Shown: piece by piece, positions 1 through 64,000 of the stretch | Numbering within the stretch: position 1 is the stretch's first letter | How the letters are laid out: every line of letters begins with the position of its first letter | Assembly (NCBI RefSeq): GCF_017313105.1 | Contig: NZ_JAFLND010000003.1 | Location: 1 to 64,000 of the forward strand | Reading direction: 5' to 3' | DNA: 64,000 nucleotides | From: [Muricauda] lutisoli (nom. illeg.) | GTDB lineage: Bacteria; Bacteroidota; Bacteroidia; Flavobacteriales; Flavobacteriaceae | Translations under genes and position numbers: made by a program | The notes under the pieces: model-generated | The model's input: only the letters and a program-made list of their open reading frames with translations | Databases searched by the model: none | What the model was told of the DNA's origin: nothing

Positions 1-1613
1 GCGCCATCGGTAACGTAAACATTTTTACAGGCATGAACTTGGTTAAATCCATTGACCACGGAGGTTTTAGGGTCACGCCCCATACGTGCAGTACCCATTT
101 CGTGGATACCAAGTCCAAGTGCATAAGGAGCATCAAAAGGAGTAACATCTTTGGCTCCCGCTTTTTCAAGCATTTGCACGGCTTGTTCCTGCATGTCCTT
201 ACGCATATTGTACTCATTCTCTTGGATTTCGGCATCGAAGGTTACGGTAGGTAGGCCCCATTGGTCCTTCTTGTCATAATCCAAGGTCATTTTGTTTTCA
301 TGGTACGGAAGTGTCTCACCGAAAGCATTTATGCCCATGTTCCACCCTCCAGGTGTCATCATAGCATCTTTATAGTCTTTTCCGTATGCAGCTTCGGCTA
401 TCATTTCTTCATAATTGCCTCTACTGGCACCACCTTGGTAACCATATCCACGGATAAAGTCTTTCATGTTGGAGTCACCGCCAAGGTTTCTAAATCTTGG
501 GATATATACTCCATTAGGTTTTCTACCCTTATAATATTTGTCTTCGTAACCTTCAAACTTACCACGTGCCCCTACCAAGAAGTGGTGATCCATTACGTTG
601 TGTCCCAATTCTCCGGAATCGTTACCTAATCCATCAGGGAATCTATCCGATTTGGATTGCATCAATATGGAAGTTGAAGCGATAGCCGAGGCACAAAGGA
701 AAATTACCTTGGCTTTGAACTCAAACTCTTCTTTGGTTTCCCTATCGATGACCTTGACACCGGTAGCTTTTTTGGTATTAGGGTCATAAATCACTTCATG
801 AACAATTGAATCCGGTCTTAGCGTCATATTACCTGTAGCCTCTGCTGCTGGCAGTGTAGACGATACGCTGCTAAAGTATGCTCCGAAAGGACATCCTCTG
901 ATACAACGGTTCCTAAATTGGCAACGCACTCGACCATCACCTTCAAATTGCTTGTCACTGTTAATATGCGCAACTCGACCAGCTGTGATTACACGACCAT
1001 TGAAATGTTCGGCAACTTTGCCTCTTACATGATCTTCTACACAATTGAGCTCCATCATGGGTTCAAATTGTCCGTCGGGCAGTTGTGCCAAACCTAAATT
1101 TTCACCGGAAACACCAATGTAACTTTCAACCTTATCGTACCAAGGTGCTATATCCTTGTAACGTACGGGCCAATCTACGGCAATTCCGTCATTTTTGTTT
1201 GCAGCAAAATCAATATCGCTCCAACGGTAACTGTGTCGTCCCCACATTATGGAACGTCCACCAACATGGTAACCTCTCATCCAATCAAACCTTTTGGTTT
1301 CATTGTAAGGGTGTTCCAAATCGTTTACGAACCAATGTTTGGAAGCTGCTCCAGTGGTATAACCGGTTCTTGATTGTTTCTCTTGTTTTTTAACGTCTTC
1401 TCGGGTTGCTCTTCCCGCATGAGGAAAATCCCATGGATCCATGTTTGCAGTTGGGTAATCTTCACGGTGTTTTACCATGGGCCCACGCTCCAAGACCAAA
1501 GTCTTGAGACCGTTTTCGCACAACTCTTTGGCAGCCCAACCACCGCTGATACCCGTACCTACCACGATGGCATCATAGGATTCCTGCTCCTGATTGTAAT
1601 AAAATTTACTCAT
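1..1613 (-). CDS. GMC family FAD-dependent oxidoreductase (3' end cut by window edge)
   Basis: A flavoenzyme of the glucose-methanol-choline family; 537 codons are visible and about 30 C-terminal residues lie off the window, judging from the paralogue at 6125-7828. The start is the ATG at 1613. The FAD-binding motif VVGTGISGG is at residues 17-25, a Cys-rich stretch (CQFRNRCIRGCPFG) lies near mid-protein, and the reading frame leaves the window just after the conserved VYVTDG. There is no signal peptide. The same architecture is found in the catalytic subunit of bacterial glucoside 3-dehydrogenases, which oxidise a sugar C3-OH to a ketone. That activity is inferred from the DUF1080 and isomerase neighbours; oxidation of another polyol or sugar acid is possible. 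It is divergent from the isomerase at 1750. Confidence 0.9.
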   Translation of the reverse strand, partial: MSKFYYNQEQESYDAIVVGTGISGGWAAKELCENGLKTLVLERGPMVKHREDYPTANMDPWDFPHAGRATREDVKKQEKQSRTGYTTGAASKHWFVNDLEHPYNETKRFDWMRGYHVGGRSIMWGRHSYRWSDIDFAANKNDGIAVDWPVRYKDIAPWYDKVESYIGVSGENLGLAQLPDGQFEPMMELNCVEDHVRGKVAEHFNGRVITAGRVAHINSDKQFEGDGRVRCQFRNRCIRGCPFGAYFSSVSSTLPAAEATGNMTLRPDSIVHEVIYDPNTKKATGVKVIDRETKEEFEFKAKVIFLCASAIASTSILMQSKSDRFPDGLGNDSGELGHNVMDHHFLVGARGKFEGYEDKYYKGRKPNGVYIPRFRNLGGDSNMKDFIRGYGYQGGASRGNYEEMIAEAAYGKDYKDAMMTPGGWNMGINAFGETLPYHENKMTLDYDKKDQWGLPTVTFDAEIQENEYNMRKDMQEQAVQMLEKAGAKDVTPFDAPYALGLGIHEMGTARMGRDPKTSVVNGFNQVHACKNVYVTDG

Positions 1614-1670
1614 TTATTCGGATTGTTTATTTGATAAATGTATTAATTATTAAATTAATTTTCTACATTT

Positions 1671-1685
1671 AATCCCTATGTTTAT
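1671..1685. promoter_or_regulatory. 15-bp element shared with the other GMC promoter region
   Basis: The sequence AATCCCTATGTTTAT lies 58 bp upstream of the first GMC gene, in the divergent spacer with the isomerase gene. A 14/15 match occurs at 7854-7868 upstream of the second GMC gene. A shared regulator site is an inference only. Confidence 0.25.
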
Positions 1686-1749
1686 TGAGAATTCAGCACT
1701 ATAACGTTGTAGTTTTTGGATTCCGCACGAAATTAACTAACGCAATAAT

Positions 1750-2748
1750 ATGAACAGAAGTAGATTAACACAAAAAAGTATTGTTACACTCATAGCAGTG
1801 GCTTTATTCGGATTTTATTCCTGTAAACAGAACCCAAAAAAGGAAACAACCGAAGAAACAACAACTGAAGCAGTAGCGGCAGAAGAATCCAAACCGGACA
1901 TTAAGCTCTCTTTGGCACAATGGTCTATCCACAAAATGATTTTTGAAGAAGGCGTGGACCCTTACACTTTTGCAGAAAAAGCAAGTAAGTGGGGATTTGA
2001 AGGTCTTGAGTATGTGAGCGCACTTTATTATAAGGAACTGCAGGCGGCAAACTTTTCTGAAGAAGCCATGAACAATTGGGTGGAAAAAAGCAAGGCTGAA
2101 AGTGAAAAATACGGTCTAACCAATGTTTTGATCATGGTGGACGGGCAAGGAGATATCGCCGTTCCCGATGAAACCGCAAGAACAGAAGCAGTGGAAAACC
2201 ATTATAAATGGGTGGATGCAGCAGCAGCCCTAGGGTGCCATTCCATTCGTGTTAACCTGAACGGAAGTATGGAGCCAGAGGTTTGGATGCCGGCATCAGT
2301 GGCAGGATTGAAACAATTGGCAACCTATGCCAAGGACAAGAACATAAATATTATCGTCGAAAACCACGGAGGTCCTTCTTCCAACGCGCAGATGTTGGCA
2401 GAGGTAATGGAAAAAGTGGGAATGGACAACTGTGGCACCTTGCCCGATTTTGGCAATTTCTGTATCAAAAGGGAAGAGGGTGATTACTATTCATCCGAAT
2501 GCTTGGAAGAATATGACCGCTATAAGGGAACAAAGGAGTTGATGCCATACGCCAAAGGTGTTAGTGCAAAATCCTACAGCTTTGATGAAGAAGGAAATGA
2601 AACTAGAGTGGATTACCCAAGAATTATGGATATAGTTTTGGATTCTGGATACGAAGGTTTTGTAGGTGTCGAATATGAAGGCTCGGAACTGGGTGAGGAA
2701 GAAGGGATTTTGGCAACCAAAAAACTTTTGGAAAGAATATTGGAATAA
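1750..2748 (+). CDS. Sugar isomerase/epimerase-type TIM-barrel lipoprotein
   Basis: A 332-residue protein of the AP-endonuclease-2-like TIM-barrel superfamily (sugar phosphate isomerase/epimerase). An N-terminal hydrophobic segment ends in the lipobox FYSC with Cys25, so it should be an extracytoplasmic lipoprotein. It is followed by a low-complexity Glu/Thr linker (about residues 30-48). The barrel begins with LAQWSIHKMI. Candidate metal ligands are E204 (VENHGG), D233 (LPDFGNF) and E308 (GVEYEG). Such proteins next to DUF1080 and GMC genes are thought to act on keto-sugars rather than on sugar phosphates. It is first of four closely spaced plus-strand genes (to 5605). The lipid anchor contrasts with the cytoplasmic paralogue at 7971, so the two probably work on opposite sides of the inner membrane. 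The substrate cannot be read from the sequence. Confidence 0.88.
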   Translation: MNRSRLTQKSIVTLIAVALFGFYSCKQNPKKETTEETTTEAVAAEESKPDIKLSLAQWSIHKMIFEEGVDPYTFAEKASKWGFEGLEYVSALYYKELQAANFSEEAMNNWVEKSKAESEKYGLTNVLIMVDGQGDIAVPDETARTEAVENHYKWVDAAAALGCHSIRVNLNGSMEPEVWMPASVAGLKQLATYAKDKNINIIVENHGGPSSNAQMLAEVMEKVGMDNCGTLPDFGNFCIKREEGDYYSSECLEEYDRYKGTKELMPYAKGVSAKSYSFDEEGNETRVDYPRIMDIVLDSGYEGFVGVEYEGSELGEEEGILATKKLLERILE

Positions 2749-2768
2749 TCCAATGTTAAAATGGGCCG

Positions 2769-3212
2769 ATGAAGGGATTTTTGAAACAACTCTTCGATTA
2801 CAATTTTTACTGTAATAAAAAAATTATGCAACAATGCAGTGGTCTGGACCATGTTCCGGACAACTGCATTAGACTTTTTAGTCACATGCTCAATGCCCAT
2901 CATATTTGGAACCATAGAATTTTGGGTACGCCCACGGAGTTTGGTGTTTGGGACAAACACCAAATGGACCAATGGGAAGATATCCATTACGAAAACCAAC
3001 GTACTTCTTTTGAAATTGTTTCCAATACGGATACTTTTGAAAAACGAGTGCAGTATACAAACAGTGAAGGAAAGAATTATTCAAGTGTGTTAAAGGATAT
3101 ACTTTTTCACATAGTTAATCATACCACTCATCACAGAGGGCAAATCATGATGGAATTGAGGAGCTCTGGAGTTGAGCCAAAACCTTTGGATTATATACAT
3201 TACAAAAGATAA
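2769..3212 (+). CDS. DinB family protein
   Basis: A 147-residue protein with the four-helix-bundle layout of the DinB/YfiT superfamily. The His-rich helices NAHHIWNH (about residue 43-50) and NHTTHHRGQ (about 116-124) provide the usual metal triad. Members are metal-dependent hydrolases or thiol transferases (for example bacillithiol S-transferases), but most have no known substrate. It sits 20 bp after the isomerase gene and 20 bp before the MFS gene, so it is probably co-transcribed. Why a DinB protein is in a sugar operon is not clear. There is no signal peptide, so it acts in the cytoplasm. The start is the ATG at 2769. Confidence 0.85.
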   Translation: MKGFLKQLFDYNFYCNKKIMQQCSGLDHVPDNCIRLFSHMLNAHHIWNHRILGTPTEFGVWDKHQMDQWEDIHYENQRTSFEIVSNTDTFEKRVQYTNSEGKNYSSVLKDILFHIVNHTTHHRGQIMMELRSSGVEPKPLDYIHYKR

Positions 3213-3232
3213 CTACTAACTAAAGACTTAAC

Positions 3233-4462
3233 ATGAATATTAAAACCAAATTTCAACTGTCCTTTATGATGTTCCTGGAATTTTTTATCTGGGGCGGTTG
3301 GTTTGTTACTTTGGGGACTTTTCTGGGTAACAATCTTGAAGCTACAGCAGGACAATCATCAATGGCATTTTCAACACAGTCGTGGGGGGCAATTATTGCA
3401 CCCTTTATTATTGGATTGATAGCCGACAGATATTTCAATGCCGAACGAATCTTGGGTGTGCTGCACTTGGTAGGTGCATTTTTGATGTACCAAATGTATC
3501 AATCAACAGATTTTGTGGCCTTCTATCCGTATGTGTTGGGTTACATGATCCTGTATATGCCTACACTGGCTCTGGTTAACTCCATTTCTTTTAATCAAAT
3601 GAAAGACCCGGCTAAGGAGTTTTCCAACATTCGGGTTTTTGGTACCATCGGATGGATCATTGCTGGATTGGTGATAAGTTATCTGTTTGTTTGGGACTCT
3701 CCAGAGGCCTTGGAAGCGGGAATGCTTAAAAATACATTTTTGATGGCAGGTATCGCCTCCGCAATTTTGGGGGTTTTCAGTTTTACATTGCCAAAGACAC
3801 CTCCAAAAGTGGACAAAAGTGAAAAAGTTGCCATTTCGGATGTGTTGGGCTTGGACGCCCTCAAACTATTGAAGGATAAAAACTTCCTGGTTTTCTTTAT
3901 TTCTTCGGTTTTGATCTGCATACCACTGGCTTTCTATTATCAAAATGCCAATCCGTTCTTAGCTGAAATAGGACTTCCCAATCCAACGGGCAAAATGGCC
4001 ATTGGTCAAGTATCGGAAGCACTGTTTATTCTGGCACTACCATTCTTTTTTACAAAATTCGGATTCAAAAAAACCATTTTGGTGGGAATGTTGGCCTGGA
4101 CGGTACGGTACATATTGTTCGCTTACGGTAATGCGGACGAACTATCCTTTATGTTGATCATTGGTATCGCATTGCACGGAATCTGCTACGACTTCTTTTT
4201 TGTTTCCGGACAGATCTATACGGATACAAAAGCAGGAGAAAAGTACAAAAGCGCTGCACAAGGACTGATTACTTTGGCAACTTACGGTGTTGGTATGCTT
4301 ATCGGTTTCTGGATTGCAGGACAAATAACAGATTCGCTAACAATGGATGATGGAGCACATGCATGGGAAACCATTTGGATGTATCCTGCAGGATTTGCAG
4401 CCGTAGTATTTGTGTTGTTCGCATTAATATTTAAAAACGAAAAAGTAGAATATAAATCATAA
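3233..4462 (+). CDS. MFS permease of the nucleoside:H+ symporter (NupG-like) type
   Basis: A 409-residue inner-membrane carrier with about 12 hydrophobic segments. The N-terminus (LSFMMFLEFFIWGGWFVTLG) is typical of the nucleoside:proton symporter branch of the major facilitator superfamily. The loop GLIADRYFNAERILG after TM2 matches the MFS A-motif position. In Bacteroidota this branch is often found next to isomerase/epimerase and Gfo/Idh/MocA genes, so a sugar or keto-sugar substrate is as plausible as a nucleoside. It lies 6 bp before the dehydrogenase gene, probably in one operon with 1750-5605. Confidence 0.85.
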   Translation: MNIKTKFQLSFMMFLEFFIWGGWFVTLGTFLGNNLEATAGQSSMAFSTQSWGAIIAPFIIGLIADRYFNAERILGVLHLVGAFLMYQMYQSTDFVAFYPYVLGYMILYMPTLALVNSISFNQMKDPAKEFSNIRVFGTIGWIIAGLVISYLFVWDSPEALEAGMLKNTFLMAGIASAILGVFSFTLPKTPPKVDKSEKVAISDVLGLDALKLLKDKNFLVFFISSVLICIPLAFYYQNANPFLAEIGLPNPTGKMAIGQVSEALFILALPFFFTKFGFKKTILVGMLAWTVRYILFAYGNADELSFMLIIGIALHGICYDFFFVSGQIYTDTKAGEKYKSAAQGLITLATYGVGMLIGFWIAGQITDSLTMDDGAHAWETIWMYPAGFAAVVFVLFALIFKNEKVEYKS

Positions 4463-4468
4463 AGAAAA

Positions 4469-5605
4469 ATGCCTAAAAAGATTAGACTTGGAATTCTTGG
4501 AGGAGGAGGCGATTCTCTTATTGGGGTGTTGCACAGAGTGGCCTCTTTCATTAATGACAATTATGAAATCGTAGGAGCTGTATTCAACCCTGATTTTGAG
4601 GACAATATGCAGTTCGCCAAGGAAATAGACATTCCTACGAATAGAATTTACAAAGATTTTGATACGCTTGTCGAGGAAGAGATGAAGTTGCCCGAAGATG
4701 AACGTATCCAAGTTTGCTCAATCCTTACACCGAACTTCCTTCACTTTCCAATGGCGAAAAAGTTATTGGAGAACGGTTTCAATGTCATCTGCGAAAAACC
4801 GATGACCACTACGTACGAGGAGGCTAAAGTGTTGCAGGAAACCTTGGAAAAAGAGGGAACCGTTTTCGCCGTAACCCATACCTATACGGGGTACCCCATG
4901 GTTAGGCAAATGCGTGAAATGATCAAAGAAGGTGTTATTGGAAAGGTTCACAAAGTAGATGTACAATACTATCAAGGTTGGATGAATCCAATTATCCACG
5001 ACAAGGAAAAGCGTGGTACGGTTTGGAGATTGGACCCTAAAAAAGCGGGAATAAGTTCTTGCATGGGAGATATTGGCGTCCATGCATTCAATATGGTCGA
5101 GTACACAACTGGGTTACAGGTACAGTCCCTATTGTGCGATTTTAATTATCTCTATGACGACAACCAGATGGATATGGATGGCACAGCGCTTATCCGTATG
5201 GACAAGAACGTTAAAGGCGTAATTAGGGCCAGTCAAGTGGCAACGGGGGAAGAAAACAACCTGTCCATTGCTATTTACGGTCAAAAAGGAGGATTAAAAT
5301 GGGAACAGGAAAACCCTAATTATTTATACAAATTGAACGATCCTGAACCACTACAGGTGTATAAACCAGGACACGAGTACAATTCCAAATTGTCTTTGGA
5401 CGGTACAAAATTACCGCCAGGACACCCGGAAGGTATATTTGATGCCATGGCCAACATTTACCTAGGGGTTGCCAAGGCCATCCGAGGAGAGGAATACAAC
5501 AGCGGAGAATTCCCAACCATGAAAGATGGGGTTAGGGGCCTCAATTTTATTGAGAATACCGTAGCTTCCCATAAACAAGGTAATATTTGGGTGGACATGG
5601 ATTAA
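4469..5605 (+). CDS. Gfo/Idh/MocA family NAD(P)-dependent oxidoreductase
   Basis: A 378-residue cytoplasmic dehydrogenase. The N-terminal Rossmann motif is GILGGGGDSLIG (residues 8-19); the family's EKP signature is E109-K110-P111, with Lys110 the expected catalytic base. The C-terminal substrate domain carries GDIGVHAFN, with D201 and H205 at the positions of the family's catalytic Asp and His. There is no Tat signal, unlike many exported members. In this context the likely job is to interconvert the hydroxyl and keto forms of a sugar, for example reducing 3-keto-glucose. It is last gene of the operon; a strong hairpin terminator follows 20 bp after the stop. Confidence 0.92.
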   Translation: MPKKIRLGILGGGGDSLIGVLHRVASFINDNYEIVGAVFNPDFEDNMQFAKEIDIPTNRIYKDFDTLVEEEMKLPEDERIQVCSILTPNFLHFPMAKKLLENGFNVICEKPMTTTYEEAKVLQETLEKEGTVFAVTHTYTGYPMVRQMREMIKEGVIGKVHKVDVQYYQGWMNPIIHDKEKRGTVWRLDPKKAGISSCMGDIGVHAFNMVEYTTGLQVQSLLCDFNYLYDDNQMDMDGTALIRMDKNVKGVIRASQVATGEENNLSIAIYGQKGGLKWEQENPNYLYKLNDPEPLQVYKPGHEYNSKLSLDGTKLPPGHPEGIFDAMANIYLGVAKAIRGEEYNSGEFPTMKDGVRGLNFIENTVASHKQGNIWVDMD

Positions 5606-5625
5606 TAGGAAACCCAAAAAACAGG

Positions 5626-5660
5626 AATGATGGCTGCCTACTGGCGGCCATTATTTTTTG
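5626..5660 (+). terminator. Rho-independent terminator of the 1750-5605 operon
   Basis: A 13-bp stem with two G-T wobbles (5626-5638 with 5643-5655), a TACT loop, and a run of T directly after it. It overlaps the stop codon of the convergent ASCH gene. Confidence 0.75.
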
Positions 5661-6115
5661 TAGAGCATCTCAAACTCCTCAAAAACCACGATCATACTTT
5701 CCTTGGGAGTTTTGCCAAACTCCGCAAGTTCTCGGGTAAAGTAATCCCAATGTGTTTTTTTCCAATGATCAAGGCTTTTATCGCCCTCACCTTCTAAACG
5801 CGCATGCTCCTCGCGAATGCTGAAATAGGGCAGTAGTTTTACCCTGGTCGTTCGGATGATGCATTTAGCATTTCCATTCCAATCGGTGACCACATAGAAA
5901 TCCCCGATTTTCGGTAAGGCCTCATTACGTAGTTGCAACCCTTGTAAAGCATGGCTGGTAGCTCTTTTAGCTTCTTTGGATATCAAATCGGCACATACAT
6001 CGGCATCTTTTTCATTATCACAAAAATGAATGACCTTGGGAGCATCTTCAGAAGCAAACTCTAAATGGGCATCCAAAAAATCGCCCCACAGATTTCGGGC
6101 AGAAGCATTTTCCAT
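5651..6115 (-). CDS. ASCH domain protein
   Basis: A 154-residue protein matching the ASCH (PUA-like) fold of the Ef3133-like branch. Recognisable stretches are SARNLWGDFLDAH near the N-terminus, then KRATSHALQGLQ, KIGDFYVVTDWNGNAKCII in the barrel, and the acidic LEGEGDKSLDHWKKTHWDYF. ASCH proteins are predicted RNA- or modified-nucleoside-binding factors; some have amidohydrolase activity on acylated cytidines. It follows the GMC gene (6125-7828) by 9 bp on the same strand, so it is probably co-transcribed with it, which does not obviously fit its predicted function. The stop lies inside the terminator of the opposite operon. Confidence 0.85.
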   Translation of the reverse strand: MENASARNLWGDFLDAHLEFASEDAPKVIHFCDNEKDADVCADLISKEAKRATSHALQGLQLRNEALPKIGDFYVVTDWNGNAKCIIRTTRVKLLPYFSIREEHARLEGEGDKSLDHWKKTHWDYFTRELAEFGKTPKESMIVVFEEFEMLYKK

Positions 6116-6124
6116 AAGCAGGTT

Positions 6125-7828
6125 TTAAGAAAATTTATGTTGTTTGAATTGTTCAGCGGCATGATTTGCTGCCCTTGCGGTAAAGGCCATATAGGTCAGC
6201 GATGGATTTACGCAACTGGCAGAAGTCATAAAAGCACCATCGGTTACATAAACATTGGGAACCGAGTGCAATTGATTGTGCTTGTTCAATACAGAAGTTT
6301 TCGGGTCGTGTCCCATGCGTGCACCTCCCATTTCGTGTATCCCAAGTCCCGGGCCCGTCTCGGTATCGTATGTGTGGACATCAGTAAAACCAGCAGCTTT
6401 TAGCATGGCAGCAGCTTCCTCTTTTATGGCTTCTCGCATTTTATATTCGTTTTCCTTGAACTCCACATCAAAATTCAATTGTGGAAGTCCCCATTGATCT
6501 TTTTTATCCTTGCTCAAAGTAACCCGATTATCATGATGTGGCAACATTTCGCCAAAACCGGTCATGCCTATTTCCCATCCACCAGGTTTTAAAATCGCCT
6601 CTTTATAGGCCGGCCCATGTCCAAGTTCAGCAACCGTTTCGGACCAACTGCCCCTACTTGCCCCACCTTGATAGCCAAAACCACGTAAAAAATCTGTCCG
6701 CTTTGTTTTCTCATCAAGGTTGACAAATCTCGGGATGTAAAAACCGTTCGGTCTCCTTCCTTTATAGTACTTGTCCAAATGGCCATTAACTTTAGCAGAT
6801 GCCCCTAATTGATAGTGGTGGTCCATGATGTTACGCCCCAATTGATCGTGATTGTTTCCCATGCCATTGGGGAACTCCTTGGATTTGGATTGTAATAAGA
6901 TCCCAACAGAGGCCATTGCCGAAGCACAGAGAAATACAATGTTACTTTTAAACGCTATTTTTTCATGGGTCTCCGCATCGATTATGTTTACCCCGGTTGC
7001 TTTTTTGCTGTTTTGATCATAAGAGATTTCATAAACGATGGAGTTTGGCCTTAGGGTCATATTCCCGGTTCGTTCCGCAGCGGGAAGGGTAGAGGAATTA
7101 CTGCTGAAATAGCCTCCAAAGGGGCATCCTCTCCAACAACGATTACGATATTGGCAAGGTCCGCGACCTTCAATATCCGTTGTGTTTTCAGTAATATGGG
7201 CTACTCTTCCAATAGTGAGCAAACGCCCATCCTTAAAATTCTTTCCTAAGGATGCCTGTAAATCTTTTTCAACACAATTCAACTCCATAGGCGGCTGAAA
7301 CTTACCATCTGGCAGTTGTTTAAGCCCTAAAGCTTGACCGCTAACACCAATATAGGATTCCACTTTGTCGTACCAAGGAGCAATATCTTTATAGCGAACT
7401 GGCCAATCCACTGCAATGCCTTCTTTCTTGTTGGCTTCAAAATCAATGTCGCTCCATCGGTAACTTTGACGCCCCCAAGTTAAGGATCGCCCACCAACTT
7501 GGTAGCCTCGAATCCAATCAAAACGTTTGGTTTCTTGATACGGATGTTCCAGATCGTTTACAAAAAAGTGCTTTACATCATCTTTTGGAGCCCACCCCAC
7601 CCTGAGTTGCTTGTGGTATTTTTCTTTGTCATCACGGGTAAGTTCCCCTTTAAAAGGATAATCCCAAGGATCGTCGTTCATGGTTTTGTAGTCTTCAACA
7701 TGCTTTACCATAGGGCCACGTTCCAGTACAAGAACATTAAGGCCATTTTCGCATAGTTCTTTGGCTGCCCAACCACCACTTATTCCTGTACCTACAACAA
7801 TAGCATCATAAACTTTGGTTTCAATCAC
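6125..7828 (-). CDS. GMC family FAD-dependent oxidoreductase (complete)
   Basis: A 567-residue flavoenzyme, a close paralogue of the truncated gene at 1-1613. The start is GTG at 7828: the frame is closed by a stop four codons upstream and no ATG is available. The FAD motif VVGTGISGG is at residues 11-19; the Cys-rich stretch CQYRNRCWRGCPFGG is at mid-length; the C-terminal GMC domain contains LGIHEMGGARMG, and NPSLTYMA near the end at the usual active-site His/Asn region. There is no signal peptide. The closest functional model is glucoside 3-dehydrogenase, but the small Tat-exported subunit and cytochrome that often accompany it are not in the window. It is divergent from the isomerase gene at 7971. 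Confidence 0.92.
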   Translation of the reverse strand: MIETKVYDAIVVGTGISGGWAAKELCENGLNVLVLERGPMVKHVEDYKTMNDDPWDYPFKGELTRDDKEKYHKQLRVGWAPKDDVKHFFVNDLEHPYQETKRFDWIRGYQVGGRSLTWGRQSYRWSDIDFEANKKEGIAVDWPVRYKDIAPWYDKVESYIGVSGQALGLKQLPDGKFQPPMELNCVEKDLQASLGKNFKDGRLLTIGRVAHITENTTDIEGRGPCQYRNRCWRGCPFGGYFSSNSSTLPAAERTGNMTLRPNSIVYEISYDQNSKKATGVNIIDAETHEKIAFKSNIVFLCASAMASVGILLQSKSKEFPNGMGNNHDQLGRNIMDHHYQLGASAKVNGHLDKYYKGRRPNGFYIPRFVNLDEKTKRTDFLRGFGYQGGASRGSWSETVAELGHGPAYKEAILKPGGWEIGMTGFGEMLPHHDNRVTLSKDKKDQWGLPQLNFDVEFKENEYKMREAIKEEAAAMLKAAGFTDVHTYDTETGPGLGIHEMGGARMGHDPKTSVLNKHNQLHSVPNVYVTDGAFMTSASCVNPSLTYMAFTARAANHAAEQFKQHKFS

Positions 7829-7853
7829 TTTAATGTTGTTTTAATTGTTAACG

Positions 7854-7868
7854 AATCCCTATATTTAT
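7854..7868. promoter_or_regulatory. Second copy of the 15-bp GMC upstream element
   Basis: AATCCCTATATTTAT, 25 bp upstream of the GMC start at 7828, differs at one position from the copy at 1671-1685. Both copies read in the same orientation relative to their GMC gene. Confidence 0.25.
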
Positions 7869-7923
7869 CTCTTACCACATGAGATTTGAAAATAGCATAG
7901 TTTTTTTCTTAAATATAGAAGAT

Positions 7924-7946
7924 AAATCCCAATTTATTTGGGATTT
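7924..7946. promoter_or_regulatory. Perfect 9-bp inverted repeat, candidate operator or 5' hairpin
   Basis: AAATCCCAA, a 5-nt spacer, then TTGGGATTT, ending 24 bp before the ATG of the isomerase gene at 7971. It could be a repressor operator for the 7971-10520 operon or a hairpin in its leader. Its AATCCC half resembles the start of the GMC upstream elements. Confidence 0.45.
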
Positions 7947-7970
7947 CCTAATTCCTAAAAATTAAATTCA

Positions 7971-9023
7971 ATGAAAACAATAAAAGGACCAGCAGTATTC
8001 CTAGCACAATTTGTGGACAGTCAGCCTCCGTTCAATTCTTTGGATGGAATATGTAAATGGGCCTCTGATCTAGGCTATAAGGGTATCCAGATTCCAACAA
8101 CGGAGTCGTTCCTGATAGATTTGGACAAAGCGGCAGAAAGTCAAGATTACTGCGACGAACTAAAAGGGAAAATCAATTCGTACGGGTTGGAGATCACCGA
8201 ACTGTCCACGCACTTACAAGGGCAATTGGTAGCGGTGCATCCGGCTTACGATATTATGTTCGATAATTTTGCGCCAGATGCTTTAAAAGGAAAACCGAAA
8301 GAACGTACCAAATGGGCGGTCGACCAAGTAAAAAAGGCGGCTACGGCCAGTCGACGATTAGGTCTAAAGGCACATGCAACCTTCTCCGGTTCACTTTTGT
8401 GGCATACTATGCACCCTTGGCCTCAAAGGCCGGACGGTTTAGTGGAAATGGGTTTTGAGGAGCTGGCAAAAAGATGGATGCCCATCCTTGATCATTTTGA
8501 TGAAGAAGGTGTGGATGTCTGTTATGAGATTCACCCAGGGGAAGACCTGCATGATGGAGATACTTTTGAACGTTTCTTGGAAGCAACGGGAAACCATAAA
8601 AGGGTCAACATTTTGTACGATCCAAGTCATTTTGTTTTACAGCAATTGGATTACATCGAGTACATCGATTTTTATCATGAGTTCATCAAATCGTTCCATG
8701 TAAAGGATTCTGAATTTAACCCAACAGGAAAAAAAGGTGCCTTTGGAGGATATAACGATTGGGGAGACAGGGCTGGAAGATACCGTTCCCTAGGTGATGG
8801 CCAAATCGATTTCAAGACCATTTTCTCAAAATTGACACAATACGGTTGTGATGTTTGGGCCGTAATGGAATGGGAATGCTGCATAAAAAGTCCTGAACAA
8901 GGAGCAAGGGAAGGAGCCAAATTCATCAAGGACCACATCATCGAGGCAACCACAAAGACCTTTGATGACTTTGCTGGCGGAGATATAGATGAACAAAAAC
9001 TTAAAAATATATTGGGACTATGA
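7971..9023 (+). CDS. Sugar isomerase/epimerase-type TIM-barrel protein (cytoplasmic)
   Basis: A 350-residue TIM-barrel protein of the AP-endonuclease-2-like superfamily with no signal peptide. The probable metal ligands are E186 (CYEIHPGED), D217 (YDPSHF), H243 (SFHVKDSE) and E300 (VMEWECC), the E-D-H-E set of active sugar isomerases/epimerases. It is distinct from the lipoprotein at 1750, being longer and with a different C-terminal extension (KTFDDFAGGDIDEQKL). The stop overlaps the start of the first DUF1080 gene by 4 bp, so the two are translationally coupled. In this context it probably isomerises or hydrates a keto-sugar intermediate. The substrate is unknown. Confidence 0.9.
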   Translation: MKTIKGPAVFLAQFVDSQPPFNSLDGICKWASDLGYKGIQIPTTESFLIDLDKAAESQDYCDELKGKINSYGLEITELSTHLQGQLVAVHPAYDIMFDNFAPDALKGKPKERTKWAVDQVKKAATASRRLGLKAHATFSGSLLWHTMHPWPQRPDGLVEMGFEELAKRWMPILDHFDEEGVDVCYEIHPGEDLHDGDTFERFLEATGNHKRVNILYDPSHFVLQQLDYIEYIDFYHEFIKSFHVKDSEFNPTGKKGAFGGYNDWGDRAGRYRSLGDGQIDFKTIFSKLTQYGCDVWAVMEWECCIKSPEQGAREGAKFIKDHIIEATTKTFDDFAGGDIDEQKLKNILGL

Positions 9024-9763
9024 GAAAATCAATATGGTTTGTAGCACTTGCTCTTGTTTTTGCCTGTAAGGATAAACCAAAAGAAAGCCAGGAGGAAATG
9101 GAAGAGACAGTTGAGGCAACAGAGGAAGAAGAATCCGATTGGGTCACGTTATTCGACGGAACAAGTTTTGATGGTTGGCACATGTACAATGGTGGAGAAG
9201 TCACCGAGCCATGGAAATTGGAAGATGGAGCCATGGTGCTTTACCCACCGGAGGAAAGACCAGAGGGTGCCAATTATAATTTGGTGACCGATCAAGAGTT
9301 TACCGATTTTGTGCTTACCATGGATTGGAAGATTGCCGAAGGGGGCAACAGTGGTTTCTTTTGGGGAGTAAAAGAGGATGAAAAATATGGGGAACCATAC
9401 CTTACCGGACCAGAAATACAGGTGCTGGACGATGAGAGACATCCAGATGCACAGAATGGAACCGATCGCTTGGCCGGTGCTTTGTACGATATGGTCTCTC
9501 CATCGGAAAATGCAGTTAAGCCTGCAGGAGAATGGAACTCAGTTGAGTTAATGGTGAACCATAAAACCAACGAAGGCCACGTTGTTTTAAATGGGACCAA
9601 AATTGTGGAGTTCCCGGTCCAAGGACCGGAATGGGAAGAGTTGGTCGCCAATTCAAAATTTGCTGAATGGGAAGGTTTTGCCGCTTTTAAAACGGGTAAA
9701 ATAGGACTACAAGATCATGGGAACATGGTAGCCTTCAAAAATATTAAAATTAAAGAATTGTAG
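9020..9763 (+). CDS. DUF1080 (3-keto-disaccharide hydrolase-like) lipoprotein
   Basis: A 247-residue protein. The signal peptide ends in VFAC (Cys16), so it is a lipoprotein; an acidic linker (Glu-rich, about residues 22-40) leads into one DUF1080 domain, a concanavalin-like beta-sandwich. Typical family stretches are LFDGTSFDGWH, GNSGFFWG, GPEIQVLDD and the closing GLQDHGNMVAFKNIKI. DUF1080 proteins cleave glycosides that have been oxidised to the 3-keto form. It starts 4 bp inside the isomerase gene and is 1 bp from the second DUF1080 gene. Two members in tandem suggest different linkages or a hydrolase/lyase division of labour; the sequence does not decide which. Confidence 0.93.
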   Translation: MRKSIWFVALALVFACKDKPKESQEEMEETVEATEEEESDWVTLFDGTSFDGWHMYNGGEVTEPWKLEDGAMVLYPPEERPEGANYNLVTDQEFTDFVLTMDWKIAEGGNSGFFWGVKEDEKYGEPYLTGPEIQVLDDERHPDAQNGTDRLAGALYDMVSPSENAVKPAGEWNSVELMVNHKTNEGHVVLNGTKIVEFPVQGPEWEELVANSKFAEWEGFAAFKTGKIGLQDHGNMVAFKNIKIKEL

Positions 9764-9764
9764 T

Positions 9765-10520
9765 ATGTCAAGATTAACAAACAGACTATTGGTTTTGTCC
9801 CTGCTTATTGCCGGATTTATCACCGCACAAGAGGTAGAACCGACCACCCCCGAGGAAACGGAATTTTATGAGCCCGTTCCCCCTAAAGTTACCCCAGGAC
9901 AAAATGGTGCACCTCCCAGTGATGCCATTGTACTTTTTGATGGCACGTCTTTGGATAAATGGATAAGTTCCCGAGATAGTACTGAGGCAAAATGGATTTT
10001 AAATGAAGATGGAAGCATGACCGTAAACGATAGGACCGGCGATATTCAGACCAAACAAAATTTTGGAAGTGTACAGCTTCACATCGAGTGGAAATCGCCC
10101 GCAGAAGTACAGCGTGATGGTCAAAACCGAGGCAATAGCGGAGTGTTTTTGAATAACCTCTATGAAGTCCAGGTATTGGACAACAACGACAACGACACCT
10201 ATGTAAACGGGCAAGTAGGCTCCATTTACAAACAACATGTGCCCTTGGCAATGGCTTCGGTGCCTACTGGTGAATGGAACACGTACGACATTATTTACCA
10301 TGCACCCGAGTTCGAAAAGGGCCAAAAAGTAAAATCGGGTACGTTGACGGTGATCCACAATGGCGTTTTGATCCAGGATCATGTGGAGATCAAGGGAACC
10401 ACTCCATATATCGGATGGCCCAAAAACCCACCACATGGAAAGGGACCGCTAAGACTTCAGGACCACGGCGATAACAGCAGGGTAAGTTATAGGAATATTT
10501 GGGTAAGGGAACTGGATTAG
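9765..10520 (+). CDS. DUF1080 (3-keto-disaccharide hydrolase-like) periplasmic protein
   Basis: A 251-residue protein with a type I signal peptide, cleaved near ITA-Q (about residue 21-22), so a soluble periplasmic form is expected rather than a lipoprotein. One DUF1080 domain follows a Pro/Glu-rich linker: LFDGTSLDKWIS, RGNSGVFLNNLYEVQVLD and, at the end, LRLQDHGDNSRVSYRN. It is a divergent paralogue of the preceding gene. It is last in the 7971-10520 operon; no clear hairpin follows. Confidence 0.93.
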   Translation: MSRLTNRLLVLSLLIAGFITAQEVEPTTPEETEFYEPVPPKVTPGQNGAPPSDAIVLFDGTSLDKWISSRDSTEAKWILNEDGSMTVNDRTGDIQTKQNFGSVQLHIEWKSPAEVQRDGQNRGNSGVFLNNLYEVQVLDNNDNDTYVNGQVGSIYKQHVPLAMASVPTGEWNTYDIIYHAPEFEKGQKVKSGTLTVIHNGVLIQDHVEIKGTTPYIGWPKNPPHGKGPLRLQDHGDNSRVSYRNIWVRELD

Positions 10521-10579
10521 CTCCCTTAACCCAATTTTAAAATAGAAATCCACTAAAAGGGCCAAAAACCTATTTTGGT

Positions 10580-10587
10580 TACCTTTG
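10580..10587 (+). promoter_or_regulatory. Candidate -10 (TAnnTTTG) for yicC
   Basis: TACCTTTG, 20 nt before the chosen yicC ATG. It matches the Bacteroidota -10 consensus but no TTG is at the expected -33 distance. Confidence 0.35.
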
Positions 10588-10607
10588 GCAAAATTTATCA
10601 TAGGTAT

Positions 10608-11465
10608 ATGATTCAATCCATGACAGGCTTTGGGAAGCATGTAGTGCAGCTTCCTTCCAAGAAAATCACCATTGAGTTGAAGTCGCTCAACAGTAAAAAC
10701 CTGGACATCAATGCCAGACTTCCCCAATTTTACCGGGAAAAAGAACTGGAACTACGTAAAATGATCGCTAGTGCTTTGAACAGGGGCAAAATAGATTTTA
10801 GTCTGTACGTTGAAATTACCGGAGAGGAAACCACCGCTGAGGTAAACAAAGGGGTGGTGAGAAACTATATGGACCAATTGGCCGATATAGCCAAAGGCGA
10901 CGACATAAAATTATTGGAAATGGCCCTGCGGATGCCCGATACCCTCAAAACCGATAAGGATGACATTGATGAGGAAGAATACAATGCAATAAAACAGGCC
11001 ATGGACGAGGCACTTTCCAAAATAGTCGAGTTCAGGAACGAAGAAGGTAAAGTCTTGGAAGAAGATTTTGTGACACGGCTGAATAATTTGAACGAGTTGT
11101 TGGAGAAAGTGAACAAAATGGACCCAGAACGCTTAGCCACGGTCCGGGAGCGATTGGAGAAAGCAGTGGCCGACCTTAAGGTGGAACTGGATGCCAATAG
11201 GTTTGAACAAGAACTGATCTACTATCTGGAGAAATATGACATCACCGAGGAAAAGGTCCGCTTGGCCAACCACTTAAAATATTTTGAAACCACCTTGAAT
11301 TCAGGTGATTCCAATGGAAAAAAACTTGGGTTCATTTCCCAAGAAATCGGAAGGGAGATCAATACCATCGGTTCCAAGGCCAATTACGCCCCAATGCAGC
11401 AGTTGGTGGTCCAGATGAAAGATGAACTGGAAAAAATAAAGGAACAAATGCTCAATGTGTTATGA
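10608..11465 (+). CDS. YicC family endoribonuclease
   Basis: A 285-residue protein starting MIQSMTGFGK, the invariant N-terminus of the YicC family, so the ATG at 10608 is preferred over an in-frame TTG at 10575. It has the YicC N-terminal domain (about 1-155) and the C-terminal DUF1732 domain (about 200-285, with ERLATVRERL and GKKLGFISQEIGREINTIGSKA). Family members are cytoplasmic ribonucleases that act on small RNAs in enterobacteria. The stop overlaps the start of gmk by 4 bp; yicC-gmk-nadD is a common order in Flavobacteriaceae and is probably one operon. Confidence 0.95.
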   Translation: MIQSMTGFGKHVVQLPSKKITIELKSLNSKNLDINARLPQFYREKELELRKMIASALNRGKIDFSLYVEITGEETTAEVNKGVVRNYMDQLADIAKGDDIKLLEMALRMPDTLKTDKDDIDEEEYNAIKQAMDEALSKIVEFRNEEGKVLEEDFVTRLNNLNELLEKVNKMDPERLATVRERLEKAVADLKVELDANRFEQELIYYLEKYDITEEKVRLANHLKYFETTLNSGDSNGKKLGFISQEIGREINTIGSKANYAPMQQLVVQMKDELEKIKEQMLNVL

Positions 11466-12058
11466 CAGAAGGCGGTAAACTTATTATTTTCTCGGCACCT
11501 TCGGGCAGTGGTAAAACCACAATCGTGAAGCATCTGCTGAATCAGCCTGAATTGAATCTGGCATTTTCCATTTCTGCCACATCCCGTCCGCGTAGAGGAA
11601 AGGAAAAGAATGGGGTCAACTATTACTTTATGTCCGTTTCCCAATTTAAAAGACACATAAAAGACGGTGATTTTTTAGAGTGGGAGGAAGTATACCGAGA
11701 TAACTTTTACGGGACCCTTAAAAGTGAAGTGGAACGACTCTGGGCAGAAGGTAAAAACGTAATTTTTGACATTGATGTTTCAGGTGGATTGCGAATCAAA
11801 AAAAAGTTCCCGGAAAAAACCTTGGCCGTGTTCGTAAAGCCCCCAAGTGTTGATGAACTTAAAATCAGACTGAAGAAACGGAGCACGGAAAGCGACGATA
11901 AAATCAACATGAGGATTGCCAAGGCATCCGTGGAACTTGCCACTGCACCCCAGTTTGATAAAATCATTAAAAACTATGACCTTGATGTAGCCTTGGACGA
12001 GGCGCATAAATTGGTCGCTGATTTCGTGGGAGCGGAAATACCCCCAAAAGAAGATTAG
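11462..12058 (+). CDS. gmk: Guanylate kinase
   Basis: A 198-residue enzyme phosphorylating GMP to GDP with ATP. The P-loop is SAPSGSGKTT near residues 11-20; the GMP-binding region has SATSRPRRGKEKNGVNYYF, and the SFLEW-type element is DFLEWEEVY. Length and motifs are normal for bacterial Gmk. It is translationally coupled to yicC (ATGA overlap) and 2 bp upstream of nadD. Confidence 0.97.
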   Translation: MTEGGKLIIFSAPSGSGKTTIVKHLLNQPELNLAFSISATSRPRRGKEKNGVNYYFMSVSQFKRHIKDGDFLEWEEVYRDNFYGTLKSEVERLWAEGKNVIFDIDVSGGLRIKKKFPEKTLAVFVKPPSVDELKIRLKKRSTESDDKINMRIAKASVELATAPQFDKIIKNYDLDVALDEAHKLVADFVGAEIPPKED

Positions 12059-12060
12059 GT

Positions 12061-12645
12061 ATGAAAAAGGTAGGGCTCTTTTTTGGAACCTTTAACCCCA
12101 TACATATCGGCCATTTGGTAATTGCCAACCATTTGGTGGAGTATTCCGATTTGGATGAGGTTTGGTTCGTTATAACGCCACAAAGCCCATTTAAAATAAA
12201 ACAATCACTTTTAGATAACAACCATCGCTATCAAATGGTGTTCGAGGCTGTGCAGGACTATCCCAAGCTACAACCCTGTAAAATCGAATTTGATTTGCCC
12301 CAACCCAATTACACCTCCGATACACTTGCCCATTTGGATGATAAATATGGCAATGATCATCAATTTTCGCTTATTATGGGAGAAGACAATTTAAAAGGTT
12401 TCCATAAATGGAAAAATTATGAGGCCATTTTAGAACTTCATACCATTTATGTGTATCCCAGGATTTCTCACGGTGAGATAGAGCATCAATTTAAGGGGCA
12501 CTCAAAAATCACAAAAGTTGATGCGCCCATTATGGAAATCTCATCGACATTTATTCGTAAGTCGCACAAGGAGGGTAAAAATGTGCGCCCGTTGCTTCCA
12601 CATGCTGTATGGAAGTACATGGATGAAATGAACTTTTACAGGTAG
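12061..12645 (+). CDS. nadD: Nicotinate-nucleotide adenylyltransferase
   Basis: A 194-residue nucleotidyltransferase that makes deamido-NAD from nicotinate mononucleotide and ATP. The HxGH motif is H15-I-G-H18 within GTFNPIHIGHL, and ISSTFIR is present near residue 160, as in NadD. It closes the yicC-gmk-nadD operon. Its stop is only 2 bp from the stop of the convergent GH130 gene, leaving no room for a terminator between them. Confidence 0.96.
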   Translation: MKKVGLFFGTFNPIHIGHLVIANHLVEYSDLDEVWFVITPQSPFKIKQSLLDNNHRYQMVFEAVQDYPKLQPCKIEFDLPQPNYTSDTLAHLDDKYGNDHQFSLIMGEDNLKGFHKWKNYEAILELHTIYVYPRISHGEIEHQFKGHSKITKVDAPIMEISSTFIRKSHKEGKNVRPLLPHAVWKYMDEMNFYR

Positions 12646-12647
12646 CC

Positions 12648-13757
12648 CTATTTTTGTGCGGTGACCACGCCCACCATACTGTCGGCAGTTCCATAATACA
12701 AATACCATGTTCCATTGAACATAACAAGTCCTTCCAAGAAGGTTGTTCCGTCTTTGTATTGTCCCGATTTTTCAAAAGGCAATTCAGGTTTAATGAAGGG
12801 TTCGTCAGTTTGGTCCAACAGTTTCCATGGTTCATTGACGTCAAAAAGAGCCTGTCCGCCGGTATAAATTCTATTTCCAAGATCTTTCACCCCGATGTTT
12901 TGTGAATTTCCTGCGTTGTAAAGCAATACAATGCCATTACTGGTAAGCAATGGTGGTGGACCGGCCTCTACCAACCAAGAATCAAAATAGCCTGGTCTAG
13001 GGCTTAAAACTGGAGCTAAATTTCCTTCATAGGTTTCCACAGGTTCCCAATCTATCAAATTCGTGGAAGAAGCTAACCAAATGTTGGGCACACCGTAGTA
13101 CATCCAATATTTTCCATTGATTTTGGCAGCAACTAATTTTCCATTCCGTAGTTCGGTGACAATGGCCCCCGATTTGCTCTCTTTTTCGTGATAGATACCG
13201 TTTTTGTAATGCTGAAAAACAGGACCGTGTTTCTCCCAGTTCACTAAGTCTTTTGATGTGGCAACAGCTAGTTTGGGTACTTTTCTGTTCCATTGGGTGT
13301 AGGTCAGCACATAAAGCCCGTCTTCGGTTTCCACGATTCTTGGGTCTTCAACTCCGCCCGGCCATTCGTTGGTTTTTTGATTGTCGTTCTTTGGATAAAA
13401 AACAGGTGCTGGCCATTTGTTATACCTGAGCCCATCGGAAGAAGTGGCCATACCGATCCGAGAACGGTGCCCACCGATTTCTTTCTCCCCCAATTTTTCT
13501 TCGGCGCGGTAGAGAACGTAGATGGAATCCTCTTTAACTATTGCAGCAGGATTAAAAGTGGCCATGGATTCCCAGTGAACTTTTTTATTGGTTATGGGGT
13601 CGGTAAAGGTAGATGCACCATCTTTCTGTAAGATTGGTCGAGCATTATCTGGACGCTTAAATGGTCCCAACATCCATTCTTTTTCTTTGGTTTGTGAAAA
13701 TATGTTGGTGAGAGAAAGTAAAAGAAAGGATAGGAATAGAATTGCTGTTCTCATCAA
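12648..13757 (-). CDS. Exported glycoside hydrolase family 130-like protein
   Basis: A 369-residue five-bladed beta-propeller enzyme of the GH130 type. The signal peptide (about residues 1-21, ending NIFSQ) shows it is exported. The catalytic-acid region is GVEDPRIV with Asp138. GH130 contains cytoplasmic mannoside phosphorylases and secreted beta-1,2-mannosidases; export, where inorganic phosphate is scarce, makes hydrolysis of a beta-mannoside more likely. Phosphorylases carry a cluster of basic phosphate-binding residues, which needs an alignment to check. The gene follows a DUF6503-like gene by 2 bp and is probably co-transcribed with it. Confidence 0.85.
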   Translation of the reverse strand: MMRTAILFLSFLLLSLTNIFSQTKEKEWMLGPFKRPDNARPILQKDGASTFTDPITNKKVHWESMATFNPAAIVKEDSIYVLYRAEEKLGEKEIGGHRSRIGMATSSDGLRYNKWPAPVFYPKNDNQKTNEWPGGVEDPRIVETEDGLYVLTYTQWNRKVPKLAVATSKDLVNWEKHGPVFQHYKNGIYHEKESKSGAIVTELRNGKLVAAKINGKYWMYYGVPNIWLASSTNLIDWEPVETYEGNLAPVLSPRPGYFDSWLVEAGPPPLLTSNGIVLLYNAGNSQNIGVKDLGNRIYTGGQALFDVNEPWKLLDQTDEPFIKPELPFEKSGQYKDGTTFLEGLVMFNGTWYLYYGTADSMVGVVTAQK

Positions 13758-13759
13758 TT

Positions 13760-14473
13760 TTAAATTTTTTCCAATGTATCTGTTCCCAAGTATTTATCAT
13801 CCTTGTTAACATACCAAGCCCTGGTCTTTGGCATTTTTATCCCGTTGATTTCTTCCAGGCCTTCCAAAAGAATATATTCGCCATCATTTTTGCTTTCATC
13901 ATGGTAAAACTGATAAACTTCCATTGCGTAAGTAGTGGGGTCAAAATAAAAGTACCATTCATCTGTGCCTACCTCTGAATCATAGGTGACGTTCAGCACC
14001 AAATATTCCTTGTTTTTAAATGTCCTTTTTTGGACTTCAGGGTCTAGATGGGTGCCAGGGTCTTTTAATTTCATGGGAAGACCGTACAAGTAGGTATAGT
14101 AGTCTTTCATGAATTCACCACGCTCGCAGTTCAATCTGAATTCTTCAGCTTCATCTTCCGAAAAATCGGTACTTCCATTCAAGCGTATTTCGCAAGAATC
14201 TTTATCAAAAGAATAGGCGTATGTATTGCCATCCTGTTCAACGTCCAAAGTAAATTTTTGCTGAGGAAAATCCAGTCCAATAAGACTTGTACGTTTTGGA
14301 CGACTTGGGGTTTCCATAACTACTTTAAAAGTAGTGTTTAAATTAGCCCAATTGTTATTGGGGTCATGATAAGCAATGGCTTTCTCCAATACCTCTTCCG
14401 CAGAAAGATTCTGAGCACTAACAACAACGGAAAATAACCCAAGGGTTAAGAAAGCTAAACAATATCTTTTCAT
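13760..14473 (-). CDS. Exported DUF6503-like (LolA-fold) protein
   Basis: A 237-residue protein with a type I signal peptide ending VVSAQ (about residue 21). The rest is beta-rich with repeated strands (RTSLIGLDFPQQKFTLDVEQ, YWFYFDPTT-like WYFYFDPTTY), resembling the LolA/LppX half-barrel of outer-membrane lipoprotein-sorting-like proteins; I assign it to the DUF6503 type from memory of such sequences. The function is unknown; lipid or lipoprotein handling is a fold-based guess. It is 2 bp upstream of the GH130 gene and 37 bp downstream of the Pit gene on the same strand. Confidence 0.75.
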   Translation of the reverse strand: MKRYCLAFLTLGLFSVVVSAQNLSAEEVLEKAIAYHDPNNNWANLNTTFKVVMETPSRPKRTSLIGLDFPQQKFTLDVEQDGNTYAYSFDKDSCEIRLNGSTDFSEDEAEEFRLNCERGEFMKDYYTYLYGLPMKLKDPGTHLDPEVQKRTFKNKEYLVLNVTYDSEVGTDEWYFYFDPTTYAMEVYQFYHDESKNDGEYILLEGLEEINGIKMPKTRAWYVNKDDKYLGTDTLEKI

Positions 14474-14510
14474 ATCAAATTGATTAAGTTGATAGGAAAG
14501 ATACCGCTTT

Positions 14511-16784
14511 TTATTTCTTTTCTATGGTAGCTGGAGTTATGGAACTGTCATGCTCGGCATAATACTGCTCCAAAAGGTTCATCATGGCCGTGATCAAATC
14601 CTTGCTTTCCAATAATAGGGAGAAATAGAGGGTGGTGTTCTTTGGACTGGATTCTTCGGTCCTGGTTCTGGAAACCTGCTGATTGATTTTCTGCGAAACC
14701 ATCTCGTAAAGCTTCTCTTTGGAATTTAGAACCGTGCCAATTTGCTCAAAAGAACGGTCTTCAAAAGCTTTTTGGGTGCTGTTGAACACATTTTCCAAAG
14801 CGGCATCGATTTCTTTGAGCTCTTTGATCTGGTTATACTTTAATTTTTTGTGATTGTTGTTCACATGGTTGTAGCTCACCTTGCCAATATATTCCAAGGA
14901 CTGGGACATGTCCGTTAAGTGGCCCATAACATTGATGTAAAAGTTACTGGCACCTACATGGGCTTCATCCAAATTTTTGATGAAGTAGAACGTATCGTTT
15001 CGCAATCCTTCGATTTCATTGGCCAATTTTTTACTCTGCTTCTTGTTCTTTTTCAAGAAATCAAGATCGTGCTTGGATAATCCTTGCATAGAATTGGAGT
15101 AAATACGGTTACTACGTTTTACCACGTTGGCAATGTTGGCGGCTGTTTCCTCGATAACACCTTGAATGGAACTACTTTCGGCTCTTCTTAAGCTATCCTC
15201 TGCCTTAATTTCCTTGGTTTTTTTGTTGTGGGAAATATAATTGCGCAGCAAAATGGCGGCTGCGGCAATCAACATCAAAACCAGTGACACAAATTTTCCG
15301 ACAAACAACAAATATGCTATTAAAGCTGCAGCAACAAACGCACTAAGAGCGGTAAAGAACCATCCACCTATAACATTGAGTACCCCGGCTACACGGTACA
15401 CCGCACTTTCCGCTCCCCAGGCCCTATCGGCCAAAGAAGTACCCATGGCCACCATAAAGGTTACATAAGTGGTGGACAACGGTAGTTTCATAGAAGTGGC
15501 AATGGAGATAAGCACGCTTGCCACCATAAGGTTTACAGAAGCCCTGACCAGGTCAAATGCAGGTTGTTCTTGTGTTTTGCTTTTGGGCACGTAGGTCTGT
15601 GGTAAAACAAACTGCTTATCTATTTTGGACTGAATGGATGGCGGAACAATTTTGGAAATATTTTCAAAGGCACCTATACTGAATTTTACAATTTGTCTGG
15701 ACAGATAATTAGGCTGGAAGCGTTCGTCGCCCTCGTCCTGTCTCGCCAAATCGACACTCGTTTTTACAACTCCTTTCGCTTTTGATGAAAACCAAAGTGT
15801 TATCACCATGACCGCTCCGGAAAGCAACAATAGCATGGTTGGTGTTTGTACAGCTGCTGCCAATCCCCTCATATTAAAATCCCCGGGAGCTATGCCGGAA
15901 GCTTGCCAATCCTGATAAGATTGAAGTGCAGCGATTGGCACTCCGATAAAGTTGACCAAGTCGTTACCTGCAAAAGCCATGGCCAAGGCAAAGGTTCCAA
16001 AACCAATAACTATTCTATAAATGTTCCATTTTAATAGGTTGGCCACAATAAATGAACCCATGGTCCAGAACACAAAATTACCAGCTAAAAAAGCCAAAGG
16101 TTGGGTTGCAACAAACTCCGAAAGCACGCCATCAAAAAGAGCGGCACTTTTAAGTCCTTTTACCAATATAAAATAAACTATGGCTGTTATGGCCAGACCA
16201 CCAAAAACAGATTCTACCCACTTGGACCTATTTTGAAATTTGAAAGAAATCAATGTTCTGGAGACAAATTGCACCAAGGCACCAATGGAAAATGCTATGA
16301 AAACGGAGAGGAGAATTCCAAATATAATTTCAGCGGCTTTGTCTGTATTAATGTAAGTGGCCAAATCTGAAAAACCACCTTGCGTATCGGCTATTTTGAT
16401 GAGGGAAATGGCCACAGAAGCACCCAACAGCTCAAAAACAATGGATACCGTGGTAGAAGTAGGCATTCCAAGGGTGTTGAAAAAATCCAGTAGGAGAATG
16501 TCCGTAATCATCACGGCCATAAAAATGAACATGATTTCCTCGAACACGAACTCACCAGGGTTAAAGATTCCTTTTCTTGCAACTTCCATCATTCCACTAG
16601 AGGAGATGGCACCAAATGCGATACCTACGCTGGCAACGATCATTATGGTCCTAAAAGAAATCGCTTTGGACCCAATGGCCGAGTTCAAAAAGTTAACGGC
16701 ATCGTTGCTAACGCCCACAACCAAATCGGTTATGGCCAATATGCCGAGCGCCACAACCATGAAAATGTAAATATTCTCCCCCAT
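14511..16784 (-). CDS. Inorganic phosphate (Pit-family) transporter with PhoU-like C-terminus
   Basis: A 757-residue inner-membrane protein. Both halves carry the PHO-4 signature in variant form (VGVSNDAVNFLNSAIGS near residue 24 and FAGNDLVNFIGVP in the middle), with 10-12 hydrophobic segments. A cytoplasmic extension of about 230 residues (from about 525) is helical and charged and resembles a PhoU regulatory domain. The family takes up phosphate with H+ or Na+. Pit proteins with a C-terminal PhoU-like domain are common in Bacteroidota, which often lack a separate pit accessory gene. It has its own promoter region, divergent from dgt; 37 bp separate it from the DUF6503-like gene. Confidence 0.9.
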   Translation of the reverse strand: MGENIYIFMVVALGILAITDLVVGVSNDAVNFLNSAIGSKAISFRTIMIVASVGIAFGAISSSGMMEVARKGIFNPGEFVFEEIMFIFMAVMITDILLLDFFNTLGMPTSTTVSIVFELLGASVAISLIKIADTQGGFSDLATYINTDKAAEIIFGILLSVFIAFSIGALVQFVSRTLISFKFQNRSKWVESVFGGLAITAIVYFILVKGLKSAALFDGVLSEFVATQPLAFLAGNFVFWTMGSFIVANLLKWNIYRIVIGFGTFALAMAFAGNDLVNFIGVPIAALQSYQDWQASGIAPGDFNMRGLAAAVQTPTMLLLLSGAVMVITLWFSSKAKGVVKTSVDLARQDEGDERFQPNYLSRQIVKFSIGAFENISKIVPPSIQSKIDKQFVLPQTYVPKSKTQEQPAFDLVRASVNLMVASVLISIATSMKLPLSTTYVTFMVAMGTSLADRAWGAESAVYRVAGVLNVIGGWFFTALSAFVAAALIAYLLFVGKFVSLVLMLIAAAAILLRNYISHNKKTKEIKAEDSLRRAESSSIQGVIEETAANIANVVKRSNRIYSNSMQGLSKHDLDFLKKNKKQSKKLANEIEGLRNDTFYFIKNLDEAHVGASNFYINVMGHLTDMSQSLEYIGKVSYNHVNNNHKKLKYNQIKELKEIDAALENVFNSTQKAFEDRSFEQIGTVLNSKEKLYEMVSQKINQQVSRTRTEESSPKNTTLYFSLLLESKDLITAMMNLLEQYYAEHDSSITPATIEKK

Positions 16785-16932
16785 TCTTTCAGAAATATGA
16801 CAAAAATGCCATTATAAATCCGCACTAAGGTTAACAAAATGTTACCAAATACGGCCCCAAAAATATCAATATTTTCAATGTGTTGGACATAGGTTCATCT
16901 TTTGATATATCTTCGCTACAAATCAATGGCCA

Positions 16933-18291
16933 ATGAACTGGGAGCAGTTACTCTCTTTAAAACGACACGGAGATACAGGAAAGCGACTACGAAAGGAACA
17001 AAATGAGACCCGACTAGGGTTCGAGGTGGACTACGACCGAATTGTTTTTTCGTCCGCTTTTAGGAGTTTACAGGATAAGACCCAAGTGTTTCCCATGCCC
17101 ATTGCCGTAGGTTCACAAAAGAATTTTGTGCACACCCGATTGACCCATAGTATGGAGGTATCGGTCGTGGGAAGAAGCCTTGGTCGAATTGCCGGACAAC
17201 AGATTTTGACCAAATACCCATTTTTGTCCGAGGTCCACGGACACCATTTTAATGATTTTGGTGCTATTGTGGCCGCTGCGGCTTTGGCCCACGACATTGG
17301 GAACCCTCCATTCGGGCACAGCGGGGAAAAGGCTATTGGCAATTATTTTAAACAGGGCAAAGGGAAATTCTACGAAGATGCGTTGACACCAGAGGAATAC
17401 CAGGACCTTATCGACTTTGAAGGCAATGCCAATGGGTTTAAACTTTTGACCGAATCTAGGGAAGGGGTTCCAGGCGGCCTACGGTTGAGTTATGCCACTT
17501 TGGGGGCTTTTATCAAATATCCAAAAGGATCATTGCCCAAGAAACCGTCCAAAAATATTTCCGATAAGAAATTTGGCTTTTTTCAATCCGAAAAGGAGTT
17601 TTTTTATGAACTCGTGGAAGAAATCGGTTTATTGCCCAACCCAACACATCCAGAAACGGGATTTTTGAGACATCCATTGACCTATTTGGTCGAGGCAGCA
17701 GATGATATTTGCTACACCATCATTGATTTTGAAGATGGCATAAATTTAGGGTTGATTCCCGAGGAATATGCTTTGGAATATCTCATCAATCTGGTGAAGG
17801 ATAACATCAATACCAAAAAATACAATGCCATGACCACCTCAAGTGACCGATTGAGCTATTTACGGGCACTTGCCATCAGTACTTTGATAGGGGATGCAGT
17901 CGACGTTTTTGTGAAGAACGAAGCCAAGATCCTAAAAGGCGAGTTCAATGTTTCGTTGCTGGACAAAGGCAAGTATACTGCACAGGTGGAAGACATCATT
18001 AAATTGAGCGTGGAGAAAATCTATCAATCCACTGAAGTAATCGATAAGGAACTGGCGGGTTACCGAATCATATCTGACTTATTGGACATGTATACCACTG
18101 CCTTGATCAATGTGAAGGAGGGAAACGATACCAATTACGATCGATTGCTTATTAAAAGCTTGCCTGAAAATTACAGGAACACGGATGCATCGCTTTATAA
18201 AATATTGTTGGATACGAGTTGTTTTGTGGCCAGTTTGTCCGATAGTGCAGCGGTACATATCCACGATAAACTAACAGGACGTAACATCTAA
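16933..18291 (+). CDS. dgt: Deoxyguanosinetriphosphate triphosphohydrolase (dNTPase)
   Basis: A 452-residue cytoplasmic HD-domain enzyme that removes triphosphate from dNTPs. The H...HD...D ligands are visible: the first His in HTRLTHSMEV, H120-D121 in LAHDIGNPPFGHSGE, and a distal Asp in VEAADDICYTIIDFEDG. The start MNWEQLLSLKRHG is typical for flavobacterial Dgt; an ATG 7 nt upstream is out of frame. The last 4 bp overlap the stop of the convergent DUF3078 gene. Confidence 0.95.
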   Translation: MNWEQLLSLKRHGDTGKRLRKEQNETRLGFEVDYDRIVFSSAFRSLQDKTQVFPMPIAVGSQKNFVHTRLTHSMEVSVVGRSLGRIAGQQILTKYPFLSEVHGHHFNDFGAIVAAAALAHDIGNPPFGHSGEKAIGNYFKQGKGKFYEDALTPEEYQDLIDFEGNANGFKLLTESREGVPGGLRLSYATLGAFIKYPKGSLPKKPSKNISDKKFGFFQSEKEFFYELVEEIGLLPNPTHPETGFLRHPLTYLVEAADDICYTIIDFEDGINLGLIPEEYALEYLINLVKDNINTKKYNAMTTSSDRLSYLRALAISTLIGDAVDVFVKNEAKILKGEFNVSLLDKGKYTAQVEDIIKLSVEKIYQSTEVIDKELAGYRIISDLLDMYTTALINVKEGNDTNYDRLLIKSLPENYRNTDASLYKILLDTSCFVASLSDSAAVHIHDKLTGRNI

Positions 18292-19346
18292 AAAGAATAG
18301 AGCAATCCAACCCCAAGTAGTTGTTTAAACTGGATTTTGGCCACGCCAGGGTTGATCACGGTACCGTCCTCCGCAATTTCTTCATCAAACTTAATGTCAT
18401 CATCATAGATGATGTGGGTGCCGATGTTGGCATTCAGATATTCGTTTACCTTGAGATTAAAGTTCAACTCCCAATCCACATCTATGTTTCCAAAACTTTG
18501 GAGATAATCGGTATACAGATTGAGCCGATGGCTCATCTGGACATTATTGGCAATTTGGGTATCCCAGGTATTGGTGATCAAGAAACCAAGTTCCAAAAAG
18601 AGGTTTTTTCCTTTCTCGACCCCAAAAGCACCTTGGTTGGAGAGCGCCTCATCCAACACAAAGGTAGATTTCATAGTGGCAGGTGAAATATAAAGGTTGA
18701 ACTGGTCCTTGGGTGGAATGTAGGATGTACCGACACCGACAAACAAATACCCAGGGGCCATGAACCTGGAAATCGGTGTTTCCCGATCAGGATATTTATA
18801 ACCATTGGAAAACTGGGTCCTTATATTGGCCTTTACGGAATAGTACCAGTTGGTTATGGTGTCCTTCCTAAAACTGAGCGTGGTGGACAATCGGATTTGG
18901 TCGTCCGTTTTCCGAAGTTTTCTACCCTCTTGTGCATTGAGACCGTACCGAAGTTGTGCCTCATTGTTCCAACTTAAGTACCGAAACTTATAGTTTCGGG
19001 TAAAATCTGCACTTGCAAGTGCTGACACGGAGTTATCGCCCCCTGCATTCCAGTTTACAAAGGAAACTTCACTTATGTTAAGTCCGAACTTGTTGACTTT
19101 TTTCCAAAATGATGTGGGATGGAACCGATTGTACCAAATGCTCAATGGCTTTACCCTATTTAAAACAGTACGGGGGTCGGTGAGCTTGGCACTCCTGGTC
19201 AAGTATTTTAGTTTAACATCCTTGATACGAACAATTTTAAACCCAGAATCAGTACTGTCGGGTTCAAAAACCTTTAAACGGGTTATCTGTGCATTGGCAG
19301 AAAGGAAAACAGTAAGGAATAGAATTAAAAAACAATTTATTCGCAT
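18288..19346 (-). CDS. DUF3078 family outer-membrane protein
   Basis: A 352-residue protein with a signal peptide ending SANAQ (about residue 20). The body is rich in alternating beta-strand patterns (YKFRYLSWNNEAQLRYG, YYSVKANIRTQFSNGYKY) and ends in an aromatic residue (LLYSF), as outer-membrane beta-barrels do. It matches the DUF3078 type, a Bacteroidota-specific family of unknown function that often sits beside dxs. The start overlaps the end of dxs by 10 bp, so it should be translated from the dxs transcript. Confidence 0.85.
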   Translation of the reverse strand: MRINCFLILFLTVFLSANAQITRLKVFEPDSTDSGFKIVRIKDVKLKYLTRSAKLTDPRTVLNRVKPLSIWYNRFHPTSFWKKVNKFGLNISEVSFVNWNAGGDNSVSALASADFTRNYKFRYLSWNNEAQLRYGLNAQEGRKLRKTDDQIRLSTTLSFRKDTITNWYYSVKANIRTQFSNGYKYPDRETPISRFMAPGYLFVGVGTSYIPPKDQFNLYISPATMKSTFVLDEALSNQGAFGVEKGKNLFLELGFLITNTWDTQIANNVQMSHRLNLYTDYLQSFGNIDVDWELNFNLKVNEYLNANIGTHIIYDDDIKFDEEIAEDGTVINPGVAKIQFKQLLGVGLLYSF

Positions 19347-21115
19347 TGGTCTAAGGTTGATTGTATATAAGAATGTATCGTATCAAAATCCATACCAGCC
19401 AGTTTATGGGTTTCAGGTATGGTCCCTTGCTCCACAAATTGATCGGGAACACCGAAAATTTTAATGGGTTTTGATAGTCCTTCATCATTGGCAAATTCAA
19501 GCACTGCTGAACCAAAACCACCCATTTTTGCGCCATCCTCAACTGTTACAATGTGTTCGTAGGAATTGAAAATGGTGCGAAGCAAATCCTTGTCCAAAGG
19601 TTTTACAAAACGCATATCGTAATGCCCTACGGCTTCAGGGGTATCCAAACTTTCAATGAGTTTGGAAATACCGTTACCCATATGCCCGATAGTGAGTATG
19701 GCGATTTTAGATCCTTTTTTCAAACATCTTGCTCTACCTATCTCAATCGGCTCAAAGTGATTTTTCCAATCAATGGTTGCACCTCGTCCTCTGGGATATC
19801 TTATCGCAATGGGTTTGTCCAGACCTAATTGCGCGGTGTACATTATATTCCGAAGTTCCATCTCGTTCATTGGGGCAAAAACGATGAGGTTGGGAACACA
19901 ACGTAAGAAGGCCATATCAAAAACGCCATGATGTGTTGGACCATCCTGTCCCACCAAACCAGCTCTGTCCAAGCAAAAAATAACGGGAAGCTTTTGCAGG
20001 GCGACATCATGTATCACCTGATCGTAGGCCCTTTGTAAAAAAGTGGAGTAAATATTGCAAAAAGGCACCAAACCTTGGGTGGCCATTCCCGCTGCCAATG
20101 TTACGGCATGTTGCTCCGCGATACCGACATCGAACGCTCGGTCGGGCATTCGGTCCATCATAAATTTCAGGGAGCTTCCGCTGGGCATGGCAGGGGTGAC
20201 CCCAACAATTTTTTCATTTATTTGAGCCAATTCCACAATGGTATGCCCGAACACATCTTGATATTTGGGTGGTTGCAATTGCCCGGATTTCTTTAAGCGC
20301 TCCCCTGTGATTTTATCAAACTTTCCGGGGGCATGGTACACCACTTGGTCTTCCTCTGCCTGTTTTAATCCTTTCCCTTTTGTAGTGATGATATGGAGCA
20401 ATTTTGGACCGTCAACATGTTTCAAACGTTCCAATTCTGCTACCAAAGCTTTTACATCGTGCCCATCAATGGGGCCTGTATAGTTGAGGTTGAGGCATTC
20501 AAAAATATTTTCGTCCTTGGCAGTGCCCGCCTTAACGTTGGTTAGATACTTTTTTAAGGCGCCAACGCTAGGGTCAATCCCAATGGCATTGTCGTTAAGC
20601 ACAATAAGTGCATTTACCTGGGTCACTCCCAAATGGTTGAGTCCTTCAAAGGCCATTCCGCTGGCAATGGATGCATCGCCCACAACGGCAATATGCTGTT
20701 TTTTAAAGTCGCCTTTCAATTTAGAGGCCATTGCCATTCCAAGTATCGCAGAAATGGAGGTAGAGCTGTGCCCTGTTCCAAAATCGTCGTACTTGCTCTC
20801 GCTTCGTTTGGGAAAACCACTTATGCCGCCCAATTGGCGGTTGGTTTCAAAAATTTCCTTGCGGCCGGTCAAGATTTTGTGTCCGTAGGCCTGGTGTCCC
20901 ACATCCCAAATAAGTTTGTCAATAGGTGTGTTGAACACGTAGTGCAGGGCTATGGTGAGTTCCACAACCCCCAAACTGGCACCTAAATGGCCTTCTTTGG
21001 TCGAAACAATGTCAATGATGAATTCCCTCAATTCCTGGGCAAGTTTGGGCAACTCGTCCAAGTTCAATTTTTTGAGGTCCTCGGGGGATTCGATATGTGT
21101 CAACAATCTTTCCAA
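19337..21115 (-). CDS. dxs: 1-deoxy-D-xylulose-5-phosphate synthase
   Basis: A 592-residue thiamine-diphosphate enzyme joining pyruvate and glyceraldehyde 3-phosphate, the first step of the MEP isoprenoid pathway. Visible motifs are WDVGHQAYGHKILTGR, VVGDASIASGMAFEGLNHLG (ThDP/Mg site), VGIAEQHAVTLAAG in the pyrimidine-binding domain, and a C-terminal transketolase domain. The start is TTG at 21115: the N-terminus MERLLTHIESPEDLKKL fits the family and there is no in-frame ATG near it. It feeds the polyprenyl synthase (34655) and carotenoid steps (35635) elsewhere in the window. It is divergent from tadA. Confidence 0.96.
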   Translation of the reverse strand: MERLLTHIESPEDLKKLNLDELPKLAQELREFIIDIVSTKEGHLGASLGVVELTIALHYVFNTPIDKLIWDVGHQAYGHKILTGRKEIFETNRQLGGISGFPKRSESKYDDFGTGHSSTSISAILGMAMASKLKGDFKKQHIAVVGDASIASGMAFEGLNHLGVTQVNALIVLNDNAIGIDPSVGALKKYLTNVKAGTAKDENIFECLNLNYTGPIDGHDVKALVAELERLKHVDGPKLLHIITTKGKGLKQAEEDQVVYHAPGKFDKITGERLKKSGQLQPPKYQDVFGHTIVELAQINEKIVGVTPAMPSGSSLKFMMDRMPDRAFDVGIAEQHAVTLAAGMATQGLVPFCNIYSTFLQRAYDQVIHDVALQKLPVIFCLDRAGLVGQDGPTHHGVFDMAFLRCVPNLIVFAPMNEMELRNIMYTAQLGLDKPIAIRYPRGRGATIDWKNHFEPIEIGRARCLKKGSKIAILTIGHMGNGISKLIESLDTPEAVGHYDMRFVKPLDKDLLRTIFNSYEHIVTVEDGAKMGGFGSAVLEFANDEGLSKPIKIFGVPDQFVEQGTIPETHKLAGMDFDTIHSYIQSTLDQCE

Positions 21116-21126
21116 TGGATAAAAAA

Positions 21127-21134
21127 CAAAAGTA
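21127..21134 (-). promoter_or_regulatory. Candidate -10 (TAnnTTTG) for dxs
   Basis: On the minus strand TACTTTTG ends 11 nt before the dxs start codon. It is an exact match to the Bacteroidota -10; the -33 TTG is missing. Confidence 0.4.
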
Positions 21135-21198
21135 TCGATTCTCCCTAAAATTATTTTATGTGTAGCTTAGCAATCTGTTGAAAAATGACATAATAATT

Positions 21199-21648
21199 GT
21201 GGAGAACCCTTTTGATGACAATTATTTCATGAAGAAGGCCTTGCAAGAGGCCGAAATCGCCTATGAAAATGGTGAAGTTCCCGTTGGTGCCGTTGTTGTG
21301 GTGAACAACAGGATAATTGGGAGGGCCCACAACCTGACCGAACGGTTAAAGGATGTTACGGCACATGCCGAAATGCAGGCAATTACGGCCGCATCAAACT
21401 TTTTGGGAGGGAAATACCTTCAGGGCTGCACGTTGTACGTTACTCTGGAACCTTGCCAAATGTGTGCAGGAGCATTGTATTGGAGCCAAATTTCAAAAGT
21501 GGTGTATGGAGCAGCCGATCTAGAGCGCGGATTTAGTGTGATGGGGGGGCATTTGCACCCTAAAACCAAATTGGTGGGCGGAGTCATGGAAAGAGAGGCC
21601 GCGGAACTTCTGAAACGATTCTTCATCCAACGGAGAAACCTGAATTAA
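21199..21648 (+). CDS. tadA: tRNA-adenosine deaminase / cytidine-deaminase-like zinc hydrolase
   Basis: A 149-residue enzyme (from GTG at 21199) that converts A34 to inosine in tRNA-Arg. The zinc site is H56-A-E58 (HAEMQAI) and P85-C86-x-x-C89 (EPCQMCAGA). The start is uncertain: no ATG precedes the conserved NPFDDNYFMKKAL stretch. GTG at 21199 gives the N-terminus seen in relatives; TTG at 21178 would add seven residues; ATG at 21229 would remove the conserved N-terminus. It is a single gene, closed by a terminator shared with the opposing cold-shock gene. Confidence 0.9.
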   Translation: MENPFDDNYFMKKALQEAEIAYENGEVPVGAVVVVNNRIIGRAHNLTERLKDVTAHAEMQAITAASNFLGGKYLQGCTLYVTLEPCQMCAGALYWSQISKVVYGAADLERGFSVMGGHLHPKTKLVGGVMEREAAELLKRFFIQRRNLN

Positions 21649-21652
21649 ATAA

Positions 21653-21677
21653 AAAACCCCGGCTTTGCCGAGGTTTT
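21653..21677. terminator. Bidirectional terminator between tadA and the cold-shock gene
   Basis: An 11-bp stem with one C-A mismatch (21653-21663 with 21667-21677) and a TTT loop, flanked by A and T runs, so it can stop transcription from both convergent genes. Confidence 0.8.
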
Positions 21678-21702
21678 AAATCAAAATCAAAATAAAATAT
21701 TA

Positions 21703-21897
21703 TTATCCGATTACTTGCACTTGTGCAGCAACCACTCCTTTTCTTCCTTCTTCTTCGATGTATTCTACTTTGTCGCCTTCGTTCAATTCCACTCCGTTCA
21801 ATGCCGTAACATGAACAAAGATGTCTTTTCCTGTGTCGTCGTTCGTAATGAACCCATAACCTTTGGACTCATTGAAAAATTTTACTGTACCAGTCAT
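21703..21897 (-). CDS. Cold-shock protein (CspA family)
   Basis: A 64-residue single-domain OB-fold RNA/ssDNA chaperone. RNP1 is KGYGFI (residues 12-17) and RNP2 is DIFVHV (25-30). The start MTGTVKFFNESKGYGFI is exact for the family. An AT-rich 5' leader precedes it; a weak -10 (TACTTTCG) lies about 28 nt upstream. It is a single gene ending at the shared terminator. Confidence 0.96.
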   Translation of the reverse strand: MTGTVKFFNESKGYGFITNDDTGKDIFVHVTALNGVELNEGDKVEYIEEEGRKGVVAAQVQVIG

Positions 21898-21981
21898 TAA
21901 AAAAATAAATAAAATGTTAAAATACGAAAGTAGTTTATTTTGTGGGTGGTTGTATGAAAAGAACTTTAAATCTGAGGAAAA

Positions 21982-22242
21982 TTATTGATTTTCAGGGTTT
22001 TTGCGTTCTTTTTCTTGCATTTTCTTAATATTTTCATGGGTAAGCATGTAATCTTTCATGTTTTTCACCTTACTCTCTTTCCAAAGAAAAAGGGGCATGG
22101 CCACCAAAAATAACCCAACGGTACCACCTCCGATGTATTTTGGAGCCTGTGGGTGCCCTTCTTCCAAGGACAGCCCATAAAAAATAGCACCTAGCGATGC
22201 CAGCATAATGAGGAAAATAATATGTTTCAGTTTTATTTTCAT
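21982..22242 (-). CDS. Small two-helix membrane protein, unknown function
   Basis: An 86-residue protein with two hydrophobic helices (about residues 7-24 and 38-54) and a charged Lys/Glu-rich cytoplasmic tail. I do not recognise a named family. The start overlaps the ClC stop by 4 bp, so the two are translationally coupled, which makes an accessory role for the channel possible but unproven. Confidence 0.7.
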   Translation of the reverse strand: MKIKLKHIIFLIMLASLGAIFYGLSLEEGHPQAPKYIGGGTVGLFLVAMPLFLWKESKVKNMKDYMLTHENIKKMQEKERKNPENQ

Positions 22243-24023
22243 TGGGAATAATTGATCAATTTTCTACGATAGGCGGTCAACATTTTTGATTTGGAGATGA
22301 AGCCCTCGTATTTACCGTTTTTGATGACAGGCAGGTTCCAAGCGCCACTATCTTGAAATTTTTTCATGACCTGTTTCATGTTGTCCGTTTCGTAAAAGAT
22401 AACCTCTGGTGGCGCATGCATCAAATTTTTAACAAAAACAGTGTCGTACAGATCGGTATCGAACATCATGGGCCTGATATCGTCGAGGACTATAATTCCG
22501 ATTAATTTTTTATCATCATCCAAAACGGGAAAAAGGTTTCTTTTGGATTTGGATACGGATTGATGCAACATTTCTCCCAAGGTCATTTGTGGAAGTACGG
22601 GCCTGAAATTTTTTTCTATCACATCGTCCATTTCCATTAGTCCTAGCACCATTTGGTCTTTGTTGTGTGATAAAAGCGCTCCGATTTTGGCCAGTTCCTT
22701 AGTGTAAATGGTGTAGTCCAATGCGTTTTTGGTAATCAAATAGGAAATTGCTGCTGTAATCATCAAAGGGACAAAGAGCTGGTAACCCCCTGTGATTTCC
22801 GCAATCAAGAATATGGCGGTCAGTGGAGCATGGATTACCCCTGCGATCAAACCTGCCATTCCTATTAGGGTAAAATTACTTTCGGAAACAGAGAATCCCA
22901 AGCCCAGGTTATTGATTACTTTGGCCACTACATTTCCAAGTGCGCTTCCCATGACCATGGTTGGAATAAATACGCCACCTGCACCTCCGGCACCAATGGT
23001 CGTTGTCATGGCAATTGCCTTAAAAATGGTAATTCCGAACAAAAGGGCAATAACGACCCAAATATTGTGGGTATAATCGTCAAAAGGAGTAGTGCCGAGT
23101 GCTTTTAAATGGTCGCCCTCCAACAAATTGTTTATGAAACCGAAACCTTCACCGTAGAGTGGAGGGATTGCGTAGAGCATTGCCCCTATGGCAATTCCAC
23201 CTACTAAGAGCTTATACTTTGGACTCTTTAATTTTTTGAAAAGAGAGAGTATTGCAAAATACATTTTGGTGAAATAAATGGAAGCAAATCCTGTGCCCAC
23301 ACCCAATAAAATGTAAAAAGCGGTATCCTCCAGTTTAAATCCTTCGGAAAGGGAAAAACTGAAGAGGATTTCATTTCCCAGAAAGAAATAGGATGTCAGC
23401 ACCCCTGAGATTGATGCTAAAAGTAAGGGCAGCATGGACATCATGGTAAGGTCCAATGTAAAAATCTCCACAGCAAATATGATGGCGGCAATGGGGGACT
23501 GAAAAATCGAAGCAATAGCTCCAGCAGAGGCACAAGCTACCAAAAGGGTTCTGGTCTTTGCATCGATATGGAAAAAACGACTTAGGTTGGAGCTTACTGC
23601 TGAACCCGATTTGACGGCCGGTCCCAACAAACCCACGGAACCACCAAAACCGACCGTGAGCGGAGCGGTAATCAAAGGAGTGTAGATGTCCTTAAGCCGG
23701 AGTAATCCTCTTTTTTTGGAAAGGGAGAATATAATTGAGGAGACAGCGTGTTGCAGTGGTTCTTTGTGAACAAATTTTACATATAAATAGATTAGGGTAA
23801 GCCCTATTGTCGGTAGTATAAAATACAGTTGGTTCTCCGAAAAAACGATTCCTTTTTTTAATAGGGATTCGATAAAATAGGTGGAGTTTTTTAAGGTAAC
23901 GGCCACCGAACCAGCCAAAAACCCTACGATTAGACTCATTATTTGAATAAAAGTCCTGTTGGAGATATTTCTATATCGCCATTTGAGAAAACGGGTTAGC
24001 AGTTTTTTAGTGCTGTAGGGCAT
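22239..24023 (-). CDS. ClC-type chloride channel/transporter with CBS domains
   Basis: A 594-residue membrane protein: the ClC core (about 1-440) followed by two CBS domains (about 460-590). Core motifs are GFGGSVGLLGPAV (about 125-137), the inner glutamate in IIFAVEIF, and GAGGAGGVFIPTMVMGSALGN. At the place of the external gating glutamate (E148 in E. coli ClC-ec1, motif GREGP) this protein has Leu133 (GLLGP). In known ClCs loss of that residue abolishes proton coupling and gives passive anion conduction. This predicts a channel-like member; mis-alignment is possible. It is co-transcribed with the downstream 86-residue protein. Confidence 0.9.
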   Translation of the reverse strand: MPYSTKKLLTRFLKWRYRNISNRTFIQIMSLIVGFLAGSVAVTLKNSTYFIESLLKKGIVFSENQLYFILPTIGLTLIYLYVKFVHKEPLQHAVSSIIFSLSKKRGLLRLKDIYTPLITAPLTVGFGGSVGLLGPAVKSGSAVSSNLSRFFHIDAKTRTLLVACASAGAIASIFQSPIAAIIFAVEIFTLDLTMMSMLPLLLASISGVLTSYFFLGNEILFSFSLSEGFKLEDTAFYILLGVGTGFASIYFTKMYFAILSLFKKLKSPKYKLLVGGIAIGAMLYAIPPLYGEGFGFINNLLEGDHLKALGTTPFDDYTHNIWVVIALLFGITIFKAIAMTTTIGAGGAGGVFIPTMVMGSALGNVVAKVINNLGLGFSVSESNFTLIGMAGLIAGVIHAPLTAIFLIAEITGGYQLFVPLMITAAISYLITKNALDYTIYTKELAKIGALLSHNKDQMVLGLMEMDDVIEKNFRPVLPQMTLGEMLHQSVSKSKRNLFPVLDDDKKLIGIIVLDDIRPMMFDTDLYDTVFVKNLMHAPPEVIFYETDNMKQVMKKFQDSGAWNLPVIKNGKYEGFISKSKMLTAYRRKLINYSQ

Positions 24024-24054
24024 CGAAGTCTATAATACTACTAAAAGTATTAAA

Positions 24055-24078
24055 AAATCCCGCTTTATCGCGGGATTT
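24055..24078 (-). terminator. Rho-independent terminator of aspS
   Basis: A perfect 9-bp stem (24055-24063 with 24070-24078, AAATCCCGC/GCGGGATTT) with a 6-nt loop; the minus-strand product ends in a U run. It lies 8 bp past the aspS stop. Confidence 0.8.
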
Positions 24079-24085
24079 CAATAGA

Positions 24086-25834
24086 TTATAGGTCCAATTT
24101 TAAATGGAGTTCTTTTAGTTGCTCGTCATCAATATTGGCGGGGGCATCGATCATAACATCGCGTCCGCTATTGTTTTTAGGAAAAGCGATAAAATCCCGA
24201 ATTGTTTCCTGTCCTCCCAAAATAGCTACCAATCTGTCCAAACCAAACGCAATACCGCCGTGGGGTGGAGCCCCGTATTGGAAGGCATCCATTAAAAATC
24301 CAAACTGTGCCTTGGCCTCTTCAGGGGTAAAGCCCAAATGTTTGAACATGGTTGCTTGGGTCTCTTTATCATAAATCCTGATGGAGCCTCCGCCGATTTC
24401 ATTTCCGTTCAGTACCAAATCGTAGGCATTTGCCTTTACCTCGCCGGGCTTTGTGTCCAACAATTCCAACTGACCTGGTTTTGGTGAGGTGAACGGATGG
24501 TGCATAGCGTGGTAAGCACCTGTTTCCTCATCCAATTCCAACAATGGGAAGTCGACTACCCATAATGGGGCAAACTCATCCGATTTTCTGAGGCCCAAAC
24601 GGGTGGCCAATTCCATGCGCAATGCGCTTAATTGTGCACGGGTTTCGTTGGTGTTTCCAGAAAGCACACATATAAGGTCTCCGGGTTGAGCTCCTGTTAC
24701 CTCGGCCCATTTTGCCAGATCTTCTTGGTCATAGAATTTGTCCACGGAAGATTTGTAGGTGCTGTCTTCGTTACACTTTACATAAACCATTCCCTTGGCA
24801 CCGACTTGTGGACGTTTTACCCAATCCACCAATTTGTCAATTTCTTTTCGGGTGTAGGAAGCAGCTCCCGGAACAGCAATCCCAACCACCAATTCTGCGG
24901 AATTGAACACATTGAAATCTTTGTGTTGCGCCACTTCGTTCAGTTCACCGAACTGCATTCCAAATCGAATATCGGGTTTATCGTTACCATAAAGTCGCAT
25001 GGCATCATCATAGGTCATGCGAGGGAATTCGTCCACCTCTACACCTTTTATTTCTTTCAAAAGGTGTTTTGTCAAACCTTCAAAAGTATTCAAAATGTCT
25101 TCTTGCTCAACAAACGCCATTTCACAGTCAATTTGAGTAAACTCGGGTTGGCGGTCGGCACGAAGGTCCTCATCCCTAAAACATTTCACAATTTGGAAAT
25201 ACTTGTCCATTCCGCCGACCATCAACAATTGTTTAAAAGTCTGCGGAGACTGTGGCAGGGCGTAGAACTGCCCCTCGTTCATGCGACTTGGCACCAAAAA
25301 ATCCCTAGCTCCCTCGGGAGTGGATTTGATTAAATAAGGTGTCTCAATATCGATAAAACCTTGGTCAGAAAGGTATTTTCTGACCTCCATGGTGACTTTA
25401 TGCCTGAAGATAAGTTTGTTTTTTACAGGATTCCTTCGAATGTCCAAGTATCGGTACTTCATTCTAATATCTTCGCCACCATCGGTCTCATCTTCAATAG
25501 TGAAAGGAGGGAGTAAGGAATTGTTCAGAATGGTAAGCTCTGTAACAAGAACTTCTATGTCTCCTGTGGGAATATTTGGGTTTTTTGAAGCACGTTCTAT
25601 CACTTCACCTTTGGCTTGGATAACGGTTTCACGACCCAGTTCACGGGCTTTTTCCAAAAGATCTTTGGAAGTTCGTTCTTGGTCAAATACCAATTGAGTA
25701 ATACCATAGCGGTCGCGTAGGTCGACCCAGGCCACAAAACCTTTGTCGCGTACTTTGTGTACCCATCCACTTAAAATAACTTCTGAACCTATGTCCGATG
25801 CCCTTAATGCACCACAAGTATTGCTTCTGTACAT
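24086..25834 (-). CDS. aspS: Aspartyl-tRNA synthetase
   Basis: A 582-residue class II synthetase of the bacterial type. It has the N-terminal OB anticodon-binding domain ([16 protein letters not shown]), motif 2 with [18 protein letters not shown], the bacterial GAD insert at about 280-410, and motif 3 [15 protein letters not shown]. Length and motifs are normal. It is followed by a clear terminator and preceded by a 364-bp AT-rich spacer, so it is monocistronic. Confidence 0.98.
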
Positions 25835-25853
25835 GATGTTAATTATAAGAGCG

Positions 25854-25861
25854 CAAATTTA
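25854..25861 (-). promoter_or_regulatory. Candidate -10 (TAnnTTTG) for aspS
   Basis: TAAATTTG on the minus strand, ending 19 nt before the aspS ATG. It matches the consensus; no TTG at -33. Confidence 0.4.
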
Positions 25862-26125
25862 ATAGGAATGTGGGTAATTTTTAGGAGATATGTCCTTTTT
25901 CTGCTCGCTAGGGTTTTTATCGGTAAGAAACTGATGAATCTCAGATATTCAGATAACGTTAAGTTAACATTTTGGATACATTTTAGAGATTTTGTAGCGG
26001 ATAAAAGCCTAAAATTCGACCTTAAAACCCAAATTTAAAACATTTATAAAATATTTAACTAATTGTAATACAGATGTTTATAAATTTAAAGTTAATTTAA
26101 TGTAAACTAAATGTTACGTAAATGT

Positions 26126-26154
26126 GTGATTAATGTAAAATTTAAGTAACTTTG
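26126..26154 (+). promoter_or_regulatory. Promoter of the MORN-like gene
   Basis: TAACTTTG (26147-26154) matches the Bacteroidota -10. A GTG triplet (one mismatch to TTG) lies 18 nt upstream. The start codon is 44 nt downstream. Confidence 0.45.
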
Positions 26155-26198
26155 TTACGTTATCATTAGGTAATAACAATATTAAAATCCCATATCAT

Positions 26199-26549
26199 AT
26201 GAAAAAAGCAGTATTATTTTTGGCGGTGATGTTTGTGGTTGGCGTATCTGCACAAGATACCGAACCGACCTTTGAAAAAATGGGAAATATGGTGAAAGCC
26301 ACTTATTTTCACGACAATGGCGAGATTGCCCAAACAGGTTATATGTTGAACGGAAAGTTGCATGGGGATTGGGTCATGTTCAATGTCGAAGGTAAAAAAA
26401 TTGCCACTGGCCAATACGAAAACGGACAAAAGACCGGCAAATGGTTCTTTTGGAAGAGTGATGAATTAAGCGAAGTGGACTTTACGGATAACCGTATTGT
26501 AGAAGTAAAAAATTGGAGCCAAGGCGATGCCGTTACGGTAAACCAATAG
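26199..26549 (+). CDS. Exported MORN/YwqK-like repeat protein
   Basis: A 116-residue protein with a signal peptide ending GVSAQ (about residue 19). The mature part has MORN/YwqK-type repeats: FHDNGEIAQTGYMLNGKLHGDW, then GKKIATGQYENGQKTGKWFFW. Such repeats fold into beta hairpins; in Bacteroidota these small secreted proteins are abundant and often mis-named as antitoxin components. No toxin gene is beside it, so a toxin-antitoxin role is not supported. It is monocistronic, with its own promoter and a strong bidirectional terminator. Confidence 0.88.
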   Translation: MKKAVLFLAVMFVVGVSAQDTEPTFEKMGNMVKATYFHDNGEIAQTGYMLNGKLHGDWVMFNVEGKKIATGQYENGQKTGKWFFWKSDELSEVDFTDNRIVEVKNWSQGDAVTVNQ

Positions 26550-26566
26550 TAAAATCAGTGTTTAAG

Positions 26567-26598
26567 AAAAAGCCCCGACCATTAGGTCGGGGCTTTTT
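26567..26598. terminator. Strong bidirectional terminator
   Basis: A perfect 14-bp stem (26567-26580 with 26585-26598) with an ATTA loop and A/T tails on both sides, placed between the convergent MORN-like gene and the RND pump operon. Confidence 0.92.
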
Positions 26599-26619
26599 TT
26601 GTTGAGCGTTTTATAAAGG

Positions 26620-29600
26620 TTATACCGAAACAGGCTCCATCCTTTCTTGCTTGCGCCCTTGTTTTTCCAATTTTCTTTTTCGAATCCTTAGTTTTAATTT
26701 ATACACCAAACTAAACAGTATGGGAACAACCACCAATGTTAAGAAGGTGGCCACCAACAATCCATAGATAACTGTCCAAGCCAAAGGTCCCCAGAAAATT
26801 ACGTTGTCCCCACCAAAATAGATATTCGGATCAAAGTCGCTCATCAATGTAAAAAAGTTGATGTTGAACCCTGTGGCCAATGGAATCAGACCTAGGATGG
26901 TGGTTATTGCCGTAAGCAATACGGGACGTAATCTCGCTTTCCCACCTTTTACAACAGCCTCCATAAAGTCATCCGGCTCCAACAATTCGTCCTCCTCCAG
27001 ATCTAATTTCACTTTTCTTCGGTCAATCAACAGTTGTGTGTAGTCCAAAAGTACCACACCATTGTTCACCACAATTCCCGCCAAGGAAATAATCCCCATC
27101 ATGGTCATCATGATCACAAAGGCACTACCTGTTGCAACAATTCCACCGAAAACACCTATCAAACTCAAGAAAATGGCAAGCATGATTATCCCTGGTTTAC
27201 TGATGGAGTTGAATTGGAATATCAGTATAAAAAAGATAAGGCCGAGTCCTGTGAAAAAGGCGCCCATTAAAAAGGCCATTTGCTTGTTCTGCTCCTCGAT
27301 TTGTCCAGTGTAATCAATTTTGATGTTGTCCGGAAGATTTTCAAAATCATTCATCTCTTCCTGAATCTTACCTACAATGGCACCGGCATCCGTATAGCCT
27401 GAAGCCAATGCAGAGTACACCGTAACCACTCGTTTTACATCGCGGTGCTTTATGGCGCTGAATCCTGTGCTGCTTGTTTGTTTGGTCACAGCGGAAATTG
27501 GAACCTCCTTGATTTGGCCACTGGAAGGATCTCTAAAAGTTATGCGTTGGTTGAACAAAGCGCTTTTGTTGTATCGGTCTTCTTCATTAAACCTCACATA
27601 AATGTCGTAATCTTCACCGCCTTCTTTGTAAATACCTGCTTTGGAGCCAAAAATGGAACTTCGCAATTGTTGACCTACTTGACCTGTGGCTATACCAAGC
27701 TCACCGGCCTTTTTACGATCTACGTCGACCAGTAGGGAGGGTTTTGATTTGTTGACATCTATTTTAAGTTCATCGATTCCTGGAATGTTACGCGAATTAA
27801 TAAAGTTTCGCATTCGTTCAGCAGTGGCGATCAACTCTGTATAATCTTCCCCTTCCAATTCTATGTTGATGGGATATCCTACAGGAGGGCCAACGGCATC
27901 CTTCTCCACGGAAATGGCAACGCCTGGATAAACATCTTTCAGGGCTTCTTGGACCTTTCTCAGCAATTCCTGACTGTCCGCACCCTCACGATATTTAAAC
28001 TCACGGAGTGTAGCCGTAATTTTACCCCTGTTCGGCATTTCGGCACTTGAACCACCGTCCGTTTGTGGATTACCGGCACCTTCTCCAACTTGGGATACGG
28101 CACTCTCCGTCATAAAATTGTAATCCCCGTGCATGTAGGCCTCGGAATTGATAATGTCGTAGACTCTTCCCTCAATATCCTTGGTGATCTTATTGGTCTT
28201 TTCAATATCGGTGCCTTCCGGGTATTCGATATATACAATGATCTGGTTGGGCTTGTTGTCCGGGAAGAACTCCACTTTGGTTCTCTGGCTTCCTACCGAG
28301 GCGCCGAACCCAACAAAGGCAATCAATAATAAAATAAAAGTGGTGATCGCAATAAAAATGGGTTTTCGTCCAGCCAAGGCATATCGCAAAGTTTTCTCGT
28401 AAAAGCTCTCCCATCGGGGCAATATGCTGTTTTGAAAAATACTGGCCCAGTTTCTCAGGAACAGGCGATAAATCCATAGTAAGATGGCGGTTACCACCAT
28501 TACACTTCCCAAGGCCCTATAATCGCCACCAAAAATGATGATGAGAATACCTATTGCCGAGATAATGGAAGTGATGCGAATGATTTGTTTTAAAGGCATT
28601 TCCTTGTCTTCGGTGGTCATATATCGCGATACCAGAACCGAGTTGAAGAAGATGGCCACAAAAAGCGAGGAGCCCAAAACCACGGAAAGTGTTATGGGGA
28701 AATACTTCATAAACTGCCCCATAATACCCGGCCAAAGACCTAGCGGCACAAATGCTGCAACAGTGGTCAATGTAGATATGATAATAGGGAATGCGATTTC
28801 TCCAATACCTTTTTTGGCCGCTTCGATTCGTGGCATGTTTTCCTCGTCCATGAGTCTGTAAATGTTCTCCACAACCACAATACCGTTATCCACCAACATA
28901 CCCAATCCCATGATCAGTCCAAAAAGAATCATGGTGTTCATGGTGTATCCCATGGCATTCAATATCATGAGGGACATAAACATGGACATGGGGATGGCAA
29001 AACCAACGAACAAGGCATTTTTAAACCCTAAAAAGAACATCAATACCGTTACCACCAATATGATTCCGAAGATGATGTTGTTCACCAAATCATCCACTTG
29101 ACCAATGGTTTTGGAAGATTGATCATTGGCAATGGTAACCTTAAGGTCTTGTGGAAATTCATTTTCAATGGCATCGTCAACGATCACTTTGATTTGATCT
29201 ACGGCAGCCACCATGTTTTTACCGGAACGTTTCTTCACATCCAGCATTACCACAGGTTCCCCGAACTCTCTGGCGTAGGTTGTTTTGTCCTCTTCCTTAA
29301 AAGTGACCTTGGCCAAATCTTTAAGGTAAATAGGATTTCCATTTTCCGATTTTACCACAAAATTTTCAAGCTCTTGAGGCTCATCTATTTCCCCAACAAT
29401 TCTGATGGTTCTTCGTTGCCCACTGGCAACAAGGTTTCCGGCTGAAGTTGTCAAGTTTTCGTTGCTGATACTACTTATGATATCATTAAAACTGACTTTG
29501 GCGGCCATCATTTTGTATATATCCACGGCAACTTCAACTTCTTTTTCTTGGGCTCCACGTATATCTACTTGTTTGATTTCTGAAAGACCCTCTATTTCGT

Positions 29601-30132
29601 CTTCGAGGTATTCACCATATTCTTTCAGTTTCTCAATAGGATAATCCCCGGAAATATTAATGTTGAGTATGGGCATTTCCTCCGACAGGCTCAAGTCGAA
29701 AACATTGGGCTCTACTTTGGCATCGTTAAAGGTGGGCCAGTCTTCACCTGCTGTTTTGGAATCTACCTCGTCCTTTACTTTTTGCAAAGCGGCTTCCACC
29801 GAAATGTTTTCATCGAACTCCACAATGATCATGGAATAATCTTCTTGGGAGTTGGAAGTAATCTCTACCAGGTTGCTCACGGTTTTGAGTTCATCTTCCA
29901 AGGGGTCGGTGATCAGTTTTTCGATATCCTCGGCTGTATTTCCCGGATAGATGGAACTGATGTATATCTTGGTTTCTTTTACCTCTGGAAAGCTTTCCCT
30001 GGGCATGCTAAAGTAGGCCATGCCACCAAGAATCAGGATAACCAAAATCAGCACGTACATGGTGGTCTGGTTATCGATGGCCCAGGAGGACAACCGAAAC
30101 TCCTTATCTACACTTTTCTTTTGTTTGCTCAT
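26620..30132 (-). CDS. RND multidrug efflux pump, inner-membrane permease
   Basis: A 1170-residue resistance-nodulation-division transporter with the usual duplicated layout: TM1, a large periplasmic loop, TM2-6, and the repeat. TM4 carries GMLVDNGIVVVENI, where AcrB has two adjacent aspartates of the proton relay; here the second is Asn, a variant common in Bacteroidota pumps. The second half has the matching VVNNGVVLLDY. It is longer than AcrB (about 1050) through an enlarged central segment between TM6 and TM7 and a basic C-terminal tail (about 35 residues). It is last gene of the operon TetR-TolC-adaptor-pump; a bidirectional terminator follows. Substrates are probably amphiphilic drugs or bile-like compounds, not metals. 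Confidence 0.94.
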   Translation of the reverse strand: MSKQKKSVDKEFRLSSWAIDNQTTMYVLILVILILGGMAYFSMPRESFPEVKETKIYISSIYPGNTAEDIEKLITDPLEDELKTVSNLVEITSNSQEDYSMIIVEFDENISVEAALQKVKDEVDSKTAGEDWPTFNDAKVEPNVFDLSLSEEMPILNINISGDYPIEKLKEYGEYLEDEIEGLSEIKQVDIRGAQEKEVEVAVDIYKMMAAKVSFNDIISSISNENLTTSAGNLVASGQRRTIRIVGEIDEPQELENFVVKSENGNPIYLKDLAKVTFKEEDKTTYAREFGEPVVMLDVKKRSGKNMVAAVDQIKVIVDDAIENEFPQDLKVTIANDQSSKTIGQVDDLVNNIIFGIILVVTVLMFFLGFKNALFVGFAIPMSMFMSLMILNAMGYTMNTMILFGLIMGLGMLVDNGIVVVENIYRLMDEENMPRIEAAKKGIGEIAFPIIISTLTTVAAFVPLGLWPGIMGQFMKYFPITLSVVLGSSLFVAIFFNSVLVSRYMTTEDKEMPLKQIIRITSIISAIGILIIIFGGDYRALGSVMVVTAILLWIYRLFLRNWASIFQNSILPRWESFYEKTLRYALAGRKPIFIAITTFILLLIAFVGFGASVGSQRTKVEFFPDNKPNQIIVYIEYPEGTDIEKTNKITKDIEGRVYDIINSEAYMHGDYNFMTESAVSQVGEGAGNPQTDGGSSAEMPNRGKITATLREFKYREGADSQELLRKVQEALKDVYPGVAISVEKDAVGPPVGYPINIELEGEDYTELIATAERMRNFINSRNIPGIDELKIDVNKSKPSLLVDVDRKKAGELGIATGQVGQQLRSSIFGSKAGIYKEGGEDYDIYVRFNEEDRYNKSALFNQRITFRDPSSGQIKEVPISAVTKQTSSTGFSAIKHRDVKRVVTVYSALASGYTDAGAIVGKIQEEMNDFENLPDNIKIDYTGQIEEQNKQMAFLMGAFFTGLGLIFFILIFQFNSISKPGIIMLAIFLSLIGVFGGIVATGSAFVIMMTMMGIISLAGIVVNNGVVLLDYTQLLIDRRKVKLDLEEDELLEPDDFMEAVVKGGKARLRPVLLTAITTILGLIPLATGFNINFFTLMSDFDPNIYFGGDNVIFWGPLAWTVIYGLLVATFLTLVVVPILFSLVYKLKLRIRKRKLEKQGRKQERMEPVSV

Positions 30133-30155
30133 AATTTGTTCTTGCTTTGGCTGTC

Positions 30156-31328
30156 CTAGCTATTTTTTATATTGACTTTTTGTCCTTCTTTTACGCTTCT
30201 GGCACCTTCATCTATAATGGCATCCCCTTCGTTAATACCGGAAAGCACTTCTACATAGTCTCCTTGGGTTTTTCCAGTTTTTATGACCACTTTTTTGGCC
30301 ACTGGGTCATTTTGAACAGAATCTGCTTCGACAAGGAAAACGTACTGTTCACCCTCTGCGTTTTCGGATAGAATACTTTGAGGGATAAGAATGGCATTGT
30401 CACTGGTATAATCGTTGATCATGACCCTTGCCGTAAGATTGGGCTTTATTTTACCTTCGTGGCTGGGAACGGGAATCTCTGCGGTAAAAGATCGGTTGCT
30501 TGGATTAATAAAATTACCGGTCTGTCTGATCTTGGTAGAGACACTATCACCTAGCACTGGAAAATAAACTTTTACGTCTTTTCCAGGAGTTACATTGGGC
30601 AAGTGACTCTCGGGCACTTCCACTTCAATATACATGTTGGAAAGGTTTACGATCCGGAATACTTCTGCACCCGGACCAGGGCTTACAACAGTACCCTCAT
30701 CTTTGATCACATCATCTATAATTCCGGCAAATGGGGCTCGAATACTGCTTTTTCCTACTTGACTTTCCATTTGTTTTACGGCACTTTGCTGTGCTTCGTA
30801 ATTGGTTTTGGCCTGTAGGTACTGTATTTCCGAACCGATATTTTGTTCCCAAAGTCTTTTTTGACGCTCAAAAGTGGTCTTGCTCAATTCTGCTTGTGTT
30901 CTAAGCTGTGCCAATTGACTGGATAGCCCGCCATCATCAATGGTGGCCAATAATTGTCCTTTGGATACTTTTTGTCCCTCTTTTACATATACCCTATTAA
31001 GGGTTCCTGACATTTCAGGATAAATCAGCACATTCTGTTTGGTCATCACATCTCCTTGAAGTTCTAAGTAGTGGTCAAACTTTTGTGGATGAACCTCTAT
31101 GGTGGTCACTAGGGGAAGCTTGGCCCTATCGTCTAAAAGGGCAATGGCGGAATCCAAGGATTTTAACTGCATTTCCAGAGCTTTCTTTTCGGAGGAAATC
31201 TCTGCGTGCTTGGCACGAATGGCCTCAACATCCTTGCTGGCCATTACTTTTTCCACAGATTTGCCGCTATTGTCCCCACATGATGCCAGAACCGCCGCTG
31301 TTAGTGTTATATATATTGCTTTTCTCAT
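30156..31328 (-). CDS. RND efflux periplasmic adaptor (membrane fusion protein)
   Basis: A 390-residue lipoprotein: the signal peptide ends in VLASC (Cys17). Next come a short coiled coil (about 33-65), a barrel-sandwich (lipoyl-like) domain around GTLNRVYVKEGQKVSKGQLLATID, an alpha-helical hairpin (about 130-190), and a beta-barrel domain with EVPESHLPNVTPGKDVKVYF. It links the inner-membrane pump to the TolC channel encoded on either side. The extra N-terminal coiled coil before the hairpin is unusual for AcrA but frequent in Bacteroidota. Confidence 0.94.
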   Translation of the reverse strand: MRKAIYITLTAAVLASCGDNSGKSVEKVMASKDVEAIRAKHAEISSEKKALEMQLKSLDSAIALLDDRAKLPLVTTIEVHPQKFDHYLELQGDVMTKQNVLIYPEMSGTLNRVYVKEGQKVSKGQLLATIDDGGLSSQLAQLRTQAELSKTTFERQKRLWEQNIGSEIQYLQAKTNYEAQQSAVKQMESQVGKSSIRAPFAGIIDDVIKDEGTVVSPGPGAEVFRIVNLSNMYIEVEVPESHLPNVTPGKDVKVYFPVLGDSVSTKIRQTGNFINPSNRSFTAEIPVPSHEGKIKPNLTARVMINDYTSDNAILIPQSILSENAEGEQYVFLVEADSVQNDPVAKKVVIKTGKTQGDYVEVLSGINEGDAIIDEGARSVKEGQKVNIKNS

Positions 31329-31349
31329 GATGGAATGGTTTTCTCTTGT

Positions 31350-32681
31350 TTATTGATTTAAAATGTTTTCCAGCTCGGTCTTTTTGTTGATGACATCGAC
31401 CATGGATTGTAAATACTCTTGTTGACTGTTATATAATTGGGTCTGGGCCTGCCTCAGCTCAAAACTTGTTGCCAAACCTTCGGAATATTTAATTTGATTT
31501 TTCTTTTCGATGCGCTCCGCAAGTTCCAAATTGTCCTTGGAGGTACCATACTGTTCTATGGCCAGGATATAATCACTTTTGGCACTTTCCAATTGAAGGC
31601 GGATCTGCGCCTGTGCTTCTGTAAATTGCGTTTTCGCTTTTTCCAAAGCAATCTTGGCCCGTTGGGTACTTGCACTTCTTTTTAAGGAACTAAAAATCGG
31701 AATATTAAGGTCTACCCCTAAAATGGAGGAGCCAAACCATTGTTGGCCGCTATTTAAAAAGTTGAAATTGTCGCTGAAGGAGTTTCCTCCATAATTCACG
31801 AAGGCATTCAATGTGGGCAAAGCATAGCTTTTGGCCAATTTTAACTCCAATGCCCTTTGTTGGTTAAGGTTAGCGGCCATTTTGTAGTCCACATTGTTTT
31901 CTATGTTGAATTCGGAATCAATCAATCCCAAATCGATTTTACTTTGGGTAAGGTCGTCCAAGTTTTCCGTAAGCACGGTTGGGCTTTCAATGGGAAGCCC
32001 TAGAACAAGGTTCAACATTTGTAAGGTGATTTCCTCCATGCGACGGGCATTTTTAAGTTGGTTGTCCACCGTGGATAGGGTTATCTGCAATTGGTCCACA
32101 CTTTCTTCGTCACCTAGTCCGTTTTCGTAAATGCGTTTGGTTTCATAAAGATTTTCTTCAAGTGTAGCCTTGTTCCTCTCCGAGATCAATACGCTCTCCT
32201 GGGCCAGTAGTACGTTGCCATAAGCCTCTACAACGGATTTTCGAACATCCAGTTCGGTTTTTTCCTTGTTGTTTTGACTATATTCCAAAAAGGTTTTGGT
32301 TGCTTGCACTCCAACAATGTAGGAGCCATCAAAAATTTGTTGCGTCAATGTCGCTGTTGCCGACATGGATTGTGCTTGTCCAAAAACAACTTCTTGGTAT
32401 GTTCCAGGTTCCCCACCAAAAAATTCCGCAGGTATCTGGGCAACGGGTTGCTTTAATTGATTTTGATAACTCACTGCCCCGGAAATTTGAGGTAGTCCAT
32501 CTGCAATGGTCTCCCATTTTTGTTTTTGTGCATCCACAATGTCCCTAGAGGCATTGATAGCGCTGTAATTGTGTTCCAATGCATAGGATATCGCCTGGTC
32601 CAAGCTAAAGCTGGGTATGGTATCTTGAGCAGATGCTATCCAGGGAAGTATGAGTAGTAGACTGATTAACGTTTTTCGCAT
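31350..32681 (-). CDS. TolC family outer-membrane efflux channel
   Basis: A 443-residue protein with a signal peptide ending IASAQ (about residue 19). It has two outer-membrane-efflux-protein repeats of long amphipathic helices (for example LVLLAQESVLISERNKATLEE-like and AQAQIRLQLESAKSDYILAIE) and the first-repeat start SLDQAISYALEHNYSA. It is the channel of the adjacent RND system. Its start codon directly follows the TetR stop. Confidence 0.94.
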   Translation of the reverse strand: MRKTLISLLLILPWIASAQDTIPSFSLDQAISYALEHNYSAINASRDIVDAQKQKWETIADGLPQISGAVSYQNQLKQPVAQIPAEFFGGEPGTYQEVVFGQAQSMSATATLTQQIFDGSYIVGVQATKTFLEYSQNNKEKTELDVRKSVVEAYGNVLLAQESVLISERNKATLEENLYETKRIYENGLGDEESVDQLQITLSTVDNQLKNARRMEEITLQMLNLVLGLPIESPTVLTENLDDLTQSKIDLGLIDSEFNIENNVDYKMAANLNQQRALELKLAKSYALPTLNAFVNYGGNSFSDNFNFLNSGQQWFGSSILGVDLNIPIFSSLKRSASTQRAKIALEKAKTQFTEAQAQIRLQLESAKSDYILAIEQYGTSKDNLELAERIEKKNQIKYSEGLATSFELRQAQTQLYNSQQEYLQSMVDVINKKTELENILNQ

Positions 32682-33287
32682 TTATTCTTGATTTGAATTG
32701 ATGATTGAGTTGAGTATTTTTCTTCCTTTTGGTGTAACAATGCCTCTTAGGTGATATTCCAAATAGTTGTCCAACAATTGGGGTTGACTAAAAATATCGG
32801 TGGGGAAAAGTTTGTTGTTTTTAATGGCCATAACCCCGGTAAAATAAATTCGGGATACAAATTCAACATTGAGATTGTCCCTGTATATCTCCATTTCCAT
32901 GCCCCGTTTTACATTTTCCGAGACACATTTATTGGTGCACTCAAACTGTATTTCCATGAGGGACTTGAATATTTTGGGGTAATATTTTTGTAGTTGGTAC
33001 AATGGTGAGGATTTTTCATCTTTCATATGGACCATGACGAATTTTTTGATCTCGTAGAGCTCTTCAATAGGGTTCTTTTCCAACGAAATGATATCGTTGA
33101 TACCGCATGTGATAAATTCGGACATGGTCATGGTTGTTTGTTCGACCAAATCACTTTTGTTTTTGAAATAGGTGTAAATCGTTTTTTTGGATATCCCCAT
33201 TTCATTGGCAAGATCGTCCATGGTAACGCTCTTGAACCCTAGGTTCAAAAACATTTCAGATGCTTTTTGTATAATACTTTCCTTCAT
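32682..33287 (-). CDS. TetR/AcrR family transcriptional repressor
   Basis: A 201-residue regulator. The N-terminal helix-turn-helix is in residues 8-52 (FKSVTMDDLANEMGISKKTIYTYFKNK); the remainder is an all-helical ligand-binding domain. It is first gene of the efflux operon, with zero spacing to the TolC gene, so it controls its own expression and that of the pump. A 12-bp palindrome overlapping the promoter 21-54 bp upstream is its likely operator. The inducer is unknown. Confidence 0.95.
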   Translation of the reverse strand: MKESIIQKASEMFLNLGFKSVTMDDLANEMGISKKTIYTYFKNKSDLVEQTTMTMSEFITCGINDIISLEKNPIEELYEIKKFVMVHMKDEKSSPLYQLQKYYPKIFKSLMEIQFECTNKCVSENVKRGMEMEIYRDNLNVEFVSRIYFTGVMAIKNNKLFPTDIFSQPQLLDNYLEYHLRGIVTPKGRKILNSIINSNQE

Positions 33288-33297
33288 AATGAGGGGT

Positions 33298-33327
33298 CAA
33301 ATGTATACATGGAAACTTTAAAAACAA
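33298..33327 (-). promoter_or_regulatory. Promoter of the TetR-RND operon
   Basis: TTG (33325-33327) and TACATTTG (33298-33305) on the minus strand, with 19 nt between: a full match to the Bacteroidota consensus (TTG, N17-19, TAnnTTTG). The left arm of the palindrome lies between the two boxes. Confidence 0.8.
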
Positions 33328-33341
33328 AAAAAGTTTCCATG
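33308..33341. promoter_or_regulatory. TetR operator candidate: 12-bp inverted repeat
   Basis: CATGGAAACTTT (33308-33319), a 10-nt A-rich spacer, then AAAGTTTCCATG (33330-33341); a perfect palindrome. Flanks ATGTA and TACAT extend the symmetry. It covers the -33 box and the spacer of the operon promoter, so a bound repressor would exclude RNA polymerase. Confidence 0.75.
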
Positions 33342-33377
33342 GTTTTACATTTTTTTAACGAAGGATTGATTTTTTGT

Positions 33378-33527
33378 TTAAATGGATCTCTTTCCATTTA
33401 CCAACACAGGGCTAAGTTGGGGATCCTTGTTCTCGGTGTCGGCATCAATTTTGCCCAATCGCCAAAAAAAAGGACTGAATTGTGGTACGTATTTCTTTTT
33501 ACGGCTATTCTTCTTTTGCTTTATCAT
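33378..33527 (-). CDS. Possible small basic protein after the sigma-factor operon
   Basis: A 49-residue frame with ATG at 33527 that overlaps the end of the membrane protein gene (33505) by 23 bp. The product is basic at its N-terminus (MIKQKKNSRKKKY) and soluble. The frame is open, has sensible composition and lies where a third operon gene would be. Against it: no recognised homologue, and such short frames arise by chance. Treat as uncertain. Confidence 0.3.
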   Translation of the reverse strand: MIKQKKNSRKKKYVPQFSPFFWRLGKIDADTENKDPQLSPVLVNGKRSI

Positions 33528-33942
33528 GATTCTCGTTTTTGATTTTTTCAACATATGCTTTAAAGGCTTCTTCGCCCTCCTCTTTCCAAAATTGGTCATA
33601 GTGTTTCCACTCATCAAAATCCCTTCTCCAGGGCATACACTTGTTGGACGATCTGGTTTTCTTTTTGTGACTTGGACCGCCCTTGCTTTTTCCACCGCCA
33701 CCTCCTCCAAAGCCGAATAATAGTTTAGCAAGGATTAAAATTCCAAGTGCCTGCCAATAGGTAACCGTTCCCACACCAAAAAGATCGGGCATGAGCCAGT
33801 TCCAAAGTCTCATCAACAAGTAGTTGGCCAACAGGAATATCAGTAAGCCCAGTATGACCATGGCTATAACTTTGACCACTTTTTTTACGGTATTCTCCAC
33901 CTTCTTTTCTACAGCTTTCTCAAATTCTTTTTTATGTTCCAT
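33505..33942 (-). CDS. Gly-rich small membrane protein paired with an ECF sigma factor
   Basis: A 145-residue protein. An amphipathic charged N-terminal helix (about 1-22) leads into a TM segment (about 23-46), a loop, and a second TM (about 60-75), then a Gly run (FGFGGGGGGKSKGG), a basic region and an acidic helical C-terminus (FKAYVEKIKNENHDKAKEE). I do not recognise the family. It overlaps the ECF sigma gene by 11 bp. The position is that of an anti-sigma factor, but it has no zinc finger or known anti-sigma fold. It could be a new anti-sigma type or only a membrane stress protein. Confidence 0.7.
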   Translation of the reverse strand: MEHKKEFEKAVEKKVENTVKKVVKVIAMVILGLLIFLLANYLLMRLWNWLMPDLFGVGTVTYWQALGILILAKLLFGFGGGGGGKSKGGPSHKKKTRSSNKCMPWRRDFDEWKHYDQFWKEEGEEAFKAYVEKIKNENHDKAKEE

Positions 33943-34480
33943 AACTCGATTCTTTTATATTCTCCAATGTTTTTGATAATTCCGACATGGCCCTGTGCCT
34001 TCTGGACATTAAAGTGCCTTCCGGTATTCCTGTTCTTTCTGCTATTTGTTTGTAATTGTATCCTTCAAAATCTATGGCGATCACAATATCCCTGTGGGCA
34101 GGTTTTAGCTCTTCAACGGCATTTTTAACGGCTTGCTCCATTTCTGGGGAATAACGGTTGTCCGCATCGTCATAAAACAATTCCACAAATTCCCGCCATT
34201 GTTGATCAATATCTTCGTCGGGTAACTTTCTTTCTTTTTTGCCCCGCATAATGTCTATAATCCTGTTTCGAATGGCATTGTACACAAAACCGCCCACATT
34301 GGTTATGGGCAGGGCATCATCCGATCGAGAAAACATCCGTAAGGCAACATCCTGTACAATGTCCTCGGCATCGCGCTCCGATGTGTCCCTGATCTTGGAC
34401 TTCACGTAGGAACGCAGCGATCCGTACTCCTCATTAAAGAAGTTGGCCAGGTTGTTTCGGTTATCGGTTTTGCTTGCCAT
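33932..34480 (-). CDS. ECF-type RNA polymerase sigma factor
   Basis: A 182-residue sigma-70 family factor with region 2 (about 20-85, RDAEDIVQDVALRMF) and region 4 helix-turn-helix (about 120-170, FEGYNYKQIAERTGIPEGTLMSRRHRAMSEL). It lacks domains 1 and 3, so is extracytoplasmic-function type. It is translationally coupled to the membrane protein downstream (11-bp overlap). A CGTCTC box at 34511-34516 (minus strand) resembles an ECF -10 and would fit autoregulation; I could not place a sure -35. Confidence 0.93.
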   Translation of the reverse strand: MASKTDNRNNLANFFNEEYGSLRSYVKSKIRDTSERDAEDIVQDVALRMFSRSDDALPITNVGGFVYNAIRNRIIDIMRGKKERKLPDEDIDQQWREFVELFYDDADNRYSPEMEQAVKNAVEELKPAHRDIVIAIDFEGYNYKQIAERTGIPEGTLMSRRHRAMSELSKTLENIKESSYGT

Positions 34481-34641
34481 TCAGTTGGATCAGGTTGCAT
34501 TTCACTTATAGAGACGAAGAAAATTTATTCCATTGCAGTTTTCATGATTTTTTTTTCAAAACGGTGGCCATTTTTCAAATTTGGAAACTACGAATCCATG
34601 TTTTAAGCTGTTGTCTTCATCCCAAATTCAATATTTGAATG

Positions 34642-34649
34642 TATTTTTG
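34642..34649 (+). promoter_or_regulatory. Candidate -10 for the polyprenyl synthase, 5 nt from the ATG
   Basis: TATTTTTG, exactly matching TAnnTTTG, ends 5 nt before the start codon, so the transcript would begin at or next to the ATG (leaderless). No TTG at -33. Confidence 0.4.
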
Positions 34650-34654
34650 GCCCC

Positions 34655-35638
34655 ATGTCAGATATCGATATCATTAGTCAGTATAGAGAGCAGTTTGTTA
34701 CGGACCTTAAGGCAAGGACTCAGTTGGGGGAGCCTAGGAATTTGTACGAGCCTGTACAATATATTTTGGGATTGGGAGGCAAAAGAATGCGGCCCATACT
34801 TACTTTAATGACGGCTGAGGCCTTTGGCAGAAAAGCCAAAGATGCGCTGGATGCCGCATTGGCAGTGGAAATGTTCCATAATTTTTCCTTGGTACACGAT
34901 GATATTATGGACGATGCACCATTACGAAGGGGAAAAACTACGGTGCATGAAAAATGGGATGTGAACACGGGAATCCTTTCGGGCGATGCCATGTTGATTT
35001 TGTCCTATCAATTTTTTGAAAGCTATCCGGCAGAAACATATTTTAAACTGACCAAGTTGTTCAGTAAAACGGCCCTTGAGGTATGCGAAGGCCAACAATA
35101 TGATGTGGATTTTGAGACCCGTGACGATGTAACAATCCCTGAGTATTTGAAAATGATCGAATATAAAACTTCGGTTCTGGTCGCTGCTGCGATGAAGATG
35201 GGTGCCATTGTGGCCAATGCATCCGAGAAGGACGCAGACGCCATTTATGAGTTTGGTCGTAATCTAGGTATTGCATTCCAATTGCAGGACGATTACTTGG
35301 ATGCTTTTGGCGACCCCAAAACTTTTGGTAAACAGGTCGGGGGTGATATTATAGAAAACAAAAAGACCTATTTGTATTTAAAATCCTTGGAAAAAGCCTC
35401 TAAGGACGATCAAGATGGTTTGTTGCACCTATACTCCATTAAACCGGAAGATTCCACCGCGAAAGTAGCCGCGGTAACAACTATTTTTAAGGAAAGTGGG
35501 GCCGTGGAAGAAACCAAAAAGGCCATAAAAAGTTTTACTCAAAAGGCGTTTGATGCTTTAGCGGAAACCGAACTTCCAGATAAAAACAAGGCATTGCTAA
35601 AGCAATTTGGCGAAAGTTTGATGGAGCGGACCACTTAA
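34655..35638 (+). CDS. Trans-polyprenyl diphosphate synthase
   Basis: A 327-residue all-helical prenyltransferase that lengthens allylic diphosphates with isopentenyl diphosphate. The two Asp-rich motifs are D82-D-I-M-D86 (first, in VHDDIMDDAPLRRGK) and D212-D-Y-L-D216 (second, QDDYLDAFGDPK). The product chain length is set by residues before the first motif (NFSLVHDD); C15-C20 for carotenoids is suggested by the convergent lycopene cyclase, but a longer quinone chain cannot be excluded. The last 4 bp overlap the cyclase stop. Confidence 0.93.
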   Translation: MSDIDIISQYREQFVTDLKARTQLGEPRNLYEPVQYILGLGGKRMRPILTLMTAEAFGRKAKDALDAALAVEMFHNFSLVHDDIMDDAPLRRGKTTVHEKWDVNTGILSGDAMLILSYQFFESYPAETYFKLTKLFSKTALEVCEGQQYDVDFETRDDVTIPEYLKMIEYKTSVLVAAAMKMGAIVANASEKDADAIYEFGRNLGIAFQLQDDYLDAFGDPKTFGKQVGGDIIENKKTYLYLKSLEKASKDDQDGLLHLYSIKPEDSTAKVAAVTTIFKESGAVEETKKAIKSFTQKAFDALAETELPDKNKALLKQFGESLMERTT

Positions 35639-36777
35639 AAGATCCGCTTAAACAAAGCTTTAATAAACGGCATGGGCTTGGGAGCCGTTACAATTTTGAG
35701 CTCTTCCCATAAATTGGTTTCATTCTCGAGAAATTTTAAGATCAGCGAAGCTTTTCTTCTTTTGAACATCGACTCAAAAATTTCGTGTCCTAGGTGATTG
35801 TTCTCGTACAGAATATCCAACAAAAGCATATCGTAAAAAGTAAACCTACTTTTTTGGTAAAATTGGGATAATGGTTTGCGTGCCTTTACATGTTCCACCA
35901 ATTTGGGCACTTGTCTACTTGTGTTGTAAAAGGTATAACCTGTACTTGGTTTTGCCCATCCACCGGCAATTCCAATATAAAATATCCGGTCGGAATTGTG
36001 CCTATGGAACGGATAGCAAGTCATGGGGATACTACCATATTCGGTTTCCTCAATAACGAATGGTATATCGCCAAACTTGGTTTTAATATATGTTTTGATG
36101 GCTTCCTCGTACTCATTTGTTTCCAATAGATGCTCAGAGAACAAGGTGTACTCGACCAAGGCTTGATTTTCCGAAAAAGGAAGCACGTACATAAAACGCG
36201 TGTTGCCTTTTTGGGGGACCGAAAAGTCCATAAAAGTGGCTTCTCCAAATTTAAATACCGACTGTTCGGTTTTTATTATCCATCCTACAAAGTGTTGTTG
36301 CAAAACGGGGAATTTACTTTGTTTTAAAGGGATTGAAGCATCATACAGACTGGAAAATACCGTTTGTCCCGTATATTTTTTAGAGGCAGTGATCACCAAA
36401 ACCTCTTTTTCTTGCTCATCAACATTGGTAACTTCCTCTTGCACCCAGGTAATGTTGGGATAGGCTTTTACCTTAGGTAAATAGTGATTGTAGAAGTCAA
36501 TACCGCGTAACATCTTGTAGGTGTATGGTGCAATGGAAGTTGATTTTTGAAGTTGTTGTCCGCCTACATAAATATGGTCCCAAGTTTTATGGATCAACCC
36601 ATCATAAGGGCCATTGCCCCGTTCCCAAAAACACCAGGTACGGTCGTTTTTGGATTTGTTGTCCTTATCCAGTACCAAAATGGATTTGGAAGCAAAGAAG
36701 TCGTCCTTGCCCAAGGCATCGGCCAACAAAAGGCCAGCAGCTCCCGCTCCTATGATGATGTAATCGTACTTGGACAT
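35635..36777 (-). CDS. crtY: Lycopene beta-cyclase
   Basis: A 380-residue FAD/NAD-binding protein: the dinucleotide motif IIIGAGAAGLLLAD is at residues 7-20 and DRTWCFWE (about 45-52) is characteristic of CrtY-type cyclases, as are YGSIPMT and GIAGGWAKPSTGYTF near 245-285. It closes the beta-ionone rings of lycopene to give beta-carotene. It is convergent with a polyprenyl synthase; the rest of the carotenoid genes are not in the window. A TATCTTTG -10 ends 5 nt before its ATG. Confidence 0.93.
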   Translation of the reverse strand: MSKYDYIIIGAGAAGLLLADALGKDDFFASKSILVLDKDNKSKNDRTWCFWERGNGPYDGLIHKTWDHIYVGGQQLQKSTSIAPYTYKMLRGIDFYNHYLPKVKAYPNITWVQEEVTNVDEQEKEVLVITASKKYTGQTVFSSLYDASIPLKQSKFPVLQQHFVGWIIKTEQSVFKFGEATFMDFSVPQKGNTRFMYVLPFSENQALVEYTLFSEHLLETNEYEEAIKTYIKTKFGDIPFVIEETEYGSIPMTCYPFHRHNSDRIFYIGIAGGWAKPSTGYTFYNTSRQVPKLVEHVKARKPLSQFYQKSRFTFYDMLLLDILYENNHLGHEIFESMFKRRKASLILKFLENETNLWEELKIVTAPKPMPFIKALFKRIF

Positions 36778-36782
36778 GATGT

Positions 36783-36790
36783 CAAAGATA
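36783..36790 (-). promoter_or_regulatory. Candidate -10 for crtY, 5 nt from the ATG
   Basis: TATCTTTG on the minus strand, exactly matching TAnnTTTG, with 5 nt to the ATG at 36777; a leaderless transcript is suggested. No TTG at -33. Confidence 0.4.
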
Positions 36791-36884
36791 GAAAAGGAGG
36801 CTCGAAGTTTGATGGCAGAAATAAAATAGTGAAGATTTAAATGAGTCTAAAACAAAAACCTTGATATCAAGTTAGGAAAGCTTA

Positions 36885-37331
36885 TTATTTTCGTATCATA
36901 TTCACCACTTTCAAGACCCAATGAACAATCAATAAAAAAAGGGGTAAAATAACCACCCCATAGCTATAGCCCCAAAACCATTTCATGGCTAGTTGCCCCC
37001 CTTGAAACATTTCTTTTTCACTAAATGAAAAGGATAAATTACCAGCAAGTAAATAAGAAATTGGCACCCAAAGTACGGCAGCGGCCAATGAAAATTTGAG
37101 CAGTTGCGGTAGAAATTTGTAGATTTTGGTTGGATTTCTATATCGTTCAACCCCAAAATAAACGGCCAAGGGCAGTGACATGATACCTAGCCAAGTCAAT
37201 GGTGTGCCCATAGGGATTGTACTGCCATTATACAGTGGCTCCGTCAAAACAAATGAGCCTGTAATCAATAGTATAGCTACCGTAATAAAAATGGTCAGTG
37301 AGGCAAAAAAATAGAATTTTGGTTTGGTCAT
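36885..37331 (-). CDS. Four-helix membrane protein, unknown function
   Basis: A 148-residue protein with four predicted transmembrane helices (about 8-27, 45-60, 75-95, 115-140) and a short cytoplasmic tail. I recognise no named family. It follows the TonB receptor gene by 42 bp on the same strand, so it may be co-transcribed and help use what the receptor brings in; this is inferred only from position. Confidence 0.7.
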   Translation of the reverse strand: MTKPKFYFFASLTIFITVAILLITGSFVLTEPLYNGSTIPMGTPLTWLGIMSLPLAVYFGVERYRNPTKIYKFLPQLLKFSLAAAVLWVPISYLLAGNLSFSFSEKEMFQGGQLAMKWFWGYSYGVVILPLFLLIVHWVLKVVNMIRK

Positions 37332-37373
37332 TGGTCCGGATTATTCCTTAACAAGATAGCCATTCTTCTTTTC

Positions 37374-39644
37374 CTAAAAAACCGTATACCGTAATCCAAA
37401 AAAACCACGTATGCCCTGATTGGGTCCGTACACATAAGAAGGGTCGAAGGTAAGTGCATAGGGATTGTTCGGAGTTGCCACGGCATTGCCGCTATTGTCA
37501 AACGTGACTTCCTTATCAAAAGGATCGTTGGCCCGTGCGATAATAAATGGGTTGCCACGGTTCGGTGTCCAATCCAACAAGTTTTTTACTCCTCCGTATA
37601 CCTCAAAATTGTTCAGTCCTTTGAATGTAAATTGAATGTTCTGAATACTCCACGTGGGTGAATATTCACTTCGTGGGTCCATATCGCCCAAAAGAGGCAG
37701 TCGCATCGGTCCGTACAAATTCCCTGTATAATCCGCGGTAAGCTTAAGGGAATGAAAAGTGTACGATAAGTTCCAAGTAGCGGTAATGCTTTCGGTAAGG
37801 ATTTGTTGTTGGGTAACCCCATTTTCGGTGCTGCTTACGTCTTGCCAAGTGGCCCCGACCATAATCTTAAAACTGCTCGGAAATGCAATGTCCAAGTTGG
37901 CACTTACTCCTTGGGAAACCGATTTTCCGTCTAGGTTATCATAAATGATTTGGTTGGGATCAGTCTCATAATCTGGGAGGATAACGTTCGAGAACCGAGT
38001 GTAAAATGCAGAAGCATCCAACCCGATGAAAGTACCATTGTCGCTATAGATTTTCTTTAAATAATTGATATTTACATTGACAGAACGCTCGGGTTTCAAC
38101 TCTTCGACAATCACAACATCTCGGGAACCTGTGAGGGCAGCGTGATCCTCTGTAAACAAGTTGACCACTCGAAATCCGGTACCTGCATTCACCCGAAATA
38201 TATCGTTGTCGGAAATCTTCCATTTGTAAGCGGCGCGTGGGGTTAGAATGTTGCCGTGCCGTTGGTCATAATCGTATCGTAATCCGGCCAAGAAAGAATG
38301 TTTGGGGGCAAAACTGTATTCATCCTGTGCAAATACACTTGGAATCCAAATATTGTCGGCCTCGGTGGTTGCTGGAGTATTGTCATCATAATAATTATAA
38401 CGCACCGCACTCCCGAACAGCAAATCGTGATTCCCAGCGGTCTTGTCCCAGGTCAATTGTGCAAAACCAATGCGTTGGTCCGCCAAATACTCTGTATTGC
38501 CATATACCGAGTTCTGGTTATGATCGTTATAGGAGAAGGAGAGGAGGAACTTTTCCTTGAAGGGCAACTGATATTTCCCTAGTAATTCCCATCTTCGGGT
38601 ATAAATGCTTTCCCCATAGATTTCATCCCCGCCACGATATTCTGGCGTCCATTGCATTTCACCGCCCCAACGGTCCTCGTAGAAAAACCGTCCTGCCAAA
38701 GAGAACAATCGATTATCTTTTCGTTCAAAATCCCATTTTTGAAATATGGAGATGCGGTCCTGAAGGGTCAGATCGGTAAAATTATCACCGTTATTGTCCA
38801 CGGGAACATCGTAATTGAAGTAGTTGAGGCCCAAAAGCAGGTTCGTTTTATCACTGACAGATATTTTACTGCCCACATCCAAATTGTACTCTCCCCAGCC
38901 TGTGGCAAAGCCATCCGCAAAAAATTCGGGGGCACTCAATGCATTTTTTGTGATGATATTGATCAGTCCACCGACCGCTTCGCTACCATAAAGTGAGGAA
39001 GCAGGACCTTTTACGATTTCAATCTGCTCGATCAGGGAGTTTGGGATGCCTGTGAGGCCGTATACCGTACCCAAACCACTAACAATGGGCATCCCATCGA
39101 TAAGAACCAGGGTGTACGGCCCCTCCAATCCGTTGATATGGATATCGCCTGTGTTGCACACGTTACAATTGATTTGTGGACGAACCCCGTTCACATTTTG
39201 AAGGGCATCAAAAACGCTGGCGGTAGGGTTTTTTTTCAAAAACGTTGGGGAGTAGACCTCTACGGGTACAGGACTTTCCAATCGGCTTACAGGTTTTAGG
39301 GTGCCCGTCACTACTGTTTCTTCCAAACTTTGTGCGGAGGGTTCCAATTGTATGTTGATGGTTTTATTGGCTCCTGCTCCTAGGCTGATTTTGGTCTGAT
39401 ATGGTTGATACCCCAATGAAGTCACCAATACCACATAATCCCCCGCCTGAATGTTGGTAAGGGAGAATAAACCATCAATATCCGTGGCCGTTCCTAATTC
39501 AGTTTCTTTCAACAGCACGTTGGCTAAGGGCAAGGGCGCTCCATTGTCGGTCACCTTACCGTTCAAAGATGCCGATTGGGCAAAACAATAATTGCAAGCC
39601 AAAGCTATCCATAAGAAGGCGAGATGTCTACAGATTGATTTCAA
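37374..39644 (-). CDS. TonB-dependent receptor with CxxC in the plug
   Basis: A 756-residue outer-membrane receptor. TTG at 39644 is the start (an in-frame stop is directly upstream). Order: signal peptide ending CFAQ (about 22), carboxypeptidase-D-like beta domain (about 25-100), plug (about 115-230, with IEIVKGPASSLYGSEAVGGLINIITK split by the usual VxNI-type strand), and the 22-strand barrel ending in VF. The plug has C160-N-V-C163 before GDIHINGLEGPYT. Its gene is divergent from a DtxR/MntR-type repressor with a candidate operator between, which points to uptake of a metal or metallophore. The substrate is not certain. Confidence 0.93.
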   Translation of the reverse strand: MKSICRHLAFLWIALACNYCFAQSASLNGKVTDNGAPLPLANVLLKETELGTATDIDGLFSLTNIQAGDYVVLVTSLGYQPYQTKISLGAGANKTINIQLEPSAQSLEETVVTGTLKPVSRLESPVPVEVYSPTFLKKNPTASVFDALQNVNGVRPQINCNVCNTGDIHINGLEGPYTLVLIDGMPIVSGLGTVYGLTGIPNSLIEQIEIVKGPASSLYGSEAVGGLINIITKNALSAPEFFADGFATGWGEYNLDVGSKISVSDKTNLLLGLNYFNYDVPVDNNGDNFTDLTLQDRISIFQKWDFERKDNRLFSLAGRFFYEDRWGGEMQWTPEYRGGDEIYGESIYTRRWELLGKYQLPFKEKFLLSFSYNDHNQNSVYGNTEYLADQRIGFAQLTWDKTAGNHDLLFGSAVRYNYYDDNTPATTEADNIWIPSVFAQDEYSFAPKHSFLAGLRYDYDQRHGNILTPRAAYKWKISDNDIFRVNAGTGFRVVNLFTEDHAALTGSRDVVIVEELKPERSVNVNINYLKKIYSDNGTFIGLDASAFYTRFSNVILPDYETDPNQIIYDNLDGKSVSQGVSANLDIAFPSSFKIMVGATWQDVSSTENGVTQQQILTESITATWNLSYTFHSLKLTADYTGNLYGPMRLPLLGDMDPRSEYSPTWSIQNIQFTFKGLNNFEVYGGVKNLLDWTPNRGNPFIIARANDPFDKEVTFDNSGNAVATPNNPYALTFDPSYVYGPNQGIRGFFGLRYTVF

Positions 39645-39660
39645 TCAATAAAAATTTAAA

Positions 39661-39676
39661 TTTAGACAAAACTAAA
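39661..39676. promoter_or_regulatory. Candidate DtxR/MntR operator
   Basis: TTTAG, six bases, CTAAA (TTTAGACAAAACTAAA), an inverted repeat resembling DtxR/SirR-type operators. On the minus strand it contains TAGTTTTG, a TAnnTTTG -10 for the receptor gene. It lies between the divergent receptor and repressor genes; a similar sequence precedes feoA (61792-61807). Confidence 0.5.
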
Positions 39677-39723
39677 AATAGATTTTGTTAAATAAAAATG
39701 TATTTTTGAAAAAAGATTTTTTG

Positions 39724-40380
39724 ATGACCCGATCAGAGGAGAATTATTTAAAGACGATTTTTCATTTGGGAGGTGGCGATTCCAAGTCCATTACCACCAA
39801 TGCCATTGCGGAGCAGATGGAAACAAAACCATCTTCGGTAACCGATATGGCCAAAAGATTATCGGAAAAAGGATTGGTGGATTATGTTCGCTATCAAGGT
39901 GTGTCGTTAACCGATGCTGGGGTGAAAACAGCTTTGTCCATTATTAGAAAGCACCGTTTGTGGGAAGTTTTTTTGGTAAAAAAGCTTGACTTTACTTGGG
40001 ATGAGGTACACGAGGTGGCGGAACAATTGGAACACATCAAAAGTGAAAAGTTGATCGATAAGATCGATGAGCTTCTTGATTTTCCCAAATACGATCCGCA
40101 TGGGGACCCCATTCCAACCAAAGATGGAAAGTTTCAGGAGCGCGATGAAAAATTGCTCAGTGAAATTCCCATCAACTCCCAAGGAGTATGTGTGGGAGTC
40201 AAAGATTCTTCAGTACCCTTTTTAAAGTTCTTGGACAAGAATAAAATCGCTCTTGGGAACACCATTAAAGTAATGGACAAAGAAGATTTTGACAATTCCC
40301 TTCGTATTCAAATGGAAGGAAAAGAAATGCGAATATCACATCAAATTGCAGCTAACCTTTATGTAAAAAAGAACGACTGA
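39724..40380 (+). CDS. DtxR/MntR family metal-dependent repressor
   Basis: A 218-residue regulator. The ATG at 39724 is chosen (MTRSEENYLKTIFHL is the usual N-terminus); a TTG at 39685 would add 13 residues from the promoter. An N-terminal winged helix (TTNAIAEQMETKPSSVTDMAKRL), a dimerisation and metal region with EQLEHIKSEKL and LDFPKYDPHGDPIP, and a C-terminal FeoA/SH3-like domain follow. It senses Mn2+ or Fe2+. It is divergent from the TonB receptor and 1 bp overlapping with a ZIP transporter gene, so it probably controls both. Confidence 0.93.
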   Translation: MTRSEENYLKTIFHLGGGDSKSITTNAIAEQMETKPSSVTDMAKRLSEKGLVDYVRYQGVSLTDAGVKTALSIIRKHRLWEVFLVKKLDFTWDEVHEVAEQLEHIKSEKLIDKIDELLDFPKYDPHGDPIPTKDGKFQERDEKLLSEIPINSQGVCVGVKDSSVPFLKFLDKNKIALGNTIKVMDKEDFDNSLRIQMEGKEMRISHQIAANLYVKKND

Positions 40381-41201
40381 TGGAACACGTAATTCAATAT
40401 TTTCAAGAATTAGACCCCGTATTGGCAGCTTTTTACGCTACACTTTTTACTTGGGGACTGACTGCTGCTGGGGCTGGTCTGGTGTTTTTGTTCAAAAGCC
40501 CGAATCGGGCCCTGTTGGATGGAATGTTGGGATTCACTGGAGGTGTAATGGTAGCTGCCAGTTTTTGGAGCTTGTTAGCGCCAGGAATTGAAATGAGTCC
40601 TGGTGACGGTTTTGTTAAAGTGATTCCAGCAGCCGTTGGCTTTTTAATGGGAGCAGCCTTTATTTTCGGGCTGGATAAAATTTTGCCTCACTTGCACATA
40701 AATTTTAAAATAGATGAGGCAGAAGGGGTAAAGACGCCTTGGCATCGTACCACCTTATTGGTCTTGGCCATTACATTGCACAATATTCCAGAAGGATTGG
40801 CGGTTGGTGTTCTGTTTGGAGGAGTAGCCTCAGGCTTTGAAGGGGCAACCATTGGTGGTGCTGTGGCTTTGGCGTTGGGCATCGGTTTGCAAAACTTTCC
40901 AGAAGGTTTTGCCGTTGCGGTACCTATGCGTAGGCATGGTCTCAGCCGAAGAAAAAGTTGGATGTACGGTCAGGCATCTGCTTTGGTAGAACCCATTGCC
41001 GGTGTATTGGGGGCTTGGGCAGTACTGACATTTGAGCCCATATTGCCCTATGCGCTTTCCTTTGCTGCTGGTGCTATGATCTTTGTTGTGGTGGAAGAAG
41101 TAATTCCCGAAACGCAACAAGATAAATACACCGATATCGCCACAATGGGCTTTATCGGTGGATTTATTATTATGATGACCTTGGATGTGGGGCTGGGGTA
41201 A
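40380..41201 (+). CDS. ZIP family divalent metal transporter
   Basis: A 273-residue membrane protein with about eight helices. The metal-binding signatures of ZIP helices IV and V are ITLHNIPEGLAVG and GLQNFPEGFAVAVP. Members move Zn2+, Fe2+ or Mn2+ into the cytoplasm. The start overlaps the repressor stop by 1 bp (TGATG), so the two are coupled; the repressor would adjust uptake to metal level. Which metal is not shown by the sequence. Confidence 0.92.
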   Translation: MEHVIQYFQELDPVLAAFYATLFTWGLTAAGAGLVFLFKSPNRALLDGMLGFTGGVMVAASFWSLLAPGIEMSPGDGFVKVIPAAVGFLMGAAFIFGLDKILPHLHINFKIDEAEGVKTPWHRTTLLVLAITLHNIPEGLAVGVLFGGVASGFEGATIGGAVALALGIGLQNFPEGFAVAVPMRRHGLSRRKSWMYGQASALVEPIAGVLGAWAVLTFEPILPYALSFAAGAMIFVVVEEVIPETQQDKYTDIATMGFIGGFIIMMTLDVGLG

Positions 41202-41207
41202 ATTGAC

Positions 41208-42335
41208 CTATCCTCCGATCAGATCAAAGACACCCTTGACCAAAAACTGGTCTGTTTCGTTAAGTCCCGTCGATATGATCTCGGTGTACCCATCAAAGGT
41301 GCCACCTTGTTTTACAGCTACCCTTTCAAAGCGGTAGCCTCCGTCTTTTTGCTCGATTAACTTAAGCACATAATAGTTGCCCTCAGATTCGATTACCGCT
41401 TCTTCGGGCAACGACCAAGTTTTGGTTGTATCGGTCATGATCATCGCATCTACGAACATTCCCGGCAGAAAGTTGCCGTCCTCTTCGTGGGCCAAGTGTC
41501 CATGGACCTTAATTGTTCGTTTGGCATCGTCAATGGATGTTCCCACTAAATGTACTTTCGCATCAAAGGCTTCTTCCGATGCTTCTGGAATCCTGAACTG
41601 GATTTTTTGACCCTTCTTCACTTTTAAAATATCCTTTTCAAAAACCGTGAGCTCCAAATGTACATGGTCATTGTCAACGATTTCCAAAATTTCGGTAGCT
41701 GGCGAAACATAGCTTCCCTTGGCCACGTTCATTTTGGTGATGCTTCCGGCAATGGGAGCATAAATGGCCGCTTGTGATGAGATATTCCCTTGCTCCACTT
41801 TACTTGGTGAAATATTCAGCATTTGCAATTGTTCTTTCAAACCTTGATAGCGTGCCTTGGCGGTTTCGTAATTGCTTTTTGCTTGAAGAAAGTTCTTTTG
41901 GGAGGCGATTTTCTCATCAAACAGTGTTTGGTTCCTTTCAAACTCTGCCTTTAGATAATCCAATTGATTGAATACCTCAAGGTAATCCTGCTGCATTTGT
42001 ACAAACTCCTGATTTTCCAACACTACCAATAGTTGTCCTTTTTTTACCTGATCACCGACAAGTAGCGATGTCTGTTTCACAAAACCTCCCATAAACGCAG
42101 TAATACTGGCCCGGTTTTCTGGTGGAACATCGATCATTCCGGATGTCTCCACCATTTTGGGAAAGGTTCTTTTTTCCATTGCACCGATCATAAGATCGTT
42201 AGTGTCGAATTGATCCTGTGTGACCACAATTCCAGATTCTTCCCCTTGTTCTTCGGTAGCGGATGCTTCGTTGCTCTTATCGCCGCAGCCCATCAATAGA
42301 AGGAAAACAGCGGCTATTTGAAATATATGTTTCAT
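41208..42335 (-). CDS. Heavy-metal RND efflux periplasmic adaptor (CzcB/CusB-like)
   Basis: A 375-residue lipoprotein with a signal peptide ending LLMGC (Cys17) and a short acidic linker. It then has the barrel-sandwich halves (GGFVKQTSLLVGDQVKKGQLLVVLENQE and PIAGSITKMNVAKGSYVSP), a helical hairpin (about 100-160) and the beta-barrel region. It lies 2 bp after the pump-channel gene on the same strand, and the two probably assemble as one tripartite exporter. Confidence 0.93.
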   Translation of the reverse strand: MKHIFQIAAVFLLLMGCGDKSNEASATEEQGEESGIVVTQDQFDTNDLMIGAMEKRTFPKMVETSGMIDVPPENRASITAFMGGFVKQTSLLVGDQVKKGQLLVVLENQEFVQMQQDYLEVFNQLDYLKAEFERNQTLFDEKIASQKNFLQAKSNYETAKARYQGLKEQLQMLNISPSKVEQGNISSQAAIYAPIAGSITKMNVAKGSYVSPATEILEIVDNDHVHLELTVFEKDILKVKKGQKIQFRIPEASEEAFDAKVHLVGTSIDDAKRTIKVHGHLAHEEDGNFLPGMFVDAMIMTDTTKTWSLPEEAVIESEGNYYVLKLIEQKDGGYRFERVAVKQGGTFDGYTEIISTGLNETDQFLVKGVFDLIGG

Positions 42336-42337
42336 TG

Positions 42338-45300
42338 TTATAATGTTATTGTCAAGTAATTAATGGCGATTACGGTTTGATTGTATTGGTTGAGGACATC
42401 CAGATAATTGAGCTGGATGTCGTAGGCGTTTTCCAAGCTTTGTATGTATTGGAAAAAGTCGATTTCCCCGTTTTGAAAGTTTCCGGAGGCCGCTTTCAAG
42501 ATTTGATCGGAAAGCAGACCGCCTTCGTCCTCATAATAAGAGAGTTCCTTGGCCTGTTGCTCGAGTTGCCCTAGCAACGTTTTATAACGCTGGTTCATGG
42601 CTACAGTGATTTCGTTGTTCTCCATCTCTGTAATCTTTGTCTGGATTTTGGACGACTTCACTTTACTACTGTGTCCAAAGAAGAAAATTGGGATACGGAC
42701 CCCTAATTGAATGCCGTACAAAGATGTTCCAAGACCACTGTTGGTTCCTTGAAAATATTCCAAGTTGAGGTCGGGCAACAATCTATTTTCCTCCAGACTC
42801 TTTTGGGCATTGCTCAGCTCTTGGCGATTGTCCAAAAAGGAGGTTTCCGTTTGCAACATCCCTTGGGAATTCAGTACCACGAGCTTTACTGGTTTTTCAT
42901 CCACAATTTGCAAAGTATCCTCACTCTGTACCAAACTCACAATCCGGCCATAAGTAGTCAGGATTTGTTGCTTTACCTTCGAATAGGTGTTCGCAATCTG
43001 GCGTTGTTTGGCGGTGGCCGTTACTTTTTCCAAATAATTGGTCTCGCCGAGTTCAAACCGTCTGTTGGCCGCATGGGCGAATTTGCTGTAAATACTATCG
43101 AGTGTACTGTAAAGTTTTGCTTTTTGATTTAATGTCTGATATTGATAGTAGGCATTGCTCAACGCTTGGTACAGTTGCTTCTTCTGAATTTCAAACGATG
43201 ATTTCTGAAGTTCATAATTCGATTTTTGAAGCCTGTTCTTGGCGCCGTACACCGTGGGGAACTCGAACTGTTGTTGCGCTCCAAAAACCTTGAGGGGCTC
43301 TCCGTTCAATGCCAAGTTGTTCTCATCATACTGGTAGTAAACATCAGTTTTATCGAACTCAAAAGCGGTTCCTTTAAGGGTTTCTGCTTGATCTACCATT
43401 AAAGAACCAGCTTGGATTCCCTTATTGTTTTCCAACGAAAGGGCCATCAAATCTTCAAGGTTCAATTTGATTTGCGAAAAACCTGAAAGAGAAACCAATA
43501 GCAGCATAATTGTCAATGCGTTTCGTTTTCTCATTCTTCTTTCTTTTCTTCTTTTTCTCATACCACGGAATTTTATGTTGTGGGTATAGGCATATAAAAC
43601 GGGCAATACTACCAATGTGAGCATGGTGGCCGTCACCAATCCACCGATTACCACGGTAGCAAGTGGCCGTTGCACCTCGGCACCTGCATTGGTGGATACC
43701 GCCATCGGCAAAAATCCCAAAGCGGCAGCGGAAGCTGTCAACAATACAGCGCGAAGCCTATCCTTGGTTCCCCGTTTGATCAGGTCCTCCATGGAATCAA
43801 AGTCTTTTCCTTTGAGTTCTTTAAAATGCTCGATCAATACAATTCCGTTCAACACTGCAATACCAAAAAGGGCAATAAACCCAACTCCAGCGGAAATACT
43901 AAAGGGCATGTCACGTAACCAAAGCAGTAGTACACCGCCCACTGCGGAAAGTGGAATAGCAGAGAAAATAAGCAAAGCTTCCTTCACCGAGCCAAAAGCA
44001 AAGTAGAGCATGATAAAGATGAGCAACAATGCAATGGGCACAGCGATCATTAATCTTGCTTTAGCATTTTGAAGGTTCTCGAACTGCCCACCGTAGGTAA
44101 TAATGTACCCAGGAGGCAATGAAATGTTTTCATCAACCAAGAGTTGCACATCATCCACAACGGATTGAAGGTCTCGGTTCCTTACGTTGATGCCCACTAC
44201 AATACGCCTTTTGGTATCATCCCGCGAAATTTTGGCTGCTCCTTTTTGATAGGTGATCTCCGCAAGTTCACTCATCGGGATTTTGCCGCCGTTGGGAATA
44301 TCCACATAAAGGTTTCTGAGGTTGGATATATCCTGGCGATTCTCTGAATCCAATCGAACAGCAAGGTCAAACTGTCTTTCTCCTTCGAAAACACTCCCCA
44401 CAACCTTGCCTGCAAATCCCATGGAAATCATTTCATTGAGATCGGCAATGTTAAGCCCGTGACGGGCAATTTTGGCACGATCGAAGGATACGTTCATCTG
44501 CGGAAGACCTTCCACTTTTTCCACAATAATATCGGATGCCCCGTCCACATTTTGGATAAGATCTTTGATCTCGTTGGCCTTTCGGTTCAAAATTTCCAGG
44601 CTCTCCCCAAATATTTTGATGGCAATATCGGCACGTACCCCAGTAATCAATTCGTTGAAACGCATTTCAATGGGTTGGGTAAACTCGACCTCCATTCCTG
44701 GAATCACAGCCAAGGCTTCTTTGAACTTATCGGCCAATTCATCCTTGGTTTCGGCGGAGACCCATTCATCTTTTGGATTTAATGCGATAATCACATCACT
44801 TTCTTCCATCGACATGGGGTCCGTGGGCACTTCAGCTGCACCGATACGGCTCACCACTTGTTTTACCTCTGGGAACTGATCTATTAAAATCTGTTCGATT
44901 TTAGTGGTCGTTTCCACGGTCTTGGCCAAGGATGTTCCGGTTTTGAGTACCGGTTGGATCACAAAATCCCCTTCGTCCAAAGTCGGTACAAATTCCCCTC
45001 CCATGGAAGAGAACAACAAGATGGCCCCTACCAGCAGCGCAGCGGCAATGGAGAGGACCAATTTTTTGCTTTTCATGGCCCATTCGATTACGGGTTCATA
45101 TTGCTTGTTGATCCAGTTGACCAAACGAACAGATATGTTTTTTGAAGATTCCTTTGCTGGTTTTAAGAATAGGGCAGAAGCTACGGGCACATAGGTAAAA
45201 CATAACAAAACAGCTCCCAAAAGGGCAAAACTGAATGTCAGTGCCATGGGCTTGAACATTTTTCCCTCTACACCGCTAAGCGATAATATCGGGATGAAAA

Positions 45301-46687
45301 CGATTAAAATAATGAGCTGTCCAAATACGGCGGAGTTCATCATTTTAGTGGCTCCCTCTACAGTGATTTTATCTTTAATGGTTTGAGCAGCTCCTTTGTT
45401 TAAATTGGTAATTTCTGCCTGTTTTCGTGAGATTTGGAATGCGATGTACTCCACAATGATCACGGCTCCGTCTATGATGATACCAAAGTCAATGGCCCCA
45501 AGACTCAACAAGTTTGCATCGACCCCAAAAATGTTCATTAAGGTGAGTGCGAAAAGCAAACAAAGGGGTATTACAGAGGCTACAACAAGGCCCGAACGCC
45601 AGTTGCCCAGCAGCAGTACCACTACAAAAATCACAATTAAGCACCCTAAGACCAAGTTCTCGGTAACGGTGAATGTTGTTCTTCCGATAAGCTCACTGCG
45701 ATCCAGAAATGGGTTAATGTAAACCCCTTCCGGAAGCGATTTGGAAATGGCATCCACTCGTTCCTTGACCGCTTCGATGACGCGTTTGGAATCGGCATCC
45801 TTAAGCATCATGATCTGGCCGAGCACTTTTTCGCCTTCACCATTTCCTGTGATGGCACCAAAACGGGGCGCACTTCCGAACCCAACTTTGGCCACGTCTT
45901 TAATGTATATAGGGATACCATTTCTTGTGGTCACCACAATATTTTCGATGTCCTTAAGATTACTCACCAATCCTTCGCCGCGAATAAAATATGCTTGGTT
46001 CACTTTTTCGATATAACCGCCACCGGTAACACTGTTGTTTTTTTCCAATGCAGTAAAGACCTCTCTTGCCGTAATGTTCAAGGCATTGAGCTTTTGGGTC
46101 TGGATGGCCACCTCGTATTGCTTGAGGTGTCCTCCCCATGTATTTACTTCGACCACACCTGGAATACCCGAAAGCTGACGTTTTACGATCCAATCTTGGA
46201 TGGTGCGCAGCTCTGTGGAAGAGTACTGATCTTTATATTTGGGCTTTACATCCAGAATGTACTGGTAGATTTCTCCCAACCCTGTTGTGATGGGACCCAT
46301 CTCAGGGCTTCCAAATCCTTCGGGGATTCGGCTGGATGCAGATTTAATTTTTTCGGCGATGAGCTGCCTTGGCAAAAAGGTGCCCAAATCGTCTTCAAAG
46401 ACGATGGTAACCACCGATAGCCCGAACTTGGATACCGAACGGATTTCCTTTACGCCCGGGAGGTTGGCCATTTCCAGTTCTACTGGATAGGTGACAAACT
46501 TTTCCATGTCCTGTGTGGACAAGCTCCTCGAGGTAGTGATTACCTGAACCTGATTGTTGGTAACATCGGGAACGGCCCCGATGGGTATTTGGGATAGTGA
46601 GTATAAACCCACAATGGCTATGGCCGTTGTAAAAAGTAGAACAATAAACTTGTTCCTAATACTAAAGTTGATAATTTTTGAAAACAT
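42338..46687 (-). CDS. CzcA-type metal RND pump fused to a TolC-like outer-membrane channel
   Basis: A 1449-residue reading frame. Residues 1-1051 are a complete HME-type RND permease; TM4 has D400-F-G-I-I-I-D406-...-E413, the D/D/E pattern of CzcA-type Zn/Co/Ni pumps rather than the CusA pattern. Residue 1052 is a Met beginning MRKRNALTIMLLLVSLSGFSQ, a type I signal peptide, followed by a TolC-like channel of about 380 residues (NLEDLMALSLENNKGI onward). The join is basic (RRKERRMRKRN) and cytoplasmic. Either signal peptidase cuts the fusion in the membrane, or translation restarts at the ATG at 43534. Similar long fusions are known in Bacteroidota, so it is not a sequencing error. Confidence 0.93.
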   Translation of the reverse strand: MFSKIINFSIRNKFIVLLFTTAIAIVGLYSLSQIPIGAVPDVTNNQVQVITTSRSLSTQDMEKFVTYPVELEMANLPGVKEIRSVSKFGLSVVTIVFEDDLGTFLPRQLIAEKIKSASSRIPEGFGSPEMGPITTGLGEIYQYILDVKPKYKDQYSSTELRTIQDWIVKRQLSGIPGVVEVNTWGGHLKQYEVAIQTQKLNALNITAREVFTALEKNNSVTGGGYIEKVNQAYFIRGEGLVSNLKDIENIVVTTRNGIPIYIKDVAKVGFGSAPRFGAITGNGEGEKVLGQIMMLKDADSKRVIEAVKERVDAISKSLPEGVYINPFLDRSELIGRTTFTVTENLVLGCLIVIFVVVLLLGNWRSGLVVASVIPLCLLFALTLMNIFGVDANLLSLGAIDFGIIIDGAVIIVEYIAFQISRKQAEITNLNKGAAQTIKDKITVEGATKMMNSAVFGQLIILIVFIPILSLSGVEGKMFKPMALTFSFALLGAVLLCFTYVPVASALFLKPAKESSKNISVRLVNWINKQYEPVIEWAMKSKKLVLSIAAALLVGAILLFSSMGGEFVPTLDEGDFVIQPVLKTGTSLAKTVETTTKIEQILIDQFPEVKQVVSRIGAAEVPTDPMSMEESDVIIALNPKDEWVSAETKDELADKFKEALAVIPGMEVEFTQPIEMRFNELITGVRADIAIKIFGESLEILNRKANEIKDLIQNVDGASDIIVEKVEGLPQMNVSFDRAKIARHGLNIADLNEMISMGFAGKVVGSVFEGERQFDLAVRLDSENRQDISNLRNLYVDIPNGGKIPMSELAEITYQKGAAKISRDDTKRRIVVGINVRNRDLQSVVDDVQLLVDENISLPPGYIITYGGQFENLQNAKARLMIAVPIALLLIFIMLYFAFGSVKEALLIFSAIPLSAVGGVLLLWLRDMPFSISAGVGFIALFGIAVLNGIVLIEHFKELKGKDFDSMEDLIKRGTKDRLRAVLLTASAAALGFLPMAVSTNAGAEVQRPLATVVIGGLVTATMLTLVVLPVLYAYTHNIKFRGMRKRRKERRMRKRNALTIMLLLVSLSGFSQIKLNLEDLMALSLENNKGIQAGSLMVDQAETLKGTAFEFDKTDVYYQYDENNLALNGEPLKVFGAQQQFEFPTVYGAKNRLQKSNYELQKSSFEIQKKQLYQALSNAYYQYQTLNQKAKLYSTLDSIYSKFAHAANRRFELGETNYLEKVTATAKQRQIANTYSKVKQQILTTYGRIVSLVQSEDTLQIVDEKPVKLVVLNSQGMLQTETSFLDNRQELSNAQKSLEENRLLPDLNLEYFQGTNSGLGTSLYGIQLGVRIPIFFFGHSSKVKSSKIQTKITEMENNEITVAMNQRYKTLLGQLEQQAKELSYYEDEGGLLSDQILKAASGNFQNGEIDFFQYIQSLENAYDIQLNYLDVLNQYNQTVIAINYLTITL

Positions 46688-46766
46688 GATTCATATAAAT
46701 GATAGCATTATTAAAATGGAATAAGGCTTGATACAAGTCTTCAGCTAAGCTGAAAAAAAATATGAA

Positions 46767-47165
46767 TTATGCTTGTTTTGGCGGCTGAAAAGGATCGTCT
46801 CCCCAAATGTGGGAGTAAGATATCTGATAGTGAAAATTTCCTTTGGAAGCTATTGGTATTTCGGAACGGGAGCCAACAAAATTGTCAACGCCAAGAACAA
46901 AAACCAATGCCTGTGCACATTGGGTCTGATGCTGAAAAGGCAATTTTTCGTGCTCTTTTTGTTCTTCTTGGTGTTTTTCGCTGTGTGAAGCTTTGAGCTC
47001 CCCGTAGTGTTTGGAAACAAAAACCATAAAGCTATCACCATATTCCTCGTTGTGGAATTGGTAATGCTCAACTAGTTGCCCGAGTTCCACCAAATCCTTG
47101 AAATGGATGTTGGCACTTTGGAGTAAAATGAGCAGGGATATCCCTATGGTTACAATTTTGTTCAT
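46767..47165 (-). CDS. Exported His-rich small protein upstream of the metal pump
   Basis: A 132-residue protein with an N-terminal hydrophobic signal (about 1-18). The mature part is rich in His and Glu: HYQFHNEEYGD, KHYGELKASHSEKHQEEQKEHEKLPFQHQTQ, and ends PFQPPKQA. I recognise no named family, but such His-rich frames precede CzcA/CusA genes in other flavobacteria. It may buffer or sense periplasmic divalent metal. It is 79 bp upstream of the pump gene on the same strand, and a short hairpin (46740-46754) lies in the gap, so partial read-through to the pump is possible. Confidence 0.7.
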   Translation of the reverse strand: MNKIVTIGISLLILLQSANIHFKDLVELGQLVEHYQFHNEEYGDSFMVFVSKHYGELKASHSEKHQEEQKEHEKLPFQHQTQCAQALVFVLGVDNFVGSRSEIPIASKGNFHYQISYSHIWGDDPFQPPKQA

Positions 47166-47245
47166 CCTGACAACGTAAAATTAAGAATAATACGCTGTAG
47201 GATAAATGACTGTGCCTAATTTAGAATTAATCTGATTTTATGGGT

Positions 47246-48991
47246 TTACCGCTCAATGTTAAAAATAATGGCCTGATAGGGTCTCATTTTTACAGAATTC
47301 TCAAAGAATTCAACGTCAGAATAATTATTGATCAATATAGAATGATTGTCCCACTCATCTTTGAGTTTTATTTCTGAGGTTTCTTCAGAAAAGTTTAACA
47401 GTATCAGTGCCATTTTATCATCCAAAATCCTTGTATAGGCATAAATATCAGGATGTTCTGGAGCTACTAGTTCATAAACTCCATACACTAATACAGGATT
47501 TTGCTTTCTTAGCCGCGTCATTTCCCTAAAGTGGTTCAGGACGGAGTTTTGATCAGCGTTTTCATCTTCCACATTGATATCCACATAATTGTCATTCACA
47601 GGAAGCCACGGTTTTCCATTGGTAAAACCAGCATGTTCGGAATTGTTCCATTGCATAGGAGTTCTCCCGTTGTCCCTGGATCCAAAATTGAGCTTCTTCA
47701 TAAAAAGTTCCATGTCCTCTCCTTCAGAAACCGCTTTCTGGTATCCATTGATCGCGGCAATATCCTGATATTGTGATATGGAGTCAAAATCGATGTTGGT
47801 CATGCCCAATTCATCTCCGTAATAGCAATAGGGTGTACCCCGCATACTGAGTATAAAGGTATTCAAGAGTTTGGTAGAGGCGCTTCTGAACTCGTCGCTG
47901 TCGTTGCCCCATCTGCTTACCATTCTAGCTTGGTCGTGGTTTGCCAAGAAAATAGAAAGCCAACCGTCTTCGGCGAATTCCTTGTCCCACTTGGTAAACA
48001 CATCTTTCATGGTCTTTAGGTCGTATCCTTCATATTTGGGAATGTCCACACCTTCGAAAGCGTAGGCCATGTTCAGTTCATTGCGATTTTGGTCCACAAG
48101 TTTATGGGCATCTTCAAAATTTCGGCCAGCCCCTTCGGCAACGCTCATCACGTCGTATTGGCTAAATACTTCTTCGTTCATTTCCTTTAAATAGCCGTGC
48201 AATCCATCCTGCATTGCATAGTATTGAATAAAGTCGCTTTCGAAACCATCTGGAAACTTGGGGTAGGTAGTGTTTTTCGCAGCAAACTGGAAAGCATCCA
48301 AACGGAACCCGTCCACACCTTTGTCGGCCCAAAATTTCATGATGTCGTAGACTTCTTGCCGTACTTTGGGATTGGACCAGTTGAGGTCTGGCTGTTTTTT
48401 GGCAAAATAGTGTAAATAGTACGCATCCGTAATGGAATCGTATTGCCATGCATCGCCCTTGGCATCGAACAAACTGTAACGGTAAGGGGGTTCGCCCTTT
48501 TCGGCCGGCCACCAATGGTAATAATCTCGATAAGGGTTGTCCCGTGAACTTCTGGACTGTTTAAACCATTCGTGCTCATCACTGCTATGGTTTACCACAA
48601 TGTCCATTACCAATTTAATGTCCCGTTGGTGCATTCCTGCAAGTAAACTGTCAAAATCCGCCATAGTGCCGAATTCTTTCATAATATCCCTGTAGTCGCT
48701 CACATCATAACCATTGTCTGCATTGGGTGAAGTATAGATGGGGTTAAGCCATATAGCTGTAACGCCCAAACTTTTGATGTAATCCAACTCCTGAATGATA
48801 CCTTGTAGGTCACCGACCCCATCACCATCAGAATCTTTAAAACTACGAGGGTAAATCTGGTATACGATGGCCTCTTTCCACCATTTGGCATTTTCTATGG
48901 GCGAATCATGCTTTTCATCTTGTTTTTCTCTGCATGAGAAAGCAATTAAAAAGAAAGAGCAAATCATCACTTTTATAAAGGAACGGTTCAT
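47246..48991 (-). CDS. Lipoprotein alpha-glucosidase (GH13, oligo-1,6-glucosidase type)
   Basis: A 581-residue enzyme. The signal peptide ends in AFSC (Cys20). The GH13 barrel begins WWKEAIVYQIYPRSFKDSDG; conserved region I is DIVVNHSSDEHEWF, the nucleophile is D232 (GFRLDAF), the acid/base E286 (VAEGAG), and the transition-state stabiliser D353 (ANHDQARM). The domain B sequence and GRTPMQWN fit exo-acting oligo-1,6- or alpha-glucosidases. Unlike most relatives, which are cytoplasmic, this one is an anchored lipoprotein and there is no SusC/SusD pair nearby. It probably trims maltose- or isomaltose-type oligosaccharides outside the cytoplasm. Confidence 0.92.
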   Translation of the reverse strand: MNRSFIKVMICSFFLIAFSCREKQDEKHDSPIENAKWWKEAIVYQIYPRSFKDSDGDGVGDLQGIIQELDYIKSLGVTAIWLNPIYTSPNADNGYDVSDYRDIMKEFGTMADFDSLLAGMHQRDIKLVMDIVVNHSSDEHEWFKQSRSSRDNPYRDYYHWWPAEKGEPPYRYSLFDAKGDAWQYDSITDAYYLHYFAKKQPDLNWSNPKVRQEVYDIMKFWADKGVDGFRLDAFQFAAKNTTYPKFPDGFESDFIQYYAMQDGLHGYLKEMNEEVFSQYDVMSVAEGAGRNFEDAHKLVDQNRNELNMAYAFEGVDIPKYEGYDLKTMKDVFTKWDKEFAEDGWLSIFLANHDQARMVSRWGNDSDEFRSASTKLLNTFILSMRGTPYCYYGDELGMTNIDFDSISQYQDIAAINGYQKAVSEGEDMELFMKKLNFGSRDNGRTPMQWNNSEHAGFTNGKPWLPVNDNYVDINVEDENADQNSVLNHFREMTRLRKQNPVLVYGVYELVAPEHPDIYAYTRILDDKMALILLNFSEETSEIKLKDEWDNHSILINNYSDVEFFENSVKMRPYQAIIFNIER

Positions 48992-49062
48992 AACAGTTGG
49001 TTTATGTACAGATATCCTTAAAGGTAACGATTTGCTCTTTATGGTCTTGGCTGTTGGAATAC

Positions 49063-52000
49063 CTAATCCGAACTTATAGTGGATTTTCCGTTATCCTCTA
49101 AAATGGTATTTATTCTTGGAAGCTCTTTTTCCAATGCGCTGTTCAGTTTGGCCATATGGCTGTCCAATTCGGCTGTAAGCTCATCGTATACCACATAGGC
49201 GGCATCCGTTGGCCTTGCATCCCCATTTTCAATGCTTCTTTGTAAGGCATTGAACCTGTTGTTCAATTTGATGGGGAAGTTCAAAGGATCTTGACCAGAT
49301 TGGTTTTTGGTCTGATAGAGATCCTCTTCGATTTCGGTCAAGGTTTCCATAAAATCTTCGGATAGCTTTGTGAACTTTCTACTGGAAATCCCCTTGCCCA
49401 AACTGTCAATTTGTTTGCGTATGCTTCTTATTTGGATGACCGCTTCGTTGGCAATAGTGGCTTTTTCCGTGATTTTGGAAGCCAGTTCAAACTGTTTTTG
49501 AAGGTCTTCCGCCGTTATTCCTTTTAGGTTGGGGTCCATTTCTATTTTAAATGGATAGCTCTTGATGACTTCTGGTCCGACTTTCATTTGTACCGTATAG
49601 GTGCCGAGCGGGGCTTTGGGGCCCACTTCGGCAGATGCCCCCCAAATAATAATACCGTCAAAAGTGGTAGGGCCGGGATATCTCAAGTTCCAAGTAAAGG
49701 TGTTGATGCCTTTGGCCGTGGTGGGTTTGGTGCTGCTAAAACGACTCCACCACGATGAGCCGCCATCATCTTCGTATTTTGGTTTGTTGCCTCCGAAAGA
49801 TTCAATGAGGTTATTGTTGACATCAAAAATGGAAAAAGTCACCGTATCCACCTCTTCTTCCAAATAGTATTGGAAGTTGGCATTGTAAACACCTCTAATG
49901 GCATCGGTAGGCTTAAATAATACGTTTTTCTGACTTTTTAAATCCTCTGAATATTCCCTAAAGGGTTGAATATCGTCCAAAATCCAAAATCCTCTACCAT
50001 GGGATCCCAGAACTACATCGTTGTCCTTGATGACCAAATCCCTGATCGGGGTATCGGGCAAGTTCAATTGAAGCGATTGCCATTCAGCACCATCGTTTAT
50101 GGAAAAATAAACACCGTGTTCGGTAGCCAAGAACAATAGGCCTTCCCTTTTATGGTCTTCGCGAATCGCCCTTGCAAAATGTCCGTCCTCTATTCCTGTA
50201 ATGATCTTAGTCCAGGTTTTTCCATAATCATGTGTTTTAAAAACATAGGGAGCCCTGTCATCCACTTGATATCTATTGGCAGCTACGTACAAAGTTCCAG
50301 GGTTGTGGATGGATTCCTCAATAATGCTTACCCTTGAATATTTTGGAAGTTCTTCAGGAGTAATATCCTCCCAGTTTGCTCCACCATCTCGTGTAATGTG
50401 AATTTTTCCATCGTCGGAACCTGCCCAAATGGTATTGATATCGTGATTGGACGGAGCCAAAGCGAACACGGTTGCATAAATCTCTGGTCCGTTCATGTCC
50501 ATGGTTAAAATACCTCCCGTTTTACCCAAGGTTTCCGGGTCGGCATACGTAAGGTCCGGACTTATCTTTTCCCAGGTCTGCCCATCGTTGGTTGTTTTCC
50601 AAACGTGTTGGGAGCAGGTATACATTACATTGGGGTCCTTGGGCGCGAACATAATGGGGAACGTCCATTGCCAACGCTCCGGTAGTGCACTTGCTGGTTC
50701 CCCTGAGAAAAACCGTGGGTATACTTGAATATCCCTGATCTGACCGTTACTTCGATCGTATCGAGTTAACAATGCGCCTTGGCTTCCCGCGTAAAAAATA
50801 TCGGGATTGGTCGGACTTTGGGTGATCCAACCACTTTCCCCGCCACCTACGGCATAGTACCACCCATGGTTTGGACCACGGGCTTGCTTAAAATCCCATC
50901 CATCACTTGGCATGGCCAAGGTGGAATTGTCTTGTTGGGCACCAACTACATGATAAGGGACATCGCTAGTGGCCATTACATGATAAAACTGTGATGTTGG
51001 ATAGTCCTGTTCGGTCCAGGTTTCCCCTCCGTTGATACTTACCACGCCACCCCCATCATTGGAGTTTATCATTCTATCGGGGTTATTGGGGTCTATCCAC
51101 AGATCGTGGTTATCGCCATGTGGCGTTGTTATCCTTTCATCGAATGTTTTTCCTCCATCGGTAGATTTAAAGAAACCTACATTTAGGCCATACACTACAT
51201 CTTTGTCCTTGGGGTCCGCATAAATACGGGAGTAATAAAAGGCACGTTGCCTTAGTTTACGTTCGTTGTTGGTCAATTCCCAAGTTTTACCAGCATCATC
51301 CGAACGGAAAACACCACCTTCGTTGGCTTCCACGATGGCCCAGACCCTATTAGAATCTACAGGGGAAACGGTAACACCGATTTTTCCGATAGGACCGTCG
51401 GGCATTCCCGGATTTTTGGTTAGGTCTGTCCAAGTTTCTCCTCCATCTATGGATTTCCAAAGTTTACAATCGGGACCACCGCCCCACATTTTCCATGCTT
51501 TACGGTATACTTGCCAAGTACTGGCATAAAGAACATTTGGGTTGTTCCGGTCTATGATCAAATCGGCGGCACCTGCCTTGTCGCTGACATAAAGGACTTT
51601 TTTCCATGTTTCGCCTCCATCAACCGATTTAAAAACACCGCGTTCCTCATTATCTCCGTAGGGGTGTCCCAAAGCGGCAACGTAAACAATATCTTCATTT
51701 GTAGGATCTACTCGAACTCTGGAAATGGCTTGGGTATCTTCTAATCCTATGTGGGTCCAATTTTTTCCGCCATCTGTTGTTTTGTAAACACCATCACCTT
51801 GGGTAATGCTTCCTCGTAGCTGAGTTTCCCCCATTCCAATGTAAACCACGTCCGGATTGGTTTCGGCCACGGCCACGGCCCCTACCGATGAACTGGTTAT
51901 TTGGCCATCGGTTACACATTTCCATGTATTTCCTCCGTCGATGGTCTTCCAAAGACCACCGCCCGTAGCTCCAAAATAATATTCGTTAGGTCTTGATGGA

Positions 52001-52179
52001 CTTCCAGAGGCACCTAAAGAACGTCCGCCCCGGTCAGGGCCAATGTTCCTCCATTCAAAACCGCTATAAAAACTGGTATCAACGGTAATGGGTGATGCAT
52101 TTTGTGCGTAAATAAATAAGGTTGAAAAAAGCATGGAAAGTAGCATCCATGTCTTCATAGAGGTTGTTGGCATTCTCAT
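49063..52179 (-). CDS. Exported BNR/VPS10-repeat protein (glycosyl-hydrolase-like)
   Basis: A 1038-residue secreted protein. The signal peptide is in about 1-25 (LSMLFSTLFIYAQ); ATG at 52158 is an alternative start. About residues 35-700 carry repeated BNR/Asp-box units (S-x-D-G-G-x-T-W type, for example KSVDGGETWKKV, KSIDGGETWTDL, RSDDAGKTWELT) that build a sortilin-like double propeller. The last 200 residues are helical and coiled (EEDLYQTKNQ, ELTAELDSHMAKLN). Such proteins are named glycosyl hydrolases in databases but no catalytic residues are shown. The real substrate or partner is unknown. Confidence 0.88.
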   Translation of the reverse strand: MRMPTTSMKTWMLLSMLFSTLFIYAQNASPITVDTSFYSGFEWRNIGPDRGGRSLGASGSPSRPNEYYFGATGGGLWKTIDGGNTWKCVTDGQITSSSVGAVAVAETNPDVVYIGMGETQLRGSITQGDGVYKTTDGGKNWTHIGLEDTQAISRVRVDPTNEDIVYVAALGHPYGDNEERGVFKSVDGGETWKKVLYVSDKAGAADLIIDRNNPNVLYASTWQVYRKAWKMWGGGPDCKLWKSIDGGETWTDLTKNPGMPDGPIGKIGVTVSPVDSNRVWAIVEANEGGVFRSDDAGKTWELTNNERKLRQRAFYYSRIYADPKDKDVVYGLNVGFFKSTDGGKTFDERITTPHGDNHDLWIDPNNPDRMINSNDGGGVVSINGGETWTEQDYPTSQFYHVMATSDVPYHVVGAQQDNSTLAMPSDGWDFKQARGPNHGWYYAVGGGESGWITQSPTNPDIFYAGSQGALLTRYDRSNGQIRDIQVYPRFFSGEPASALPERWQWTFPIMFAPKDPNVMYTCSQHVWKTTNDGQTWEKISPDLTYADPETLGKTGGILTMDMNGPEIYATVFALAPSNHDINTIWAGSDDGKIHITRDGGANWEDITPEELPKYSRVSIIEESIHNPGTLYVAANRYQVDDRAPYVFKTHDYGKTWTKIITGIEDGHFARAIREDHKREGLLFLATEHGVYFSINDGAEWQSLQLNLPDTPIRDLVIKDNDVVLGSHGRGFWILDDIQPFREYSEDLKSQKNVLFKPTDAIRGVYNANFQYYLEEEVDTVTFSIFDVNNNLIESFGGNKPKYEDDGGSSWWSRFSSTKPTTAKGINTFTWNLRYPGPTTFDGIIIWGASAEVGPKAPLGTYTVQMKVGPEVIKSYPFKIEMDPNLKGITAEDLQKQFELASKITEKATIANEAVIQIRSIRKQIDSLGKGISSRKFTKLSEDFMETLTEIEEDLYQTKNQSGQDPLNFPIKLNNRFNALQRSIENGDARPTDAAYVVYDELTAELDSHMAKLNSALEKELPRINTILEDNGKSTISSD

Positions 52180-52315
52180 GATGTCAAGGTTGGTTATGAG
52201 TAGTTAGAATAAAGATACAATTTACTCAATATCGATGAGAAAATTTAGCCAAATAACCCAAATCCTTGCATATTTTGAGACATTCTAAAGAATTTGCTGC
52301 GTTTTATTGGGGTGG

Positions 52316-52792
52316 TCAATAATAGAGTTCTTCGAGAACCACACCGTAATCGTGTTGCAAGTCTTCATGGAGCAAAGGGATTTTCTTTTTGATGTACTCC
52401 AATTGTCGGTTGTACAAATTCTTAAGGGTGGTATTTCGGTTAATGGAAGGCCGAAATGATTTCATTTTTTCACAGAAATATAGCAAAAGCTCCACCTCGG
52501 TGGCCTTGTTCCCAGAATATCGAATATATTTTTTTATGGTGCGAAGTATTTTACGAACGCTTTTTTTGATGTAGAAATAACTGTTGATGTTGATTTCGGC
52601 GAACATGGCATCAACTTCTTCTTTTACGGTTTCTATGTATCCTTCCTCGCTGTCGGACTCAAAAAGAAGATAGGTAAGCAACTCCTTGTTTTCTTTTTTA
52701 AATCGTGCCAAACGCAGACAAAGTTGCATTACCTCTTCTTGCGACTTGAATTGGAGTTCTTTTTTGAGTTGAGCGACGGTAGCGGCCTTCAT
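52316..52792 (-). CDS. Conserved hypothetical helical protein
   Basis: A 158-residue soluble, mostly alpha-helical, basic protein starting MKAATVAQLKKELQFKSQEEVMQLCLRLARFKKENKELLTY (split here only as an outline of the repeat-like helices). I recognise no named family. It has the look of a small cytoplasmic helical adaptor and is common in Flavobacteriaceae. It lies 4 bp after the SDR gene on the same strand and is probably co-transcribed with it. Confidence 0.65.
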   Translation of the reverse strand: MKAATVAQLKKELQFKSQEEVMQLCLRLARFKKENKELLTYLLFESDSEEGYIETVKEEVDAMFAEININSYFYIKKSVRKILRTIKKYIRYSGNKATEVELLLYFCEKMKSFRPSINRNTTLKNLYNRQLEYIKKKIPLLHEDLQHDYGVVLEELYY

Positions 52793-52796
52793 AAAC

Positions 52797-53555
52797 TTAA
52801 CTTCTTAGGTAGGATGCGCCGTTTACATCGATAATTGTTCCAGAAGAGTAAGCTGCCTCGGGCGATGCCAGGAACAATACGGCGTAGGCCACCTCTTCGG
52901 GTTGTGCCATTCGTTTAAAGGGAGATTCACGCAACAGATTTTCCCGCTCGGCAGGGGTGAGGGTTTCTTTGGCCATTTCGGTTTCGGTAAACCCAGGCGC
53001 GACTACCCCTACATAAATGTGGTGCGGCGCCAATTTTTTGGCCAGGGACTGGCTCATGGAATTCAGTGCAGCTTTGCTGGCCCCGTAGGCTGGTTTGGTG
53101 GGCTCTCCTCTAAAAGCGCCACGTGAGGACACGCTCACAATATGTCCACCACCGGTCTTCATCATTGCATTGGCTCCCCAATAACACAAATTGGCAACGG
53201 CAAATAAGTTGGTTTCGAAGGTTTTTTCCCAAGCATTGGTCCAATGGTCAAAGTCAACTTTATCAATTTCATGGAAAATGGAAATGCCCGCATTGTTCAC
53301 CAATACATCTAAGCGACCAAATTCCGCTACAAAATCATTGATCAAGGCTTCGGTTTCTTGCTTTCGGGAAATATCCCTTTTAAAAAGTTGGTGTCCATCA
53401 CCAGGCAATTCAGCCAAGGTTTGCTTTGCAACCTCGTCATTGCTTCTATAATTGATGCCTACTTTGGCTCCTTTTTTGGCAAATGCCATGGCCGTTGCTT
53501 TTCCAATGCCCCTGGAGGCACCCGTGATCAATACGTTTTTTCCAGTAAAATCCAT
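52797..53555 (-). CDS. SDR family oxidoreductase (3-oxoacyl reductase-like)
   Basis: A 252-residue classical short-chain dehydrogenase. The cofactor motif TGASRGIGKA is at residues 12-21, NNAG at about 87-90, the catalytic Ser in VSVSSRGAF (about 140-145), and YGASK (about 157-161) holds the Tyr/Lys pair. It could be a ketoacyl reductase or a sugar/alcohol dehydrogenase; the sequence does not decide. It is 14 bp after the DUF6090 gene. Confidence 0.92.
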   Translation of the reverse strand: MDFTGKNVLITGASRGIGKATAMAFAKKGAKVGINYRSNDEVAKQTLAELPGDGHQLFKRDISRKQETEALINDFVAEFGRLDVLVNNAGISIFHEIDKVDFDHWTNAWEKTFETNLFAVANLCYWGANAMMKTGGGHIVSVSSRGAFRGEPTKPAYGASKAALNSMSQSLAKKLAPHHIYVGVVAPGFTETEMAKETLTPAERENLLRESPFKRMAQPEEVAYAVLFLASPEAAYSSGTIIDVNGASYLRS

Positions 53556-53569
53556 ATGTTTAACTATAG

Positions 53570-54310
53570 CTATTCTAAATTCTGGTCTATTTTTTTGATG
53601 AGCTTATCAATGTCGGACAAGGTGGTTTTAAGAAAATTGTCTTGCATGACGAGAAGATAACCTATGCCGTAAAGATCGGAAATTAAAACAGAACTTTTAT
53701 GAAACTCGACTTGGTCAATGGGTCTGAGTTCTGTGTCCAGATTTAATTGAGCCTTGGCAAATTCTCGGGTAAAGAATTCGGGAAATGCCTCGTCCACAAC
53801 TTTTCGGTTCATCTGTACCAAACGTTCTTGAACCCCTTCCGAATAATTGTATTCGTAATAATTGGTCAACATATTTTTAAGTTGGTTATCCTTGATCACG
53901 CTGATAGTTTCTGCGGAAAGCATATTGTTGAAGGTAGTTGTGCTGGGTTCAAAAAGGCGATAGTCCACAAAAACATCCGAAGACTGGTTAAAAACAGCGA
54001 TACGTTGTTGGTTGTTCAGTGTGTCGGAGAAGGTTCCCATCATATCGCTGACAACTTTTTTCTTTTTAATGTTAAACTCCAATACCTTTTTAATGGTTAA
54101 CGAATCTTGAACAAGGCTGGATCTTATTTCGCTCAGATAAAACTGCTCTTTCCCATCCTGAATCTTTTCGTTATTGCAGGTATTGATCTGTAAAGCCAAT
54201 AAAATTCCGATTACTACCAGAATAATCTCGCCAAGAGCATATAATAGGTACTTGGAAAACTTGTTTTCGGACAATAGGGCTTTCCTTATTTTTCTGAAAA
54301 TGGTCGGCAT
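53570..54310 (-). CDS. DUF6090-type single-pass membrane protein
   Basis: A 246-residue protein. ATG at 54310 is preferred to one at 54349 because MPTIFRKIRKALLSENKFSKYLLYALGEI is the family's usual N-terminus (about 29 residues; shown in part). One TM helix lies at about 26-45 (ILVVIGILLALQI). The rest is helical and probably extracytoplasmic. It matches the DUF6090 family of Flavobacteriia, of unknown function. It begins a three-gene minus-strand group (54310 to 52316). Confidence 0.8.
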   Translation of the reverse strand: MPTIFRKIRKALLSENKFSKYLLYALGEIILVVIGILLALQINTCNNEKIQDGKEQFYLSEIRSSLVQDSLTIKKVLEFNIKKKKVVSDMMGTFSDTLNNQQRIAVFNQSSDVFVDYRLFEPSTTTFNNMLSAETISVIKDNQLKNMLTNYYEYNYSEGVQERLVQMNRKVVDEAFPEFFTREFAKAQLNLDTELRPIDQVEFHKSSVLISDLYGIGYLLVMQDNFLKTTLSDIDKLIKKIDQNLE

Positions 54311-54381
54311 GGTCAGTGGTTTGTTTAAAGATAATAAGTTAGGGCACAATATTGTACAGATTCCAATGTTGTTCTATTAAT

Positions 54382-54389
54382 TACTTTTG
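54382..54389 (+). promoter_or_regulatory. Candidate -10 for the 54436 operon
   Basis: TACTTTTG matches TAnnTTTG; a TTC triplet (one mismatch) lies 18 nt upstream. The first ATG is 46 nt downstream. Confidence 0.35.
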
Positions 54390-54435
54390 TTCCTAACAAA
54401 ATGCTTCTGGGGCAAAAGGTTTTTCGAGAAATACT

Positions 54436-54879
54436 ATGACATCAAAAAAAAGACATTGGTTGTGGAACGTTTTGATCGTCCTGACCGTGATATTATGTGT
54501 TCTTGCCTTTGTGGAACACTATAAAAACTGGCACAAAATTGAAGAGGGGAACCTGAAGATCCTCTCTGGGATTTACTATCAAAAAATACCTTTGGCCGAG
54601 CTGGACAGTGTTCTTTTAGTAGAAAAGTTGCCCGAAATGGAACGTTCCAGTGGTTTTTCTTGGATGGAAAAAGAAAAAGGAGTTTTTAACGACTCCATTA
54701 CCAATACCAAAGTTTATGTTTTTGTGGACGACCTATATCAGCAAAAAATAAAAGTGGTGCACCACGATTCCCTTAAAATGTATGTGAACCTTAAGGATAG
54801 TATAAAAACCGAGGAATTATTTGCATTTTTGCAGACTGAATTGTTGAACAACAAAGAAACAGCCAAAGGAGTCCAATAA
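54436..54879 (+). CDS. Single-pass membrane protein, PH-like domain possible
   Basis: A 147-residue protein with one TM helix (about 9-27) and a charged beta/alpha cytoplasmic or periplasmic part (KIEEGNLKILSGIYYQKIPLAELDSV). The pattern of short strands and a final helix resembles a bacterial PH-like domain but I cannot confirm it. It starts a plus-strand group with DUF2141 and DUF423 genes. Confidence 0.65.
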   Translation: MTSKKRHWLWNVLIVLTVILCVLAFVEHYKNWHKIEEGNLKILSGIYYQKIPLAELDSVLLVEKLPEMERSSGFSWMEKEKGVFNDSITNTKVYVFVDDLYQQKIKVVHHDSLKMYVNLKDSIKTEELFAFLQTELLNNKETAKGVQ

Positions 54880-54881
54880 GT

Positions 54882-55286
54882 ATGAAAGCCATTGTTTTTT
54901 TATTGCTATTGCCAGTTATCGGATTTTCTCAAAACACGCTTTCTGTCCAAGTCAACAACGTTGAGTCCGCCAAAGGAATGGTTAGTGTGGCTGTTTACGA
55001 TTCCGACGAAGCTTTTTTGTCCTTTGATCATGTGTTGAAGACAAACAGTGTGATTGCCAATGAAGGAAGTGTGGTGTTGCACATTCCCAATCTACCAGCA
55101 GGGGAATATGCACTTGCCATTTTTCATGATGAGAACAATAATGGAAAACTGGATACCAATTGGTTGGGAATTCCCAAAGAAAAGGTTGCCTTTTCCAGGG
55201 GTAAGATGAAAACATTTGGTCCGCCCAAGTTCAATGAATGTGCCTTTAAAATGAGTTCGGACCACGAAATCCATATAGATCTATAA
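54882..55286 (+). CDS. DUF2141 family exported protein
   Basis: A 134-residue protein with a signal peptide ending GFSQ (about residue 17). It is a small beta-sandwich with the DUF2141 marks: SAKGMVSVAVYDSDEAFL, LPAGEYALAIFHDENNNGKLDTNWLGIPKE (split over two strands) and the FGPPKFNEC turn. The family is periplasmic and of unknown function. It is 2 bp after the preceding gene. Confidence 0.9.
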   Translation: MKAIVFLLLLPVIGFSQNTLSVQVNNVESAKGMVSVAVYDSDEAFLSFDHVLKTNSVIANEGSVVLHIPNLPAGEYALAIFHDENNNGKLDTNWLGIPKEKVAFSRGKMKTFGPPKFNECAFKMSSDHEIHIDL

Positions 55287-55290
55287 TAGT

Positions 55291-55683
55291 ATGGGAACAA
55301 TTTTTATGGCCCAATTGATGGGTGCGCTATACGGACTTTTGGCAGTAATATTGGGAGCATTCGGTGCCCATGCATTAAAAAAGAAATTGACCCCCGAACT
55401 GCTGTACAGTTTTGAAACAGGGGTCAAATATCAAATGTACCACGCTATCGTGTTATTGGTCTTGGGATTTAATTTAAGCTTTGATAAATCGCTGGATTCT
55501 TGGATAGTCAACTGCTTTATCTTCGGGACCCTTTTGTTTTCCTTTAGCATTTATGCCCTTTGTTTGGGGGCAGCAAAAGGCAACAAACCTCGGTTTCTCG
55601 GCCCTGTAACCCCACTTGGGGGACTGCTTTTGGTCGTGGGTTGGGCCCTTTTGCTCTATTCCTTTGTTTCCAATTTGATTTAA
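55291..55683 (+). CDS. DUF423 family membrane protein
   Basis: A 130-residue protein with four TM helices. The family signature is GALYGLLAVILGAFGAHALKKKL at the N-terminus, followed by KYQMYHAIVLLVLG. The family is widespread and its function unknown. ATG at 55306 is an alternative start. The last 4 bp overlap the stop of the convergent DUF4097-like gene. Confidence 0.9.
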   Translation: MGTIFMAQLMGALYGLLAVILGAFGAHALKKKLTPELLYSFETGVKYQMYHAIVLLVLGFNLSFDKSLDSWIVNCFIFGTLLFSFSIYALCLGAAKGNKPRFLGPVTPLGGLLLVVGWALLLYSFVSNLI

Positions 55684-56390
55684 AGACGCAAGTACATGTT
55701 TCCGTTTATCGTATTCAATTTTAGGCGATGGGCGGCATTGTCGAATCTACCTTCCACTTTTTGGCCCACGTAACGATCGGACACGGTCAGGTTCATCTCC
55801 TCATCGGCGTAAATATTCCCATGGATGGTCTCTGCGACCAATCTGGAATTCTTCATTACCAAATCTATTTCCCCGTTGATTGTCTGTAGATCCATATCCC
55901 CATTATATTCTGCAATGTCAATATCCCCATTGATCAATTCAGCGGTGAAATCACCTTCGATGATATCCGATGTAAGGTCACCGTTTATGCTGCTCACCTT
56001 AAAGGTGGTCCCTTTGGGAACATAAAGCACATAGTTGAACTCGTAGGTGTCCCCTGTAAAATAGTATCCTTTTTTGTCGGGGTTTGTTTTCTTCCATTCC
56101 GCTTTAAAGGCTTCAAAGACATCCTCTACATTGGAAGCAATAGTTAAGGAACTACCGTTTTCATCGATATCCAGTTTAAATTTATCCAGGTACTTTCCAT
56201 CTTCTATAGTGATGTCGGCCTTAAAATAAATGGTGGATTTGTCCCAAGTCTTTACTTGGATATCCTTGGCAAATTTTACATCCAATTCAATGGATTGCCC
56301 AGAATAGTTGAAGTTTTTTTCAATGGTTTTCTGCGCACTCAAGGTCAGTGTGGCCAACCCCACAAATGCGGTGATGATGAATTTTTTCAT
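55680..56390 (-). CDS. DUF4097-type exported beta-helix protein (second of a pair)
   Basis: A 236-residue protein. ATG at 56390 (MKKFIITAFVGLATLTLSAQ) is preferred over an upstream in-frame ATG because the extra residues come from a repeat element. The signal peptide ends LTLSAQ. The body is a series of short repeats (GDLTSDIIEGDFTAELINGDIDIAEYNGDMDLQTINGEIDL, given in outline) forming a beta-helix. The family is associated with envelope stress. It lies downstream of the sigma/anti-sigma pair and the paralogue at 56523 and may be co-regulated with them. There is a repeat element in the 132-bp gap to the paralogue. Confidence 0.85.
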   Translation of the reverse strand: MKKFIITAFVGLATLTLSAQKTIEKNFNYSGQSIELDVKFAKDIQVKTWDKSTIYFKADITIEDGKYLDKFKLDIDENGSSLTIASNVEDVFEAFKAEWKKTNPDKKGYYFTGDTYEFNYVLYVPKGTTFKVSSINGDLTSDIIEGDFTAELINGDIDIAEYNGDMDLQTINGEIDLVMKNSRLVAETIHGNIYADEEMNLTVSDRYVGQKVEGRFDNAAHRLKLNTINGNMYLRL

Positions 56391-56435
56391 GATTGTTCGA
56401 TTTTTGATTTTAGTATTTAATTGATGTTTTGTCAT

Positions 56436-56460
56436 CTTGGGCCTTTCGACTTCGCTCAAG
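56436..56460. repeat. Short REP-like intergenic element
   Basis: A 25-bp stretch in the gap between the two DUF4097 genes that contains CTTGAGCGAAGTCGAAAGG on the minus strand, a sequence I know as very frequent in intergenic DNA of flavobacteria. CTTG and CAAG ends pair to give a weak hairpin. Only one copy is in this window. Confidence 0.45.
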
Positions 56461-56522
56461 ACAAGCTCCTTTGAAAGATGGATAAGTACATATCGAATGT
56501 GCTCGATGTGACACTTTAAAAC

Positions 56523-57275
56523 TTATTTCTTTCTGAGATACATGTTTCCGTTAGTGGATTTCATGGATATTTTTACGCCCCCGCCATTAATGGATGCGTT
56601 GATGTTTCTTCCCAATACAGATTTTAATCCGTCCTTCTCATCGGCTTGTACGTCAAAGTCGGTATATACGTTGCCGTTAAGGGTGCTCAGCGCTAAGTTT
56701 GCCGGCGTGTTCGAAGGAAGGCTGACATCCACGGCTCCGTTTGTGGAATAAAGGGAAATAGGGGAGCTCTGGGTTACTTTTCCGAAGACCACTTCCAGTG
56801 AGCCGTTTAATGAATTGGCGGTGACAGGTCCGTTTACGTCGATTAGTTTTATACTTCCATTTAGTTGCGCATTGGCTTCTATTTCCCCGGAAAACCCTTC
56901 AATGTCGATATCCCCGTTCCACGTACTTTTTACGGCAATGTTCTGTGAGGCTGGTAAATAGATCTCGGCCCCTTTGTTTTTGCGTAAGTTGTAAACGATC
57001 AGGGTGTTGCCATTCTGCACCACGGAAAAGCCAACATTGGTATTGTCCGTACCCCCTTCACCGACCAATTTTAGGCCCTTCGCGCGCTCGGGTGTTTTTA
57101 CTTCCGGCCCGGATTTTATCAACAGTTCGTTGGCACTGTGGGTTTTCACTACAATGTCTGTTTTCGAATCGATTTTAACCCATTGGATTCCATTTAGGGA
57201 TTTGGTGTAATCGTTTTGCGCCTTGGCGATGGTGCCCATAAAAAGGGCCATTAAAATGAATGTGAATTTTCTCAT
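56523..57275 (-). CDS. DUF4097-type exported beta-helix protein (first of a pair)
   Basis: A 250-residue protein with a signal peptide ending IAKAQ (about residue 20). Short beta repeats (NGDIDIEGFSGEIEANAQLNGSIKL, LNGSLEVVFGKVTQ, NGAVDVSL; in outline) continue to the NGNMYLRKK end, which is also the end of its paralogue at 55680. It lies 19 bp after the anti-sigma gene. Products of this type are probably targets of the upstream sigma factor. Confidence 0.85.
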   Translation of the reverse strand: MRKFTFILMALFMGTIAKAQNDYTKSLNGIQWVKIDSKTDIVVKTHSANELLIKSGPEVKTPERAKGLKLVGEGGTDNTNVGFSVVQNGNTLIVYNLRKNKGAEIYLPASQNIAVKSTWNGDIDIEGFSGEIEANAQLNGSIKLIDVNGPVTANSLNGSLEVVFGKVTQSSPISLYSTNGAVDVSLPSNTPANLALSTLNGNVYTDFDVQADEKDGLKSVLGRNINASINGGGVKISMKSTNGNMYLRKK

Positions 57276-57294
57276 GATATTCGCTTTTTGATGT

Positions 57295-58080
57295 TTATGT
57301 TATACTTGGCAATACTGCCCTGATCTGATTTTTGATAAAGGGTTGTGTGTCTTCTTTTTCCAATAATTTTTTCATGGGTTCGGCGGCTTTTTTCTCTTGA
57401 ATTTGAACCAAGGCCTGAATAATGGCCACCTGAATACTTGGGTTCTTTTCTTGCCCCAAGGCTTCTATAAAAGCGTTTTTGACAGTTTCAGAGGAACTGA
57501 AGTTGGCCAATGCCTCAAAAGCGGTCATCCTAACATTGTCGTTTTCATCGTAGAGCAATCGGTTGGCAAGTGCTTGGATGATGGCTTCATCGGGCTGTTC
57601 AAACTCTTCGATGTAATTGACCCCTTGAATTCGTTTGCTCGCCGATTGGTTTTCCATCAAGGATAGCATGGCCGTTTGCTTCATCTGATTGGCCTCGTCC
57701 TGAAGTTGAACGATGTCATCGCTCACTTTTCGTTGTTGAAAAAGACTTCCCAGTTGAAAGGCTGCCACCAGTAAAGCAAAACTAGCTGCAATTTTCAAAG
57801 TACTTGCTGTCCAGTTTGACGATTTCTTCCCGCTCATATGAACTACTTTGCCCTGATTGCTTTTCTCCCGCTCAAGGGCCGATTCAAACTTTGCCCTAAG
57901 TCTATTTGATGGCGTTGGTACTTCCTCTTCGAACAGGTTGAAAAACATTTTCATCTCTTCCATTTCCTTTTGGCAATCGGCACATTGATTTACGTGTTTT
58001 TCGAATGCCGTCTTGGCGGATTTGTTCAAATTGCCATCCAGATAATCTGGTATTTGGTCAAAAACATGATTCTTTTCCAT
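57295..58080 (-). CDS. Zinc-finger anti-sigma factor with HEAT repeats
   Basis: A 261-residue membrane protein. The N-terminal zf-HC2 anti-sigma finger is H29-x3-C33-x2-C36 (KHVNQCADC); a TM helix is at about 92-112 (LKIAASFALLVAAFQLGSLF); the outer part (about 160-260) has HEAT-type helical repeats (DNVRMTAFEALANF, PSIQVAIIQALVQI). It follows the sigma gene by 2 bp, so it is its cognate anti-sigma factor. The HEAT domain would be the signal-sensing or scaffold part outside the inner membrane, an uncommon arrangement for this family. Confidence 0.9.
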   Translation of the reverse strand: MEKNHVFDQIPDYLDGNLNKSAKTAFEKHVNQCADCQKEMEEMKMFFNLFEEEVPTPSNRLRAKFESALEREKSNQGKVVHMSGKKSSNWTASTLKIAASFALLVAAFQLGSLFQQRKVSDDIVQLQDEANQMKQTAMLSLMENQSASKRIQGVNYIEEFEQPDEAIIQALANRLLYDENDNVRMTAFEALANFSSSETVKNAFIEALGQEKNPSIQVAIIQALVQIQEKKAAEPMKKLLEKEDTQPFIKNQIRAVLPSIT

Positions 58081-58082
58081 GG

Positions 58083-58607
58083 CTATATACTTTCTAAATA
58101 AATATTCTTCAATTTTTTTAAGATTCTACACACTCTGGTTTTTACTGCGCCCGGGGTACTTCCCATAATTTCCGCTAGATCATCGTATTTGATTTCCTTG
58201 TATCGGTTCAAAATCACAAGTTCCCTGTCGTAGGGGTCAAGTTGGCTAAGGGCATATTGCAAATGCGCATTGTTTTCGCCCATATCATTTTCTTCCTCCA
58301 CTGCTGTGTATGTCAAGACCTCAATATTGTCATGGGACCTATGGTTTCTTGTGTAATATGTTTTTAGGCTATTGCGAGCTATAGTGAACATCCACGACAA
58401 AAAGGACCCGTTGCTGTATGAGTTCCGATACTTGATCAGTTTGTAAAAAACATCCTGTGTAAGATCTTCGGCCAACATGCGATCGCCCGACATTTTGTAC
58501 AGAAAATTGTGCACGTGTTTGTGGTGCCGGTCAAAAAGCTCCTTGAGTAAATCCAAGTTTCCCTCGGATACTTTTTGCATGATCATTTCATCTGAAAGCG
58601 TTTCCAA
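58083..58607 (-). CDS. ECF-type RNA polymerase sigma factor
   Basis: A 174-residue sigma-70 factor with region 2 (about 25-90, MLAEDLTQDVFYKLIKYR) and region 4 (about 115-170, YDDLAEIMGSTPGAVKTRVCRILKKL). It is the first gene of sigma / anti-sigma / DUF4097 / DUF4097. An ECF-type promoter is 32 bp upstream, so positive autoregulation is likely. Confidence 0.95.
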   Translation of the reverse strand: METLSDEMIMQKVSEGNLDLLKELFDRHHKHVHNFLYKMSGDRMLAEDLTQDVFYKLIKYRNSYSNGSFLSWMFTIARNSLKTYYTRNHRSHDNIEVLTYTAVEEENDMGENNAHLQYALSQLDPYDRELVILNRYKEIKYDDLAEIMGSTPGAVKTRVCRILKKLKNIYLESI

Positions 58608-58638
58608 ATGCTGTTTTTTAGTTGGCGTTTATCTTATA

Positions 58639-58664
58639 TAGTCGGGAAATTGTAAAAGGTTACA
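58639..58664 (-). promoter_or_regulatory. ECF-type promoter of the sigma/anti-sigma operon
   Basis: Minus strand: TGTAACC (58658-58664), 13 nt, then CGACTA (58639-58644). The -35 matches the TGTAAC core of Bacteroidota ECF promoters; the -10 differs by one base from CGTCTA. It is not the housekeeping TAnnTTTG type. Confidence 0.55.
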
Positions 58665-58714
58665 GGTGGGTGTAAAAAAAATGTGTTTTTTTACTAATTA
58701 GGGAGAAAGAGTAG

Positions 58715-59110
58715 TTAATAGGTGGTTACTTTTATTACCCCACTGGCACCTCTGGAACCATATGAGGCAGCTTCTGAGCTGGATAAAGCACTTATACTTT
58801 TTATGGTTGCGCTATCCACCAATTGATCGAGGGATTCGAAGGAGTTGCCCAGTATATAACCATTCAAAACGTACAAAGGTTCGGTCGCGGTCCCGGAAAT
58901 TTGGTTGGCCGATTTCATAAAATAAGGTATGCCTCCCCTAAGGGTGATTCCTGGCAAACGCCGAATCCTGTCCAACAACGGAATGGTTTTGTTGTTTTTG
59001 TCGGCTATTTCTTCGGCCAGATTGCCATTGTAAGCAGTAGTTTTGCCTGAAGAGCAACTTCCCAACATCATAATAAATGTTAGGGACAGGATAAGTACAA
59101 GATTTTTCAT
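58715..59110 (-). CDS. Small lipoprotein with an isolated TonB-plug domain
   Basis: A 131-residue protein. The signal peptide ends MLGSC (Cys19). The remainder is a lone TonB-receptor plug: a PLLDRIRRLPGITLRGG start, PLYVLNGYILGNSF, and VDSATIKSISALSSSEAASYGSRGASGVIKV. It has no barrel, so it cannot be a receptor. Such orphan plugs are recurrent in Bacteroidota and may serve as a surface or periplasmic anchor or decoy for TonB; the function is unknown. It lies 107 bp upstream of the ECF sigma gene. Confidence 0.85.
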   Translation of the reverse strand: MKNLVLILSLTFIMMLGSCSSGKTTAYNGNLAEEIADKNNKTIPLLDRIRRLPGITLRGGIPYFMKSANQISGTATEPLYVLNGYILGNSFESLDQLVDSATIKSISALSSSEAASYGSRGASGVIKVTTY

Positions 59111-59176
59111 TGGTGTGGAATTGTGCTACAATCTACCCAATTTTGATGAAAAAGAGGTGTAAAAATACCCAGGAAA

Positions 59177-59320
59177 TCAACTGCAGCCACAGTTGTCCTG
59201 CCCACATGAACTGGAATTTTGGTTTCCTTTGCGGAAGAGCGATTTGGGAAGTAAAAATTTCCAAACCAAATAGCCGGCCGCTAGCAATAAAGTCCCGTAT
59301 GCCAATAATTGTTGAATCAT
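59177..59320 (-). CDS. FeoB-associated Cys-rich membrane protein
   Basis: A 47-residue protein with one TM helix (about 4-23, LLAYGTLLLAAGYLVWKFLL) and a short cytoplasmic tail with three cysteines (SSSCGQDNCGCS). Start ATG at 59320, stop at 59177-59179. It is 7 bp after the feoB stop on the same strand. The size, topology and Cys tail match the FeoB-associated Cys-rich family. The Cys residues may bind iron or an Fe-S cluster and take the place of FeoC, which is absent. Confidence 0.9.
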   Translation of the reverse strand: MIQQLLAYGTLLLAAGYLVWKFLLPKSLFRKGNQNSSSCGQDNCGCS

Positions 59321-59327
59321 GCTGGTA

Positions 59328-61544
59328 TTAAATTAGAATTTGATAGGCTATCAATGCTATAATATAGGCAAAAACACTCATAAAGCCTAACTGAATCAAG
59401 GGCCATTTCCAAGAGTTGGTCTCTCGTTTTACAATGGCGAGTGTGCTCATGCATTGCATGGCAAAGGCATAGAACAACATTAAGGAAATACCGGATGCCA
59501 GGTTGAACAATGGCTTACCATCTTCATCCAATTCAGCGGCCATTCTATTTTTAATGGTTTCTTCCTCGTCGCTGCCCACGCTATAAATGGTGGCCAAGGT
59601 CCCCACAAAAACTTCACGCGCGGCAAAGGAGGTCAATACGGCAATCCCAATTTTCCAATCGTAGCCCAAAGGTTTTACAAGAGGTTCAAAAGCTTTTCCT
59701 GCCTGACCGATGTATGAATGCTCCAATTTGTAACTGGCAATTTCTTGAGCGACGGCCCTTTCGGAAAGTTCCGAAGCTAAAACCGCAACGGAATCCTGCA
59801 GAGCGTTGGGTGCCATGCCTTCGTTTAGGGCAGATTCACGGTACGACTCGATGTTATTTTGGATATAATTTTTACTGTAAGTGGTCAATCCCTGTTTTTC
59901 TATTCTTTCGGTGACAATGCTCTCGGCGTTTTCAAAATCATCGGAATATCCATTGGACCCCAAAAACCATAATACTATGGAAATGGCCAAGATGATCTTA
60001 CCCGCGCCCAGAACAAAGCTTTTTGTTTTTTCTATCACCGTATAGGCAACATTTTTCAACAAGGGCAGGCGATAGGTGGGCATTTCCACCATAAAAATGG
60101 ACCTCGTTTTAATCTTGAGGACCTTATTCAGCACCATGGCGGACAACAGTGCCATCCCAAATCCGATCATGTAAAGTAGCATAAGGGTCAACGCTTGATA
60201 GCTGAGTCCCATAAACTTGCCCTCGGGAATAACGAGGGCGATTAAAATTAAATACACGGGCAGTCTTGCGGAACATGTGGTAAAAGGTGTCACCAAAATG
60301 GTGATCAATCTTTCTTTCCAGTTTTCAATGGTACGTGTGGCCATAATTGCGGGAATGGCACATGCGTTTCCTGAAATCAAGGGAACCACGCTTTTTCCGC
60401 TTAATCCAAAAGGGCGCATCAGCCTGTCCATTAAAAATACCACACGGCTCATATATCCTGACTCCTCCAAAAGGGAAATAAACAGGAACAAGAAAGCGAT
60501 CTGGGGGATAAAAATTACGATTCCACCGATACCTGCTATAATACCCTCGGCCAATAAATCTGTAAATAAGCCTGGTGGCAACGTATCCTTGATCCATTCG
60601 GCTGCCATCGCAAATTGCTCATCGATAAAGTCCATGGGGTATCCGCTCCAATCAAAAATTGCCTGGAAAATGGTGAGCAAGATCACAAAGAAGATGAGGT
60701 ATCCGAAAACTTTGTGGGTCAGAATCTTATCGAGGGACGCACGCAGTCCTTTGGCGGCCATAAAATCCACCTTGTAGGTTTCTTTTAGGATATTGTTGAT
60801 CAGCTGGTAGCGGAGTACTGTTTCTTTATGCTGTAATTTTTTGAGTTCCTCCTTGGACTTTGTAGTGAAATCCGTAGCATCCTGAATCCGCTTTTTCTCA
60901 ATGGGCATAAAATTCACGTCTTGCGTGATTACGAGCCATAGTTTGTAAAGGTCGTTTTGTGGGAACGTCTTTTTTAGGCGGTCAAAATATTCAGGTGAAA
61001 TTCTATTGGGGTCCAAAATGGGTTTGGAAGAAATGCTCTTATAATCTGCAATGAGTTCTTTAACGCGTTCAATGCCAGTGTTTTTTCGAGTACTGACCAG
61101 GGCGATTTTGGTGTCCAGTTTTTTCTCCATGGCCTCCACATCCAACGAAATTCCTTTGCGTTCCATTCTATCGGCCATGTTCACCACCAAAATGGTGGGA
61201 ATCTTGAGGTCTTTTATCTGGGTAAAAAGAAACAGGTTCCTTTTCAGGTTTTCGACGTCGCTGATTACAACGGCGACATCTGGGTAATCCTTATCGTTTT
61301 TGTTGAGCAATAGTTCCACTACCAAACTTTCATCCAGAGAGGTCGTGTTCAAACTGTAGGTGCCGGGAAGGTCTAGGATATGGGCTTTAACTCCTCGTGG
61401 AAGTTTACAGATGCCTTCTTTTTTTTCGACCGTGATACCTGGATAGTTCCCGACTTTTTGCTTGAGTCCGGTAAGTTGATTAAAAACTGAAGTTTTTCCC
61501 GTATTTGGATTTCCGATTAAGGCTACGTTGATGTTCTTGCTCAT
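59328..61544 (-). CDS. feoB: Ferrous iron transporter FeoB
   Basis: A 738-residue protein with an N-terminal GTPase (G1 GNPNTGKTS at about 12-20, G3 DLPGTYSL, G4 NMAD), a GDI-like helical spacer, and a membrane domain with the two Gate motifs (SGNACAIPAIMATRTIEN and the second SFAAREVFVGTLATIY). It imports Fe2+ under low oxygen. It starts in the last 4 bp of feoA and is followed by the small Cys-rich gene. The operon has a candidate metal-repressor site at its promoter. Confidence 0.97.
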   Translation of the reverse strand: MSKNINVALIGNPNTGKTSVFNQLTGLKQKVGNYPGITVEKKEGICKLPRGVKAHILDLPGTYSLNTTSLDESLVVELLLNKNDKDYPDVAVVISDVENLKRNLFLFTQIKDLKIPTILVVNMADRMERKGISLDVEAMEKKLDTKIALVSTRKNTGIERVKELIADYKSISSKPILDPNRISPEYFDRLKKTFPQNDLYKLWLVITQDVNFMPIEKKRIQDATDFTTKSKEELKKLQHKETVLRYQLINNILKETYKVDFMAAKGLRASLDKILTHKVFGYLIFFVILLTIFQAIFDWSGYPMDFIDEQFAMAAEWIKDTLPPGLFTDLLAEGIIAGIGGIVIFIPQIAFLFLFISLLEESGYMSRVVFLMDRLMRPFGLSGKSVVPLISGNACAIPAIMATRTIENWKERLITILVTPFTTCSARLPVYLILIALVIPEGKFMGLSYQALTLMLLYMIGFGMALLSAMVLNKVLKIKTRSIFMVEMPTYRLPLLKNVAYTVIEKTKSFVLGAGKIILAISIVLWFLGSNGYSDDFENAESIVTERIEKQGLTTYSKNYIQNNIESYRESALNEGMAPNALQDSVAVLASELSERAVAQEIASYKLEHSYIGQAGKAFEPLVKPLGYDWKIGIAVLTSFAAREVFVGTLATIYSVGSDEEETIKNRMAAELDEDGKPLFNLASGISLMLFYAFAMQCMSTLAIVKRETNSWKWPLIQLGFMSVFAYIIALIAYQILI

Positions 61545-61783
61545 TTGGCCTGTGTTTCTTCAATAATTTCCAGCTCTATAAGTGCTGCCAAAGACCTTCT
61601 TATTGCCAAATGACTTCCGCTAAGATTGATGTAGATGGGATCGTTAAAGGGAGCAATCTGTAAAAGTTCCACACTATTGCCGGGGAGACAGCCCAGCTCC
61701 AACAATTTGATAGGAAGGATGTGTTCCGTAAAATCCTTTATAATTCCCTTTTGTCCATATCGTAAATCTGCAACGGTCACCAC
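61541..61783 (-). CDS. feoA: Ferrous iron transport accessory protein FeoA
   Basis: An 80-residue SH3-like protein (GQKGIIKDF, LLELGCLPGNSVELLQIAPFNDPIYI, LAIRRSLAALIEIE; in outline). GTG at 61783 is taken as the start: the frame is closed by a stop four codons upstream and no ATG is available. Coupled to feoB by an ATGA overlap. The promoter with a candidate iron box is 32 nt upstream. Confidence 0.95.
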   Translation of the reverse strand: MVTVADLRYGQKGIIKDFTEHILPIKLLELGCLPGNSVELLQIAPFNDPIYINLSGSHLAIRRSLAALIELEIIEETQAK

Positions 61784-61791
61784 TGTATTTA

Positions 61792-61807
61792 TTTAGAATA
61801 AATTTAA
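61792..61807. promoter_or_regulatory. Candidate metal-repressor box upstream of feoA
   Basis: TTTAGAATAAATTTAA, matching the receptor-repressor box at 39661-39676 at 12 of 16 positions, and starting at the probable transcription start just downstream of the feoA -10. The right half is degenerate and AT-rich DNA makes chance matches easy. Confidence 0.35.
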
Positions 61808-61814
61808 TTAAGAA

Positions 61815-61843
61815 CAAAAATAGGTAAAAATGAAAAACTACAA
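61815..61843 (-). promoter_or_regulatory. Promoter of feoAB
   Basis: TTG (61841-61843), 18 nt, TATTTTTG (61815-61822) on the minus strand: a full match to the Bacteroidota housekeeping consensus. The transcript starts near 61808, about 25 nt before the GTG. Confidence 0.8.
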
Positions 61844-61872
61844 GTGATTATCATGGATAAAGGTTTAGAGGG

Positions 61873-62547
61873 TTATTCCTTGTAACTGGCTTTAAGGATT
61901 TTGATATCCTCAAGAAGCTTATTTATTTCTTCCCGATTGGTACCATCATAAAAACCCCGTATCCGCTTTTCCTTATCCACCAAAATAAAGTTTTCGGTAT
62001 GAATCATATCAAATGGACCACCGTCCCCATCATTTTTTACGGCCAGATACGACTTTCGGGCCAGCTCATAGATTTGCTTTTTATCCCCTGTCACCAGATT
62101 CCATTTGCTATCGATCACGCCTTTTTCCAGCGCATATCTTTTAAGTTGGGCAACGGTATCTATTTGTGGGGTAACCGAATGGGAGAGCAACATAATATCG
62201 GGGTCGCCCTTAACGGCTTCTTGTATTTCCCCCATGTTCTTGGTCATAATGGGACAAATGGTCAGGCAGGTGGTAAAAAAGAAATCGGCCACATATATTT
62301 TGTCCTTGTAATTTTCTTGGGTTATGGTGTCCCCATTTTGATTGACCAAAGCAAAATCGGCTACTTTATGGTATTTTTTAGTGTAATGCAATGTGCTGTC
62401 TACCAAAGATTTGTCTACCATGGATGGCTGGTATACCGGCAGCATTTTTTGGGGTTGAAGTGCGTTGTAGAAAAGATAAATAATTACGGCGGACAACCCC
62501 AACATTACGATTCCGAACAGCTTGTACTTGGCAAAAAATGATCCCAT
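61873..62547 (-). CDS. SCO1/SenC family copper-binding thioredoxin-like protein
   Basis: A 224-residue protein (from ATG 62547) with one N-terminal TM helix (about 8-26) and a periplasmic thioredoxin fold. The copper ligands are in TTCLTICPIM (C-x3-C), with the distal His in DMIHTENFILV. It delivers Cu(I) to cytochrome oxidase CuA or reduces its cysteines. ATG at 62580 would add 11 residues, but those codons contain a TAATTTTG -10 placed 5 nt before 62547, so the shorter form is preferred. It is divergent from rseP. Confidence 0.9.
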   Translation of the reverse strand: MGSFFAKYKLFGIVMLGLSAVIIYLFYNALQPQKMLPVYQPSMVDKSLVDSTLHYTKKYHKVADFALVNQNGDTITQENYKDKIYVADFFFTTCLTICPIMTKNMGEIQEAVKGDPDIMLLSHSVTPQIDTVAQLKRYALEKGVIDSKWNLVTGDKKQIYELARKSYLAVKNDGDGGPFDMIHTENFILVDKEKRIRGFYDGTNREEINKLLEDIKILKASYKE

Positions 62548-62552
62548 GGTTA

Positions 62553-62560
62553 CAAAATTA
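62553..62560 (-). promoter_or_regulatory. Candidate -10 for the SCO gene, 5 nt from the chosen ATG
   Basis: TAATTTTG on the minus strand, exact TAnnTTTG, with a TTG 20 nt upstream. It lies 5 nt before the ATG at 62547, as at crtY and the polyprenyl synthase gene. Confidence 0.45.
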
Positions 62561-62668
62561 CGGTCCAAAGGGTTATTCATCAAGGAGAAAGCTATCTTTT
62601 GTTGCTAAATCTTTCTTAAATAACAAGTGGGATTAAAACCGAGGTTTTTTTATCAATCCCTAAAAGGT

Positions 62669-62676
62669 TACTTTTG
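62669..62676 (+). promoter_or_regulatory. Candidate -10 for rseP
   Basis: TACTTTTG, exact TAnnTTTG, 23 nt before the ATG; the -33 triplet at 19 nt is TTT (one mismatch). Confidence 0.45.
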
Positions 62677-62699
62677 TTCGTTTTAAGAAAATACGACGG

Positions 62700-64000
62700 A
62701 TGACTCCAATAGTTATAAAAACCATACAATTCTTTCTGAGCTTATCGCTTTTAATCGTGCTTCACGAACTGGGACACTTTATCCCGGCAAAGCTGTTCAA
62801 GACCAGGGTGGAGAAGTTTTATCTCTTTTTTGATGTTAAGTTTTCGTTGTTCAAAAAGAAAATAGGGGAAACTGTTTATGGTATCGGTTGGTTGCCCTTG
62901 GGCGGATATGTGAAAATATCCGGGATGATCGATGAGAGCATGGACAAGGAGCAGATGAGGGAAGAACCTAAACCTTGGGAATTCCGAAGTAAACCGGCTT
63001 GGCAGCGATTGATCATTATGCTTGGCGGGGTGACCGTTAACTTTATTTTGGCGGTCATTATTTTTATTGGACTGGTCTTTACATATGGAGAGCAGTACAT
63101 CGCCAACGATAGTCTAAGGGATGGAATTTGGGTGACCGAGAAAAGTCTGGGTGACGAGTTGGGAGTTAAGACCGGGGACAAAGTTTTGTCCGTTGATGGT
63201 AAAAAAATTGAAGCATTACAGCAGATACTTCCGGAAATGGTTTATGGTGAAAGCTACACCATTGAAAGGGACGGGCAGGTCATAGAAAAGAAAATCCCGG
63301 TTGATTTTATACAGACGTTGTCCGAAGACAAGGACAAAGCACGCTTTATTTATTACCGAGTCCCTTTCGTGATCAGTGCGATTCCCAAAAAATCGCCAAA
63401 CGTGGACAGTGGTCTACAAAAAGGGGATGCCGTTGTTGAAATGGCAGGGGCACCGGTAGAGTACAAAGACCAGGTGATTCCTATACTTGAAGCCAATAAG
63501 GGAGGCACGGTGCCCGTAAAGGTCAGACGTAACGGTGAACTGGTCGATTTGACATTGAACGTTTCTGAAGAAGCAGCTCTGGGAGTTGGTTTGGGAATGA
63601 CCCCGGAAGAATACAAGGAAGCAGGATACCTAGAGCAAAAGACGTTAAAATACTCTTTTTTGGAATCGATTCCCGCAGGATGGAACAAAGGCGTTAAAAC
63701 CCTTACGGACTATATAAGGGGAATGAAGAAAATATTTAACCCGGATACCGGTGCCTATAAAGAAGTGGGTGGATTTGCCGCTATCGGTGGTATGTTCCCG
63801 GATACTTGGAACTGGCCGGCTTTTTGGGCCACAACGGCTTTTATATCCATTATTTTGGCCTTTATGAATATTTTGCCCATTCCTGCTCTGGACGGTGGGC
63901 ATGTGGCCTTTTTGTTGTATGAAATGGTAACAGGGCGCAAGCCAAGCGATAAATTCTTGGAGTATGCCCAAATGATCGGCTTTTTTATTTTAATTGCTTT
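62700..64000 (+). CDS. rseP: RseP-type site-2 metalloprotease (3' end cut by window edge)
   Basis: An intramembrane zinc protease; 433 codons are visible from the ATG at 62700 and the last part is off the window. The zinc motif H22-E-L-G-H26 is in the first TM helix; two PDZ regions lie between (about 125-205 and 225-300), and the third zinc ligand is in PALDGGH near the end of the visible part. It cleaves membrane anti-sigma factors, so it is a plausible processor of the zinc-finger anti-sigma at 57295 and perhaps the small membrane protein at 33505. Divergent from the SCO gene. Confidence 0.94.
   Translation, partial: MTPIVIKTIQFFLSLSLLIVLHELGHFIPAKLFKTRVEKFYLFFDVKFSLFKKKIGETVYGIGWLPLGGYVKISGMIDESMDKEQMREEPKPWEFRSKPAWQRLIIMLGGVTVNFILAVIIFIGLVFTYGEQYIANDSLRDGIWVTEKSLGDELGVKTGDKVLSVDGKKIEALQQILPEMVYGESYTIERDGQVIEKKIPVDFIQTLSEDKDKARFIYYRVPFVISAIPKKSPNVDSGLQKGDAVVEMAGAPVEYKDQVIPILEANKGGTVPVKVRRNGELVDLTLNVSEEAALGVGLGMTPEEYKEAGYLEQKTLKYSFLESIPAGWNKGVKTLTDYIRGMKKIFNPDTGAYKEVGGFAAIGGMFPDTWNWPAFWATTAFISIILAFMNILPIPALDGGHVAFLLYEMVTGRKPSDKFLEYAQMIGFFILIA

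Follow-up and report, generated by a model that had tools for sequence, protein, structure and literature searches.

A widely conserved gene cluster of [Muricauda] lutisoli that fits a known type of glycoside breakdown by oxidation, cleavage, hydration and reduction

We conclude that the first 10,520 positions (1-10520) of the 64,000-nt window, the whole stretch of DNA analysed here ([Muricauda] lutisoli, contig NZ_JAFLND010000003.1, assembly GCF_017313105.1), hold a gene cluster that is widely conserved and, as one more case of a pathway type already known, ordinary. The cluster probably serves glycoside catabolism of the oxidation, cleavage, hydration and reduction type, with steps on both sides of the inner membrane, a reading to which we give a probability of about 0.72. 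The least explained gene of the cluster is TIM1, which encodes a predicted exported lipoprotein. The cluster comprises ten genes:

3..1613, minus strand: GMCa, GMC oxidoreductase of the FAD-dehydrogenase alpha-subunit type, 3' end missing, CX5CX3C motif (Pfam GMC_oxred_N/C)
1614..1749, no strand: gap of 136 nt by coordinates between the divergent GMCa and TIM1 genes; divergent promoters presumed
1750..2748, plus strand: TIM1, predicted exported lipoprotein, xylose-isomerase-like TIM barrel (Pfam AP_endonuc_2; PDB 4ovx, E 2e-75)
2769..3212, plus strand: DinB-family protein, between TIM1 and MFS (Pfam DinB, 8.8e-17)
3233..4462, plus strand: MFS permease, nucleoside-H+-symporter-like (Pfam Nuc_H_symport, 3e-120)
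4469..5605, plus strand: Gfo/Idh/MocA oxidoreductase (Gfo), candidate 3-keto-sugar reductase (Pfam; PDB 3v5n, 5.5e-85)
5651..6115, minus strand: ASCH-domain protein, an insertion in a subset of relatives (Pfam ASCH, 5.4e-19)
6125..7828, minus strand: GMCb, GMC oxidoreductase, complete, CX5CX3C motif (Pfam; PDB fructose and FAD-glucose dehydrogenase subunits)
7971..9023, plus strand: HYD, 2-hydroxy-3-keto-glucal hydratase homolog (PDB 8ro4, E 6.2e-165)
9020..9763, plus strand: DUF1080-a, lipoprotein-type N-terminus (PF06439, 5.5e-51; PDB 4jqt, 3h3l, 8tda, 8rr2 and others)
9765..10520, plus strand: DUF1080-b, signal-peptide-like N-terminus, separate DUF1080 subfamily (PF06439, 1.4e-39; PDB 4qhz, 1.1e-74)
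12648-13757, minus strand: GH130-family gene, 2.1 kb beyond the cluster

An earlier note on this DNA had named eight of these genes; all eight are present and match their families above the Pfam cut-offs, and it had overlooked the DinB and ASCH genes. Its statement that SusCD and classical glycosidases are lacking holds for positions 1-10520, but a GH130-family gene lies close by. The contig starts at window base 1, where the GMCa gene lacks its 3' end, so the cluster runs on beyond the window. By strand and spacing the genes fall into four groups, not one, with both GMC genes on the minus strand, GMCa divergent from TIM1 and GMCb from HYD (gap 142 nt). A promoter scan of positions 1-11000 gave 17 promoter-like sites against 22.4 in shuffles, which lends no support to divergent promoters, and 11 terminator-like sites against 11.0 expected.

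The gene that sets the chemistry is HYD. Its residues 1-350 align to residues 1-349 of PDB 8ro4, a 2-hydroxy-3-keto-glucal hydratase that we take to be the one of the A. tumefaciens GlycDH-OGE-HYD-Gfo operon. Given this homology, the likely chemistry is oxidation, beta-elimination, hydration and reduction. The earlier scheme of 3-keto-glycoside breakdown is kept, as far as sequence can tell, in its probable C3 oxidation by GMC enzymes, cleavage by DUF1080 proteins, TIM-barrel step and Gfo reduction, but not in the isomerase role that it gave to the cytoplasmic TIM barrel, whose full-length PDB relative is the hydratase. No signal peptide was seen in HYD, which is presumed to be cytoplasmic.

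A search of relatives, which the earlier note had proposed as a check, found the gene set widely, with its order conserved in the family; this order takes the set beyond chance. HYD occurs in 101 and TIM1 in 102 of 199 sampled family genomes, the two together in 96, HYD alone in 5, TIM1 alone in 6 and neither in 92 (own genome counted; Fisher P 2e-42, a value that ignores shared ancestry). We compared 40 neighbourhoods of the hydratase gene, chosen from 101 not at random but for spread of identity and of contig size, and the best 80 of at least 593 loci; the two sets overlap partly in species and are not independent. Counts refer to gene midpoints within 9.5 kb and to broad family labels (GMC, Gfo) rather than orthology. 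Five core families (GMC, its small subunit, TIM1, Gfo and DUF1080) all lie within this distance of the hydratase gene in 30 of the 40 neighbourhoods and in 47 of the best 80 of at least 593 loci, which does not support the earlier note's view that the exact set deserves study. In 28 of the 40 neighbourhoods the gene just upstream of HYD belongs to the Gfo family, and in 32 HYD is followed directly by DUF1080. An MFS gene is near in 27/40 and, among the best 80 of at least 593 loci, in 44, both probably undercounts, since genes of roughly 390-412 aa that occupy this position went unlabelled. The DinB gene is near in 12/40 and 17/80, and the ASCH gene in 10/40 and 20/80, the latter figures again from the best 80 of at least 593 loci.

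Proteobacteria, too, have sets of these families, though the subfamilies are in part different, as on Pseudoalteromonas and Sphingomonas plasmids. In the Pseudoalteromonas set the MFS is not a match of the window's MFS, and the GMC protein is 44% identical to another GMC of the [Muricauda] genome versus 33% to GMCa/GMCb. HYD adjoins a Gfo gene on Rhizobium daejeonense, Azospirillum and Phaeobacter plasmids, and it occurs without DUF1080 or GMC in plasmid stretches of Phaeobacter, Azospirillum, Rhizobium daejeonense and Pantoea; its substrate may therefore come from other routes. TIM1 had no match in nine plasmid stretches, three of them GC-rich with poorly called ORFs; ORF calling missed the hydratase on the GC-rich loci L172, L177 and L179, though tblastn found it, and the record annotation was used for L172 and L177. 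Neither Caulobacter nor Agrobacterium is named in the titles of the best 80 of at least 593 loci, and the comparisons made below with these two genera draw on published descriptions.

The earlier note had every step except the last duplicated, a picture that dissolves on comparison. By their N-termini and families, the two TIM barrels belong to different compartments and different families. DUF1080-a and -b are 28% identical and have different conserved residues. GMCb is a second copy at a position where few relatives have a GMC gene: one lies directly upstream of HYD in 5 of the 40 neighbourhoods and 10 of the best 80 of at least 593 loci.

Both GMCa (residue 231) and GMCb carry the CX5CX3C motif, as do 114 of 116 GMC proteins with a length above 480 aa. 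In the PDB, GMCb comes closest to subunits of FAD-dependent fructose and glucose dehydrogenases (E about 2e-42 to 1e-40), and the motif aligns with three cysteines of fructose dehydrogenase, which we take to be [3Fe-4S] ligands. In relatives the gene adjoining GMC is a Gluconate_2-dh3 small subunit (Pfam, one representative), found no more than 9.5 kb from HYD in 33/40; by a crude pattern, RR stands close to the N-terminus in 88 of 103 proteins with this label. In the window cluster, the gene for the small subunit of GMCa would lie outside the window, adjoining GMCa as in relatives. A GMCa paralog, 87% identical, is cut off by the end of contig C1 at the very same codon, the two ends sharing 123 identical nt, and contig C2 of this genome bears a 3' piece of a small-subunit gene at its end.

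Read by eye, the N-terminus of DUF1080-a is that of a lipoprotein and that of DUF1080-b a signal peptide; lipobox-like starts, by eye or crude pattern, are found in 52/78 DUF1080-a and 36/58 DUF1080-b proteins. We propose that DUF1080-a may be a periplasmic 3-keto-glycoside lyase or hydrolase. Hydrolysis by DUF1080, the view in the excerpted text of PMC9007349, would give the 3-keto-sugar directly and leave HYD idle. The MFS protein scores 382 bits against TIGR00889, below the cut-off of 446, and is proposed as a candidate importer of the keto-sugar or glycal. No signal peptide was seen in Gfo. Ten of the 40 neighbourhoods have as their sole nearby Gfo genes ones 25-43% identical to the window's Gfo, and two have a Gfo of about 70% beside one of about 40% identity, so different types of Gfo may carry out the final step. 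A BT2158/BT2159-type system was ruled out for the window's Gfo, which scores 32.8 bits (cut-off 750) and 21.2 bits (cut-off 650) against the BT_2158/BT_2159-family models, far below both cut-offs.

The families, their order and conservation, the full-length homology of HYD, the cysteine motif and the small subunit with its twin-arginine-like start in relatives are observed; we infer reactions, compartments, transport step and substrate as follows. A periplasmic GMC dehydrogenase, exported via the Tat signal of its small subunit, would oxidise the glycoside at C3, its electrons passing through the iron-sulfur cluster to an acceptor. One or both exported DUF1080 proteins would then split the 3-keto-glycoside, and at least some of this cleavage would be a beta-elimination that yields 2-hydroxy-3-keto-glucal; TIM1 may either share in the cleavage or interconvert keto-sugars. 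The MFS permease would import the product, cytoplasmic HYD would hydrate the glycal to a 3-keto-sugar and Gfo would reduce this to an ordinary hexose.

The elimination step is read from the presence of HYD and not from the DUF1080 sequences, and a hydrolytic route, close to the scheme of the earlier note, has to be weighed against it, in which DUF1080 releases a 3-keto-sugar and the aglycone, the TIM barrels isomerise or epimerise and Gfo reduces. The Pfam name of PF06439, 3-keto-disaccharide hydrolase, speaks for this route, as does PMC9007349, the excerpted text of which proposes the DUF1080 protein as a 3'-ketolactose hydrolase and cites BT2157 as a 3-ketotrehalose hydrolase. We nevertheless hold it unlikely, since the match of the cytoplasmic TIM barrel is to a glucal hydratase and not to an isomerase, and since an idle HYD would hardly show such strong conservation (82% mean column identity across 15 sequences; 51% for TIM1 over 30, a different sequence set). 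That broad-family oxidoreductase and TIM-barrel genes came together by chance, with no common pathway, is extremely improbable: the families are large and the genes stand in four groups by strand, but the synteny of the core families and the joint occurrence of TIM1 and HYD speak strongly against it.

A further reading makes TIM1 the main eliminase, for aryl or C-glycosides, and leaves other substrates, such as disaccharides, to DUF1080. By sequence profile and model, TIM1 indeed appears to resemble 3-keto-C-glycoside eliminases somewhat more than it does sugar epimerases. Behind the uncharacterised relative 4ovx at rank 1, the fold search with the TIM1 model has nothing but C-glycoside-cleaving enzymes at ranks 2-15 (chains of Dgp, Dfg, DaCGD and MtCGD, with proteins repeated), and the first epimerase comes at rank 16; yet TM-scores by query length in the top 50 do not separate eliminases (0.61-0.65), epimerases (0.55-0.63) and Art22 (0.65-0.66). 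The TIM1 profile favours the best eliminases (5e-13 to 4e-12) over the best tagatose epimerases (9e-7), but these best matches lie mostly within the C-terminal third, and mixed among the matches are the isomerase Art22 (4.5e-8) and weaker eliminases that score like epimerases or worse (8qvc 1e-7, 7dnm 1e-6, 8qrz 2e-5). The E-x-H and PDF motifs align with those of C-glycoside eliminases, with ENHG in 91/91 and LPDF in 90/91 TIM1 proteins longer than 280 aa. Against this, of the residues whose metal-site and catalytic roles are given in the excerpted text of PMC10628242, Glu, the catalytic His, Asp and the last Glu align in TIM1, but the Glu/Asp/His/Glu metal site of the eliminase alpha subunit is incomplete: the ligand His is missing, replaced by a Ser invariant in 30/30 TIM1 sequences, which makes metal binding by TIM1 doubtful. 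On balance we consider a main eliminase role for TIM1 rather unlikely.

Within the preferred reading, in which DUF1080 cleaves and HYD hydrates, TIM1 is proposed as a periplasmic enzyme that may process 3-keto-glycosides. Its lipobox reads FYSC by eye, and 72 of 91 TIM1 proteins have a lipobox-like start (by eye or crude pattern). We offer tentatively that TIM1 might be the founding member of a new family of lyases or epimerases that act on 3-keto-glycosides, are exported and membrane-anchored, and have an active site rebuilt with Ser in place of the ligand His. It would act beside DUF1080, with oxidation and elimination outside the inner membrane, and the reactive 2-hydroxy-3-keto-glucal would be imported by the MFS permease and then hydrated and reduced inside. 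We know of no precedent for a dedicated permease that imports a free keto-glycal.

With the hydratase in half of the sampled family genomes, these bacteria may have a standard route that breaks down glycosides without hydrolysis, and a survey of classical glycosidases and SusCD loci would overlook it. HYD beside DUF1080 also makes the question of hydrolysis versus elimination by DUF1080 directly testable, and a conserved exported TIM1 is now placed in a biochemical context.

That the pathway type was already known, as the earlier note said, is borne out by the systems in the excerpted texts of PMC10628242 and PMC9007349. The latter describes a Caulobacter crescentus lacABC/DUF1080 lactose cluster with the same kinds of genes, a likeness drawn from the paper's description and not from sequences. 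Common to this type and the window are a GMC protein of the kind that serves as catalytic subunit in FAD-dehydrogenase complexes, exported DUF1080 (two, predicted, in the window), a transporter, two TIM-barrel 'epimerases' and a reductase (by family, MFS, TIM1, HYD and Gfo in the window). This type also has a small subunit (Gluconate_2-dh3) encoded next to its GMC gene, a place that for GMCa falls beyond the contig end. The window differs in that no cytochrome gene was seen among its ten cluster genes, in that one TIM barrel is an exported lipoprotein and in the DinB and ASCH insertions. The A. tumefaciens operon in the excerpt of PMC10628242 encodes a 3-dehydrogenase, an eliminase, a Gfo reductase and, on 'preliminary evidence', a hydratase; the proposed route runs from oxidation through elimination and hydration to reduction. 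If 8ro4 is that hydratase, operon and window have a homologous hydratase, a Gfo gene and the same four-step logic. No relative of the eliminase AtOGE was detected in the window cluster, where exported DUF1080 and TIM1 would stand in its place; 8BVK (AtOGE) is absent from the TIM1, HYD and DUF1080 sequence matches and from the top 50 of 439 TIM1 fold matches, its presence in the searched sets being unconfirmed.

The C-glycoside eliminases (DgpB/C, DfgA/B, DaCGD and MtCGD) resemble TIM1 in fold class, in the last Glu and in the E-x-H and PDF motifs. TIM1 differs in the Ser at the ligand-His position, in lipoprotein export and in that the window cluster showed no gene for a second subunit. The pathway type to which the window cluster is assigned is reportedly the subject of two papers of 2024, one in Nature and one in Angewandte. 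The Bacteroides thetaiotaomicron genes BT2156-BT2160 presumably make up a glycoside 3-dehydrogenase/DUF1080 pathway; the dehydrogenases BT2158 and BT2159 are of the Gfo type, whereas oxidation in the window is assigned to GMC enzymes. BT2158 of this system is treated in the excerpted text of PMC11300592. The B. thetaiotaomicron pathway and the window would agree in the cleavage of 3-keto-glycosides by DUF1080, as proposed here.

In phmmer searches against the PDB, the hydratase-like TIM-barrel protein HYD matched 8ro4, a "2-hydroxy-3-keto-glucal hydratase" that we take to be AtHYD, over its full length (E = 6.2e-165); its second-best match scored 1.9e-44. A published study (PMC10628242) describes an A. 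tumefaciens operon in which AtHYD, on "preliminary evidence", acts after an eliminase and supplies a Gfo reductase. The earlier note had proposed that the cluster would "cleave, isomerise, reduce". Given the full-length match to 8ro4 and the A. tumefaciens operon, its isomerisation step is replaced by hydration, and the scheme becomes "eliminate, hydrate, reduce".

The ORF list and Pfam scan recovered all eight genes previously named in this cluster and two further ones, DinB and ASCH:

3-1613, minus strand, GMC oxidoreductase (GMCa)
1750-2748, plus strand, TIM barrel, predicted lipoprotein (TIM1)
2769-3212, plus strand, DinB
3233-4462, plus strand, MFS
4469-5605, plus strand, Gfo
5651-6115, minus strand, ASCH
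6125-7828, minus strand, GMC oxidoreductase (GMCb)
7971-9023, plus strand, HYD
9020-9763, plus strand, DUF1080-a
9765-10520, plus strand, DUF1080-b

Along the plus strand, TIM1, DinB, MFS and Gfo are separated by 20, 20 and 6 nt; the HYD reading frame runs 4 nt into that of DUF1080-a, and 1 nt separates DUF1080-a from DUF1080-b. On the minus strand, GMCa is divergent from TIM1 (136 nt) and the ASCH-GMCb pair from HYD (142 nt). By eye, TIM1 and DUF1080-a have lipoprotein-like N-termini and that of DUF1080-b resembles a signal peptide; no export-type N-terminus was seen by eye in HYD, Gfo or the GMC proteins. A GH130-family protein (12648-13757, minus strand; Pfam, 5.4e-42) lies 2.1 kb downstream of the cluster, and 47246-48991 (minus strand) encodes a candidate alpha-amylase-family (GH13-type) lipoprotein, judged from its sequence.

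HYD is present in 101 of 199 family genomes, its own included, at 68-92% identity where the match in another genome is full-length. The search for the gene set in relatives that the earlier note had called for was made in 40 of these 101 HYD neighbourhoods, chosen for spread and not at random; all five families occurred near HYD (within 9.5 kb) in 30 (Gfo 39, TIM1 38, DUF1080 36, GMC 36, small subunit 33). DUF1080 was the next gene after HYD, on the same strand, in 32/40, and Gfo lay immediately upstream in 28/40, with ASCH or GMC there in 10 of the remaining 12. Among the best 80 of at least 593 named loci, many of them truncated by contig ends, the set was complete in 47 (Gfo 72, DUF1080 64, GMC 60, TIM1 54, small subunit 54). 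TIM1 and HYD co-occur across the family genomes: both in 96 of the 199, HYD only in 5, TIM1 only in 6 and neither in 92 (Fisher P = 2e-42, uncorrected for shared ancestry). In 10/40 neighbourhoods the nearby Gfo genes were only 25-43% identical to that of the window. Close and distant types (about 70% and 40% identical) are adjacent before HYD in two (L064, L086); other relatives have retained the distant type alone. DinB is in place inside the cluster in 12/40 relatives and ASCH in 10/40, though neither is evidently connected with sugar metabolism. On the far side of the small-subunit gene, some relatives carry a TIM barrel of a third type whose N-terminus looks exported (stretches L061:2623-3606, L068:16377-17297). 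Such a gene is near HYD in 12/40 neighbourhoods and 13 of the best 80 of at least 593 named loci; if present in this genome, it would fall off the window.

The nearest solved structures to GMCb are FAD-dependent fructose and glucose dehydrogenase subunits. A CX5CX3C motif, which supplies the [3Fe-4S] ligands of such dehydrogenases, is found in GMCa, GMCb and 114 of 116 neighbourhood GMC proteins longer than 480 aa. The gene adjoining GMC in relatives is Gluconate_2-dh3 (one representative tested), and 88 of 103 proteins labelled small subunit carry RR close to the N-terminus. GMC and small subunit would be exported together by Tat and would pass electrons to an acceptor, not act as an oxidase.

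The genome comprises 3.42 Mb in six contigs, the window being bases 1-64000 of C3, and GMCa is incomplete because the window start is the end of that contig. Contig C1 terminates within a GMC gene whose protein is 87% identical to GMCa, at the same codon as the GMCa break and with the terminal 123 nt identical, and the C2 end carries the 3' portion of a small-subunit gene (PF13618). The same-codon breaks and this small-subunit piece indicate that the assembly was probably broken by a repeated GMC region; recent duplication or gene conversion between GMCa and its C1-end paralog possibly split it. The C1 end also holds a second cluster (stretch L014, about 5-20 kb) with a GH2 beta-galactosidase, an exported TIM barrel, an FGE-sulfatase-domain protein, a Gfo protein, the GMCa paralog and, by eye, SusC/SusD-like proteins.

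Thirteen different sequences of solved structure match DUF1080-a at E <=0.001, 8tda, 8rr2 and 8v31 among them; DUF1080-b matched three, with 4qhz (1.1e-74) well ahead of 4hxc (5.7e-7) and 3h3l (0.0004). The two share 28% identity. Of 158 DUF1080 proteins from the neighbourhoods that are 200-300 aa long, 78 are a-type and 58 b-type at >=40% identity, both types occurring together in 38 loci. Judged by sequence, they are two subfamilies and no recent duplicate; the same comparisons cannot be read as pointing to lysis or hydrolysis in particular. The genome has seven DUF1080 matches (C1, C2, C3), five of them outside the cluster.

The AlphaFold2 model of TIM1 (mean pLDDT 90.8; 30 sequences) had 4ovx, an uncharacterised Planctomyces protein, as top fold match. 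Ranks 2-15 were all chains of C-glycoside-cleaving enzymes, the first epimerase following at rank 16 and the isomerase Art22 at rank 18; TM-scores fail to split eliminases from epimerases. In the profile search, the leading eliminases (5e-13 to 4e-12) matched mostly in the C-terminal third, and Art22 (4.5e-8) and tagatose epimerases (9e-7) were interspersed with weaker eliminases (4e-9 to 2e-5). In the alignment, the E-x-H and PDF motifs of C-glycoside eliminases and their last Glu recur in TIM1, but their ligand His is Ser in TIM1. From its position in the cluster, TIM1 likely acts on 3-keto-glycosides.

Outside the family, HYD matched 328 of 72,556 plasmid records by tblastn. Nine HYD-bearing stretches were opened from the 30 of 328 matches listed; two of the six annotated there hold the complete set by family:

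Pseudoalteromonas donghaensis plasmid: Gfo, hydratase, MFS, DUF1080, GMC, small subunit, TIM barrel (annotation)
Sphingomonas parapaucimobilis plasmid: Gfo, cytochrome c, hydratase, MFS, TIM barrel, DUF1080, small subunit, second TIM barrel, GMC (annotation)

In three others (L173, L174, L177), from Phaeobacter, Rhizobium daejeonense and Azospirillum, the hydratase adjoins Gfo, and DUF1080 and GMC are absent from the annotation of the opened stretches. ABC transporter, inositol or xylose genes take their place, and these contexts suggest that the hydratase is also used by other pathways. The hydratase adjoins an MFS gene in the sixth, from Pantoea, and ORF calls on Novosphingobium (L179), one of the three unannotated, gave Gfo, TIM barrel, DUF1080 and small subunit. 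None of the nine stretches gave a TIM1 match. This genome encodes a third GMC, to which the GMC from Pseudoalteromonas is closer (44% identity) than it is to GMCa or GMCb (33%), and the Pseudoalteromonas MFS does not match that of the window. By such comparisons, the plasmid sets and the window cluster are not orthologous throughout. A gene set of this kind is already in print for a Caulobacter lactose cluster (PMC9007349), and we conclude that the cluster belongs to an already known pathway type that is common in its family.
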